Shown piece by piece: positions 1 to 64,000 of a stretch of 64,000 nucleotides of DNA. The position numbers were made by a program, and so were the translations under genes. Position 1 is the stretch's first letter; each line of letters starts with the position of its first letter. Under the pieces are notes generated by a model, which ran no database searches, had not been told where the DNA came from, and worked only from the letters and a program-made list of their open reading frames with translations. This DNA is from Laburnicola sp. R22_1 (lineage: Eukaryota; Ascomycota; Dothideomycetes; Pleosporales; Didymosphaeriaceae), in the NCBI GenBank assembly GCA_014281115.1, contig JACONQ010000004.1, positions 1,302,001-1,366,000 of the forward strand, given 5' to 3'.

Positions 1-664
1 AGGTTCTCTCTCAGACTAATTAGGGGCCCTCCTAACGTGTTCGCAAGGCGAGAAGCCCAACGCAGGAGGTAGAGGAGAGTTGCTCTAAGGAGGAAGCGGA
101 GCAGGCATTGGTTCGACGTTTGGCACGGGATTGACGACCAACACAACAGTATCTTGCCTGTGATTTAAGTGTAGACAAAGAAAGCGATTAAAGCTTTTTA
201 AATGCAGTTTATTTTGTGTTTTTAGAGATTTATTTGACAAAGTTATGAACACATTCGTAACCAGGGTGGTGACGGCGGCGGGGCTTTGCAGGGTGTCGGA
301 AACACGGGGCTGTCGGAAACTAGGACCCTTGGCTTAGAGGACAATTTACCTTTCGGAAAATATGGAAAAACTTTTGGCGTGGCGGGACGTACTTGCCTCT
401 TGCCGTATGTGAAGGTCTTCGGTGCGGTTCGATCTGGGGGCTGTAGTCTTGGTCCGTGTCCGTGGGAATTTCGTGGGCGCGTGGTGCTCGAGGAGCTTGT
501 AGGGGAGCGGGATCGGGATCGGCGGCGACGTGCGAATAGGAGAGAGATGGGTGTGCCGGGTCTGGATGCTGAGGTGATTGCGAAATGGAAGGATTGTAGT
601 CGTGGTTTAGGGTAAGCGCGGCGAGAGAAGGTGAGACGTACAGCCGCGGTAGTGGAGATCTAAG
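1..664. other. no supported gene; downstream flank of F-box-like gene
   Basis: No convincing gene is visible. One short plus-strand frame ends in TAA at 166-168 with the tail residues RHWFDVWHGIDDQ, which could be the 3' end of a gene lying outside the window; there is no independent support. The open frame at 286-615 has no recognisable domain and biased composition, and I do not call it. Confidence 0.4.
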
Positions 665-2093
665 CTACCGACGTTGGTATAACCAGATCAACTCGTCCTC
701 TGTTGGGGTCAAATCATCCGGATATATGGGTGGTGGTGCAGTATGCTTCCTCCAATCATCCCATTGCGCAATAGACCACCACCGCGCATTTTCAATCAAC
801 GCATCATTGTTCCAAATATGGCCCATATCTGCGTCAATCTCGATGACCGATGTCCCCAGAACAAGTGCGCGTACGGCCTCGACAAAAGTGTCGGAGACCA
901 GACAGCAGCTCTTCCGAAGACGAGCGTAGAGGTTTTTGGCAGGTTCTTGGATGTAGCCCCGTTCGTAGCAAGTAATAAAAGCTTCTTGCCATGAAGCGTC
1001 ATGCTTGAGGATATCGACGATGCCTTGGAGATGTGCGGGGGAGGCATCGAGTTTCAGTGTGAAACATTCTTGAGGCATTCCCGCTGTAGACAGCGCATGC
1101 GCTTCGTCGATCCACGGAAGAAGGACCGAAGTGGCATATTCTGCATCGATCCAGTCGGGGCACACATATCCGGCGCGCTCCACAGGATACACTGCTCTCC
1201 AAAGGTCGACTCGTCTCAGAATGCGTAGGTTGGGATTCTCCTGGCAAAAGCGTATTAAGCCTAACGCGTGGCTTTCTGGGAAGGCCACGCTTCTGCAGCC
1301 TTCAATGAGTATCAGGCGGCGGAATTGAGTGCGAGTACTGCTTGGGAGAGAGTCGAGGAAGCGAATAGCTACCGCGGCCGCCGAAACGTAGTACTTATCT
1401 ATGAAGTTGAGGTCTTGTTCTTCATGGTCATCTGGTGTGGTAAATGCTCTCATACCGTGCCATGTCTGCATCGGCAGGAAGCTCCCATGGTGATGGATGT
1501 AAGCGCATAGTTTGGTCAACGCTACTGATGGTCCACGGGAAGAATCCCATAGCCTTCCGTGAGACCTGAGGAAATCCTTCCTCGGCGGACAGCAGGCGCA
1601 GTGTAAGGTCGACGGCCTCACGAAGCCGGGATGGAACTGTGTGTCGCCACAAACTGGACGACGATCGCAAGCGCCCTATCGGATGTAATGCGGCCAAGTG
1701 ACGAAGGAATGGTTCGCTAGCTGGGGCACCTTGTGTAACGCTGTTTATTATTTCTGGGGTCAAAAGACGGTGGGAGAAGCTCAGGATATCGCGTTTGACG
1801 TTTTGGAGACCTTCCATGAACCAGTTGTATCGTGCAGCTCTCATGAATGTGTCATCAACGTTGGAGAAGACCGCTGAGAATGTGACTGCGTTCATATCAA
1901 GCGCGAGACCATGCATTTCCAAATGCACTTGTCGACATGTATACATGAGCTCTAGAAAGATAGGCTCGGTACTGGATGATCGCAGTTTTCCGGTTCCGAA
2001 ATTGAAAGTGTAACCACCATCTCGCGCGACGTAGTGGCGATATACTATGTCACGTAACTCAGGTGGAAGGGTGAGAAAAATGAGTTGTGCCAT
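665..2093 (-). CDS. F-box-like (2EXR-type) protein, broken or spliced in the middle
   Basis: Seen: two minus-strand frames overlap at 1428-1621 and read as one protein. The upstream one starts with ATG at 2093 (MAQLIFLTLPPELRDIVYR), the LPPELR.I pattern typical of fungal F-box-like/2EXR proteins, followed by TCRQVHLEMHGLAL, which fits the same kind of protein. The downstream frame (LNFIDKYYVSAAAVAIRFL to the stop at 665) is offset by +1 base. Known: such proteins are abundant in Pezizomycotina and mostly uncharacterised; some act as substrate adaptors of ubiquitin ligases. Inference: the switch needs either an intron of length 1 mod 3 or a one-base indel near 1430. A GTATGA..CACCAG candidate is only 24 nt and the wrong phase, and a GTAGCG donor near 1530 fits phase but is a poor donor. 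The family is fairly certain; intactness is not. About 450 residues if joined. Confidence 0.55.
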
Positions 2094-2199
2094 TGCACCG
2101 GTGTGAGGATGGGAGCGGTCCTGAGGTTGGTTGGAAGGGCGGGGGCGGACGCGTATTTGTACTCGGCAGATTAAGGCGAACACGTGATTGGGAATTCTA

Positions 2200-2213
2200 C
2201 CTAGGTACCTAGG
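2200..2213. other. CCTAGGTACCTAGG palindrome
   Basis: A perfect 14-bp palindrome about 110 bp upstream of the ATG of the F-box-like gene. Similar TACCTAGGTA strings recur in ascomycete intergenic DNA. A regulatory role is possible but is only inference from position. Confidence 0.25.
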
Positions 2214-2387
2214 TAGGCAGCAAGACACTGCGGATGGATGGGGAAGCCGTGGCGGGGATCACATTCTGCATTTCTGTGGACCTCACATGTGAAAGCAAAG
2301 ACAGAGGGTTTCGGGGCACCGATTTTTTTATGTTTTTTCCTTTGGCTATTTTCACCGTCAGGGACGTCAGCCGGCCATAGTAACGTA

Positions 2388-4233
2388 ATCCACCAGTGAG
2401 CTGCGTACACCAGTGAGCTGCGTACACCACTGAGCTGCGCACCCCACCAAAACGCGACACGACGCGTCCACCTTTTTGACCATGGCTCAACAACGACGAG
2501 CTCAATTGCTATCAAAAGAAGGCAGACTTAGTCTTGCCCTTGTCTCAATCAAGTCTCATCCTCATCAGTCAATTCGCGCTATGGCAGCAGCCTACGATGT
2601 CCCCGAATCAACCCTCCAGTCGCGCCTCCTTGGTGTCCAAGCTAGAATTGAGACAACGTCCGACAAACGCAAGCTATCGCCTCTTAAAGAGCAGTCTCTC
2701 GTTCGCTGGATCCTAGACCTTGATGGACGAGGCTTTCCACCCTATATTATCGATGTGCGCCGAATGGCAGACGTCCTGCTTCAAGCTCAAGGCCAGATCC
2801 CGCCTCCACAGCCTATTGGCAAGAACTAGGTGTCACGCTTTGTCAACAGCCAGGCAGAGCTCATAACTAAGTAGGACAGGAAGCTGCATGCTCAGCGTGC
2901 TCTCTGTCAGGATCCAGTCAAGTTCAGAGCCTGGTTCAAGCTTGTTGAGGATACGCGTCAGAAGTACGGCATAACAGATAAGGACACATACAATTTTGAT
3001 GAGACAGGATTCATAATGGGGGTCGCCAGCACGTCTAAGGTCGTTACAAGCTCTAACAGAGTTGGGCGAGCAATTGCTATACAGCCTGGCAATCGCGACT
3101 GGGTCACAGCAATTGAATGTGTTAGCGCGTCAGGCTGGGCGCTCTCGCCATTCATCATACTGTCTGGAAAGCTACACCAAGCTAGCTAGTATCGGCTTAT
3201 CCCAGGCGACTGGAGGCTTGCAGTGAGCGATAATGGCTGGACAACTAACGAGCTTGGCCTACCGTAGAATAGGTCAAGCACTTCAACTATCAGACCGCGT
3301 TGCGCTCAGCTGGAGCCTATCGCCTGCTTATCCTAGACGGCCATGGCAGCCATGCGACGCCTGAGTTTGATCAGTTCTGTACAGAGAACAAGATTATCAG
3401 TCTTTGTATGCCAGCTCATAGCTCACATCTGCTGCAGCCGCTAGATGTTGCCTGCTACGCGCCGCTCAAAGCTGCGTACGGACGCGAGGTGTCTGAGCTC
3501 GCGCGCAATCATATCTTTCACGTCGATAAGCAGGAATTTCTTGATATCTACACGCGTATTAGGGCTTCAGTCTTCTCAGAGCAGTCAATCAAGAGTGGCT
3601 TTCAAGCAGCAGGGCTTGTCCCACACTGTCCTGAGCGCGTCCTATCGTCGCTCACTGTGGTCCGAACGCCGTCTCCCCCAAGGCAAGAAGCTAATAGTGA
3701 GAGGCGCTGGACTGCTGAGACGCCTCACACAGTTGCTCAGCTGCAGCAGCAGGCCCAGCTGCTGCGTGACTTCCTTAGTCGTCAATCGCAGAGCCCTACA
3801 CGTCAGGCTCTAGCTCAGCTTGTGAAAGGATGTCAGATAGCGATGCACTCTGCGACAATCCTTGCTGAGGAGAACACCAAGCTACGTCAGGCCAACTATC
3901 GCCGAGAGAAAAAGAGGCAACAGCGACGGCAGTATATTGCTACAGGAGGGACTCTCACAGGCCAGGAAGGTCAGAGGCTGGCTGCAGAGGCAGAAATGAG
4001 GGCGCAGGTAGATGTCCAGCGCCAGGCATCTCAGAGCTATCAGCGAGCACCACCAACGTGCTCAAAGTGCCATGTGCAAGGCCACAAGAGGACTCAATGT
4101 AGAAGCAATTAGGAATATTTTGTATGTATATTTATATAGGTTTAATTCAATTGTTGTTTAGTTATCTGTCAAAAAGGCGCACGCGTTTTGGTGGGGTGCG
4201 CAGCTCAGTGGTGTACGCAGCTCACTGGTGGAT
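2388..4233 (+). mobile_element. pogo/Fot1-type DNA transposon, copy 1
   Basis: Terminal inverted repeats begin ATCCACCAGTGAGCTGC on the left and end in the reverse complement on the right. The left repeat holds one extra 17-bp unit (ACCAGTGAGCTGCGTAC), so the two ends are not the same length. TA dinucleotides flank the element at 2386-2387 and 4234-4235, as expected for the Tc1/mariner superfamily. The right TA is shared with the next element. It encodes a pogo-type transposase broken by a few stops and one frame change. It belongs to the lightly decayed class in this window. Confidence 0.88.
2482..4112 (+). pseudogene. pogo/Fot1 transposase, copy 1 (nonsense and frameshift)
   Basis: A DDE transposase that would bind the inverted repeats and cut and paste the element. 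Domains in order: N-terminal psq/CENP-B-like helix-turn-helix (IRAMAAAYDVPESTLQSRL), a second DNA-binding segment (GFPPYIIDVRRMADVLL), DDE core with YNFDETGF, LLILDGHGSH and LLQPLDVACY (all three acidic residues present), and a C-terminal CCHC zinc knuckle (CSKCHVQGHKRTQC) just before the stop. In-frame TAG codons lie at 2827, 2872 and 3187, and the frame shifts near 3265 where WLxQV is expected. The start is taken as the ATG at 2482 (MAQQRRAQLL). The catalytic triad is intact, but no full-length protein can be made. Confidence 0.85.
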
Positions 4234-4235
4234 TA

Positions 4236-6348
4236 CTGTGTCCGTGCACTCAACGCCCGGATTCAGTCAACGCCCCGCTGAACGCAAACCACCCTAAATT
4301 TCAACACGCCATAACGCCACCAATATGAGCTCAATTGAGGCTGCAATTAAAGAAATAGAATCGCTAAGGTTAGAAGAATCTTTCTCTTATACTAAGATCG
4401 CTAGCAAGTATGGTGTTGATTGAAGTACGCTGTTGCGAAGGCACTAAGCGATTCAAACGACGCGTGCAACTGCGGGGTTTAACTAACGGAAACTTAGTCC
4501 CCAACAAGAGCAGGAGCTTGTACAATACATTGAAGGGCTTACAGCGCGTCACTTGCCACCCACAAGAGAGATGATACGAAATTTCGCGTTAATAATAGCC
4601 AAGGAGCCAGTGAGCGAGAGCTGGGTTACTCGCTTCATCAACTAACACAACATCTATCTGATCTCTCGATGGGCAGCTGGTATGGACAGCAATCGCCACT
4701 AAGCCGACTTAGGGGATAAATACAGCCTGTATTTTGATCTCCTGGGTGCCAAAATCAAGGAATATGACATCGAGCCTCGTCACACGTATAATATGGATGA
4801 AAAAGGCTTCTTAATTAGTATCACTAGCCGATTAAAACGAGTGTTTAGCAGACGAATGTGGGAGAATAAGGAGGTTATAGCATCTCTCTAAGATGGCTCT
4901 TGTGAATGGATTACCCTCCTAGCGTGTGTTTGCGCTGATGGATTAGCCTTGCCGCTAAGCCTTATTTATCAGGCTACTAACAAGGCTATACAATTAAGCT
5001 GGGTAGAGGATATTAAGGCAGGAGAGCACTTAGTACACATTTCCTTGTCGCCTTCAGGCTGGACAAACAACGATATTGGCCTTGCCTGGCTTGAATAGGT
5101 GTTTGATCGCTACACTAAGGCAAAAGCTTGACGGTCTTACCAGTTACTTATCCTTGATGGCTATAGATCTCACGTTACTATGGATTTTATCGACTATTGC
5201 GACCGTAACAGGATACTCCTAGCCATCTTCCCCCCTTATTCAACCCACACACTTTAGCCACTTAATGTGGTTCTATTTAAGCCTCTATCAACTGCGTACT
5301 CAAAGGAGCTATTAGATCACCTCCACCAGAGCCAGGGACTCCTCCCTATTAAGAAAGGGGACTTCTTCCCTCTATTCTAGGAGGCCTAGACAAGCTCTTT
5401 TAAGAAGGAGACAATACTTAAGTCTTTTGAAGCAACAGGCATATCACCATTCAACCCAAAGGTTATACTCAAAAGGTTCACTAACACTACCCTAGATGAG
5501 CAGGAATCGCGAGAGAGCTCTACGTTAGTACTTAGCGGATCTAACTGGCGTAAACTAGACCGCCTTGTACAATCCGCAGTAGAAGATCAGAGTAGTAAGG
5601 ACGCGCAGAAGCTTAGCCGCTCACTCCACCACATCTTAGTTCAAAATAAGTTACTTCACCATAAGATTGCTAGGTTAAGAGAGGCTCTTACTACGAAAAA
5701 GAAGCACAAGAAGAAGGGAAAACCTCTAGATCTGCAACAACGTCAAGAGTACTATAGGGGGGCGGTTTTCTGGTCACTAAGGAAGGTTAGGGAGGCTCGC
5801 GTACGTCAGTCTATAAAGGAACAAGAGGAGAAGGAGCAGAAGCTTTAAAAAGCTGAGAAGGCTGAGTTGAAGAAGGCAGCTAAGCTATGTAAGGAGAAAA
5901 TTGCAGAGGAGAAGCGTGTGGCGAGGGAGGCAGCCAAGGTAGCCAAGGAGAAGGAGAAGGCTAAGAAGGCAGCAGAGCGTGCTTGCTAGAGAGAAGCTCG
6001 CGACGATGCAAAAGCTCTACAATCTACCTAAAAGGGTAAGAGAAAGGCCTCGCAGCCATCTATACAGAGTAACAAGTGTTAGAAACGCGTAGTTAATACT
6101 ATAACTACTTAGGAGGCTTCAGGTGCCGCATTAGCAGCTCCACCCAAGACCACGCGGCACAGCCGCAACGTTAAGCTTCCAAGTAAATATAAGTAGCACA
6201 GGTGAATCGCAAGCATCAAAATAGTACTCTACTACAAAATCTCGTAATAATAGCGATTTTGTGTGGCTCTGCAGCCTTATTTTAGTTAAGCTGCTATGGT
6301 GTTCAGCGGGGCGTTGACTGAATCCGGGCGTTGAGTGCACGGACACAG
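4236..6348 (+). mobile_element. pogo/Fot1-type DNA transposon, copy 2 (heavily RIP-mutated)
   Basis: Inverted repeats of about 50 bp start CTGTGTCCGTGCACTC and close with the reverse complement at 6348. The TA target duplications are at 4234-4235 (shared with copy 1) and 6349-6350. The outer part of the same repeat recurs at both ends of the foldback element at 26588-27283. The element is complete in length, with no large indels, but is full of in-frame stops. Confidence 0.9.
4325..6196 (+). pseudogene. pogo/Fot1 transposase, copy 2
   Basis: A 623-codon frame runs from ATG (MSSIEAAIKEIESLR) to TAG with no net frame change but at least a dozen internal TAG/TGA/TAA codons, nearly all at positions expected to be CAG, CAA or TGG. 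Order: helix-turn-helix (FSYTKIASKYGVD), second DNA-binding domain (LPPTREMIRNFAL), DDE core, then a lysine/glutamate-rich coiled-coil tail (KAEKAELKKAAKL). The first and second aspartates are present (YNMDEKGF, LILDGYRSH); the third is changed to Asn (PLNVVLF). Close in design to copy 3 at 18477, which lets the ancestral residues be inferred. Confidence 0.88.
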
Positions 6349-6350
6349 TA

Positions 6351-6996
6351 CGTTAAGGAGCGCGGGTGCCAAGTTCCCTCTCAACGTCACTGCAACACGA
6401 CGAACGTTACCAATCCGCACGCTTGCTCTCTCCCGCCCTTTCCCTGTACATAGCATTTCTCGAAGTCATTTACCAGTATCACTAGTCATGAGCGATATAA
6501 GCTCTCGCATGAATTTCTCGTTCCTCTTAGCCTACTCTTAAAAGACCTTCCCCCACTTCACCTTCTCTTCTTCTAGCGCTTTGACCCTCGCTTCCAGATT
6601 CTGTATTTGTTTTGTGGCCGTAAGTAGGGCTAAGCATTCCTCCTATACATGCATGAGCAACCTGCTTAGTTTGTTAAGTCTTTTGTAGCATAGCTTACTA
6701 TTCTAATAACCTTTCTCTTTACACTGCAATGCACCTTATCCGAATCTTCCTTAAAGCGCACTTGCTTTTTTCTAGGACAGTCTGTGTGTGGACCGCCTTG
6801 TGATATGGAGTATGGCCAAGACAGTACACTGCTATAGGGATCTGCCCCTATGGCTAGCTACCATGATGACAGGTAAGCTAGTGGAAGTACGCACAGCAGT
6901 GATCACTGACCTGACTTTGCATAGTCTCTCCATCTTCCTCTCTAACTTTCTTTCTGTCTTCCTTGCTATCTTTCTCTCCATCTTTCTCTCTATATA
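6351..6996. other. intergenic, with pyrimidine-rich tract
   Basis: No supported gene. From about 6920 to 6995 the plus strand is a CTTTCT/CTCTCC-type pyrimidine tract ending in TATATA, the ATATA target site of the copia element. The frame at 6788-7144 crosses this tract and the LTR and is not a gene. Confidence 0.5.
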
Positions 6997-7165
6997 TGTA
7001 AGCAGTTGGGTAGTATGTGTAGAAAGTGTATATCGTAGAAGTATCTGTGTTCAGATGTGTATATGCCTGTGTATCGTACATGGAGTGATCAGAGGCTTGT
7101 ATATAGTAGGCGAGCTGACTTATGAGACTAATGTTGTTATATGACATAGCTCTAGGCTGCTTACA
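6997..7165 (-). repeat. 3' LTR of copia at 6997-12637
   Basis: 169 bp, nearly identical to 12469-12637. Starts TGTAAGCAGTTGG and ends GGCTGCTTACA. It is the downstream LTR because the element reads on the minus strand. Confidence 0.9.
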
Positions 7166-7639
7166 CACCCCCTTTAGGTTCGAACGCATATTTAAAGCTA
7201 ATATTAGCTATAGGTCCCCCTCTGCCTTTGTGTGGCAGCTGTATTTAGGTTAAGAACTAGTCTCTATATTAGTGCAGTCCCAGGTAGGTAGCTGTCCGCC
7301 GTCGCAGTGTTGGTGGACCTTGCTCTATACTACAGGCGTCCCTAATAGTAGGACGTCTCCTAGAGCTAGTATTAAGATCCTTATTGCTTCGCGTTCTGTG
7401 CTAAGGTTAATAAGCCTTGTAGGTGGAGCTTAATATATAATGCGAGCATGTTTACTCTATATATAAAGGTAAAATACAGCGTAAAGCTAAGTACATAATA
7501 GAGCTAAGTAAAGTGTAGGGGTATAGCGTAGAGCTGTGTACAGGATAGAGCTTAGTAAATATATAGCCTTGTTAAACTTGTAAAAACCACATAGGAGAAA
7601 CTAGGAAGAGTACTATACTGTAGGGAAGCTCATTTAGAA

Positions 7640-10600
7640 GGAAATAGTTGAAAATAAAGAAGAGAAACCCAGTTTTTGTGCTTCTGCCTAGGTAGCAGCT
7701 TGGTGAGGCCGTTAGCTAGTTGACAGCTTGTCTGGATGTATAAGAGGTTAATATTGTTAGATTGAGCTTCTTAGCGTAGCCAGTGATGATGGATATCGAC
7801 ATGCCGTATAGTAGTCTTAAGACAAGGCGTAGTAGAGGTGAGAAGCTAGATAGTCTGCTAATTGTCACAGTATAGAAGGCGTTCATAATATGGATTAAAG
7901 CTAATTTGTTTAAAAACTCTCTACTACTAGATTAGTTTAGTGCCTACAGACAATGCGGCGACTAGCTCTGCTTCTGTAGTAGACTTAGTGATACAGCGTT
8001 GGAGTGTTGCTTTCTAGTCTATAGGTCCGCTAAATAGGAAGAAGATGTAGCCTTGTGAGCTCTTGCGTGTGATCTTATCATCGGCGTACGACGCATCTGT
8101 TGCTCCAAAGAACTTAGGCTAAGTCTGGTCGGCTATATAGACTAATTTGTTTAAGATAGAGGCTGTGTAGTAGAGAGCTCGATCTTTAGTGCCTAGCAGG
8201 TAGGCGATTGTCTAGTAGGCTGCGTTAAGATGACGTAAAGATGAATTCGTAAGAAACTCAGCTAGTTTAGAATAAGCTTTCGAGATATTAGGTTAGGTAG
8301 CTCTAGCCGCATAGCCTATAGAGCCTATAAGCTGGGCATATCTATGCTTAGTAAAGTCATTTGCCTGATTTTTAAATAGTAATAGCTCTTCTAGAGGTAG
8401 TAGAGTAGCTGGTAACTTCGTGTATGGCTTTGGTGAAGAATACTTCTATGCTAGCTTCTTAATATATAAAGCTTATAATAGCTAGATAGAGCTATTCTTA
8501 TAGTCTCTATGCGTTTGAATACTATAGAACGTTTGAAGCTCTCCTAGAGATTAAATCTCATATTGGCGCAGGAGCTTCTGCTCGAATTTATGTAGTGCAG
8601 CCTTGTGAGCTAGTAGGCAGAGTACGACAATGTTATCTATATAGAAGAAGACTAGAAGCTTATTATTCTTCTATAGACAAGGAACGTCTTTGACTTCGCG
8701 TAGACCTAGCTCAGTGAGCGTCTTAATAAGCTCTTAATACTAGAGTAGTAGTGAGGTCTTTAGGCCGTATAGAGCTCGACGTAGTCTCTATAGATAGTTA
8801 GGGTTAGAGAATCCTTCTAGTAAGTAACAATAGACTAATGTCACGAGCTAAGCGTTTGTAAATGCGTTAACAGCATTATATTAACAGATTTCCATATTAA
8901 AGTAGGCAGCTATAGCGACTAGAGCTTGGAATATTCGAACTGCTAGAGTGGCTGCGTAGGTATCCTCGGTAGTCGCCTATAGATCGCCTTGTACGCAGAT
9001 ACGGGCCTTATATTTTATAAGGTAGCTTTGATTATTAAGCTTATACTTAAAGACCCACATTAATAGGAGGACCTCTTAGTCTTACGGGTTAAACTCCTGC
9101 TAGGTAATCCTCTCATACGTGCCTTTTTGCTTCACGTTGCTAATTTCTTATTTCATAGCCTAGAGGAAGCCTTCTCTGTGTGAAGATGGCATTTTCATCA
9201 CATCTCTATAGAGACGCGGCTTAGGAGGTAGCTTAGTGTAGTAAAATCGTGTTTTTAATGCTGTAGCTAAGGCTGCTACGTATGCTAACTAGTATGTGCT
9301 AATAAAGAAGCTGCTACTCTTCTAAGATGGCTTTCTAGATCTTGTTAACCTTTTAGGTAGTATGTGAGACTAACAAAGGTTGCTATTAATTAGTTCTCGA
9401 TTCTCTGCTTAGTTCGAGTCTATTTGTGAGATAGAATCTAATGTTTTACGTTTACGCTTCTTTAAAGATGTGGATAGCAGTAGTGAGCTAGTTAGTGTAG
9501 CTAATAGTAAGCATAGTGAGTTATTATGAGGTAAGACCCTGTGAGCTGCTGTGAACCTTAGTAGTCTCTGTTCAACTTAGTGTTAGAAGCTGCTAATAGT
9601 GACTTCTTGTCTAGTATTAGGTTGTTGTTACTCTTTGCGTTAATTGGCTTTGCTCTATAATAGTAGCAGTCTAGCTAGACTAGTCTAGATCTAATATAAG
9701 CTCGTCTTTAGATAAATCTTCTATAGAGCTGTCTTGGCTGCGTATTAAAGGTAGTTAATACTTGTAGGCGAATTGCTCTAGCTTAGAGCCTTATAGAAGC
9801 GGATCTGCTTTATTGTGTGGTTGATAGAAGAGGTCTTTTTAGAAGGTAACGTCTCTCACACGAATAACTTTGCCTCCATAAGCTTGGCTTCTCGCCTTAG
9901 GCATCCAGATTTAGTAGATGTTTGACAAGTTGTAGCCAACTAGGTATCCTACTAAAGCTTAAGAACTAAGCTTGTCTATTTATAGTATCTGCTTACGCAG
10001 TGCATATGCTTAGCAGCCATAGACGCGTAGGTAAGCAATTAACGGTTTCTTACCATAGGCAATTTCAAATAGTGTTTTCCAGCCTAGTAATCGCGTGGGT
10101 GTGCGATTGAGCAGGTATGCTGCTATGGGGTAGATCTTAGAGCCAAGTGCTAGAGGTAGATTTGAGGTAATCCTTATTAAACGACTTCTCTTAATAAGAC
10201 TCCTGCCTAAGCGCTCTACTAAGCTGTTCTGCTCTTTAGTGTGTGGAGCTCTAATCTGTAGCTTAATGCCTTCTCTCTAACAGTAGTCTCTAGCAGAGTT
10301 GTCTGCCAGGCTATATCCTCGCTTGTTATTAGCAATAAGAAAGGTAATAGTTGTGTTAAATTCTTATTTAATTGTTCGATCTAGTTGTCTAATAATAGAT
10401 AGTAGCGTAGGCTTGTCTTGTCTAGGTATTGTGTAGACAAAATGAAACTTTAAGAATAGGTCAAACCTATAGAAGATATATTAATCACTGTTGTAGGCTC
10501 TTATATTAAGCTTAATTAGGTCGATAGCGATAGTTTTAAAGGCTTAGGTTGCCCCTATCTTATAGCCTATTTAACGCGAGATAATCTAATATGCTTTACT

Positions 10601-12382
10601 TTGTAGGCATTCTTCGTAGTTAACTATTTAAGGAGCAGTTCTAGTAGCTGGCTGTATGCCTATCACATAACTTAACAGTTAGTCGATCGCATTATTACTT
10701 AGATGTCCCATAAGGACATAGAGCTGGGCCTTGCTCAGCAATCTTAATTTAGGCGGTAGGGCTAAGTACTATAGCCAACATTAATGGGTAGCGAATGTTT
10801 AAAGCTGAGTAGATTGGGTAGATAAAGGATCAGTTCGATAGACTACTAGCTAGTAACCACCTAGCCTAGTAAGGCTAGCAATGTCTTCAACTCATAACCC
10901 TAATAAGTTGGACCAATATAGAGTGTTTCTTCCTAAGTCAAAATAGACATTTAATAATAATAGTTAGGCTAGAGAGACTAGGCTTATAAAGAAGCTTAGT
11001 ATTAAGGCGACGCGCTTAAGCTTTATCTTTCTCTGTCCTTAAGGCGTCAGTAGGAGTATCTCAACTTCTCCCCATGCCTAAATAACCATCTCTGTGCCTC
11101 CTATAAGAACAACATTATCTGGCAATGCAGAAGGCTTCCATTAGAACTTAGTAGGATTATTGCAGATATAGATATTAGTGGCTAGATCTAGCGTCTATAA
11201 GTGGAGAAGTAAGAAGTGTTATAGCGTTGGCCTATTATTAAATGCTAATAAGTAGACAGCGTAGGCTTTATAGGGAAGGTTGGCTGCAGGTGTATCGCCT
11301 GCGTTAATTTCTATCGAATTAGGTTCTAACCTATAGCTCCCTTAAACCCTACACTTCTTATAGCGCTAATTCTTTTCCCAAATCTTATTTAGTATGCCTT
11401 TCGTATCCTTAGCTTCGTATTTAACTATCTTCTTAGCTTTTTTAGGGTTTTTAACAAATCCTCCTCTGCGCTGTAAGGTGTCAATGTACGGACACTGTCC
11501 CTAATAGTATAGATTCCCACAAAGACATAGCTTTAATGGCTTTAATAGCTTGTCCTAATAAGGTCTCTTTCTGTTGTTTTGTCTATATGGAGACTCCTCT
11601 TGATTTAATGTAGCTGCAAATGCTTCGCCTTGGATAGTTGATTTTGTTGCGGTCGTACAATAGTAGCGCAGGTATCCTGCTAGTAGTTTAGGTAGTGTTG
11701 GCTGGATAGAGTCGCTATCTGAGGCAGTTAAGATAGTTTTCGCGTTAAATACTGTGATGGCGATAGTAGTAGCATAGCTAGGGTCAATCTGCCTAATAGC
11801 TCGAATGAGGTCCTTGTGAGGTTGGTAGCCATACGTCTCTAGTAGCTTAAGTTGTTTGGCCCTATTGTAGGCAGTAAGAAAGGTGCTATACTACTCCTCT
11901 AGATTCTCTCTACAAGCATATAGTACTTTAGCAGTATTGTAGGCTTTCTAGACCTAATATTCTTAATTAGCTGTTATAGGGCTGTAGAGCTCCTGTAGCA
12001 TCTTAAGCTAACCGTGGAGGGACTTTTGGTCCTTAATTTAATAGACTAGGTCCTAAGTAATAGTGTTAGCTACGTGCGCTTTAATTTGGCCAATCTTATC
12101 TTTAGTTTGTCTGTATTCCTTAAGCTCCCTATAGTAGAGACTTATTTCCTGATTGTACTGCGCTTAAGCTTTAGTAGTAGGTTCTGTCGCTGGCGATCCG
12201 TCTTTATTAACAGTTTGAAGCTGGGCAGGTTGCTGAGGCTTGCTGAGCGTCGATAGGGGTGACAGATCTGGATTAATATATCCCTATACGTCTCCAGCCT
12301 CTGCGAGCCTTTTGACAGTATAGATCTATAGTTCCCAGTTGTGTGGAATGTGAAGGATGATCGAAGAGCTGGCCTTTGACAT
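7640..12382 (-). pseudogene. copia gag-pol relic
   Basis: Minus-strand polyprotein starting at the ATG at 12382 (MSKASSSIILHIPHNWEL). Gag includes HKDLIRAIRQIDPS and a degraded zinc knuckle near 11500 (LCLCGNLYY, a stop, then GQCP). Downstream come decayed protease, integrase, reverse transcriptase and RNase H segments. Pol ends near 7640 with LANGLTKLLPRQKHKNW, the usual tail of the RNase H domain (normally ADGLTK). TAG/TAA codons are scattered throughout, so no product is possible. Assignment to copia rests on gene order, the size of the element and the RNase H tail. Confidence 0.8.
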
Positions 12383-12453
12383 GGCAAGATAGAGTAGGCT
12401 CGATCAACGGATAGGTAGGTAGGGAGTCAATGTATGTATATGAGTGCGGATTA

Positions 12454-12468
12454 GGCTGGGCTTATAAC
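12454..12468 (-). other. primer binding site, tRNA-Met anticodon-arm type
   Basis: Directly inside the 5' LTR, the plus strand reads GGCTGGGCTTATAAC. With one C-to-T reversed this is the GGGCTCATAAC anticodon arm of a tRNA-Met. Known: Drosophila copia is primed by a 5' half of initiator tRNA-Met cut in the anticodon loop. Inference: this element used the same half-tRNA priming. Confidence 0.65.
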
Positions 12469-12637
12469 TGTAAGTAGTTGGGTAGTATGTGTAGAAAGTG
12501 TATATCGTAGAAGTATCTGTGTTCAGATGTGTATATGCCTGTGTATCGTACATGGAGTGATCAGAGGCTCGTATATAGTAGGCGAGCTGACTCATGAGAC
12601 TAATGTCGTCATGTGACATAGCTCTAGGCTGCTTACA
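12469..12637 (-). repeat. 5' LTR of copia at 6997-12637
   Basis: 169 bp, same ends as the left copy apart from point changes such as AAGCAG to AAGTAG, a RIP-type C-to-T. It carries the element's own promoter by position; no TATA box can be assigned with confidence. Confidence 0.88.
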
Positions 12638-12642
12638 ATATA

Positions 12643-13493
12643 CTTTGTATAACGTGTTGTCCTCAATAGTAGCGAGGGAATTAGTTAGACTTTATAAAAA
12701 GGTTATAGCGGACAATTGGATAGGAATGTAGTGTAAACGGAGTGGGGTGACAAAGCGGACAAAGCGGAGCGACAAGTAAGTCCTTATCCTCTACTACGGC
12801 AGCTAAGAAAGCAAGGCACACTACGCTCTCTCATAGACGCAGCGTCCGCTATATGTCTTCCTATTCATGCGTCCCACTGCGCCTCCTAGACCCTCCCAGG
12901 TTGGTGGCGAGTGCGACGAGGATGCAGGCAGCTAAATGGAGACGCGGCGACGCCTCCTCCACCCACTTCGCCTTGCCATTACAAGGAACGGGCATGCAAG
13001 ACCAATACCCATCCTCCACAGCATCGCCAGCGCCAGCTACGCCTTTAGCTAGCAAGGGGAGATTTATGCGGAGTGCCAAATAGTGAAGCAACAAGCCACA
13101 GTTAAAGCCCCCCAGATCCTAAAGCGGCCCTGAATGCGGGCCTTTATAAGTTGTGTGGGCGCTTGGGATGCGCACGCCTTTAGTCATGCGTATATTGGCG
13201 CCGCCAGGATCGAGACTTAGATATCTCGTCCGCACTAGGGAGCGTATCAGCGGAACCACATGCTTAGGCCTCATTAACCCCTAAGGGTGGGTTGAGGGAT
13301 GTGGCGCTCAGTACCTTGATGGGTCCATACCCCGATGCACAATGGGACCCTTAAGGGCTTGGAGGCATCTGTAAAGTCTTGTTGCATGGCGCGGCTTATG
13401 GCAAGGCGCCGAACAGAGGAGGTGATATTAGGAGTTCGGCAGATAAGGAGTGGTCTTCGCGTCTGACGCTCCCCAGATCATCGCTCCCCTATT
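12643..13493. other. no supported gene
   Basis: Mixed-composition flank. Two opposite-strand frames at about 12853-13094 overlap exactly and neither has a recognisable domain. Confidence 0.4.
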
Positions 13494-14423
13494 ATGGCCC
13501 TTGTCCTTTGTATTGGCTTCCTTCTTTGCTTCGTTAGTAGACTTCTGCTAAGCGTTGTGCTCTTATTCTAGGATGCCTCCTAGCTTAGGAAGAATAGGCA
13601 CGCGCGCGTCTGGGAAAGAACCTTAGCTCTCCTCTTTAGTATCTGTTAAGCTGGCTTGTTAATAGCTAGCATAGTCGCTATTATGATTGCCTTCACTACA
13701 GACACTAAGCCTTATTAGCTTAAACTAGTTATCCTATTTGCCCTTCAGCTGTTCGTTGGCACGAATGTGAGCGTACTTCCTACTACTGATTGGTTCACGA
13801 GCTCATACTACAGGTAGCTCTCCTGGACACTTCGTGGCATCCGAAATTTGCGCAGGGCGATATGGCTAGTCTATGGTAGTATCGCGTGGACGGCACCTGG
13901 TATGGCCTTTTTTAGGTGGTACGAGACCTTCCCTCTCTCCTTGTCCATTCTTCTAATTGCAGGCAGGGACAACGTGGTGTACGAGTGTGCACTGCTCTCT
14001 CGCGTTGCCATAGCGTCTGTTGTGTTGTGCGCACAATGGCACGAGGCTCTACAAACCCACAGGGCCTCCGGACACCCCATTCCCAAACGTGTGCGTACGC
14101 TACTACAATTCGTCGTGGCCAACGCAGTGGCAGCGTCCTTTCAGATTCTCAGGGCGATTGTTCTGTACAGTCTAGCGCTTGCCAACGTGCGAATCCGCGA
14201 GATCCGCCAGGCTATTGTTCTGGTACGTCTTGACCCCTAAGATGACCTACTCTTACCTGGACAGGCTTGTATCCTCGCCCAAGTAGTAGCGTTGATAGCT
14301 ATTTGTGTGCATAGCCTCAAGCGTCACTTGTCTTATAATCGGGAGGAAGCTATACATCTACCCAGTCTAACTAGCCTACAACCCATCGTAAGCTCACAAG
14401 GGAGGACGACTCTGTCCAGCTAA
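13494..14423 (+). pseudogene. multi-pass membrane protein relic
   Basis: One frame runs from ATG at 13494 (MALVLCIGFLLCFVSRLLL) through 14222, then a probable 42-nt intron (14223-14264, GTACGT to ACAG), then continues to TAA at 14421. The spliced frame joins IVL to ACILAQVVALIAICVHS, completing a membrane helix, which supports the intron. Around seven hydrophobic segments can be seen. Several in-frame TAG/TAA codons lie in the first half, at places where CAG or CAA is likely, so the gene is dead. I do not recognise the family. It sits between two transposon blocks with no visible partner gene. Confidence 0.5.
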
Positions 14424-15924
14424 CTACAAATCAACGCGACGTAACAGGTCGTCCTAGCGTGGGCCTTCCATAGAAAGGGCTAGTAGTTACCGTCAAACCT
14501 AATATACTCCTACGTTCCGTCCACAGCTTTCCTGCGACCTTGTGCTAGGTTCCAGAAGCGCTAATCAGAAGCGGAACAGCCCACTCCCTCATAGCTTAGT
14601 AGTACTCGCCACTATCGTAGCACCTCCAAGCACCAACAGTGTAGACACCACTGTAGAATAGCGTCCGGGCATATCCTTCATACCACGCTAGGATGCCCCT
14701 TTCTGTGCCGTGTCCTGCGGACGGTTGACAGCCATGTCTTTCCCCAAAGATGGCTTCGGCGGCTGCCCTCCTTTTGTGATAGCTTCTCACACCTTCGCTA
14801 CTTTAAGTGGAAGCATTAGGTCAGAGGCATCGAGCTTGCAGGAAACAGCGCCCCATCTTCATAGGAAGCCGGTCAGCCCATCAGTGTTTCGATCGTGCAA
14901 GGCAGACTAAAACCCGTTGTCTTCTCTAGGTGTACGTCACGGCTGTGCCTCCCCTTCCGGCGGCAACGTAGTTTCTAATGGGTTTAGAGACACCACTAGC
15001 CTTACTTTCTAGCTGTGTTCTGTCTGCCTCGCAGCAACAGAGTTCCCAATAGATTAGGATAGCATGGCGGCTTAACATCGTGTGACTATTGCCGCTATAA
15101 CATGCACACCGCCACCAATGGAGAAGGCGGTTCAGAACCTTGGATGCATAGGCAAGACATTGCCTACAGCTGCTTATGTCGCAATCTTCATGCGTAACAA
15201 GATAAGGTGGGCTGGTTATTGCAGACATGCTCATTATAGTTAGTAGAGGCACAACACTAAATGCGGGTCCTAGAGCTCCTTCCACAGTGCCTTTTCGCTT
15301 AGAGTTAGTCGCCATAAACAGCATAAATCCAAGATGTTTCAAAAACGATCAGTCGAGCATTAAGGCGAGCACAGATAGGGCGGGATCAAACTTTGGTGTC
15401 GTAGGCAGGGGAGCTAGGAGGGGCGGAGAAATCCCAAAAAGGAGGCGGATAGGGGGCTTTGGGTCGTCTCCACCAATACTCTTACATCTCCTAGGCAGGT
15501 CATTGCCGCAAATTATAGTAGTAACAGATAATAAGGGGCGGGCATGCGTTGTGATACGACCTCCTAAGCCAGTTAATTAGAACGAACTTGCCGCTCTTTA
15601 TGCGTACAGGTCATGCGACCCACTGCCTGCGAATCGCCACTAGGGTAGTCTCAGAATCCTAGCATTGGGACGTAGGCCAGCATTCCCAGCGGCAAGGGAT
15701 GATGTATATAAGGCCTTCGCGAGTTCGTCCTGCTCCAAGTCTATACTACCATACGTACTCCTACCTTTGGCTTCATGAGCTGTTCTTCTATCCACCATTA
15801 AGGGTTCCACGTTCCCAACTCTGACGACGCTACACTGTGAGCAGGCCAACAAGATAGACCAGGTATATTAGCAGAGTTCATTCACAACGCTTTGTATAGA
15901 TGCTAAAGAAAGGTCTAGACTATA
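14424..15924. other. no recognised gene
   Basis: GC is closer to host DNA than in the RIP blocks, so ancient coding sequence is possible. A 138-codon minus frame (14926-15342) and a 117-codon plus frame (15227-15580) lack family motifs, and I see no domain in either. Confidence 0.4.
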
Positions 15925-16810
15925 GACATATTGAGCCCCAACTCTCTCCTAGATTCCAAAGGAGACGACGATTCGAGCTTTAGGGAGACATCGCCCAAAG
16001 ATAGCACCATAGAGACACAAGCAGCAAATGCCCTGTGCACAATAGGGGTTGTCAATGTGAGATAAGCCGATGAACATACTAGCCAGACTATGGCGCCATG
16101 CCTTCCGGAGCATCCTGTGGCGTTCACTGCTTCGCAGACAGGAGCAGAAGAGCCTGCGCTGTTGGAAGCAAGCCGTACAGAAGCCAGTCATGCCATGGCT
16201 TCGACCTTAGCGCATAAGATGTCCGAACCAAGTTATGCAGAAGCCATAATCATCTCAACCTCTAAGAAGGAGCACGAATCAAGAGATGACAATTAACCAC
16301 AGACAGCAGAGGAGTCTCTTTAGCTCGCAAAGTCCCCTCACTAAGTTGTATCCACGACCGAGACGAAAGAACCAACAAACGCTTAGGAAACTAGCACCCA
16401 GGCTGTGACGCGTGATCTTGGTCTCCGCGTCGATAGTCCGCCTATTAAAGACAACAGATCGATGGCTGGTAATCGTGATTGTTATGTTGCCTTCGCGGGT
16501 TCGAGCGAGTGCCGTGCGGACATGGGAACGACCTCAGCGGTACCATACACGGCTTCACGCCACCGAGAAGCAAGCCGTGGCAGACGAAGTGTAACATAGG
16601 GAAGTTTAGGTACCTCGTTTGCCTCCTTTGGGCAGAAATGTTGCTAACAGATGGATCAGACCTGCCCATATCAATCCATGGCGAGGAACTCTCTGAATCA
16701 ATTATTATTGATAATAATAGAGGCGAACCCATCATAATCGACAGTTCTGATGACGGAATGGACATGGATAACGATTCCCAAGAACACAAGAGTATCGCTT
16801 CGGAAGTCTA
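15925..16810 (+). other. low-complexity reading frames upstream of dynamin-like relic
   Basis: From 15925 a plus frame rich in Ser, Glu, Ala and Thr (FRETSPKDSTIETQAANAL, EEPALLEASRTEASHAMAS) continues with a few stops. In another frame at 16660-16811 an acidic segment reads GEPIIIDSSDDGMDMDN. Acidic, disordered stretches of this sort occur in fungal dynamin-like proteins before the stalk, so this may be their decayed linker. The link is inference. Confidence 0.3.
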
Positions 16811-16815
16811 AAAAA

Positions 16816-17603
16816 ATCTTTCTTTGGCTCAAGAAGGAATACCGCAAGTCGAGGGGATTCGAATTAGGAACTTTTAATGCATCCCTCGTAAGCGTTACCA
16901 TAAAGCAGCAGGCCGCTAAATGGCGCGACCTCGCCTTAGGGTATATTAGTGATATTATATCATTGGTGCACTCTTTCATCCTAGCCGTCTTAGATCATAT
17001 CACGCCAAAGATCGCGTACGGAATAGAATCAGAACTCATCTCTTAGATAATATAGCCAAGATGTATCAGATTGCATTGTCTCAGACAGAATTCCTTCTTT
17101 CTATTAAGCTAGACGGAACACCTGCTACATACAATCACTATTTCAACAAAACTCTTAAGAAACTGTAGGCATTCCTCTGTTTTAATTTAATACAGAACAC
17201 TCATCTATATTCTAGCCGCTAGCAGCGCCTTCGCTCACTTTTGCAAGATTGCGTAATTACGCACCACTAACTTAGTGAGGTGGCTCGCCTGAATGATATT
17301 GTTTAAGGGCATTCATTAAGTAATGAAGATTATACTGTTCTTGAAATTCACGACATCCTTAGCTCATATTATAAAGTCGCACGGAAGCGCTTTGTAGATT
17401 GTGTGCGCATGCAGGTTGCGGACACCCTGCTGGTTACGGGCTTAAAGACACTGTTGACGCTTTTTTTGGCAAAGTTTGTAACGAACATGACCTGTGAAGT
17501 ATTAGAGGATGTTGCAGGGGAAAATGCTATCGTGAAACGTTGTTGGAATAATCTGGAGAGGAGGATTATACGACTTTGGGAAGGTAAAACAATTATTAGA
17601 TAA
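16816..17603 (+). pseudogene. dynamin-like GTPase, stalk and GED relic (GTPase domain missing)
   Basis: Seen: SRGFELGTFNASLVSVTIKQ followed by WRDLALGYISDIISLVHSFI, then (after a frame change near 17046) QTEFLLSIKLDGTPATYNHYF and DCVRMQVADTLLVTG, ending with EVLEDVAGENAIVKR and a run of basic residues before TAA. Known: the order and motifs match the middle/stalk and GTPase effector domain of fungal dynamin superfamily proteins, which assemble on membranes for fission or remodelling. No GxxxxGKS GTPase motif is present upstream. Internal TAG/TAA codons and at least one frameshift show it is a fragment. The family assignment is fairly sure; its original full length is unknown. Confidence 0.7.
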
Positions 17604-18387
17604 AAGTGTCATTTCGTATTCTTGGGTCAGAGAGCTACAATCTCAATTTCACACGGCTTAATATCATATTAGGCAGTTTTCTTTCTTTCCAAAACTACTT
17701 TCTCATCCTAGATTTGAAAATCGTGAAAGGAATCCTACTTTTCAGTCATTTTTAAGCGACGAACGGATATCCACTGGCGCTCTATTGTTCGTGGCAAGAG
17801 CGTCTATTAATACTTTATACAAAGCAATATTTCGCTTAGCAGATATAACAGGTCTGACGTGAACATTGTCTATGTCAGCCAGGGTTTACCATACTTTTAA
17901 GCTTCATTTTGCAGACATAGAAGTATGTTCTAGAAACTTATTTGTAAGCAGGATCCAGCGGTAACAGGTACTTCGGCGATACACGATCTTGCCACCGCTA
18001 GTAGGGAGGATGGCCGAACCGCCCTGGCCACAGGGTTGTGAAGGTCTATTTTTGAGAGGAAAATAGAGGAAGTTGGGAATATGCGTTGGAACGCCAGCTG
18101 TGTGGGGAGCTGCGTTTGGCGGTGGCCTACATTTGTCTCGGCGGGCCACACGCTAGCTGACTCAGCAATCGCGTCCCACCGTACGTGAGCGATCAGAAGT
18201 GAAGGAAAGAGTGTCTGAGGGAAATATACCCCTCTCTTAACACTACAAATACGCTATTAGGTGGTGTGTCACTAAACACATCATGGTTGAAGTGGATAAA
18301 AGAAGATCACCAGCTCTTAGACGTAGAAGTGTTGCTGGGCCAGCGCTGGGCAGCCTCCCTTGTGTTGCCGAAGAACGCCACTCCCTA
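17604..18387. other. no supported gene
   Basis: Short frames only. Two minus frames at about 17904-18151 overlap in different phases and have no motif. The region ends at the TA target (18386-18387) of the next pogo element. Confidence 0.4.
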
Positions 18388-20507
18388 CCGTGCCTTGGCA
18401 GTCGGTGCGCCGCGTCACCAAAACGCGCCACCCCCCATGCAACACCCCAACTTCAACGCGCGGCATCTCCACCAATATGGACCCAATCGAGGCCGCGATA
18501 GCAGCAATCGAATCGCGGAGACCAGGAGAAACTTTTTCGTATAGAGAAATTGCGAAAAAGTTTGGTGTTGTACGATCTACTTTGACGCGCCGGCACCAAC
18601 GCGCTACATACGCGCAGCAAGATCCTCGCAGAAACCAACAAAATCTCAGCCAACAACAAAAGGAGCTCCTACAGTATATAAGACGCCTTACTGAGCGTGG
18701 TCTTCCTCCTACACGTTAAATGATACAAAACTTCGCGATATCTATTGCCAAAAAGGACGTCAGCATATCATGGGTTGATCGCTTTGTCAGGCGCAACAGC
18801 GAAGACTTGATATTAAGATGGACAACTGGAATCGATAGCAATCGCCACAACGCTGATTCAGGGGCAAAATATAGGCTCTACTTTGAGCTTCTACACGAGA
18901 AAATTACGAAGTATGGCGTAGAGCCTCAGCATACGTACAATATGGACGAAAAAGGCTTCCTACTTGGTATCACAGGCAGGTCAAAGAGGATCTTCGATAG
19001 GCCTCTATATGAGAGTCGCCAAGTGAGGCAATCTATCCAGGACGGCAGCCATGAGTGGATCTCGCTCATCGCATGTATATGCGCTAATGGATCTACTGTT
19101 AATCCATCACTAATCTATTAATCTGACGCTGAGACTCTACAATCAAGCTGGGTTAAGGAAATCAACGTCAACTCTCAGAGTCTTTATCACCTCATCAACC
19201 TCTGGATGGTTAAACAACAATATAGGCCTTTAATGGCTTAAACAGGTGTTTGATCGCTGTACAAAGGAGAAGGCTCAACGGCAATGGCGACTCCTAGTCT
19301 TTAATGGGCATGGATCTCACGTTACTATGGATTTTATCAACTACTGTGATCAGAACAAGATCCTCCTTGCGATATTTCCCCCTTATGCTACCCATACGCT
19401 GCAGCCTCTAGACGTCTGCGTGTTCAAGTCTCTCTCTGCCGCCTACTCCAACAAGCTCTCCGCATATCTATATAGGAGTCAGGGGCTATCAACAATCGCC
19501 AAAAGCGACTTCTTTACGCTATTCTGGAGGGCCTGGACGACATCAGTTACGCTGCAATTAATCACCAAAGCTTTTGAGTGTACAGGTATCTGGCCGCCAG
19601 ATCCTACGCCTATCCTCAGTCGATTTGACAGAGATAAGTCTCCAGAGCAGAGATCGCGCGAGAGCTCTACGTTAGTACTCAGCGCGTCAGATTGGCGCAA
19701 AATTGATCGGCTTTTAAAGGTTGTTATTAATACAGGGGGCACTAATGAGGCCAAGAAGCTGAGTCGCACTGTACACTCAATCTCTGTACAAAAGCAGCTC
19801 CTAGAGCATAAAAATTAAGGCCTACGAGAGACTCTCAAAAACCAGAAACAGCGTCAAATAAAGGGCAGGACTCTGCCTCTTAAGCAACCAGATGAGTGGC
19901 ATGGAGGAGCTGTTTTCTGGTCACCTGCCCGCGTACAGAGGGCGCGCGACTCTCTCAGCCAACAAGAGGCTGAAAAACAACAATTAGAACTCCAAAAAAG
20001 TCAGCAAAGAGAGATCCAGATAGCTAATAGGCAGCTTAAAGCTCGTCTACTACAGGAGAAGCGTGTTGCGCGGGCAGCAGCTCAAGATGCGCGCGCCAAG
20101 GAGAAGGCTGATCAGGCTACTGAGCGACGCCTCCGTCAACAGGCTCGTACGGCGCAACAACAACTTCAGAGACGTCTCAAATTAGCCAGAAAGGGCAATA
20201 CAAAGGCTTCTAAGTCTACTACTAGGCTTATTAAGAAGAAGAAGCCTGCGCCAGCACCTGTGCGCATTGATGAAGCTGCATCTGCTCCACCAACGCCCTC
20301 ATCGCGCAGAGGCCGAATTATCAGAACACCAAGTAGATATCTATAATCTGAGTAGCTAGCAATCATCTACAGACGTAGGAGACCTTAACCCCAAAAAATC
20401 TCGCGATAAAAGCTTTTGTATAGAGCTCTACAGCCTCATGTTGGGCGGCGCGCTCATGCTAGGGTGGCGCGTTTTGGTGACGCGGCGCACCGACTGCCAA
20501 GGCACGG
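18388..20507 (+). mobile_element. pogo/Fot1-type DNA transposon, copy 3 (little decayed)
   Basis: Inverted repeats of about 45 bp start CCGTGCCTTGGCAGTCGG and end with its reverse complement. The TA duplications are at 18386-18387 and 20508-20509. Full length at 2,120 bp. Only a handful of lesions affect the transposase, so it is one of the younger or less RIP-exposed elements here. Confidence 0.92.
18477..20346 (+). pseudogene. pogo/Fot1 transposase, copy 3
   Basis: Starts MDPIEAAIAAIESRRPGETF. Helix-turn-helix at FSYREIAKKFGVVRSTLTRR, second DNA-binding domain ending GLPPTR before a TAA at 18717, DDE core, then a long Gln/Lys/Arg-rich tail (EKRVARAAAQDARAKEKAD) ending TPSRYL. Lesions: GAA-to-TAA at 18717, a CAA-to-TAA after NPSLIY near 19121, a one-base frameshift near 19170, a TAA in GLxWLKQVF, and a TAA after LLEHKN near 19818. 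The second catalytic aspartate is changed to Asn (LVFNGHGSH) in a TTTGAT-to-TTTAAT context, the TpG-to-TpA change typical of RIP. First (YNMDEKGF) and third (QPLDVCVF) aspartates remain. Confidence 0.88.
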
Positions 20508-20655
20508 TATCTGGATGGATTATACGGAACATAGTACACGTGATGATCAACCAATTGGTGCGCCCCGGCTTTAACGTGCATCAGTGCCAAGTCGTACAAC
20601 AACAAGCACCCCGGCGTTAAATAATATGCATCCACCAACTCTCATACCCATAACA

Positions 20656-22153
20656 ATGGTCTCAGGAAGTCCTTGTATACCTCAGTACGATCGCATCAGC
20701 GCGTGGGTTGCTTCTGCGCCTGAATTCTGTCTCCTGCTCACTCCTCCACCTGACGACGACTTGAAGCCGCGTCCTCCTCCCTTGAAGCGGAAGCGCGCCA
20801 TGTCCCTCCCCGCGAAAACGCCCGCCTCCAGCTCATATCGCAGCGACAGCCTGAAGCGGCGAAGGACTGACGATACCAATGACGTTTAGCCTGAACAAAG
20901 CGCGTCGCAGCTTGGAAGCGAAACTCCACTGGCTTTGAACTAAAGGAATACATTTAGCCCTCCCGCTAGTCGTGTTTCCTCAAGTCCGAAACGTTCATCG
21001 AGCCCGACGCGCGAGACGCCAATTATACTAAGAAGTGCATACCCGCTGGTGCTAGTAGAGAGCCTTAATGGCCTAAAGGAGGCACCACTGGAGCATGCTG
21101 AACGACTTGGTGACCGGCTTGCTAGGGGCATAGACTTTGGCTTTATTCCTTAGGGCTTGCAGGTACGTATATGCAATTGACTTAATTTTCGTAAGTCTGA
21201 TTCTCATGTGTCTAGCATGTCATCAAGAACGATCCCGAAGTGGGCCACCAAACCACCAAACCAGCCGACTTCGACCGTAATGACACGCGCTCCGCTGAGG
21301 AGCTGTCGACCATATGGAACGAAGCCAAGAAGATCTTTCTCAATGCGCGCGATTGCAAAGATGGCGGCCAAGATGAGAATGCGTGGTGCGATGATGTGGT
21401 GCGACCTCTGGTTCATTTGGCAATGGAATTGTACAGTAATGATAGATGGTGGTTCCAGAGTGTGTATGTGCGCCGTTCTCTAATTCCTTTAACACATAGC
21501 TAACTTACCATATGTCTAGTCAATCGCAGTTCATTAATCCTCTCTACCTCTTCACGATCGCCGCCCCCTCTCTAAGCGACTCTGGACGCCGCAAACTCAT
21601 AGACCGCAAAACCGACTACGTCCTCTTATACTTGCATCGCCACTCTAATATCTTAGCCCTCTACAGAAGACTGGACGCTGTAAATAATAGAGAAATTGGA
21701 CATACTCTTAATACATTCACAAAGCGGAGCGCCCTCTTTTCTGGCTTTGAGGTCAAACCCGCATCCAGAGACCATACAGAGGTGGAGCTCCAGATAAGTA
21801 TATAGATCGCTGCATCCTTGCATAAAAAGTAGAAGCTTGTATAAATTACGCAAACTCTATTCAAACCAACAACAATAGTCGAGCCTGCGCTTACTATTGT
21901 CGGATACGAGCATTCTGTCTACTACGCGTATTCGTGTGAGGATCTAGTGTTGGGGAGGAGTGGCGTGCATGTTCTGGGCCCAGATCTGGATTAGTTTAAG
22001 AGGCTAAGTACAGATTCCATACGTGGAATTTTTCGGTTGCTTAAGTTATATGGGAATTTACTAATGTATGGAATAGACAAGAGAGAGGATGGGTATTAGG
22101 GAGGGTTCTTAAGACCTGTTCTAGATAAGCTAGCTAGCGCCTCGAAAGATTAG
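20656..22153 (+). pseudogene. PD-(D/E)XK nuclease-like protein relic
   Basis: Seen: a Ser/Pro/Arg-rich N-terminus (RISAWVASAPEFC, KRKRAMSLPAKT, SSSPKRSSSPTRETP), then ESLNGLKEAPLEHAE, an intron at 21163-21215 (GTACGT..TCTAG), then SAEELSTIWNEAKKIFLNA and WCDDVVRPLVHLAMELY, a second intron at 21464-21519 (GTATGT..GCTAAC..TAG), then IDRKTDYVLLYLHRH, FTKRSALFSGFEVKPAS and a C-terminal block ending LDKLASASKD. Known: this matches the large fungal PD-(D/E)XK nuclease-like domain family; the Asp of KTDYVL and the Glu/Lys of FEVKPAS fit the D..ExK core. Both introns keep phase. Stops near 20887, 20941, 21151 and 21804, with others later, make it a pseudogene. The start is uncertain (ATG at 20626 is also possible). 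The biochemical role of the family is unproven. Confidence 0.72.
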
Positions 22154-24029
22154 CACTAATGAATCCTTAGCATTTGTCTACGCCTGTTTTGAGCACTCAC
22201 CACACCTAACTTTATTAACACCAAAGACTTTTTGGAGGGAAACATCGTTATAATATACAAGCGGAATAGCATTGCCTAAACTAAGCTAGCCAAGGGTTCC
22301 ATTTTGGTACCCGCAGTGAGTCCCATTCGAGAAAACCTAGTCAGATCCGCTAATAATATCACCTGCTTGTGGCTGGAGGAAACCGTGCTTAAAACGCCTT
22401 AGCGCCGCCGCCCTGGCTGGCAACAACGGCCACTTTCAAAAGACCTTTATCATGCCGAAAATTCGAGCGCCTCCTTAACAAGTTAAGGAGGCAATAGTGT
22501 GTAGATATGTCTAAAGAGAAGAGTGCTGTATGCAGCTCTGGATAGTGTAGGGTCTTGCCGTGCATGGCCACCACCACAGCTCTGCTGATAGTCATCCCTC
22601 ACGAATATTAACGATCCAAATTCCTCATGACCGTCGGAGGTCGTACTGAAGCACCTCTCCACGGCCCTTACGATTGCAGTGCTCGTGTAAGGAGCCGCTG
22701 GTTGTTTAACCGTACGACAGCTGTATCACCAAAGGCATGCAGAGCCTTTCCGCCCTTCGTATGCGCTTGCAACGACGGCGTTTTTGCCAGTAGCGCTTGG
22801 TTGAACCTACTTGCCAAAGCGTCCGCTGCACTCTATCTTATCTTATATCTTTCCCATCACATCGTATTCCCCTCTAACAAGACAAGCCAAGACTAGAGCT
22901 CGCTGCGGCTTAGTCTAGAAATTGGCGCTGTTGGACCCGAGAAGCATGGGGACGTGGTGGGTCTAATTAGGTCTTTTGTTCGGTCAGCGGAGAGAACAAC
23001 AGCGGGGGTTGGAGCTGGAGGGCATCATGGGTATCGCTGATCTTCCCTATGACCCCGCAGCACACGTACACCCTATGCCTCCGCGTGCAAGACTACCCAG
23101 CGCTCGAGGAAGGCCGCAGCTAGAAGACGGACTAGTTTAACGACAAAATGGAGCCAATTACTAAATGCATAGCTCGCACTATGCACCAGCAACTGTTAAC
23201 ATGACTACCCAGCAGGCTAAAGGTATCGTTTTAGTCTCAGTCAAGTAGATGGGTCGAACTGGTAACATATGCGCTTTGCCCAGGTATAAGATTCAACACG
23301 CTGGTGCTTCTCGTGGATAGGGTTACGCCGTGCGGTGGCCATGGGCGCAGCTGGCGAGCTTACGCTCCAGTGGGCGGATATTTTCGAGATGTGCGTCGCG
23401 AGGGGTGATAGGTTTGTCGCAGGATATTAATGTTTTCGTGTGAATATGGCGATAGTGGGCGTTTGATCGCTCCAAACTAGACTACAGGCTATTCTTAAGG
23501 GTAATATCTATTGAAAGTTCCTTAAGGCTCGCGCGATTGTCCACAACTGTCTTACTAAGCCCCTACTCAAGCTATTGCATAATACTGTTATTAGTCTTTC
23601 TTGTGCAATATGTAGTAGCGCACCTTTACTATGCTAGGCGACTGGCCTGGGAAGCGTTTATATATCTCCTTCTACCCCATCTTCTGCTTATCTATCTGGG
23701 GACGATATAGTAGCTGTGGCTAGGATGACGTTACTTGTCGCGATGCCCTTGTCCTCCAGCCCCATCGCCCAGGAGTTCGTGATAGACTGTGCCTCTTCCC
23801 CTTGGGTAGACGATTGCTGTAAGTTATTTAATATTAGAAAGGTAATATCTTACTCTATTTGTCCTAGCGGGAGCAAGGGAATAACTTTTGAGCTCCGGTT
23901 ATTCCCGCTATACCTTAATAAGGTGGAAAGTTCCGGCACCTCCGCCCGGCGGCATATCCTATAATTAAAACTAAATAAGGCGTATAGTCTGGATATGGCG
24001 AGGCGTAACTTAATTTAGTTTCTATAAAA
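22154..24029. other. no clearly supported gene
   Basis: Contains short frames only. Around 22200-22400 a plus frame reads INTKDFLEGNIVIIYKRNS with later stops, and around 23716-23964 a frame reads EFVIDCASSPWVDDCCKLF, faintly like an aspartic-protease segment of an LTR element. Neither is enough for a call. Confidence 0.35.
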
Positions 24030-24345
24030 TATTTTTATTTAAATAAACATTTTACTTATAGAAACATTTTATTTATATAAACATTTTAACGTTATTTATA
24101 TAAACATTTTATTTTCATAAACATTTTATTTATATAAACATTTTATTTATATAAACATTTTATTCATATAAACATTTTATTTATATTAACATTTTATTTA
24201 TATAAACATTTTATTTACATAAATATTTTATTTATATAAACATTTTATTTATATAAACATTTTATTTACATAAATATTTTATTTACATAAACATTTTATT
24301 TATATAAACATTTTATTTACATAAATATTTTATTTATAAAAAGTT
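24030..24345. repeat. 17-bp AT-rich minisatellite
   Basis: About eighteen imperfect head-to-tail copies of ATAAACATTTTATTTAT. Variants change one or two bases (for example ATAAATATTTTATTTAC). There are no spacers, so it is a tandem repeat and not a CRISPR-type array. Confidence 0.9.
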
Positions 24346-25124
<779 letters not shown>

Positions 25125-25356
25125 TTAATAGAGACCCCACTCAATATTCACATACGTGCCAGCTGTTATTCCAGAGCAAGACATAACGCCCTTCGCACTA
25201 ACCTAACTATTACTAGCAAAACGCTTAATGAATTTGTTAATAACATTAATAACGTCTTAGCCTCCCACCTTAAACTACACCGCGCCGCTAGTGCCGCCAG
25301 TGCGCTTGATGCCAAACGCGCACAAGCCAAACTTAAGAATCTCGTGGTGGCCTATA
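25125..25356 (-). pseudogene. chitinase part 4: C-terminus
   Basis: Continues from part 3 across the TA: GHHEILKFGLCAFGIKRTG, then FKVGG, a TAG-type loss of Q, DVINVINKFIKRF, and a final segment SCSGITAGTYVNIEWGLY before TAA at 25125-25127. The CAFG..K and VGGxDVIxxIN patterns and a C-terminal xWGLY are familiar from the ends of these chitinases. This confirms that the gene extends beyond all three insertions. Confidence 0.85.
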
Positions 25357-25464
25357 CTATGGCATCAGGCATAAGTAGTGTACATGGTCCGCGCACTGCA
25401 GGGATGTAACTTGGCAGGAGTCAGATAACGTAAGCCCGGTATTGTCTTGTTTTGTATAGAGTTT

Positions 25465-26513
25465 CTAGTACATTGTATGACCGCCTTGGGCGTCTAGGAC
25501 TGCCTGGCACCTGGCCGGCATACTGTCGATGAGCCCCCTCAGATCCTGTACTGTAATTGAGTCCCACGCTTCCCGTACAATCTGTCGTAGAGCGTCATAC
25601 GTAGGCTGTCTCCCACCTTCTTGATCAGGGTAATTCAGCTGTATATAGTCCTTCATCTTGTTCCAAACAGCCTCAATTGGGTTGAGGTCTGGCGAGTAGG
25701 GTGGCCAGTAGATGGGAGAGATGCCTCTCTCAAGAAGCTCATTGCGAGTATACGCAGCAGAGTGCCCTGGCGCCCCATTCTGCATGAATTTTAAAGTAGG
25801 ATTCATACGTAACCAGCCATCAACGATGGGCACAATGCGCTCACAGTAGCTCTCCTTATTAATACTCTTCCACTCCTTCTCCCAGAACAGGCAAGGACCC
25901 TTTGTAGAGCCTGAGAAGCAGCCCCAGAACATCCACCCAGCCTTCCTACGTACCTTTTCAACTATACAGGTATCATCAAGCTCCTCTCCAGGTCTCCTAG
26001 TAACCCAGACTTTGTTGTGCCTGCCGCCAGTGACCCAGGTTTCGTCACTCCAGAGGATGCTCCACCATTGCTCAGAGCTCCAGCAGAGGTGCTCCTCCGC
26101 CCACGCGACTCTAATCTGCCAATTTCTCTCAGTAAGAGGAGGCTTTGCACGGGCGACTCGACGTGTGTACCCTCTGCTGCGTAGAGCAGTCCGTATAGCG
26201 TATTGTGTGACTTCCCACTCCGCAAAAGGTCCCTCTGCAAGAGCCTGATAGCTCATCTGCCTGGCTGTACGAGAGGATTTGATATAGGCCTCAAGCTCAT
26301 CAACTTGGGCATTAGTGAGCTTGCGAGGGCGACTGGAGCGTTTCTTCGGCGTGACGCGGTTACTAGCGATTGCGTAGGCAACTTGTCTGCGTGAGAAACC
26401 AACAAGTTGGCAATAAAAGTCTGTGTATGACCTGCTAGGTGCAGGGTCTGCACCTGTAGACGCTCGTCGCGCGAGAGGTATCGATGGCGAGGTGGAGTTG
26501 ATGGTGTTGACAT
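25465..26513 (-). pseudogene. Tc1-family transposase, frameshifted and catalytic-site mutated
   Basis: Cut-and-paste transposase. The true N-terminus is in another frame: ATG at 26513, MSTPSTPPRHRYLSRDERLQ then LHLAGHT, which shifts near 26430 into the main frame (QLVGFSRRQVAYAIASNRVT, an HTH, then PKKRSSRPRKLT). Core motifs: LWSDETWVTGG (first Asp), KFMQNGAPGHSA (second position Asn where QDGAPGH is usual) and YSPDLNPIEAVW (Glu). So both a frameshift and an Asp-to-Asn change disable it. C-terminus CQAVLDAQGGHTMY. The open frame extends upstream to 26601 only by chance. Confidence 0.88.
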
Positions 26514-26587
26514 TGTGTGGATGGGGAGAGGATGACGCGAGGGTGGCAGCGACGACAAAGGTACACGTGTTTTGGTACAAAACTATA

Positions 26588-27283
26588 CTGTGTCCGTGCA
26601 CTCAACGCCCGGATTCAGTCAACGCCCGCCTTTTACTAGGAAAATCAAAGAAAATAAGCAACTTCACAGCTATATAACTCTTTAGCTACTTTTTCTTTTT
26701 AAAAGCTTTCTTAATTAAAGTTATAGAGAAAGACTATCTCTATAACTCTAGAATTTTGGTTTTCTAATAATAATTAATTTTAAGAAAAAGTATAAAAGTA
26801 CTAAAACTTAAGTCTCTAAATTTAAAAATAAATTTTTTTAGAAGTAAAGTATGCTGTTTAGAATATAGTTTATATTAAGTTCTTTCTAATAAAACTATTA
26901 ACTAGAAAGTTATATTATCTTTTTATTTTTTTAAATAAAAAAATTAGGAAAGATAATCTATCTTCTTAAGTAGTCCTTTATAAAAAAAAGTCTTAATATA
27001 AACTATATTCTAAATAGCATACTTTACTTCTAAAAAAATTTATTTTTAAATTTAGAGACTTAAGTTTTAGTACTTTTATACTTTTTCTTAAAATTAATTA
27101 TTATTAGAAAACCAAAATTCTAGAGTTATAGAGATAGTCTTTCTCTATAACTTTAATTAAGAAAGCTTTTAAAAAGAAAAAGTAGCTAAAGAGTTATATA
27201 GCTGTGAAGTTGCTTATTTTCTTTGATTTTCCTAGTAAAAGGCGGGCGTTGACTGAATCCGGGCGTTGAGTGCACGGACACAG
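26588..27283. mobile_element. 696-bp foldback element with pogo copy-2 ends
   Basis: Two near-perfect inverted arms of about 290 bp (26588-26880 and 26990-27283) flank a spacer of about 110 bp. TA duplications lie at 26586-26587 and 27284-27285. The outermost bases (CTGTGTCCGTGCACTCAACG) are the same as the inverted repeats of pogo copy 2 at 4236-6348. No coding capacity. Inference: a non-autonomous derivative mobilised by a pogo transposase of that type; it landed inside the Tc1 element beyond the transposase start. Confidence 0.9.
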
Positions 27284-27397
27284 TAGGTAATTAGATGTAT
27301 TTTTGTTAGTAGAGAGGCTATGAGTCATCGCGTGATTATCTTGGCAGTGCCCCTGCAGTGCGCGGACCATGTACACTACTTATGCCTGATGCCATAG

Positions 27398-27552
27398 TAA
27401 TGCGGTGCTCCCATTTGGTTAAGGCGTCCTCCTTAATATTCTAGATAATCTGCTTGCAGTTGTTAACAAGGGGCGACGCGCCGCTGCCTTAGTTCTTAAA
27501 CAACAAGTCGCCGCAGTGGTCCTTGCTAGGGAAGATGTCGCAGGGGTAGTAG
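27398..27552 (-). pseudogene. chitinase part 3
   Basis: In frame with part 2 across the hAT duplication: DYYPCDIFPSKDHCGDLLF, a TAA, then SPLVNNCKQII, a TAG, and EDALTKWEHRIT, ending at the TA target of the Tc1-type element. Only about 50 codons long; without joining it would look like intergenic DNA. Confidence 0.85.
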
Positions 27553-30500
27553 CAGGGTTGTCAACAACCAAACATGCCTCAATATTTTGTTTGAATTTTG
27601 TTTGAATTGACAACGTCAACCAAACAAAAAGCTGCTGCTGCAATTTTGATAGGTCAAACAAACAAAAGAGGCAATTGCAGTCAAAAAATTTGAAGTTTGT
27701 TTGAATCGCTTAGCATACTGTAATGATAAGGTACCCTAGAGTTAGTGATATATTCTTAGTGTTGATGTAACAATAACTTTCCTAACGCTGCAATTATATA
27801 GGTATTCCTATAGTAAACAGAGCAAAAACGGAGCTTCTTAAGTGGATTGTACCTGCGTAAAAAAGCCCGCATAACGGATGTGTGCTTCCACTGGCCGCCA
27901 GCAACTGATATACATGAATTGCTATTCGGCTTTAGCACCTCCTATCCTCTGTTCCTCCTCTTTCTTTACGTAGGTAATAAGCTGTTAAAACAATAAATAT
28001 ATATATAATAATCTAAATAAGCTAATATTATAGTGTTGAGGTATTGTAGCAAAGTGAGTTTGCGCTGTTGCAGCGAAGCCTAAGTTATGTTTATATATTC
28101 TGAACCTAGTTACTACTCTTAAAAAATCGTTTGCTATAACCACGCAATAAATCTTGTCTTCTATAAGTTAAACTATTAAATCAATGTTGCTAAATTAATT
28201 CCTGTCGCCTGTTTTACTATATCTCTATTGTTGCGGGCTGCAGAGCGTCGCGCAGTACGCCTTGGCATGAAGTGGTAATGTTGGCTAGCCGACCGCGTAC
28301 TTTCCGCGTACCTTGCGCGTCAACGCTTACACACCCACTATACTTTGGCTTACTTGCCTGCGCCTACAGCTTACTTTTTCGCGCCTTTGCTTACCTTCAC
28401 ACTTACTATGCCCCCAAAACGAAGCCGCGAGCCTGCTGAGGCATCCGAACCTATGCCCAAACGTTCCCAACGTGCGCCGAAACCCAGCCAGCGCCTTATA
28501 GATAGCCAGCGGCCGCTTACTCCTCCGCCAACCCAGCCGTCTATTGAGGTAGTTGACGAGCCGGAGCCGCCTATTGAGGTGCTTGAAAGTACTCTAGAGC
28601 CGCGCTTAATAGAGCCACCAACCGAGCTAGAGGAGCGCGCCCGGAGGCCATCACCACGGCCTATACTACAAGCCTTACAGGCCGATGAGCTAGCTTGGGA
28701 GTTGCTGTTAGTGGCTAATAAGCCGCCTATAGCTACTAAGCCGCCGCGCGCGTTTAGTAATGCTGCCACAGAGGCTTCAGTAGAGGAGGACGCTGCGCCT
28801 AGTGTTGACTTCACCAACTACGAAGGCCTTGACTTGAAGCGCCTGCTAGGCTTCAATGTGCCTCTATCCACACCCACAGGCAACATCAGCTAGGTCTTTA
28901 GGCACGGCTATCGCCTTCGAAAGCTTGGTACTAACCCTAAGAAGATCTACTTCCAATGCAAGCACTGTCACATTAACAGAAAGAAGGGCGGCCTACACCA
29001 GACCACTCTGTCAACTACAGCCGCCAACAACCATTTGAAGCAAGACCTTCCCGGCCATCGGCTCACCAAACAAGGCACTATCGTACACAAGAGGCCGCTC
29101 GAACCTGGCCAGAAGTCGCTGCGATGGGCGGAAGAAAACGGGGTCACATTAAGCCAAGATGCAACGCAGGAGCTGGGTAACTTCGACGTACAAGGCTTCA
29201 GGCAAGCTGCAGTGTTATGGCTCGTCAACAACAACAGGCCATTACGCGAGTTTGAGACTGAGTCCTTCCGCGCGATGATCAGGTTCGCCAACCCAGAGGC
29301 AGAGGCGGCGCTATGGAGGTCTCACAACAGCGTTTCGAGGTTCGTGATGAGGCTTTACAGCTGGCTACAACCTTAAGTCAAGCGCGCCTTGTCTAAGGCC
29401 TCTAGCAAAATACACATAAGCTTTGACAGCTGGACTACTAAGGGGGGGAAGCGCGGCTTCTTTGCAATTTGTGCGCACTACGCTGACTCTCAAGGCAATA
29501 TAGTTGACCTTCCCATCGCCTTGCCGCAGCTGGTTGGTGCGCACACAGGCTCAGCGATCGCGGAAGCTGTCGTACGAATCCTACGCTACTTTGAGATTTC
29601 TAGCAGCAATTTGGGCTATTTCGTGCTTAACAACGCCTACAACAACAATACTGCAGTTAATAAACTCGGCACAATGTACGGCTTTATCGCCAACGATCGA
29701 CGCCTCCGCTGCGCTTGCCACATACTCAACCTCGTTGGGCAAACTATTATGTTTGGCACTGACTCCAACGCCTTTGATAACGAGCCTAAACACTACAACA
29801 AAGAGGAGTTTTATATAAAGCAATGGCGGAAAGATGGTCCGCTTAGCGTGTTTCTTGATATTGTTAACTACATTAACACGCCAAAACAATGGGGTATATT
29901 TGAGGATTGTTAGAACAGCGAAGCAGTTGAGATGCCTGCTGGCGCTACAGCAAGACGCCGTAAGCCTTTCAAGCCTGGAGTTATGCGTTGGAACAGCTAT
30001 TATAACTGCTTTAAGCGCGGTGTTGAGCTACAACACACCATTAACAGCTACTCCTCCTACCACATACAAGAGACTGAGCACGCTGACGAGCTTGCCAAAA
30101 GCAACAACACTAAGCCGCCTATTGTGCCGCAGTGGATGCGATCAGGCGGGCTTGCAGCTGCAGACTGGGCGGTGATTACCGAGTACATTGAGGTGCTTGA
30201 GCCGCTGAAGTCCGCAACTAATCGCTTGCAAGGTCGCGGCAAAGCTGGCACTTATGGCGCGTTATACGAGGTTATCCCTGTGTTTGAGTCTCTTATTGCT
30301 GACCTAGATGCCCGCCTTAGACTGTTTGAAAGCGTCAATTACCTGCCAGACGAGGCGCCAGAAGATCACGTCGCTATCAACGTACGTGCTGCGCTCAAGA
30401 AGGCGAGCAAGTACCTTAATAAACTCCTCAAAATCCCCGTCTACTACACTGCCACGGCACTCCACCCACGCTTCAAGAACTACTTTAAACGCTTCTGGCG

Positions 30501-31223
30501 TGAGAAGCCCGCACAGTTACAAGCTACGCACGCGAGCTTCGAGCAGCTTTGGGCTCGTTACAAGCCCGCCCTAGCGACAGCAACAACAATAACAACTGCG
30601 CCTAAACACGCGATGAGCAGCTTTGACGACGCAATCGATTCGGTACTTGACAACAGCGACGAGATAATAGGGGTGGCGGATGAGTACGAGAGCTGGCTTA
30701 GAGAGCCAACATGGACATCAGAACAGTACAAAACTGGCTGTACAGCTGTCCAATACTGGTACCAGCTCAAGCCGAGGTATCCCAATTTGTCACGATTGGC
30801 GCTGGACGTGTTAACTATCCCTGCCTCCAGCGCTGACTGTGAGCGAGTCTTCTCGGGTACTGGCGACGTACTTGAGCCACAGAGACGCAAAATGGGCAGC
30901 CAACTATTGGCTGCTTTAATTTGTACTCAACGATGGATTCGAGCAGGTTTTAAACCTCCAAGCGCAAAGGTGGTGGCAACGTACGATGACAATAAGCTCA
31001 ACGAACAGTTTAGCATACATGAGTGGGAGGAGCCGCCGCCTATAACACCACCAGAGTCTCTTTCACAGTCCTCTTAAAGTACTCAAAATCAAACAAACAA
31101 TCAAATAAAAAGCGCCTCTATAGCTCCATCAAATCAAACAAACAAACTACAACACCAAGAAAGTCGTCAAACAAACAAATTCAGAGCCACAAATTTTGTT
31201 TGTTTTGTTTATTGACAAGTCTG
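27553..31223 (+). mobile_element. hAT DNA transposon, copy 1 (lightly decayed)
   Basis: Ends CAGGGTTGTCAA at left and its imperfect inverse (TTGACAAGTCTG) at right, with an exact 8-bp target duplication GGTAGTAG at 27545-27552 and 31224-31231. Subterminal regions are dense with CAAACAAA/TTTGTTTG strings, which could be transposase binding sites. It carries a single plus-strand transposase frame and is inserted in the chitinase gene. Confidence 0.92.
28408..31077 (+). pseudogene. hAT transposase, copy 1 (three nonsense codons)
   Basis: A 890-codon frame from ATG at 28408 (MPPKRSREPAEASEPMPKR), interrupted only by TAG at 28891, TAA at 29374 and TAG at 29911, each explainable by CAG/CAA change. 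Order: Pro/Glu-rich N-terminus; BED-type zinc finger (YFQCKHCHINRKKGG.. NHLKQDLPGH); RNase H-like core with ISFDSWTTKGGKRGFFA, FVLNNAYNNNTAV and RCACHILNLVGQT; C-terminal hAT dimerisation domain (RLALDVLTIPASSADCERVF, then RRKMG). The second Asp, expected in VLDNA, is Asn in the context CTTGAC-to-CTTAAC. Introns are excluded because the frame is preserved around each stop and no splice sites fit. Confidence 0.9.
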
Positions 31224-32543
31224 GGTAGTAGTCAGACCCGCCTTTAGTGCCTGTGTACCAGGCCTACCACGCGCGGCTAGGGCTGCACACAGGCAGCTAG
31301 ATAAGGCCCAGTGTTATAGTGTTAAGGCCGACTAGCTTCTTGCGGACGTTCTTCTCATTGGCCATTTTAGTGATGTTGATAATCTTGTTCTCCCCGCCGT
31401 TATAGCCGTACGTGGCCAGGGCGCCCTTAACAATATCGTCCCTTGTTAGCTTGCCAAAGTCGTTGTCCATAAGAGAGCTAATGCCCTTGAGCGCGGAGAA
31501 CTTGTTGTCCTAACAGACAGTCTGACAGGGGCTGGTATTAGTGTCTCTCTCGCACTTGCACTCTTTGGCGTCACCCTTGGGCGCGACTAGGTAGTACATC
31601 CTGTTATTAACACAGACCAAAGTGGCCTTAGTAGTGTTGTTGTTAACATACTTGCTCGCTGGGTTGCCGCTGCAGCTATTTTCTAAGTTGAGAATAAACG
31701 CGTACTGCTTAGACTAGCGCCACAGGCTAGGGATAGCGTAGGCAAAGAATGTCTTACGGGCTGTCGCCTTGATGTCTATCGCCCCCTTACTACTGCTGAT
31801 ATCGCCGCCTGGACTAGGCAGCATTCTGCTGTCCTTAATAATGGAGGTTAGAGCGTCGAGCGAGGCACGCTCGCCATCAAAGAGTTTCTTAAGGGACAGG
31901 GTAGTGCTGTTCATCTAGCCAAAGACGGCCTGCGCGGCGTAGTTGGAAAAGTCCTTTTGCTCATCCGGGGTCCATTTGTCTACCAGAGGAGCCTGAAGCA
32001 GATCCTTTGCCAGCGTCGTGCCCTGGCCTATCATGTTCAGCGCCGTGTCCTTGGTGTTGTCGAACAGGGTGCTGCCTTCTTTGGCAAAGGTGGGAAGAGT
32101 TTTTAAGACGCTATTAAAGAAGGGCGCTGCGGCGCCAAGAGCCCCGATGGTTAGGAAATTGATCATGACGTTTAACCACTAGTTAGTTTTGGGCTTAGGA
32201 ATTGGCGCAAAGACATTTTCCATTTGTCTAATAGTAGTCTGGACGCCTCCTCTCATGTCGCTGAGACCATTGTAGTAGGTGTGGAACATACGATGGACCT
32301 TGATGAGGGACTGCCAGATAACGTAGGCCACCGGTCCGGAATCGGGGCCGTTGGCGCCGTCTGGGCATTCCCATCGGTCATCGCAGAAATCGTGAGTACC
32401 TCCAAGAAACTCGCAGCCCATATCGCCGCCAGCGAGGAGAGTCTGCTCCACCAATTCCATGAAGGTGAGCCGGCCCTCGTCGGTTCCGATCCACTTGACG
32501 ATAATCTCGTGCCATGCAGAAGCGGCGTCGAGCTCCTTCCAAC
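31224..32543 (-). pseudogene. chitinase part 2: C-terminal region
   Basis: Continues directly from part 1 with ELDAASAWHEIIVKWIG and holds EQTLLAGGDMGCEFLGG and PVAYVIWQSLIKVHRMF, segments usual in the C-terminal half of this chitinase class. About 437 codons with stops near 32179, 31915 and 31714, plus more downstream (for example after TITLGLI). The distal end reads GTKGGSDYYP, where hAT copy 1 is inserted. The 8-bp duplications at 32536-32543 and 31224-31231 are the edges. Confidence 0.88.
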
Positions 32544-32689
32544 CAGAGTTGTCAACAATCAAACAAAGTCAAATTTAAAGCTCAAATTTTGCTTGTTTGA
32601 CGATTTCTTAGTGTTGTAGTCTTATTTGATTGCTTTGACAAGGCTGTAGAGGCGGTTTTGTTTGACTTGTTTGTTTGAATTTGAGCAAT

Positions 32690-35375
32690 TTAAGAAGCCT
32701 TAAAAGGCGCTTTCTATAGTGTTATAGGCGGCGGCTCCTCCTAACTTTTTATGCCAAATTCTTCTGCAAGCTTGTTGTTGTTGTACATAGCCGCTGCCTT
32801 TGCGCTTGGAGGCTTAAAACCTGCTTAAATCCACTGTTGTGTACACACTAAAGCAGCTAATAGCTGGCTGCCTATTTTGCGCCTCTGTGGCTTAAGTATA
32901 TCGCTAGTGCCTGTAAACACCCGCTCACAATTAGCGCTAGAGGTAGGGATAGTTAACACATCTAGCGCTAATTATAAAAGATTTAGGTACTTTAGTTTTA
33001 GTTGTTGCTAATATTGTATAGCTATAAGCCCCTGTTTGTGTTGTAGAGCCGTCCACATAGGCTCTTTAACCTAGCTCTTATACTTATCCTCTGCCTCTAT
33101 TGCCACGTTGTTGTTGTTAAGTATTGAGTTAATTGCTTTGTTAAAGCTGCTTATTATAGGCTTTGGGAATAGTGTTATTATTGTAGCGGCTACGTGGGCG
33201 GGCTTATAGCGAGCCTAAAGCTGCTTGAATTTTGCGTGTGCGGCGCTAAGTTATGTAGGTTTACTACGCTAGAAGCGCTTGCAATAGGACTTATATTATA
33301 AGTGCAAAATTGTGGTAGTGTAATAGATAGAACTTTTAAGCAACTTGTTAAAGTAGGCGCTCGCTTTACGCCTTGCGGCGTATAGGTTAATAGGCAGGTA
33401 ATCCTTAGGCGCCTTAAATAGCTCGTAGTTAACATTTTTATACGCCTGAAGGCGAGTATCTAGCTTAGTAATCAGAGACTTAAATATAGGTATAATCTTA
33501 TATAAGGTGCTGTGGGTGCCAGCTTTGCTATAACCTTATAAGCGATTAGTTACAAACTTAAGCGGCTAAAGTACTATAATATACTTTGTAATTACTGCCT
33601 AGTCTATAGCTATAAGCCTACCTAATTATATCTATTGCAGCGCATTAGATAGCTTCTTATTATATAGTTTTGTCTGTTTGTTAGTATTCTCTATCTCTTT
33701 AATATAGTATAAGGCATATAAGTTAATAGCTTATTATAGCTTAACACCGCGCTTAAAGTAGTTATAATAGCTGTTCTAACGCGTAATAACCGGCTTAATT
33801 AGCTTGCGGAGACTACCTATAACGCCTATAGGCATCTTACTAGCAGCATTGCGCTAATAGTTACTAAAGATACTCTATTGCTTTGGCGTATTAATATAGC
33901 TAATAATATTAAGAAACACACTAAGTAGACTATCTCTCCGCTACTTCTATATATAAAAATCTTCTTCTTTTATATATTTAGCGGCGTTATTGTACGCCTT
34001 AGAGTCTCTGCCAAATATAATAGTTTGGCTAATAAGGTTAAGTATGTGGCAAGCGCAGCGAAGGCGTTTATTAGTAGCGCTAAAGCTGTATATTATACTG
34101 AGTTTATTAATAGTAGTATTATTATTATAGGCGTTATTAAGCACAAAGTAGTCGAGTTTATTACTATTAATTTTAAAGTATTATAAGATTTATATAATAG
34201 TGTTAGCTATTGCCTTGCTAGTATGTACGCTAACTAGCTGCGGCAACGCAATAAGAAGATTAACTATATTACCTTAAGCGTTAGCGTAGTATATAATAAT
34301 AGTAAAGAAGCCATATTTACCGCCTTTAGTTGTCTAACTATTAAAGCTCACGTGTATCTTGCTGCTTGCCTTAGATAACGCGCGCTTAACCTAAGGCTAT
34401 AGCTAGCTATAGAGCCTTATTATAAAAGCCAACACACTATTGTAAGACTTCTATAGCGCTGCCTCTACCTCTAGATTAGCGAACCTTATTATTGCGTGGA
34501 AGAACTTAGTCTTAAACTTGCGCAAAGGTCTATTGTTGTTAACTAGCCATAGCACTGCAGCCTACTAAAAATCTTATACGTTAAAGTTACCTAGCTCCTA
34601 ATAGACCTCTTGGCTAAGTATAAGACCTTTATTAAGCGTTATCTATATAGATTGTTGGCTAGGTTTGCGCTCTGTTTAGTATATAATAGGGCTATTCTTA
34701 CTAAGTCTATGGCCGCGCTAGTTACTAGCGAGGTGTAAGATAGCGTCGCTAGTTACAAGAGTAACCTAGTATAAGCCGCCTTTTTACTTATTAATATGGT
34801 AGTACCTATATAGGAAGTAGAGCTTTTTAGACTTAGTGTGCTCCTTCTAAATCCGCTAGCTATACCTATACACCTAGCTAGAAGTGCCTTAAGGCATAGT
34901 AAGAGGTAGCGCAAAGCCCTTTAATCGCGGCTAGTTAACACTATTAAAGTTAGTAAAGTTAATAGGCGGCGCAGCGTCTTCCTCTACTAAAGCCTTTGTG
35001 GCAGCACTGCTAAAAGCGCGCGATTAAATAGTGGCTATAGGCGACTTATTAGCCACTAACTACGACTCCTAGACTGGCTTATTAGTGGGTTAAAAGGCCT
35101 ATAAGACTTAGAGTATAGGCTGTAGTAATGCCCGCTAAGCGCGCTTCTCTAGCTAAATTGGCGGCTCTATAGACAGCTTTAGCATACTTTTTAGCAGCTC
35201 TATAGGCTCTATAGGCGATTCCAGCGCGTGTTTAGGCACCTTAATAGGCGACTCTGTTGGCTAGGTTAGCTAGGTGTTGTCGCCTTCACGCTTCTTATAT
35301 ATGGGCTTGGGCGTGCGATGGGGGCGTTTAGGGGGGTTGCCGGCTTCTTTAGCAACCTTAAGGCTACGTTTAGGG
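32690..35375 (-). pseudogene. hAT transposase, copy 2 (heavily RIP-mutated)
   Basis: Collinear with copy 1 on the minus strand. The best preserved part is MLNNAYNNNTTINKL followed by LRCACHILNLISQTIIF (33947-34144). The BED finger (YFLYRYYHIN) has lost its cysteines, and the dimerisation segment, the tail EEPPPITL and the N-terminus (KRPHRTPKP) are recognisable. The start codon corresponding to copy 1 reads ATA. Dozens of TAG/TAA codons. The second Asp is Asn, as in copy 1. Confidence 0.85.
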
Positions 35376-35543
35376 GCTATGGTAAGCGTAAAGGTAAGCA
35401 AAGGCGCGAGAAAATAAGCTATTAACAAGAAATAGTAAGCTAAAGTATAGGGTTAGGTAGTTATTAACGCGTTATAGGACGCGTTGTAGTATATAGAAAG
35501 TACGCGATAGCTGCCTTACTAAGCTAGCTATAACACTACTATA

Positions 35544-37644
35544 TTTCCCCGCTTAACGCATAGACCCTACTTAATGCACAGTTAGCACTAAAAATCTCTA
35601 TACTTTTAACCCTTATAACTCTACTAATATGGACCCAATTAACGTAGCTATTAACGCTTTGAGATTCCTAAAGCTAGGAGAACGTCCTAATATATCTTAG
35701 ATTGCGCGAGAGTATAGCGTTAAGCAATCGCGGCTCTTAAAGCGTTTTCGCGAGGTGCAGAGCACCTATGCGTCCCAGATAAAAGAAAAGCGACTCCTTA
35801 ACTCTATATAGGAAAAATAGCTACTATAGTATATTAAAAAGCTGTGTACATAAGGCCTACCTTCTATAAGAGAGATAATATAAAATTTCGCAGCAGAAAT
35901 AGCCTATTAAGAGCTAGGAAAACACTGGGTTAATCGCTATATTGCGCGGCATTAAATTAACCTTATATTGCAATAGATATCTAGTATTAATAACCAGCGC
36001 CACAAAGCTAATTTAGTCTTTAAATACGCTCTCTATTTTAAGCTTTTAGACGATAAGATTAAGCAGTATAACATCGCGCCATTAAATACATATAATATGG
36101 ATAAGAAGGGCTTCTTAATTAGGGTAGTGTTAAGAATAAAGCGCGTATTCTCCCGACGCTAGTATAATTAGGGTAGCGTTAAGTAGGTACTTTAGAATAG
36201 TAATAGGGAGTAAATTACAACGATAGCTTATATATACACTAATATATATTAGGCAGCTTCTGGCAATATTTAGGACACCTAGTTGCAGAATTTTAATCCT
36301 TAAGAGTACCGCGCCTTCTTCGCCTTATCACCTTTAGGATGGACAAACAACGAACTTGGCATTGCCTGGCTTAAGAGGTGCTTTTAGGAGGAGACTAAGA
36401 CAAAGGCAAAACGCGACTATAGGCTCCTTATTCTTAATAGGCATAGCTCGCATATTATAATAGAGTTTATTAAGTTCTGCGATTAAAATAGAATCCTTCT
36501 AGCTATCTATCCGCCGCATTTAACTTATACGCTACAGTCTCTAGATGTCTGCCTTTTTAAGCCTCTCTTAGCTGCATATACTAAAGAGCTCTCCTAATTT
36601 ATATATAACAGCTAGGGCCTTATATCTATTACTAAGCGCGACTTCTTTCGCTTCTTCTATAGGGCGTATAGGACCGCGTTTGCTAAGGAAACAATTATTA
36701 ACTCATTTAGAGTTACTGGCATCTCTCCACTAGATAGCAACGCTATATTAAAGAAATTTAAGGATCTAGAGCCTAAGAGGCCATTAAGCAGTAATAGTAC
36801 GTCTTTAGTACTCTCTGCAAGCGACTGGCGCAAGATTAAACAGCTCCTACAACAGGTAGTTAATAATATCTACAATAAACGCGCCTTATAGCTCTCTCAC
36901 ATAATACATGTAATTACGACTTAAAAACAGCTCCTTTAGCATGAAAACAACCGCCTTAAAGACGCCCTTATTAATGAGAAGAAGCGCCGTACGCGTGGCA
37001 AGGCATTACTACTTAAACCTTCCTAGAATTACGCTGGTGGCGCTGTCTTCTGGTCGCTATCTAAAGTTGAAGCTGCCCGCAATCAACAAGTCCAAAAAGA
37101 CGCCAAAGTAGAAGAACTACAACACTAGAAGGATCGCAATAAGCTAGCTAGGGAGCAGAAAAAGCAGGAAAAATAGGCTATGCTTTAGCAAAGAGCAGAA
37201 ATAAGGATGGCTGCAAAGGAGATTAAATTGCAGGAAAAACAGCAAAAGGCTGCAGAGCGCAAAGAAGCCCTACTCGCCCACGCAGCTAAAAAGCAACTCC
37301 AGAATGATATACAATTAGCTAAAAAGGGTAAGGCGCGTAGCCTCACAGCTCCTGCACCTCCTACTTATATTATTGAGGACCTAGAGGCTGATGCTAAGGA
37401 TCTATCCGTCATTAAAGGGGTGGTAGAGGCATCTGGCCCATCAACGCGCACGCGTACAGTACGCCTCCCACAGAGGTATCGCACCTAATATATCGTTGCC
37501 AATCGATTAAAACGACTTTTAAGAATGCTACTACAAAAATCTCGTGATAATTTGATCTATATAGAGCTGTACAGCTTTAAAAGTAGTAGTAGTGGGCATC
37601 CTCAAACTGTGCGTTGAGTGGGGTCTGTGCGTTGAGCGGGGAAA
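35544..37644 (+). mobile_element. pogo/Fot1-type DNA transposon, copy 4, nested in hAT copy 2
   Basis: Inverted repeats TTTCCCCGCTTAACGCA (left) and the inverse of TTTCCCCGCTCAACGCA (right); the left end has RIP-type C-to-T changes. The left flank is TA (35542-35543); the right flank reads CA, so one base of the duplication has changed. It belongs to a different pogo subfamily from copies 1-3 by its ends. Confidence 0.85.
35629..37488 (+). pseudogene. pogo/Fot1 transposase, copy 4
   Basis: A 620-codon frame from ATG (MDPINVAINALRFLKLGERP) to the stop after TVRLPQRYRT, with no net frameshift but many TAG/TAA codons. Core motifs: TYNMDKKGFLI (first Asp present), LLILNRHSSH (second Asp changed to Asn), TLQSLDVCLF (third Asp present). 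The last 90 codons (MAAKEIKLQEKQQKAAERKE onward) are open and form a charged coiled coil like the tails of copies 2 and 3. Confidence 0.86.
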
Positions 37645-37887
37645 CATGGTAAGAAATCCATTATTAGCTGCTATTACACCTATCCCAACAACCTTACCTC
37701 TATAGCAGCTGCAACACTATAGGTATGTTAAGCGAGTCAATCAAGATCAAATTATCTTGACAAAAATTTACAGATTTGATTGTTTAGCTTATTAAAATAG
37801 CAGCGGAGACTCTTGTTTGGTTGAATTTGACCAAGTCAAACAAGATCAATCAAAATTTTGACGCATGCTTGATTACTGACAACTCTG

Positions 37888-40653
37888 CTTCCAACGTACA
37901 TCGGGATCATAATTGTACTGGTACTTGACATATTCGGACTCACAAGAGCCCTCTCGCCACTTGCCTAACTTGACAGTGCTCACCTTGGGATCACCGCCCG
38001 CGCGCGCAAGGGAGATGAAAAAACTCCAGTCCTTGGCCGGCTTGGGAGGATCGTGAAACTCTTGCAAATCGCTGGCCCAGTCCGTCGTGCCGGCCATTCC
38101 GAGGCTGGCGTACAGCTTCGTGCGGACGGCCTTTGTGCTCTCGCTCATGTAGCCGACCCACTGGTTGTTGTCGTAGACGAGGATGTCGCTGTTGCTGCTC
38201 GTGTCCAGAAACTGCGTCGTGACGCGGCTGTTCTGACGCTTGCCGCTGGCACCGCCGCGGATGATCTCATTGATCTCGGCGTCGGCGATGTAGCCTCCAG
38301 TGTCGGTACACCTGCCCGGCGTGGCGTACGAGGTTAGCCTGTCGCTGGTGAATTTGCAGTTGGGACCCTAACAGCCCGCTTTGGCCATTTGGAACGAGCG
38401 CCTATAGCTGGTGACACCGACGACAATCTTGTTGCTGGGAACGCCAGCCTTGGTGATCATGGCGAGCGATTGTCGGGTCTTAGTAAGATTGACTTGGCTG
38501 CGAAGACAGTTGCCGGATTCACAGTACTCCTGAGAGTACTCATTGTGCGCATCCCACTGGCCGTGAAGATCGTACGTCATGTAAATGATATAGTCGACTA
38601 CCTTGCTGATCTTTTCGATTGGAAACTGTTTCAGGTACCAGTACGATGCAGGGGCAGCGATGGCAACTGTCTTGCCGGGAAGCAGATTTTTAAGGACGGC
38701 AAGGAAAGCGAGGTAGTTAGGCCCATCTTCCTCCAAACCAGGGTCCGACATATTAGGAAGATCTGGTGCGCTAGGGTACTCCTAGTTGATGTCCACACCA
38801 TTAAGCTCTTGCTTAATAATAAAGTTAGTAATACTCTTCGCGGCCTTTACACAGTGAGCAGGCGTGACAGCCTCGCGGAAGATCCGGTACGTAGCATCGT
38901 CGTTGGAGAAAGCCCAGCCGCTGAAGGAAAGGATCCTCTTGGGCCCTTAGATGCGTGTGAACTCTTGAAACTGGTACGTGGCGAGCGTGTCGCTAACTGC
39001 GACCTCAAATTTTGGAGCCGGGGTTAGCGTGCCGAAACCAAAGTGAAGGTGAGTGTACTTCGACGCGTTAATCTGGAGGGCGTCCTAGTATAGGCACTTG
39101 CGGCCCATACTGTAGCCCTAGAAGTAGGCGAGCTTAATGCCACTGTTGCCAGTTCCCTTAATGATATCAACACCGCAGTTGGAGATACAGCCATAGGTGC
39201 CCTTCTTAGCAGTGCTAGGAGGGCCAGTATTAGTGTCAATACAAAAGTCCCTATTAACTCCGCACTGACCCCAGATGTTGCAGCATACGTTAAGGGGACA
39301 CAGGTTCATGTCAGCAATATTGGAGCCATCAGTGGGAGGCTTAGATCCTGGCTTCTAAGGGCCGCACTTGGCGTTATTAATAGCGTTGGGGAAGGGAGGA
39401 TCTCCCTCGCTAAGACACAAAACGACCTTGGCGAAGAGAGGTTCGCAACTAGAGAATCCCTATGTCTTTTTATTAAAACCCTTAAGCTCCTTTTAGGTCA
39501 GACTGTACTCGGCGGCGAGGTTGTCGCAGTTGTCGTCATCCTAAACAGTATACAAAAAGCACTTGCCGTCGACTAGCTTGGGCCGCCTATTAGGCAGGGT
39601 ACCGCTGGAGCAGCAAACCCACATCTTGGGCTTGACATTGTTACACTTAAGATCTGGGTTGTACTTTGTAAAGTCGCTAGCTAAGATTCCACACATGACC
39701 GCCAGCTCTAGGCAGCTGGTGCCAGACTAGGCCTGGACCAACCTGCACTCGGCACGCTCCTAGAGGACATTTGCATCTCCACAACAAGGGACATAACAAA
39801 GGACATGGGAGTAGGCTCTTGCAGATCTAGCCCTTGTGGTAGAGTTGCTTCCTGTTATAGAGTTGGCCAAGCGGCCATCAATTACAGAAGCGGTATAGGT
39901 GACTGTGCCAGCAAAGTCTTGCGACCCGCTAAAAGACAGGCACTTGGCATTAGCCTAAGATCGGATCGCGTTCTGGATGGGAGCGAAGGTGGCATTGCTA
40001 GTGACGACGACGCCGAAGATGTGAGTGCTGATAGACTTGTTATCGCACAGCTGCATGGCCAAGCTGGGCGAGGTGACATTGAGGTTATCAAAGTTGTCCT
40101 CAAACATTTGCAGGGCGGACTCGCTGAGGCCCTGGCGCCGCAGGCCCTGGCCGATGTAGACGCTAATGCTGGCTTGACCAGCGCGTCCGTAGAGTATGAA
40201 CGGTCTGTCCGTGGTGTTGGCATGGCCCTTGTCAATATATTCTCGCATTTGCTTAGCAAGAGCAGTGATCCTGGCTACAGCGAGGCTGAAAGCCTCTTCG
40301 AACTAGCCGAGCTCAAACTTGACTTGGGCAGGCCTAGCCACTTTAGCACTAGAGGAGATCCTGGCCATGGCTGGTGTGGCCTCCATGTTGTTAAAGTCTG
40401 AGCCAAAGGATGTACAAGCGGCAATGCGATGGCTGGAACCTCTGTTGTCGACAGAGTTGTACAGGTTGAAGCCATAGAATACGGTCTCTTTGCACCTCTT
40501 AATGAGGTTGAGATTGGGATAGACTGACCACTTGCCGGTATCAGGGCCAGCGTCTAAGCATCGGCCGGGACAAAAGTCCTAAGTCTGAACCAAGCCTGGC
40601 AGGACGGTCACCACGGCGGCAAGCGCCACCGCAAGCCGTGGTAGTGTCACCAT
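37888..40653 (-). pseudogene. chitinase part 1: signal peptide to GH18
   Basis: Starts MVTLPRLAVALAAVVTVLPG, a clear signal peptide (residues 1-24), then a TAG. Next come an N-terminal domain (CPGRCLDAGPDTGKWSVYPN), two LysM-like segments (about residues 305-410, for example YNPDLKCNNVKPKMWVCC and DNCDNLAAEYSLT), and a CBM18 chitin-binding motif (LCPLNVCCNIWGQCG, about 430-475). The GH18 domain begins near 495 (THLHFGFGTL). The catalytic DGxDxDWE signature reads N-G-V-D-I-N-stop-E at about residues 618-625 (38779-38800): two Asp-to-Asn changes and TGG-to-TAG at 38782-38784, with the catalytic Glu still present. YIIYMTYDLHGQWD is well preserved. The part ends at codon boundary RWK, where hAT copy 2 is inserted. 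Confidence 0.9.
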
Positions 40654-41472
40654 GATGCTATTGGAAGAACACTAAACAGAACGTTAGCAAATGCAAATTG
40701 TAAAGAGGTGGGGCGAGGGTAAAGCCATACCTGGATATTAAGTTGACTATAAACGGATATGAATAAATGAATGAATATGGATCGGAAAGACACCTGATGG
40801 CTAATCAGCAACTAATCGTCGCTTGCTGCTGCTGCTGGTGGACTACGTCTGATATTTACAGAGCGCGACGGACGCCATTTATTAACCTTAATCTGATGTT
40901 TAATTGCCAGTATTTAGTGGAGAGGTATGGCGAAGGAACTGTGCCACAGGAAGACGGACTTGCTAAAAAGACGTCTTGGCGCAAAATTAACATCTGCACA
41001 TCTAATAAGCTGTGCCTCATGGCCGCCTAAGTGGTGGGGTCGCTTTATTGTTATACGGCTCGCATAATAAGTCCTGGTTCGCGGGATTTGATTGTGAAGA
41101 TGCCTCGGCTATAAGGAAGCAACTTTATAGAGTATTAGGGTCCTTGACAAAGTTCGGTAACATTTTGCCAAGAAGCAGCATCGCGTGATGCAGGCGACAG
41201 TTCTATAACTTAACAAGAAGATGTATGTACATGTAAGCTAACATAAGTGATTAAATGACAAAAAGACTGTGCAGTTTGAAGTATTTCAGCCAAGTACAAG
41301 ATATTAAAACCCCTGCCTGCATCTCTTTACCCTCACAAATAAGCCGGCCTTATGCAGGGGAGAATTATGAGATGGTGCCGTCACTGCCGTGCCGTACGTA
41401 AAGAATGTAATCCAATGGGGGCTTGTTACTTTGCCAAGACGAACAGACGCGAGTCGGCGCATATAGGCCCAA
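40654..41472. other. intergenic between chitinase and DUF7136-like gene
   Basis: Holds the 5' flank of the chitinase and the 3' flank of the upstream gene, both on the minus strand. The frame at 40767-41030 has no domain and unusual Cys/Trp composition (VACCCCWWTT), so it is not called. Confidence 0.5.
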
Positions 41473-42276
41473 TCAAGCGAGGAAAAGAGCAGCACCGAAA
41501 ACCGCGGCGAGGGTAGAAACTCCTGCAACAGCAAATCTGGGATTGGCGAGACCGCCCTTCGGACACTCGCTCGGCTGGTTCAGACCCCTGCACTTCTCCT
41601 TGAGGTCAACGGCGGCCATACTCTCGACTGTAGCCTTGTCGATCTCGACTTTGCAGGGGTTCGAGATTGGTGTGGGGGACGAAGAGCCCAGAACCGCACA
41701 GGTCTCATGTGCCGAGGATCCGGTCGCAGCCTCGAGTGTCTTGTCAGTCACGTCGATGCCCACTCCCGCGTTCGGGCAGTTCTCGCTATTGCCGTTGTTA
41801 GTGGCGGCCACGAGGTCCGCCTTTTCGCCACTCGCTCTGATCTCAAAGTCGACCAAGAAGTTGTCTGTGTAGTTGCGCGCCAGGCCGACCTCTGTGTGGC
41901 TCTGGTCGCACGACGTCCAGCTCGGCTGCCAGAGGACGCGAAGCTTGCTCTCGCCTCCAACCTTGAAACGGGTCCACAAAAGATAGGGGTTGTGCTCTGA
42001 GGCGCTGGTCCAGTTGAACTCGTGGGCGCTGTCAATGAGTAGTTCGACATCCCCGGTCAAGTTGAGGACCTGGTACAAGATGAAGGGCTTGAGATGCTCA
42101 GCCAGCTTGGGGTTCTGGACGGCGAATACAATAGGGAAGTCATCTGCGGGCGAATACGTGGCGTTGGTACGGGGGAAAGCCAGACCGATATCCAGGACAC
42201 CGGCGGCTCTGGCGACGGCGCCGAAGTAGCCAGAGGCACCTACGAGGGCCCATATGGACTGGGAAGCCAGGCGCAT
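41473..42276 (-). CDS. secreted, probably GPI-anchored DUF7136-like protein (intact)
   Basis: 267 residues. The start is set at the ATG at 42276 because it begins a good signal peptide (MRLASQSIWALVGASGYFG..ARA); an upstream in-frame extension to 42450 is Gln-rich (LKGLQQQQQQRQQ) and would bury it. The mature part begins VLDIGLAFPRTNATYSPADD and has FPIVFAVQNPKLAEHLKPF, a pattern of the fungal DUF7136 family, several N-glycosylation sequons (NAT, NLT, NWT, NYT) and about six cysteines. The C-terminus NPRFAVAGVSTLAAVFGAAL is hydrophobic, as in a GPI signal. No stop or frame lesion. Function unknown; a cell-surface or wall role is inference. It is the only clearly intact host gene in the window, sitting upstream of the dead chitinase. 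Confidence 0.82.
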   Translation of the reverse strand: MRLASQSIWALVGASGYFGAVARAAGVLDIGLAFPRTNATYSPADDFPIVFAVQNPKLAEHLKPFILYQVLNLTGDVELLIDSAHEFNWTSASEHNPYLLWTRFKVGGESKLRVLWQPSWTSCDQSHTEVGLARNYTDNFLVDFEIRASGEKADLVAATNNGNSENCPNAGVGIDVTDKTLEAATGSSAHETCAVLGSSSPTPISNPCKVEIDKATVESMAAVDLKEKCRGLNQPSECPKGGLANPRFAVAGVSTLAAVFGAALFLA

Positions 42277-42779
42277 GGCGGAAAGCGGACCACGGGCTTT
42301 GTTTGCGTTTGTGATTAGCCTTACTAACAATATAATTAATAACTGTCTAACTACTATTTGCTGCCTCTGCTGCTGTTGCTGCTGCAGTCCTTTTAGGGAT
42401 AACCTTGCTAGGACGCTATTAGCAAGAATAGGTGTAAAATTGGGCGACAAACACGCGGCACAGCTTTAAGTTGAAATCACAGCGCTTAGTGTCTCGGCCG
42501 GGGCGGACCGCCTGGCTGTCTTGGCGCGCTTGGCGCGCGGCAATGTGCCGAGAGCCGTTCCCCTTGCAGGAGGCGGATGCAGCCTAGAATGAGTCCGCCG
42601 GGTGGCGTACCGCGTTCTGGGCCAGCGGTATCAGATCTGGTGCTGTTGATTAAGCTCGGCTATATAGATTCCGCGCACATAGGGTTTCCGCGCATCCCAC
42701 CCAAACACGCACCCCTCAGAAAACACGCGATATCTCCTAACGCTCTATTACAATTGCCACGTAGTATACATAGACTGTA
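42277..42779. other. upstream flank of DUF7136-like gene
   Basis: No gene. Contains CTGCTGTTGCTGCTGCTG-type triplets near 42365-42390 that create the Gln-rich upstream extension on the minus strand. The plus frame at 42577-42780 has no recognisable domain. Confidence 0.45.
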
Positions 42780-43230
42780 GAGTAGCTGCTGCTATAGCTG
42801 CTGCTACTGTTTCTGCAGCTCTTTCTATAGTGGATCTACTCTATTAAGCAGCTGAAGCCTTAGCTGCGCGCATAGCCTCTATAATAGTCTCTACTTCTGC
42901 AAAGCGTTGATTTAGGTCTATCTGAACGCGCTTTTGTAGCCGGTAAGAGCTAGCAGTCTGTAGATAATACTCAGGCGTCTTTTCTCTAATTCTAGCCCTG
43001 CAGCTCTAGCATTCGCAGCTGCTAGTGCCTTACCTGCTTTTTGTAGGAGGAGCCAGGTCCTACAACCTAGGTTTTCGAGGCTCTGGACGTCGCGCTGCGC
43101 TAAGTAGAGATCCCAAGGGCCTTAAGGGGTAGAGAGGAAGCTCTAAGGCTGCTGCTGAGGCTGCTGCTAAGGCGTAGGCGTTGTGGGCCTCTGAGAGACC
43201 TGCGACAAGCTAAGTACGTGATTAATGTTA
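42780..43230 (-). pseudogene. fragment of a DDE transposase tail
   Basis: The minus frame reads QRPTTPTP, several stop-for-Gln codons, then WDLYLAQRDVQSLENLGC and LLLQKAGKALAAANARAAGL, followed by LELEKRRLS. A Thr/Pro/Gln-rich linker followed by an Ala/Leu/Glu helix is usual for the C-terminal tails of fungal pogo/Fot1 transposases. No core or inverted repeats are found nearby. Could also be an unrelated coiled-coil gene. Confidence 0.35.
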
Positions 43231-43368
43231 AATGGGCAGATACCAGCAGCCTGCCAACCAGCTCAAATCACACGCTCTGTGAAGCCTTCCTCCCTAGCTT
43301 AATAGTAGCAGGCAATAAAGCGCTCCTTCTTAATGGGCGCGGCGTCGTTAAGCGATGCGAGCTCCTGG

Positions 43369-43499
43369 TGAAGAAAGTGGAATGTAATGTTTTTGGATTG
43401 AGCTGATCGGAAGATCTGCTATATAGCACTATTACATAATAGTGTGTAAACAATGAGACGACCAGCACCTGCCAGGTGCCCCAAGGGCTCCTGCCAACA
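43369..43499 (-). repeat. 3' LTR of copia at 43369-48657
   Basis: On the plus strand TGAAGAAAGTGG ... CTCCTGCCAACA, with intact TG and CA ends. Confidence 0.88.
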
Positions 43500-43639
43500 G
43501 TCCTCCCAGCTGGAGGTGCTGGAAATAGGTGTGAATGTTCCATAGTACAAGAATACCATGAGCATGGTTTACCAGTATTAATAACGATTAGTGTCCTCCC
43601 AAACTAGCTACCAGCAGCGATCAGCATCCACCAGAGAAT

Positions 43640-46600
43640 GCCATGTCCGGGGTAGGATGCGTGCCAGACCAGATACATCCTATCAATGTAGAAAGTGTAG
43701 GCAACGGCAATGCTTTCGTACACAGATCAGCCAGGTTTTCCTTCGATGGAACATGTTGAATTTCGAATTCGCGGCCTAGGTAGCGTTCCCGAATAAAGTG
43801 GTAGTGAATAGCAATATGCTTGGTGCGTGTTGAGATTTTATAATTGCGAATAAGTAATAATGCAGCTTTATTGTCAACTAAAAGGCGATAGCGAGCCTTC
43901 TGCAGGATTATCTCTTTAAGGGCCTGTCGTGTCCAGAGCAGATGTGCGGCGGCGGCAGATGCGGCTATATATTCTGCCTTAGCTGTGCTGCAAGCGACTA
44001 AAGCTTGTCGCTTGCATAACTATGTAAGGGTGGAACTATCTAATTTGAGTATAAAGCCTAAGAAGGATTTGGCATTGTCTAGGTTAGATCTAAATAAGGC
44101 GTCTAAGTACATTACTACATTAATGTCCCCGCTATTAAGTGTAGGGATAATGTCCAAGAAGCGTTTTAAACCTTGGATGTAGCGCAGCACTTAAAAAGCA
44201 ATCTTAAGATATTATTTAGATAGATTCGTATTGTATGAGCCTAGTATGCTAACCGGATAGGACAGGTTAGGTCGAGAGACAATAGCTAGGAAGTTAAGGG
44301 ATCTAATTACTAACTAATAGAGCTTTTGTCGCTCAATGTTAATAGGGATGTCTGACAATGTCTGGGGCGGAAATGCGTTAGGGTCTAGTGGAGTTTTGCG
44401 GAGGTTGCAGTCCTCTATGCTGTATTGCTGGAGCACTGCGCGTGCGTACGTGGTCTGATACAGACAAACGCCAATAGGATTAAGATATTTAATTTCTAAT
44501 CCTAATAGCATTGTAGGTCGACCTAAATCCTTAAATGAAAAGCGTTTAGTAGCAGCGAATAGAAAGGAGTTAATAAATGTATTAGCTCCCGCTATTAGGA
44601 TGTTGTTAACGTAGATGCTAAGTATAGGTCCTTTACTAATAAATACGCAAGAATCGAACACTGCCTAGTAAAATCTGTATTGTTTAAGGAAGTTAGACAG
44701 CACCTTATACTATTCTTAACTAGATTGCTTACGGCCATAGAGGGATTTTAGCAACTGCAGCACTAATGTGCTATTTGGTTTGCCAACTTTAGGAGGGCAG
44801 CGCGCGTAGATAAGATATTGTAGTAGTTTATTAAGGTATATAGTGTCGAAATTAATTAATCGCAGCTGCCAGCGGCGACACAATGCCACCTAGAAGATTA
44901 GGCAGAGCAATTTATAGCGAGCTATAGGTAAGTAAGTATTAAGGTAGTTAATTCTAGGGCGCTGTAAGAATCCTTGTGCGACAATTCTTGCTTTGCGCCT
45001 AATGACTTTGCCTTTCTTATTTTGCTTAGTGTTGAAAACCCATCTCGTGCCTACTAGTTTCGCGTTAGCTAGTATTTTACTCCTATTAACCACCTTCTAA
45101 GTGTGGTTGTTAATGTGTGCCTATAGTTCTTAATTAACTGTATTTTACTATAGCGGTCTGCAAGCAACTGCGTCTAAGTATATAGATAGCGTGTCCTTAT
45201 TAATAAATGTAGTGGCACTGTATTCTATAAGATAAACGCTATTATCCACAGCAATATTTGCCCAAGTATCGCACTAAGTAAGTGTAATATTAGTCTCTTC
45301 GCCATATCTTATAGGCGCTCTTGTTGGTCTGCTAGTGCGAGTAGTGTAGTTTGCAGAGTTTGTAGGTGACATTTCTAAAATTCCGCGTGTAGAACGTGGT
45401 AGTCTAGACCTATTAGTGCGTGTAGGGAGCGCGCGTAAGACGCGCAGTGTAGACGCGTAAGGTACGCGTCGCGTATTTAGAGAACGCGTAGGTAATACTA
45501 TTCCTAGTTGTGGAAATTGCGTTCGCTGTCCTTATAATGTAGATATTGGGGCTATAAAGCGCGGAGGCCCTATATTAATTGCATTTGTCCTAGGTAATAT
45601 TATAGTAGGTATTTTATTTAAATTAGGGGCCTCTGTCTCTCTAGAGTTGAGTTTAGACGTTACTATAGGGAGAGTATGTTTGGAAGAAATACTAGTTAAT
45701 GCTAAAATAATGCCATCCTTATTAGACACCTATAAAAAGTATAGAGGTGCCTTAAAGGAAGTATAGGCCTCAAACTTAACGTCGCGAGACTTAATAATTA
45801 TGTTGCACGCAGGTATATAAATGCGCGATATTTTAGTGTTATTTTTATAATCTACAAATATTCTAACCTTAGCGCAGTGTAGAAGCTTACTAGACACAGC
45901 TTAAGCCTTAATAGGGATGTGCACATAGGCCTTAATACTAAATAGTTTAAGATGCTTTATAGATAGTTTCTTTTTCCTAAGCAGCTTATAAGGTGTGCGC
46001 TTTAGCTAGTTAGCCAAATAAGGGGTGATAGATGCTAGAAAGCAGGCTGTTGCTATGGCCTTAGCCCATAGGAACAGTAAGGTATTATTATTAAGTATGG
46101 AACGCGCTGTCTGTATAAGGATGCGATTGAACTGTTCTGGGACACTATTTAATGCGTGGGTGTAGGGTGAAGTGATATTGTGGATATAGCCTTTTTCTGC
46201 CATAAATTGCGTAAGATTTTTGTTAATGTATTTACTACTATTGTCGCTCTTAAAGCAAAGGAATATGCGGGTGAGGTTATTGTGTTTAAGCTTCTAGGGT
46301 CTAAATTGCTTTTTAATATAGTTTACAAAATTCTTAATAGCTTAAGGCGCGTTAGACTTTTTCTTAAGAAAGCGCACCTATAGAAATTAGGTGCAGTTAT
46401 TAATAAATAATATATAATACTAATTGCCACTAAGGCTCTTGCGTGCAAATTTCCCAGAGAGGTCTAAGTGTATAACCTTAAGGGGTTTAGTCTTCTAGAG
46501 GTTGTCTGGTCCTGCGACGGGTTTAGAATGCGTAGATTTAGATAATTTGTAAGTACTATAGTTAAATCCTATAAGTATGTCTAGGACAAGGTACCTGTTA

Positions 46601-48288
46601 TAATAGATTTGCTTAGGGTTAGAAATTAAACAATATCTAAATGCGTAGTGGAACTCCTTAAAAGAACTAAAGAATGCGCTTTCTAACAGTGTGCCATCCT
46701 CCCCCAGTCTATCCTCTTGCTCCTAGGAGCTTAGAGGGCCTGTATGTATAGATTTAATTAAGGGTGGATTGTACGCAGTGTCTTTAATAATAGGGTTAAT
46801 ATCGCGCGATGTCGCGTACGCCGCCGATGCAGCAGATTGTAAGGCAATATTAGAGATATTTTTAGTCTGAATTCTAATTACCCTATTCGCATGTCTCGCC
46901 CACAGCACGGTGCAGTTATAGTGAGACAAAAATAGATCGTTCTTAATAGCGTACATTTGGAATCTATTTTACATATAGGCCTATAAAAATAGGCGTGTGT
47001 AGTATAATTCACTACTATAGAGAGTGTTAGTTAGCTTTACAATACGTGTCAACCTATTAGGCAGATAATAGTAAAGGTGGATGTCTCTAATTCTGTAAAT
47101 AGGTAGCTAAATGCCGCCTGTAATTGTGATAGTACTCTTTCCTAGTTTAAGGTTAGTGAAGTTATTAATATAGCCTAACATATATTATAAGGCACTAGTG
47201 TTAAATAGCCAAATAGTAGAATTAGAAGTAGAGGGTTACTAAATTAAAACTACATAAGCACTTATATTGTTAGAATGGGGTTGTTTGCCATTTGTATTAA
47301 GAAGCGTTAATGGCAATAAGGTTAAATTAATGTACGTGGTAGAAAAAGCCACAATGTTAGTGCCGCTGTTGTTATCCTTAGATTCAGATTCTATAGTAGC
47401 AGTGTTATTAGCCTTCTGCTTCTTCGCCTTCTTTAGTGCAGCTTTCTTTAGCTGCTGTGCTAACTTCTTCTACTAAGCCTACTTGTGTTTCTAAAGCTTA
47501 TTGCAGTTAGTGTAGATATAACTAACAAAAGTTAGATTATGCTTACAGCACTAGGTGCATTCTGCCTATAACCCTCTGCGTTAAGCAGAGCGTGCAGCAG
47601 TCTGGCGGGCAGAGTATACTAGCGACAAGGCATCGCTGTCCAGCGAGAACTTCTCTAAGATGTCTAGGATTTTAGGTTCAATGTCTTAAAATCTAGTAAG
47701 GTTTCTAGTTAACAAATTATTAATTACATTGTCTATTGTGTCTGGCAAGATAGCAAGGAAAAAGAAGCCCTTAACCTTATCTAACTAGAATATTATCCTT
47801 ATAGCAATAGCGATAGACTGTGTAGAGGAGGCTGCGCGTTTCGCAATTTAGGTCCACTATTAGTGGAATTTATCTAGATAAACGCGAATGTTATCCCTGT
47901 CCTTATAGCGCAGATTTATAAGGCTACGAAATAGTAGGATAGAGAAATTACTAGTGTCGCGATTAAATCGATTTGAGAGGTATTTCTAGGTAGTGGGAGA
48001 TGTTTCGCAGTTAGTAATAGCTATAGTAAGGTTATTATAAACTAAGGAGAGGATTATTACTATTGCCTTATTATTATCAGCGTCCTAGGCATTAATGGCA
48101 GCGGTGTTTTCCTTAGTTGCTGGAGAAACTACTGTAGAGCGAGTCTTCTTTTTCGAAATAACAGGCTAGAGGCCTGCGTACCTGAACGCAATTTGCCATG
48201 CGGAGCGGTATTTAGGAAAGTTGTCACCCCGAGCAGACAGCTTAGGTAGAGATGAAGGATCGAGCTTGAATTGGAACGTTAAGGCCAT
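43640..48288 (-). pseudogene. copia gag-pol relic, second copy
   Basis: Begins at the ATG at 48288 (MALTFQFKLDPSSLPKL, then WQIAFRYAGL), a typical gag start. Recognisable in order: gag helices, pre-integrase segment (CTVLWARHANRV), integrase (GYIHNITSPYTHALNSVPEQ, where the HALN..E pattern keeps the catalytic Glu), reverse transcriptase (AKLVGTRWVFNTKQNKKGKV; polymerase motif YVNNILIAG where YVDDILIAG is usual, so an Asp is lost), then RNase H (AEYIAASAAAAHLLWTRQAL and HVPSKENLADL). Stops abound throughout. The Asp-to-Asn in the polymerase motif is again a TpG-to-TpA type change. Confidence 0.87.
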
Positions 48289-48511
48289 AATGTGACAATA
48301 TTACTAACGCTAAGTGTGTAGGTTGATGATGCTGCTGGTAAGGTGATGCTGGGTGGCAGCTATTAGTAGTGGCGAATTCTGCAAAGTAGTGGGACAACTA
48401 GTGGGGCTGCAGTAGTAGATGCAGCGGTAGTTGAGCATGCAGCAGTATGCAGGGCGGTTAAGAGGCAATTAAAAGACAATTAAGTTGCCACAATAACAGT
48501 GCAGCGAAATT

Positions 48512-48526
48512 GCCGGGCTCATAACC
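48512..48526 (-). other. primer binding site, tRNA-Met anticodon-arm type
   Basis: The plus strand next to the 5' LTR reads GCCGGGCTCATAACC, the anticodon stem-loop of a tRNA-Met (CAT anticodon). The minus-strand RNA would pair with it. This fits half-tRNA priming as known for Drosophila copia, and agrees with the site in the 7.0-12.6 kb copia. Confidence 0.75.
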
Positions 48527-48657
48527 TAAAGAAAGTGGAATGTAATGTTTTTGGATTAAGCTAATTAGAAGATCTGCTATATAGCACTATTACATAATAG
48601 TGTGTAAACAATAAGACGACTAGCACCTGCCAGGTGCCCTAAGGGCTCCTGCCAATA
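48527..48657 (-). repeat. 5' LTR of copia at 43369-48657
   Basis: 131 bp matching the left LTR; its ends have become TA...TA and internal differences are C/T and G/A, the expected RIP types. Confidence 0.87.
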
Positions 48658-49500
48658 CCTGAATCTGGCGTTAGTAACTAGACTTAATTACTAAGAAAGG
48701 AGCGAGATTAAGAGGCTGTAAGACGTAAGAGGAGTGCGCAGGTAGGTATAGGAGCTTAATTTAATGCTATTTACAAAGCCAGAGGAACTTAATATTAATA
48801 TAGCTGCCATAGTCGTTAAGGATAAGGAGGCGGTACTGGCTATCACCTACAGCCGTCTTAGAAATAAATATGCGCTATAGCCACTTAACGCCTATCGCTT
48901 TTAACGTCCATCCATTCTCAGAGGTTGTATAGAGCCAGCTAGGTACGCAGGACAAGGAGAACTAGATAGTCTATAGGCTTTGGCCCTTAAAGATAACTAC
49001 GCAGCGTAGTTTCCGCCCTATCGCTAATACGCACTTAATTATAGAGACCCACTCGCAATTCTCTAGAGACTAAATGTAAGCCTTCTTTTTCTGGCTACTA
49101 GAGAGTACTCTAGTGTTTGTACATACTCCTAGAGCAAGCCCTATCTTATCCATATTCTAGATATCCTTATTGCGTATATTTAGGCGCTTTCTAGTCCTCT
49201 TAAAGAGCTCTAGAAAGGCGCGTACCTGCTCTAGAGTCGCTGCCTTAGCTCTCTAAGCCTCTAGCTTTCTACTAACTACTAAGGCGACGCGTGGCTGGCG
49301 CTGGATAAAGTGTAAGAGCCAGAGCTTGCTAATAGGCTAATTATCACCGTTTATACGTAGGATTCAATTCGCTATTTCTTAAGCGCAAGCGTGTAAGGGA
49401 GGGCAAGCGCGCGCATCTTCTTCGAGGATCCACTCTACTAGGAAGTCTTCCTATAATAGGTATGTATATAACTTCTACTTATATACCTCTCTTAGTTTTA

Positions 49501-50930
49501 AATATAGTTTAATACTAATATAATTATAGACTATTGTCAGATACTAGGTCACTGGAAATTACTGTAATTTTACTGTAAAATCTAGTAGTCACGTGCGTTC
49601 GATTATATAGTCTCCTTATAACAATAATTAGTATAACTTATAGTAATTTTACTATAAGATTACTGTAAAATACACAAAGGAGACTGGCGTACTACTATTA
49701 CACTACTCCGCACTATTACTAGTGCGTCTTAGCGCTAGATAGATATTGCGTACGATAGCTAAGCTTCTCCGACAGAGATCACTCGACAATTAATCCATTA
49801 CTTTTATCTTATCTTATTAAAGATACTTACGTATCTAACAACTATTCTCTACCTTATATAAATAGAGCTGCTTATATATATAAGAGCTCTATATTTTACT
49901 AAATTAAACTACTAATAAGTTAGTTAAGACTATCTATAATAGTGTTAAACCACTTATAATAAGTCTTTTTACTAAAATTACAAAGTATTTATAGTGTAAT
50001 TACGGCCCGCTTAAAGTTAATTGCTATGCCTTAACTACTCCTAGGCGGGTTCGCTTTTGCTTAGATAGCTGTTGTGCTATTACTTATAATTGTAGATATT
50101 AGGGGTAGTATGCTTTTCTGGTTTACGTTTTCGGACCTCTGTTTTAGCTAGCTAGGAGTGCTCCCGCTAAGCTAAAAATAGGCTCGAAGCTAGGTTAAGT
50201 TACTCTTGGCTGCTTTCGCGCACCCCCTTAGGTTAGCGACAGCGTCTTTAATAATTGCTAAGGTTTAGTACTGGCGACGGTCCTATAGACTATCGCTAGC
50301 GCTAGCTATTACTAGCGTAGTAGTGGGACCTTCGCCAGCGCGGTATGGTCCTGCCATGTTAGAGATATTGTTGCTGGCGTCCTAAATTTAAGGGCGTCCT
50401 TAGCGCGACCCACGCTAGTGATTATACGCTAGCGATTGCATTATCATTGCTTAATTGCTGGGGTTTTTACTGCGATAAGGCGCTAGCGTATAGCGGTTCG
50501 CGTTGCTGGCGATTTAGCAATAGTGGCGCTAATAGGCACGCGTTTTTAATTATGTGACAGCTCTAAGATTAACTACATACAGTTAGCCCGGATTTCAGGA
50601 GCTGCAGATTTATTTCTAGCCATGGCATAGCTTTCTAGTGGCTGACTAATTACTATAGAGGTCGAAAAATAGCCCTAAATTTATTAGTCTAATCACAATG
50701 GGATTTAAAAACGACCTCTGCGTCTAATTTTACCCTGACCTAATACTAACTAAAGCTTTAGCCTCGATAGAATATGTTTCGCTTCCTCTCCTAGAGGGGT
50801 CTATTTGAGTCCCTTCTATTTTGTTTGGTTAGAATTGTACAATAATTAGAACCATATTATAAATAGCACTAGCAATAGGGAATCTTTTTTAGATTATAAG
50901 AAAAATAATTATCTCTACTCTAAATATAAC
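49501..50930. other. decayed DNA without recognised gene
   Basis: AT-rich with many short inverted strings such as TTACTGTAATTTTACTGTAAAAT-like halves near 49560-49680. Around 50290-50530 the hexamer-like string GCTAGCG recurs several times in a GC-richer patch. No coding frame can be followed. Confidence 0.35.
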
Positions 50931-52600
50931 TAACCAGGTGAAAATAGATGCTATAAACGTACTTAGGAATACTTATTAAGATTCCTATATCTAGGAGTCC
51001 CCTTATTCACTACTTTCCCTAGTAATTATAGTACTTATATATAAGCTTTTTAAAGTGCGCCCCTTTTTGCCACCTTTATTTCATGTTGCCTAGACTGTCT
51101 GGGCTGTATTTGCTATAAATTGCCCAAGGTCTTTTAGACTAGTTAGCTTACTTTAAGATAGCCCTTTTGCTCTGTTATCCTGCCTTGCTAGTTTTAGTAA
51201 AAGAAACCTCTATACCTCCAAAACCCCTTTTATCTCGTGTGGGTCGCGCTTTGAGTTATGGTGGGTTCTAGTTATTTGTTCCCTCTCTTTATTATTAAAG
51301 ACTCTGCCTTTAAACTTCTTCGCTTGGGTTGTATGGCGATGCTCTTTAATAAATATTCTAAGAGGCGTGTCTAACCTCTAATCCACCGGCATGGTTATTT
51401 ATGTGTGCTTGATTAATTAAAGTCTAACTTAGGGAACTAATATTAGACTGACTATATAATTTCCAGTTATCTGATTACATAATTGCGTCCTAACAGTTTA
51501 TATCTAGCAGAAGTAAAAGAGGAGATTAGGCACTTATATAACTTAGAAGGGCTATAAATAGTACTGTGACTCTAACCTAAGGGGCCCGTTAGGATCCTGG
51601 AGAATTTCGTGGGCTCCTAGCTGATAAAATACATTCCCATTGTACTATTATATAAGGTTGACTAAAGCAGAGTAATATTCATTTTAATAGGTACTATAAT
51701 ATCTATATAAAGCTCTCTAGAAACTCTAATAATTGCTAATACTCTCTAAATACATTGCTTTGCTTTTCTGTGTTCTGTGTGTATTTAGTGATAGTGGTTA
51801 AAACTACCTCGCTAAGCCACGGCGAGGAAGGTGGCCCTTCTTTAATTAAGCACCTAACTAGAGGGTTTAGTGTGTGACTAAAATCGACGCCTTAGGAGTA
51901 TGTATTAATTATATACGTTATAAGAACTACTATTATTTCCTTAGTAAATGTGGTGCCATTGCTATACGCTTAGTAAGCTTGCTCTTTATTTAGGATAGTT
52001 ATTTATATTTAAGCTGCAAAGCTAGAGTAACAAGCTATTAGAATACCTAACCTAAGGTGAGTGACTACTATGCACTATTGTTTTCCGATTTATTTGTGCT
52101 TATATAGGCTGGCTTAGCGTTGTTACTATGCGTGCGAATAAATTTAATCTTTTTTAGAGCGATACATATCCTTAAGGATTTTGTCTATTATAATACTAGC
52201 CATATTCCTGCCATATAAACGTCAACTTAATAAGTCTGGGTTACTTAGCGAACTAACGCGTAATTACTCAAAGTAGTAATAGAGAACAATCCTTGCTATT
52301 CGCAGCCTAAAAGAATCTAATATAGAATCCTTCTCAAGTACTTTAGCACAGCAGAAACTATTAACTTTAAGAGCTTTCTATTGCTGTTCCGCCACTGGTC
52401 AGGTTTATTAATAAAGGGCGATCCCAAAGGCCATTCTGACTCTAGCTAAGACAGAAGTATTTAATGAAGCTTCTAGCATCCTCTTGCAGGAATAAGTTAC
52501 CGAGTTTTATAATCTCTATTATAGTCTCGTCTTTAAGGGGATCTTAAGCATAGTTACTAAATACTAACACTAAGATAGTAAATACTCTAAAGAATAGTGT
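50930..52600 (-). pseudogene. unknown gene relic A of a tandem pair
   Basis: On the minus strand, with stops read as Gln/Trp: FIKYFCLS, NGLWDRPLLINLTSGGTAIE, LRIARIVLYYYFE, NPDLLS, GRNMASIIIDKILKDMY, then KHKQIGKQ, CIVVTHLRLGILIACYSSFA, and further down KEGPPSSPWLSEVVLTTI. Several of these blocks correspond in order to relic B. AT-rich and full of TAG/TAA. Not recognised as a family; it may be cargo of a larger mobile element, given the DUF3435 relic downstream in the window, but this is inference. Confidence 0.4.
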
Positions 52601-52610
52601 GCCACTTTGT

Positions 52611-53022
52611 AAAAGACGTAGCGCATAATGCTAGGAAGTAGATGTGTTTAAAGTAGCAGCACAGAAAAGATTGTTATTAGATTTGAGCACTATTTGAGCT
52701 TATTAAGATGGGGGGTCTGATGGATAAGATGGATGAATAGTTGTATTGTGTGTTCGTGACTTGTTCGCTCGAGGTCTAATTTAGAGGGTGGAGCCGACCA
52801 CGTGCCCTTATTCGGCAACACGGCTCTAATCTGACAATTGTAGGATGAAATATTCTTAATTAACTTTAGAGACTGTAAAGTGGAAAGAGGGAGAAGCGGA
52901 CGTACAGCACAAAGGTGGAAGGAGTAGAAGAACCTAGATGTACTGTCCTTAATAGAGCAAAACGGAGGCCTGTTTTATGCTGGGCCGTTTGGCTTACGCT
53001 AAGATACACTGCATAGAGCCCC
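52611..53022. repeat. direct repeat, upstream of relic A
   Basis: Matches 54891-55129 in two blocks (52611-52680 and 52848-53022), for example GACGTAGCGCATAAT and GTGGAAAGAGGGAGAAGCGG. About 168 bp (52681-52847) is present here only, so there was one insertion or one deletion between copies. Confidence 0.75.
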
Positions 53023-53039
53023 ATAGGGCCATACAGAGA

Positions 53040-54500
53040 GGCATAATGCGCAGGAGCGGCCCCCTGCTGTGGCTATACTTATTACTAAGTAGGTTTCAGA
53101 GGATTTCTCTCCTATAACCTGCTAAGAATAGATTATATAACATTTTCTTTGGAGCGTGGTTTGACAACGCTAAGCCTCTTATATTAAGATAAGCCACACA
53201 AAGTTTTTTTTAGGGGCCACTGGCTACTATTCATCCTTTTCATAGCGCTCTTTCTCCTTTTCCTGTTTATATCTATTAATATCAGCCAATGTCTTTGCTG
53301 CTAGCCAAGCGGATAATAGGGCTCCCTCTATAATGTATTAAACAAAAGGGTCTGCCATTTTGTTGGCTCTAACGCCTTAAGGGTATACGTTTAGTATATA
53401 TATTAACAGAGCTATTATTATTCTCTCTATAAATTTTGTGTTGTTCCTAATAGTATTAATAGATAATAAACTCTTAAGCGTAGACTTAGATCTTATATGC
53501 GAGTTTCGAGGCTTCTACTGCAAGTTACTATAATCCCGATTCCTAGGTAGGCTGCTAGAATAGACTATTGTTTACCTAGCTTCTTATAATCTTTCACGCT
53601 CTATTAGCGCTTCTTTCTTACTTATAGACTAACCTGTTTATTGTGGCGGCTATATATGTCTTCTAGGATTATGTCTAAGATAATGCTAGATATCCTCTTA
53701 CTCTAGAAAAGTAGATTTGGGAGGTTTGGATCCTTCTGTATATTAATGCTTTTTTACTTAAAATAATAGTAAAGAAAAATCCTCGCCATTCTAAGCCTAA
53801 CTGGATTTATAGCAGACTTATGCTTAGTAGTCTTGGCACAGCGGAGGCTCTTAAGTATCTTCTCTACTACTAAGCTGCTAGTAGTTAGATTGCTTAGTGG
53901 AGGATGGTGCCAGAGGCCCTCTAGTTGCCATCTATAGTGATAGGACTCTATAAAGCTTACTACATCTTCTTAAAGAAAATAGTTACTAAGCTTAATAATC
54001 TCTCCTATATTCTTAAGCCTACGCGGAGAACTGCCTTTGTATAGAGAGTCTAACTGTCTTAAATCGCGAAGGTAATGAGTGGGCGGGAGCGACAATGCTA
54101 ACTATACATATATACTATTATATACTAGGCTTAGGCTCTAGTTTAAGAAGGCCTAGGATAGTAACGCTAAAGAGCACTTAGTGTGACGCTCTACTTAGGA
54201 GGATAAGGGTAGGGGAGTAGTCTCTGCTATATTACTTATAATATTGTTTACTAGCTTATTTAAGTTAGCAGCTATAGTTAGTATATTGCTTACATTTTTA
54301 GATGTTAGAAGTGTTAGAATATAGGATATAGAGCAGCTTACTATTGGCACTATAGCGGTATTTTTACTACAGTCTAACATCTTTGTATTAACACTTGCAG
54401 CCTGCTTATAGGGAGATAAGTAATCTTCTAGTATAGTATACTTGGCAACAAGGCTATCGCTATCTGCTGTTCCTAGTATAGTTAGTTAAGAAGTAGAACC
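53040..54500 (-). pseudogene. unknown gene relic B of a tandem pair
   Basis: The minus frame contains EDVVSFIESYHYRWQLEGLW, HHPPLSNLTTSSLVVEKIL, LRMARIFLYYYFK, RISSIILDIILEDIYSRHN, then KKLGKQ and SILAAYLGIGIIVTCSRSL, aligned block by block with relic A. An open stretch at 54195-54380 (MLDCSKNTAIVPIVSCSI) lies upstream of these blocks. The 5' flanks of A and B also match at DNA level (52611-53022 and 54891-55129), so the pair arose by duplication of a unit of about 2.3 kb. Confidence 0.4.
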
Positions 54501-54890
54501 TGCGGGGTGTAACTGCTAGTCACCCATGGCAGGGAGAGAGTTAGACAGCTGGGCATTCGCAGTGGTGTGTGGGCGAGAGGAGGACTTGTCTAGAGTAGTT
54601 TAAGGTGTTTCGCAGGCAGGCGAAGCGAGTAGACAGCAATTAAAAGATAGCTTGTGTGGCAGGAGCTTTAACTAGACGTAGTCTAGATCCTTAGCTTTCG
54701 CAACTGCAAGCAGAGATAGGAAAGCCCTAACTAAGAAAATAAACTATAGAGTTAGTAAAATCGTTAGTAGAATACCTATTATACCCTCTCTTCTCTTATT
54801 TAAGCACGCGCATAGCTTAGGAGCGACTTATTAGTGTTGGAATCCTGCTTAGTGTAAGTACTAGTCGCGTTAAGGTGAGGTTTACCTACT

Positions 54891-55129
54891 AGAAAGACGT
54901 AGCGCATAATATTAGGAAGCGGATGTGTTTAAAATAGTAGTATAGAAAAGATCTAGAATAAAATGTCCTTAATTAGAGACTATAAAGTGGAAAGAGGGAG
55001 AAGCGGATGCACAGCACGAGGCTAGAAGGGGTAGAAGGACTCAGACGTACTATCCTTAATAGAGCAAAACAGGGGCCCATTTTATACTAGGCCATTTGGC
55101 TTACGCTAAAATATGCTATACAGAGCCCT
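54891..55129. repeat. direct repeat, upstream of relic B
   Basis: Second copy of the repeat at 52611-53022, lacking the central 168 bp. Differences are mainly C/T and G/A. Confidence 0.75.
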
Positions 55130-56305
55130 AAGTTATATGTTTAGATTATCTAGACTAGAATTAGACAGTTAATACGCTGTGTTACTGTACAATCCATACG
55201 AGGGATCTAATAATAGACCGAAATACTATTGTTTCTGATCCTTTATAGTGCTTTAAAAAGGTCCAGAGTCTCCTCTAAATTGTTAAATACCTAGAGTTTT
55301 GGATTATCAAAGCTAGTAGCGCATATATCGCCTAATATTATATAACATAGTGATGGCGGATTGCAGAATATTATTTACAGACTAGCTAGGATAGCCAAGC
55401 GCACAATTTACTTCGCGCTGCCCCTGCTAATAATGCCTTATTATCTAATTTGAGGTTATGACCATGCTTACGTAATATGCTAACGGCGCTGTTAGAGTTA
55501 ATATTATTGCGCTAACTGTTCACATTTCTACTAGAAGTTAAAATAGGTTGTATAATCGCTATTAGTTACTGTATGTACAATATTAATCTAAGTGCGGGTT
55601 TAATTATGCGGCTGCGCGCGGAATATAGCGGTATTTAATAGAAGTAGAAGGGTAACATTACGTTACGTATACTTTCTTAGGCTAGCGCGAAGTAGGAGAC
55701 GCTAGTAAGGCAGGAGACATTTTTCTTCTCGTGCCTATTAGGAACTAGTACTATTCTGGAGATAAATATATATTAGCTTAAGGTAGATTAAGCTAGGTTG
55801 TTAACTTTAACAACTTAGTTTAGCTAATTGTTTTTAAGATCCTTCCTATTATAATTAATTTTATTATTATAATAGAATATGTTACCTAATTAGCTATTTA
55901 ATATATACTTAACTTTAGTTGTTATTATTATCTTAGTAATCTACCTCTTGTTTAGAATCGTTTTTAACCCTTAGATACTACAGTAATAAAGAATCTTAAC
56001 TAAAAATAACTATAGCAAGAGTAAGGTGGCGTATAAAGCTGTATTAAACTAGCTTACTATTACCTACTTTGCGTTATAGTACTAGGGCTTAGTCTTCTTA
56101 ATACTTTATATAGCTACCTTTATTAACTACTATATAAGATTTATAAAGTTTAAGATTACACAAAGAGTTATATACTACAAATAAAGGAAAATATAAGCTT
56201 GCCGCTAAAGCAGTATTAAGAATAGTAATAAGGGAATGCTAGGGAATGTAGAATAAATTAGTTAATACTATACTAGCGTCGCAATAAAGAGGTAGCAGCC
56301 TCGAT
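55130..56305. other. AT-rich decayed DNA, no gene seen
   Basis: Nothing recognisable on either strand. It lies between relic B and the 3' end of the DUF3435 relic. Confidence 0.45.
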
Positions 56306-58190
56306 TTATATAACGCGTAATAAGACAATACTATGGACCTTATGCGCATGTTACTGCTAGTGCATCTTGTGCTTAACGTTGATCCCGCAGAGGCTGCACC
56401 TAAGGAGATCTCTGTTCTGTATATTTGCTAGGTGTTTTCTTATAAAATGTGTGCTAAGATTGCCTAGGATATAAAACGAGTGTGTGCGCTTAGCTGTTGG
56501 CAATTTCTTGTTACCTAGGCATACAAAACATATCCTTGGCCTCTCCTTCTTGTATACTAATACCTTGGCTGCTTCTAACTCTTTCTTATTAACCTTGCGC
56601 TATAACTCCTCTTTCCTAGTAACTAGTGGTACAATATAACTATTTAATTGCTTTAGTTAACGAAGGTGTATTCTATTCTCTTTAATTTCATAGTAATTTA
56701 TAACGGCACAAATGGCTCTATTGCGCCGACTAACTTCCTCTTATAGGAATGTTCCTAGTTAGGTTAGGACAGCATTAACTAATGCCTTCTAGGCTAGGAG
56801 CATAGCGTTACAAGATATCGCCGCAGCCGCAACGTCTTTAGCTTTAATACTAGTAAGCTATTACTTAATATCGCGCACAGGTTGCTTATACTCCTAGCGC
56901 TCTTTAATTTTCTAGAGAAGAGTATGCTGCAATTGCTGCCTTGTCTAGTTAATCTGGCAGTTAAGCGCTTAGTAGCGTGGATGTCTTGTTCTAAGGCTAT
57001 GTTTAAGTTGCTCCCGCTGCGCCAGCAGCGAGTAAATAATAGGATAATTGTTTACTAATGCCAATTGCTCCAGTGTAAGGCTTCTTAGCCTTTGGAAATT
57101 AATTAATTAACTTATTGTGCAAGCTGCTCGCATTAACGCGTTCTGGGGTTATATGCCTCGTACAATCGCCTGTGTATCTACTGTAATACGTTGCGATAGA
57201 TAGTGTTTTAAGAATGTCTATATGTTGGCATGTCTTATTATTAGGTTTTACATAGCCTCGCTAATGTTGCCTATATATACGTTAGTTCTAGATCTGCTAG
57301 GACTAGTAGCTAAGGCTAATGTTACCATTCTTGTTAAATGCCTTGTCTCTAGTGTAGCGTAGTAAATAGGGCTGGGTAACCTATGCAAACCCTATAATTT
57401 CCCTAAGGGTTTTAATCTAAGGCTATAACGTAGAGTCTAGGAGACGTTTATCCTTAGAGATAACCCAGCCTTCTAGGATCCTCTCCGCCATGCGGAAGAT
57501 GGGAATATTATCTAGTTTTTAATTAAGACGCAATGGGAGCTTATTATGCTCTAGCGAGATAGAGAGCCTACTTAGCTCTTCTAAACCTATTAGATTGTAC
57601 GCAGCAAACGCCCTATTATAGAAGAGCATTCTAAGTAGAAATACGTAGGGGCTAAAGGTAAGGGTCTTATTATAGATAACTTTGAGAATAGGAAAAGTGT
57701 TCCTAACTAGATTATTAGCATCTTTATAAGACGAATAGATCTTAGAAAAAAAAACTTGTATATTTTTCATCCTAAGGAACTTCTTTGTAAATTTAAAGGT
57801 TAGCTTAAGTAACACCTAATAAGGCCCACCCTCTAGATCCCAGAGCAGCGTAACCTAGACATGCCAATAGTAGAGGCTAAGAAGAGCTTTTGGCCAATTT
57901 GCTATAAAACTGTTAAGTTATAGGTAGACTTAGGTTTGTATTTAATAGTGTCTATAGGAATATTACTTTTTAGTTATTATAAGGTTTATTTCTAGGACTC
58001 GCGTAAGGTTTTTTACGTATATATAGGCCTTGTCTCAGCCTATCTTCTTTAAGCTGTGCTTTTTGGCTAGCTTTTATAACATCTGCGATGCAGCTTAGAC
58101 GTGCTATAGGGTAAAGAGGTATATAATAAGAGGCAGGATAGACCTTATACATACTCTAGTTTATCTTTTTATCTAGCTTAAGACTTGTTG
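56306..58190 (-). pseudogene. DUF3435 (FluG-domain) tyrosine-recombinase relic
   Basis: Minus strand, several frames with stops. N-terminal part: SLYYWHV, then TLLWDLEGGPY and VLLKLTFKFTKKFLRMKN, then LTFSPYVFLLRMLFYNRAFA, and LEELSRLSISLEHNKLPLRL. Recombinase part: QPYLLRYTRDKAF (expected Arg box) and HYLSQRITVDTQAIVRG (Tyr box). C-terminal part: ALMRAACTIS, LALVNNYPIIYSLLAQREQL, then the zinc-finger-like RPRICFVCLGNKKLP, STHFIRKHL and RCSLCGINVKHKMHL, ending at TAA 56306-56308. Known: this order is that of fungal DUF3435 proteins, the family that includes captains of Starship mobile elements. The 5' end is not resolved; the copia at 58205 lies at that edge. Not functional. Confidence 0.78.
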
Positions 58191-58204
58191 CTCTCTTGTA
58201 TACG

Positions 58205-58431
58205 TGTCAGATTGGATAGGTGATCCGAACAACTATCGTGGGTGGCAGGAGAGAGATGAAACAGCCCCTACCCAAATAGGGATAGTATGGAGGATTAGCC
58301 AAGAACCAAAACAGCGCACAAGCAAACCTCGAGAGAGGAGACACACAATCAACAGAATGAGCCGATCTCAACACTTATTAAAATTAAACCACCTTTCATC
58401 TTATTTATTAAGAATACCCTTATATCTGACA
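58205..58431 (+). repeat. 5' LTR of young copia
   Basis: 227 bp with 8-bp inverted ends TGTCAGAT/ATCTGACA. It includes TTATTAAAATTAAACC near the 3' half, a possible promoter/TATA zone by composition only. Confidence 0.93.
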
Positions 58432-58538
58432 ATTAAGAGTCTCAGTGCCTCTACCTTGAACACCGGAACAACCAGAACGCCGATACAACTCGAGCCGAAA
58501 CGACGCGACGTCGCACAGAACGATAAAAATCCATCAAG

Positions 58539-61500
58539 ATGTCAACTACCCCGAATCGCGACCCCACAGTAATCCTTATGGACCATACCCAGTGGATCAA
58601 GTGGATCGCACAACTGGAGTCGAAGTGTGTGTCGTTGAACGTCTGGTCGAAGATCGACCCCAAACAGATGGCCTAGCCACTCGCCGAACCTATCGCCCCA
58701 ATCAGGCCCTTAATAGCCGACTATCAACCAGCTACAGCGGCGATAAACCAACATCAAACCCAATACCGAGCGAATCACGGGCAGCACGCAGTGATACCCC
58801 CGTTTGTACCGGCTCGACCGTCCGACCTCTCGAACGCCGGCAAGACCTCATACAAAGAAGACGTAGACGACTTCAAGTCCATTTTTGAAGAATACAAGGT
58901 CCTCGATCAGAAACATTAACAAGAACAAACCCACTTCTCTCAGGTCACCGACTTTATTTGGACAACAGTATCCTTACACCTATTCACCAACTGCTGCAAG
59001 CCGTCCCAACCATATCAAAGCTGGATAATCAAACTCGCCGCTACTGTAGGCGTGAGATCAGAGGACGAGCTCAACAAAGCAAGGGAACGATACCAAGCAG
59101 CCTTTAAACCAATGAGGACAACAGCCCATTGGGACACCTGGCTTACTGAAGTGGACCACGCGGTTACAGAAGCCAAAGCGACTGGTGTACCCGACTGCCT
59201 GAACGATCAATTCATCAAGAACGACTTCGTGAAAGCTACAGCAAAGAATTTCCAAGGATGGACAATCTCATTTATGGAAAACGGCCTCCCAGATCCTACG
59301 GTGACGGCCACCGACATGTTCCTACGATTTAGAAAACAAGCCAACCTACTATACCCAGCTAAGAGCAAATCGTCCAGAGCAGCCTTCTCAGCTGGAGGAC
59401 CAACCCTCGCTGGAGAAGAAGCTGATGATAATGCCGATACCAAACCAACTCGCGGAAGAGGTCGTAACCAACGTCAAAAGCGCAGTTATCGCGATAGTGA
59501 TACAATCAACCATACAACGCAGAAGTGTAAGGCTTGTGATGGACCACATAATCTCAACAAGTGTTGGTATGCAATGCCAGAGACAGCGCCTCCAAATTGG
59601 AGAGCCCAAGACGGCGTCAAGAGAATGGCTCAAGAAAGGATTAGCAACAATGCTAAACTTCAGGAGGAAATACGCTTAGCGAAAAGGCCACGATCGAAGA
59701 CCCCAGCTCTCAAGAAGTCGCACTCAGCGACTCCAACGATAGAAGCTTCCACAGAGGAGTGACTACATGGAAGGCAAATTGGAGAGGTCAATATTGCGAT
59801 AGCCGCCGCCTCTTTCATGACGAAACAGTCAAGGTACCCACTTGAACGATCCTTTATCCTCGACTCAGGGACAACGTGCCATGTAGCAAATAATATCAGA
59901 CGATTCACGAACACTCGGCCACCCACACCAGGAGATTTCTTATGGGCAGGGAACTCACGCGTATGGATCATAGCATATGGCTCACTATATGTGAGAGTGA
60001 AGACTGCAGGCTCAACACGCCGCCTTTACCTCAGAGATGTGGCCTTCTGCCCAGACCTACACTGTAACCTTGTCTCATTTAGAGTACTCCGACAACAAGG
60101 CCTATGGTGGGATACCAAGTCAAACCCTACCGTACTACGCCGATACGACGATAGCGCTGTTGCGCTCCTTGAAGAACGATACGGACAATGGGTTGTTGAG
60201 TACAACAATGTCTCTGAGCCAAAATCAACCTTTGCAACAACCAAAGCACGCACAATCAAGCCGCGACAACGAGCGAGCGGTGAGATGTGGCACAAACGAC
60301 TGGGACACCCAGGACCTCAGGCACTTGAGCACCTCGTGCATCACTCTGAGGGGGTGAAGATTGTTGGCATTCCTACCGTCAAGTGCGACGCATGTGGAAG
60401 ATCAAAGTCTAAGCAACAGATAAGAAGAACCCCCCGAACAATCCTAGAAGGTCCAGGAGAGCGAATAGCCCTAGACTTTCATAATTACGAAGAAGGGAGT
60501 AACACAAAGGAGAAGAGCCAAATGCTAATCATGTGCAGAGTTACCGGTATGCTATGGGATTTCTATTTCAAAGACAACCAACCTGCCAGATCAATCATTA
60601 AAACCCTCCAAACATTTATCACATTTATGAAGAATCAATTTGGGATTGCGGTCAAAGTCATTGAGACTGATAATGAGACGTTTCGCTCAGCCGAAGCCCA
60701 GAGGTGGAGGGACGAGCAAGGTATAGCAGTGGAGCCCTCAGCACCTGATACCCAAGCCCAAAACGGCGGAGCTGAACGCTCAGGGGTGTGGTAAAGGAGA
60801 AAGCTCGTGCAATGCGCCTTGACGCGAATCTACCATGGGAAGTATGGCCTGAAGTGACTCGAACCGCCGTATACCTATACAATCGAACACCCAAGTATTC
60901 GAATCGCTGGAAGACGCCCTATGAAGCGTTCTTTACCGCTGTCGCCTTTCAAAATGGGATAGTCACGTCCCCACGCAAACCAAACCAATCCCATCTACGA
61001 GCATATGGCTGCAAGGCCTTTGCCATGACAGATAATACGAAGCGTGGCAAAGGACGTCTACAAAGACTCGACCCAAAGGCATGGATTGGATACTTAGTGG
61101 GTTACGTTTCCTCAAACATCTTCAGGATATGGATACCGTCGATGGGCAAGGTCATCAGCACCCGCGACATAGTGTTCAACGAAGATAGCATCTTCAACAG
61201 AGACATGAAACACATTATAGACAATCTTATGCACAGTACCCTTGAAGAAATTGCAACTTGGATTAGGACGATAGAGCTACCGCCTTCACCATCACAACAG
61301 AACGATGCTACAAGCAGGTTCTATGAGGATGAAGCGACGGACGACTCTCCTTCTGAGCAAGTGGGGACACCCCAGTACGACGAGCGCGGGAAGAAGGTCA
61401 TACCCTACCCGACGCCGCCAAGTACACCACCACCAGCAGCCTTATTAGCGCAACTAATGAGCTCAGATGGATACGAGCAGTGCCCCAACTCGCTGCCCAG

Positions 61501-63457
61501 CGCTAGAGATGATCAGGAGCTAGATCCAGCCCTGCCTCGCCCTGGAGGAATACAGCCTGTTGAGAGAGCCCTCCTACGTGAAGAGGAAGGAAAGCTGGTT
61601 GATCCCCAGTTGCCCCTCTCTCACGACCTGGACAGACTCCAATCTCCACTTAGTTCCTTACCCAGTGAAGCGAAAGCCACTGCACCATGGACCGCAGCCT
61701 TCATGGCCGGTACCAAAGCAGGTCACGTTCGTGAAGTAGAGGGGAAGAAACTGGATGACGCAAGCATTGAACGCATGATAATGAAGGGCTATCAGCCTTA
61801 TTACAGCGAACTGTCACTAGCACCTCCTCCGAACGGGCTCAAGCCTACGCACCCACTCTACATGCTCTTTAAGAAAGCTAAGGAAGAACACCTCAATAGC
61901 CACAAACAAACGAAGTCATGGACTAAGGTGCCCACTATTCAGGCAAGACGAGAAGGAATCCAGATACTGGATTCAATGTGGGTATACACCTACAAGCTCG
62001 ATCAGCACCACCACTTCCAAAAGTATAAGGCAAGGCTAGTTGTCCGAGGCGATCAACAGAACAATGTTACCGCCCAAGAGACCTATGCCGCCACACTCGC
62101 AGGAAGATCGTTTAGGATGCTGATGGCTATTGCTGCTCGGTTTAACCTAGAGCTAAAGCAGTACGACGTGACCAACGCTTTCGTACATGCATTGATTGAT
62201 CGTGTTATCTACATGCGAATGCCACGCGGGTATGCACGTCCAGGCACGATACTTCAGCTTCAAAAGGCGCTGTATGGCCTGCGGATCTCACCCTTACTAT
62301 GGCAAAGGGACTTCACCACCTACCTCACAGAGCTTGGTTTCTCTGTAGTTCCACACGAACCATGTTGCATGGTACGAAAAGGGGTGTTTATCTTCTTCTA
62401 CGTTGATGATATCATTCTTGCGTATCACCCACGAAACCGTACACTAGCAGACCAGGTCGTGAAGGATCTCCAGAAGAAATACAGCCTAACAGGAGGAGGG
62501 GATTTGAGATGGTTCCTTGGAATAGAGGTGATGAGAGACCGAACCCAGCAGAAGATATGGCTATCGCAAGCCGCGTATATCGACAAAATCGTCCAACTCG
62601 CAACTGATCATGACCTTCGCCACGATACCCCAATGGCTCGAATAGAGCTTACTGGCCGCACAGACCTCGCAACACATGGAGAGATCAACCTGTACCAACG
62701 CAAAATTGGCTCCCTACTCTTTGTAGCGGTGAATACACGCCCTAACGTTGCATTCGCTGTCTCGCGACTCGCCCGCTTCCTTACCAATCCAAGCCCAACA
62801 CATCAACAAGCGACTAACTGCGTCCTCTTGTACCTACACTCTACACGAACATACGCCCTAGAGTTTAGAGGAGACAATAGTCTTATTGTAGCTAGCGACG
62901 CATCATTTGTAGACAACACAATGGATAGGAAGAGTTCCCAAGGGTACGCAATTAAACTATTTGGCGGCCTTATCGCCTGGCGAGCCAACAAGCAGGACAC
63001 GGTTACCACTTCGACAACTAAGGCAGAGCTCCTAGCACTATCCCAAGTAGCTAAGGAAGCTATGTTTACACAGATGCTGCTTAACGAACTTCAAGTAACA
63101 CTAGAAGACCTAGTGATTACTATTCAGTGCGACAACAAGCAGACGATTCGGCTAATCAACGAGGAGATCTCTCAGCTGACAACCAAGCTCCAACATGTGG
63201 ATATCCACAATCACTGGCTACAACAGGAGGCAAAGAGGAAGTTAATTAGAGTGACATATGTCCCCTCGAGCGATATAATCGCCAATAGATTCACTAAGAC
63301 CCTTCCTGTTAGGACCTGGCCCCAGTTCCTAAGCCAAGTAGGACTGGCAAACGTGAAGGACCGCATGATCGTAGAGCAAGGAGAGATAGATGCGATAACA
63401 CGAAAGATTAAAGCTTTAGGGAGAATAGTAGATGCTAAGACATCCCAGATCACCTAA
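58539..63457 (+). pseudogene. copia gag-pol polyprotein with three stops and one frameshift
   Basis: Starts MSTTPNRDPTVILMDHTQWI. Gag holds a zinc knuckle variant (CKACDGPHNLNKC, near 59528). The same frame continues to the protease (FILDSGTTCHVANN, near 59855), pre-integrase (EMWHKRLGHPGPQALEHLV, CDACGRSKS), integrase (RIALDFHNY; VIETDNETF; AQNGGAERSG), reverse transcriptase (QKYKARLVVRGDQQ; YDVTNAFVHA; FYVDDIILAY at about 62399) and RNase H (ASDASFVDN; TKAELLALSQ; DIIANRFTKTLP). Lesions: TAG at 58674, TAA at 58917, TGA at 59760 (CGA-to-TGA between gag and protease), and a one-base loss in a G run near 60785. All polymerase and integrase catalytic residues are still present. The gene is otherwise full length, so its death is recent. 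Confidence 0.93.
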
Positions 63458-63505
63458 GAATGAATGGTGAACAGCTCAAGGCGAGGTCGCCGAGCTGAGG
63501 GGGTG

Positions 63506-63732
63506 TGTCAGATTGGATAGGTGATCCGAACAACTATCGTGGGTGGCAGGAGAGAGATGAAACAGCCCCTACCCAAATAGGGATAGTATGGAGGATTAGC
63601 CAAGAACCAAAACAGCGCACAAGCAAACCTCGAGAGAGGAGACACACAATCAACAGAATGAGCCGATCTTAACACTTATTAAAATTAAACCACCTTTCAT
63701 CTTATTTATTAAGAATACCCTTATATCTGACA
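63506..63732 (+). repeat. 3' LTR of young copia
   Basis: 227 bp; one C-to-T difference from the 5' LTR was found by eye. Confidence 0.93.
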
Positions 63733-63737
63733 ATACG

Positions 63738-64000
63738 AGGCGGTACACCTTCTAGTACGTCCCAAGGGAGCTGACAAACTTAATACCCCAGCGTTTTCGA
63801 CCTTCCTTTTCTTAACGCTAATTAAGTAGTCAGTTAAAGAAGGTGTATAGGGTGCGAACAGACACAGTTGTATAGGAGCAGAGGTCTGTTCTTCCTAGAT
63901 AGGTTTAGCATCTATCTTATATTACCATTATATTTCTTAGTCTAAAGAGTTAGAGTATATAACTTACTACTTCTATTAGTCTTTAATATAATCTAGTAGA
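63738..64000. other. right flank of young copia, possible 5' region of DUF3435 relic
   Basis: AT-rich, RIP-like. On the minus strand the frame SAPIQLCLFAPYTPSLTDYL and VKKRKVENAGVLSLSAPLG leads up to the insertion site. It could be the upstream part of the DUF3435 gene, but no motif proves it, and the window ends here. Confidence 0.3.

What the first reader, a model, noticed from the sequence alone, without database searches (positions are those of the whole stretch)
25125..40653. One chitinase gene scattered over 15.5 kb by three independent transposon insertions
The minus-strand LysM/CBM18/GH18 chitinase is cut by hAT copy 2 (TSD CTTCCAAC), hAT copy 1 (TSD GGTAGTAG) and a Tc1-type element (TSD TA). 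Taking each duplication once, the four parts add to 4,455 bases, an exact multiple of three, and the protein reads through each join. The two 3' fragments, about 50 and 77 codons, would be missed by ordinary annotation. Three hits in one gene suggest a dead gene acting as a transposon sink, or an open-chromatin target.
Basis: partly seen in the sequence, partly recalled or inferred. Interest (0 to 1): 0.88.

Follow-up and report, generated by a model that had tools for sequence, protein, structure and literature searches.

The report
RIP-killed chitinase, partner gene spared
A fungal chitinase gene that jumping genes have split into four pieces also carries many stop codons that look like the work of the fungus's own defence against duplicated DNA, as do its three sister copies, while the small gene beside each copy stayed intact.

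Summary
The geometry is real. Four minus-strand pieces lie between a Tc1-type element (TSD TA) and two hAT elements (TSDs GGTAGTAG, CTTCCAAC). Read apart, they tile an intact 1,484-aa relative end to end. But the frame is not open: it holds 25 premature stops, 21 TAG and 4 TAA.

The genome, an unnamed Pleosporales fungus, has three further copies. None has these inserts; all have stops (14, 78, 61). In piece 1 the copies differ by 96-99% transitions, mostly at CpA and CpG: repeat-induced point mutation (RIP). The gene probably died as a duplicate, and the two least-mutated inserts probably came later. A transposon sink is not supported: the copies carry 3, 0, 0 and 2 inserts.

The surprise lies outside the given coordinates. 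A DUF7136 gene precedes each copy and is open in 4 of 4. In the heavily mutated copies B and C, RIP begins only 99 and 186 bp past it; in B, 8 of 159 CpA sites are hit in that half against 517 of 715 elsewhere. Why is unproven.

The 3' pieces carry an Hce2 effector domain, so the window's pieces were never joined.

The parts
37888..40653 (-). Chitinase piece 1 (922 codons; GH18, CBM18-like and LysM-like parts), 14 premature stops
32544..37887 (-). hAT element 2 (composite), TSD CTTCCAAC, heavily RIP-mutated; inverted relative to hAT1
35539..37650 (+). pogo-type element nested in hAT2 (edges from alignment breaks, approximate); present at the same point in a second hAT2 copy on C23, absent in five others with both sides listed
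31224..32543 (-). Chitinase piece 2 (437 codons scanned), 6 premature stops
27553..31223 (+). hAT element 1, TSD GGTAGTAG; 39 other near full-length copies at 97-99% listed; Dimer_Tnp_hAT domain
27398..27552 (-). Chitinase piece 3 (48 codons scanned), first part of an Hce2 domain, 2 premature stops
25357..27397 (-). Tc1-type element, TSD TA, 49-nt arms identical (TA included), open transposase frame 25465-26601 with HTH_Tnp_Tc3_2 and DDE_3
26588..27283 (.). Foldback (MITE-like) element nested in the Tc1 element, TA on both sides; 24 further copies at 99-100% listed
25125..25356 (-). Chitinase piece 4 (75 codons scanned), second part of the Hce2 domain, 3 premature stops, then the terminal TAA
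41473..42276 (-). DUF7136 gene (267 aa), open; open also in the other three copies of the unit
25062..42651 (.). Extent in the window (inserts included) of the duplicated unit shared with copies A, B and C; B and C share still more on both sides

Best explanation
A unit made of a DUF7136 gene and, 0.8 kb downstream on the same strand, a subgroup C-type chitinase with a C-terminal Hce2 domain was duplicated to four copies. RIP then mutated the chitinase part of every copy and killed all four (shown: the mutation pattern; inferred: that it was RIP and that duplication triggered it). In the window copy a hAT composite, a second hAT and a Tc1-type element then or meanwhile inserted into the dead reading frame; the order hAT2, then hAT1, then Tc1 is inferred from their RIP load. 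The DUF7136 part of the unit was hardly mutated and its gene is open in all four copies (shown). The likeliest reason is that lineages whose RIP tract ran into DUF7136 were lost because that gene was still needed (inferred, about as likely as not); the alternative is that RIP acted when only the chitinase part was duplicated.
For: Three exact TSDs. End-to-end tiling of the pieces on intact relatives. 25 premature stops, 21 TAG and 4 TAA, no TGA. Piece 1, six of six copy pairs: 162 of 169, 590 of 602, 459 of 467, 619 of 632, 502 of 507 and 337 of 351 differences are transitions. In B against A 307 of 399 CpA and 214 of 350 CpG sites are changed against 62 of 392 CpC and 25 of 371 CpT; in the window copy 52 of 399, 48 of 350, 2 of 392 and 1 of 371. 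DUF7136 half: B 8 of 159 CpA hit against 517 of 715 in the rest, C 10 of 159 against 372 of 715, W 10 of 159 against 104 of 715; hits private to B 4 of 159 against 180 of 715. hAT1 against L042: 33 differences, all transitions, 30 of them C-to-T in the window copy, 22 CpA and 8 CpG.
Against: In piece 2 fewer differences are transitions (126 of 157 for W-A and 155 of 194 for A-C), so the copies were not identical at duplication or were mixed by recombination. In the window copy CpG is hit as often as CpA, so another process may contribute. Synonymous CpA sites of DUF7136 are spared as much as the others (1 of 54 against 3 of 56 in B; 2 of 54 against 2 of 56 in C) and so is the non-coding DNA before it (B 3 of 48, C 5 of 50, W 7 of 50): selection on codons one by one does not explain this, only loss of whole tracts would. 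dN/dS between DUF7136 copies is 0.50-1.04, weak evidence for constraint. Hits private to C (5 of 159 against 50 of 715, p 0.07) do not show the sparing clearly, and hits private to W go the other way (7 of 159 against 6 of 715), although few sites in the rest were left unhit by B or C. B and C share more hits than independence gives (225 against 198 expected), so they are not fully independent. The boundary was fitted on the same data. RIP density is no clock, and RID was not identified among the four PF00145 loci.
Confidence: 0.83

Rival explanations
1. The insertions killed the gene first and RIP then leaked from the inserted, repeated transposons into the gene pieces.
For: Leakage of RIP from repeats into neighbouring single-copy effector genes is described in Leptosphaeria maculans (PMC2973834, passages). 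hAT2 is heavily mutated (306 C-to-T changes in about 3 kb against L048).
Against: Copies A and B have no inserts in the gene yet carry 14 and 78 stops. In B the CpA hit rate is flat along the 4.4 kb (69-100% per bin in piece 1), not a gradient. The Tc1 element between pieces 3 and 4 is nearly clean while its two flanks hold five premature stops in 123 codons.
Confidence: 0.08
2. The spared DUF7136 half merely marks where the RIP target ended: the chitinase part was duplicated and mutated first, and the whole unit was copied afterwards.
For: The non-coding DNA before DUF7136 and its synonymous sites are spared too. B and C share many hits.
Against: Hits private to B also avoid the DUF7136 half (4 of 159 against 180 of 715), so RIP after the B-C split met DUF7136 copies that are about 95-96% identical in coding sequence (40 differences in 266 codons for W-A, 33 in 290 for A-B) and still spared them. 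No chitinase-only copy of this type was found (only best candidates scored).
Confidence: 0.4
3. The duplicated unit is cargo of a Starship-like element with a DUF3435 recombinase.
For: A mutated PF11917 match lies in the window (56693-58010) and another about 12 kb from copy C.
Against: Nearest listed PF11917 matches are about 190 kb from copy A and about 490 kb from copy B; the genome has 88 matches, so two near ones are no surprise.
Confidence: 0.03
4. Dead or open-chromatin gene acting as a magnet for transposons.
For: Three inserts in 4.4 kb; copy C has two more of its own.
Against: Copies A and B have none; 3, 0, 0, 2 fits a Poisson mean of 1.25 (P of three or more 0.13). The hAT1 copy in copy C's insert sits inside another element.
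Confidence: 0.07

Closest known systems
Subgroup C (killer toxin-like) fungal chitinases with an Hce2 tail
   Same: About 1,480 aa, GH18 in the middle, LysM- and CBM18-like parts before it, Hce2 at the C terminus; 392 relatives, best 86%. Several relatives are named 'Killer toxin subunits alpha/beta' by their sources.
   Different: All four copies of this clade here are dead; CBM18 and LysM scores of the window copy fall below the curated cut-offs.
RIP-inactivated effector genes of Leptosphaeria maculans (AvrLm6)
   Same: CpA-to-TpA changes giving several premature stops in an effector gene within a transposon-rich region (PMC2973834, passages).
   Different: There the gene is single-copy and RIP is thought to leak from nearby repeats in a gradient; here the gene itself is duplicated, the mutation is even along it, and it stops short of the neighbouring gene.
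Chitinase and LysM-effector gene pairs (tac6/tal6) of Trichoderma
   Same: A secreted partner gene lies next to a subgroup C chitinase gene (PMC4392113, passages).
   Different: The partner here is DUF7136, not a LysM protein, and it outlives the chitinase.

Membership tests
Subgroup C chitinase | GH18 catalytic domain | tested here: met
   PF00704 E 1.3e-31 in piece 1 read with X at stops
Subgroup C chitinase | LysM (CBM50) and CBM18 modules | tested here: inconclusive
   Both found but below cut-off in the window copy (16.3 of 20.9 and 27.1 of 27.8 bits); in relative P0005 LysM passes and CBM18 does not
Subgroup C chitinase | Chitinase activity | not testable with these tools
   Gene carries 25 premature stops
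Hce2 protein | PF14856 domain over cut-off | tested here: met
   Split over pieces 3 (26.8 bits) and 4 (45.5 bits), cut-off 25; pieces scanned apart
RIP | Differences between repeat copies almost all C-to-T/G-to-A transitions | tested here: met
   96-99% transitions in piece 1 in six of six copy pairs; 80-93% in piece 2 in the five pairs counted
RIP | CpA preference | tested here: met
   77% of CpA against 16% of CpC and 7% of CpT in copy B piece 1; CpG 61%. In the window copy CpG equals CpA
RIP | Mutation in the sexual cycle by a RID-type methyltransferase | tested here: inconclusive
   PF00145 matches at four loci, RID not told apart from others
hAT transposon (hAT1, hAT2) | 8-bp TSD | tested here: met
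   Both elements; also 8-bp TSDs at hAT1 copies L042 and L043 but not seen for L044, and at the C23 copy of hAT2
hAT transposon (hAT1) | hAT dimerisation domain | tested here: met
   PF05699 E 1.5e-21
Tc1/mariner | TA TSD, inverted ends, HTH and DDE transposase | tested here: met
   TA and 49-nt arms; PF01498 and PF13358
Starship cargo | DUF3435 captain at the element's edge for each copy | tested here: not met
   None listed near copies A and B
Toxin-immunity pair (considered) | Partner protects against the chitinase | not testable with these tools
   Only linkage and survival of the gene are shown

The most novel reading that the evidence does not exclude
DUF7136 is a surface self-protection partner of killer-toxin-like Hce2 chitinases. 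The fungus has lost the costly weapon four times to RIP but must keep the shield, so RIP-bearing progeny survive only when the mutated tract stops before DUF7136. DUF7136 would then be the first chromosomal immunity-type partner recognised for these chitinases in filamentous fungi (to my knowledge; see searches).
Probability: 0.12. Interest if true: 0.82.

Novelty: new variant of a known kind. Interest (0 to 1): 0.5.

Why it matters
RIP is usually thought to hit all of a duplicated stretch. Here one 6.5-kb duplicated unit shows a sharp switch just past one gene: the effector-type chitinase is dead in four of four copies and its neighbour is open in four of four. If selection did this, RIP becomes a natural knock-out screen that tells which gene of a pair a fungus can lose. 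It also gives a testable function lead for DUF7136, a domain for which one passing mention was found in the paper library. The locus is also a clear example of a gene that no standard annotation would list and that was dismantled in layers.
Full report
What was checked. The window lies at C21:1302001-1366000 of an unnamed 63.9-Mb genome in 26 contigs. Its RPB2 is nearest, among named records, to Kalmusia sp. (89%), then Lentithecium, Paraphaeosphaeria, Trematosphaeria and others, so it is a fungus of Pleosporales; that these genera belong to Massarineae is recalled.

The three insertions. CTTCCAAC flanks 32544-37887, GGTAGTAG flanks 27553-31223 and TA flanks 25357-27397, each on both sides. 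hAT1 carries a hAT dimerisation domain and the Tc1-type element an open transposase with HTH_Tnp_Tc3_2 and DDE_3. hAT2 is an inverted relative of hAT1 (71-73% over 1,248 and 533 nt). Copies elsewhere show the elements whole: 39 other hAT1 rows, near full length at 97-99% (40 of 127 candidates scored) and 12 Tc1 copies at 99-100% plus one at 79% (40 of 346 scored).

Nested elements. All 13 other Tc1 copies lack the 696-nt foldback at 26588-27283, and 24 further copies of it at 99-100% are listed. hAT2 holds a pogo-type element at about 35539-37650. Five hAT2 relatives have both hAT2 sides abutting without it, while a copy on C23 has it at the same point and is flanked by ATCATGAC on both sides. 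So hAT2 and pogo appear to have moved as one, and the pogo element need not be a separate hit on this gene.

One chitinase. The pieces were read apart with X at stops and aligned apart to three intact relatives. They tile P0005 at 1-921, 922-1359, 1361-1408 and 1410-1484, and likewise P0006 and P0007. GH18 lies in piece 1; pieces 3 and 4 hold the two parts of an Hce2 domain, which Pfam calls 'Pathogen effector; putative necrosis-inducing factor'.

It is dead. 25 premature stops: 14 in 922 codons, 6 in 437, 2 in 48 and 3 in 75; 21 TAG, 4 TAA, no TGA.

Three sister copies. A is C13:130773-135215, B is C20:4274835-4279289 and C is C13:1395192-1413848. In single alignments P0005 19-1482 covers A, 1-1484 covers B and 399-1482 covers C, so none of the three carries the window's inserts. 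They have 14, 78 and 61 stops. C has two inserts of its own, one of about 200 nt and one of about 14 kb. A more distant relative on C22 (58% at best) shows no stop in six of seven matched stretches and may be alive.

Mutation pattern. In piece 1 (2,766 bp, no gaps) transitions make up 162 of 169, 590 of 602, 459 of 467, 619 of 632, 502 of 507 and 337 of 351 differences in the six pairs. With A as reference, B has lost the C at 307 of 399 CpA, 214 of 350 CpG, 62 of 392 CpC and 25 of 371 CpT sites; the window copy at 52 of 399, 48 of 350, 2 of 392 and 1 of 371. This is RIP by pattern; that RIP acts on duplicates in the sexual cycle is recalled knowledge. In piece 2 only 80-93% of differences are transitions in the five pairs counted. 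Transversions there group W with C and A with B at 20 of 48 varied sites, a grouping seen at 0 of 19 in piece 1. The copies are therefore mosaics, which points to recombination or gene conversion among them.

Order of events. C-to-T changes per kb: hAT2 about 102 against L048, piece 1 about 37 against A, hAT1 about 8 against L042, Tc1 about 4.5 against L038. Read as a rough order, hAT2 is oldest or most exposed, and hAT1 and Tc1 came after most of the gene's mutation. All 33 hAT1 differences from L042 are transitions, so RIP was still acting, or acted on a donor, after hAT1. RIP density is no clock; this order is inference.

The unit is larger than the gene. About 2.0 kb upstream is shared with A (91%), C (89%) and B (86%); B and C share 2.9 kb upstream and about 1.1 kb downstream. 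That stretch holds a DUF7136 gene (41473-42276, minus strand), 0.8 kb before the chitinase start. It is open from ATG to stop in 4 of 4 copies (267, 290, 294 and 291 aa). The genome search found five DUF7136 loci: these four and one on C22, 10.3 kb before the C22 chitinase.

RIP stops before DUF7136. A fitted change point lies at window 41374 for B and 41287 for C, 99 and 186 bp past the DUF7136 stop (log-likelihood gains 59.8 and 36.9; for W against A it is weak, 4.8, and placed elsewhere). CpA hits in the DUF7136 half against the rest: B 8 of 159 and 517 of 715, C 10 of 159 and 372 of 715, W 10 of 159 and 104 of 715. Hits private to B: 4 of 159 and 180 of 715. Hits private to C point the same way without being clear (5 of 159 and 50 of 715, p 0.07). 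Hits private to W go the other way (7 of 159 and 6 of 715), though in the rest few sites were left unhit by B or C. Synonymous sites are spared as much as the others, and so is the DNA before the gene. dN/dS is 0.50-1.04. B and C share more hits than chance (225 against 198 expected).

Reading. Selection for DUF7136 could give this if RIP tracts that enter the gene are lost as wholes. A RIP target that ended there could give it too; the private hits of B, and DUF7136 copies that are still about 95-96% identical in coding sequence, count against that but do not exclude it. I hold the two about equally likely. A self-protection role for DUF7136 against a killer-toxin-like chitinase is the boldest reading and is not tested; the predicted beta-sandwich says nothing about function.

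Literature. In passages of PMC2973834 RIP leaks from transposons into the single-copy AvrLm6 effector gene. Passages of PMC4392113 describe subgroup C chitinases, their likeness to yeast killer toxin alpha subunits, and the chitinase-LysM neighbour pair tac6/tal6. Passages of PMC10823647 describe RIP leakage in Cladosporium fulvum. The term DUF7136 or PF23584 was found in one paper of the library, which does not link it to chitinases in the passage seen. No description of RIP halting between a chitinase and DUF7136 was met, which is a limited search of open papers.

Verdict. The spared partner gene is the part worth following.

Noticed in passing
window 41473-42276; copies A, B, C: The window's DUF7136 protein is closer to that of Decorospora gaudefroyi (P0247, 91%, no gaps) than to the three other copies in its own genome (80-82%, with an insertion of about 24 residues).
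   Followed up: partly
window 31225-32535 and 37888-40653 against copies A-C: The copies are mosaics: transversions group W with C and A with B in piece 2 (20 of 48 varied sites) but not in piece 1 (0 of 19).
   Followed up: partly
window 56693-58010: Remains of a PF11917 (DUF3435) tyrosine recombinase with many stops; 88 matches in the genome.
   Followed up: partly
window 59817-63457: Copia-type pol frames (Pol_BBD, gag_pre-integrs, rve weakly) with long open frames, in contrast to the mutated surroundings; the copia name rests on my reading of the 889-aa frame.
   Followed up: no
window 3300-4112 and 19246-19818: Two pogo-type (DDE_1) transposase frames.
   Followed up: no
window 24033-24376 and 24790-24970: A 17-nt tandem array (19.8 copies) and an (ATA)60 run just downstream of the chitinase.
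   Followed up: no
P0285 (Thyridium curvatum): A DUF7136 gene model that ends in a fragment matching this chitinase (59% to P0007 1187-1319): perhaps another case of a broken chitinase beside DUF7136.
   Followed up: partly
L031, C13:1405923-1409594: A hAT1 copy inside the 14-kb insert of chitinase copy C, nested in another element.
   Followed up: partly
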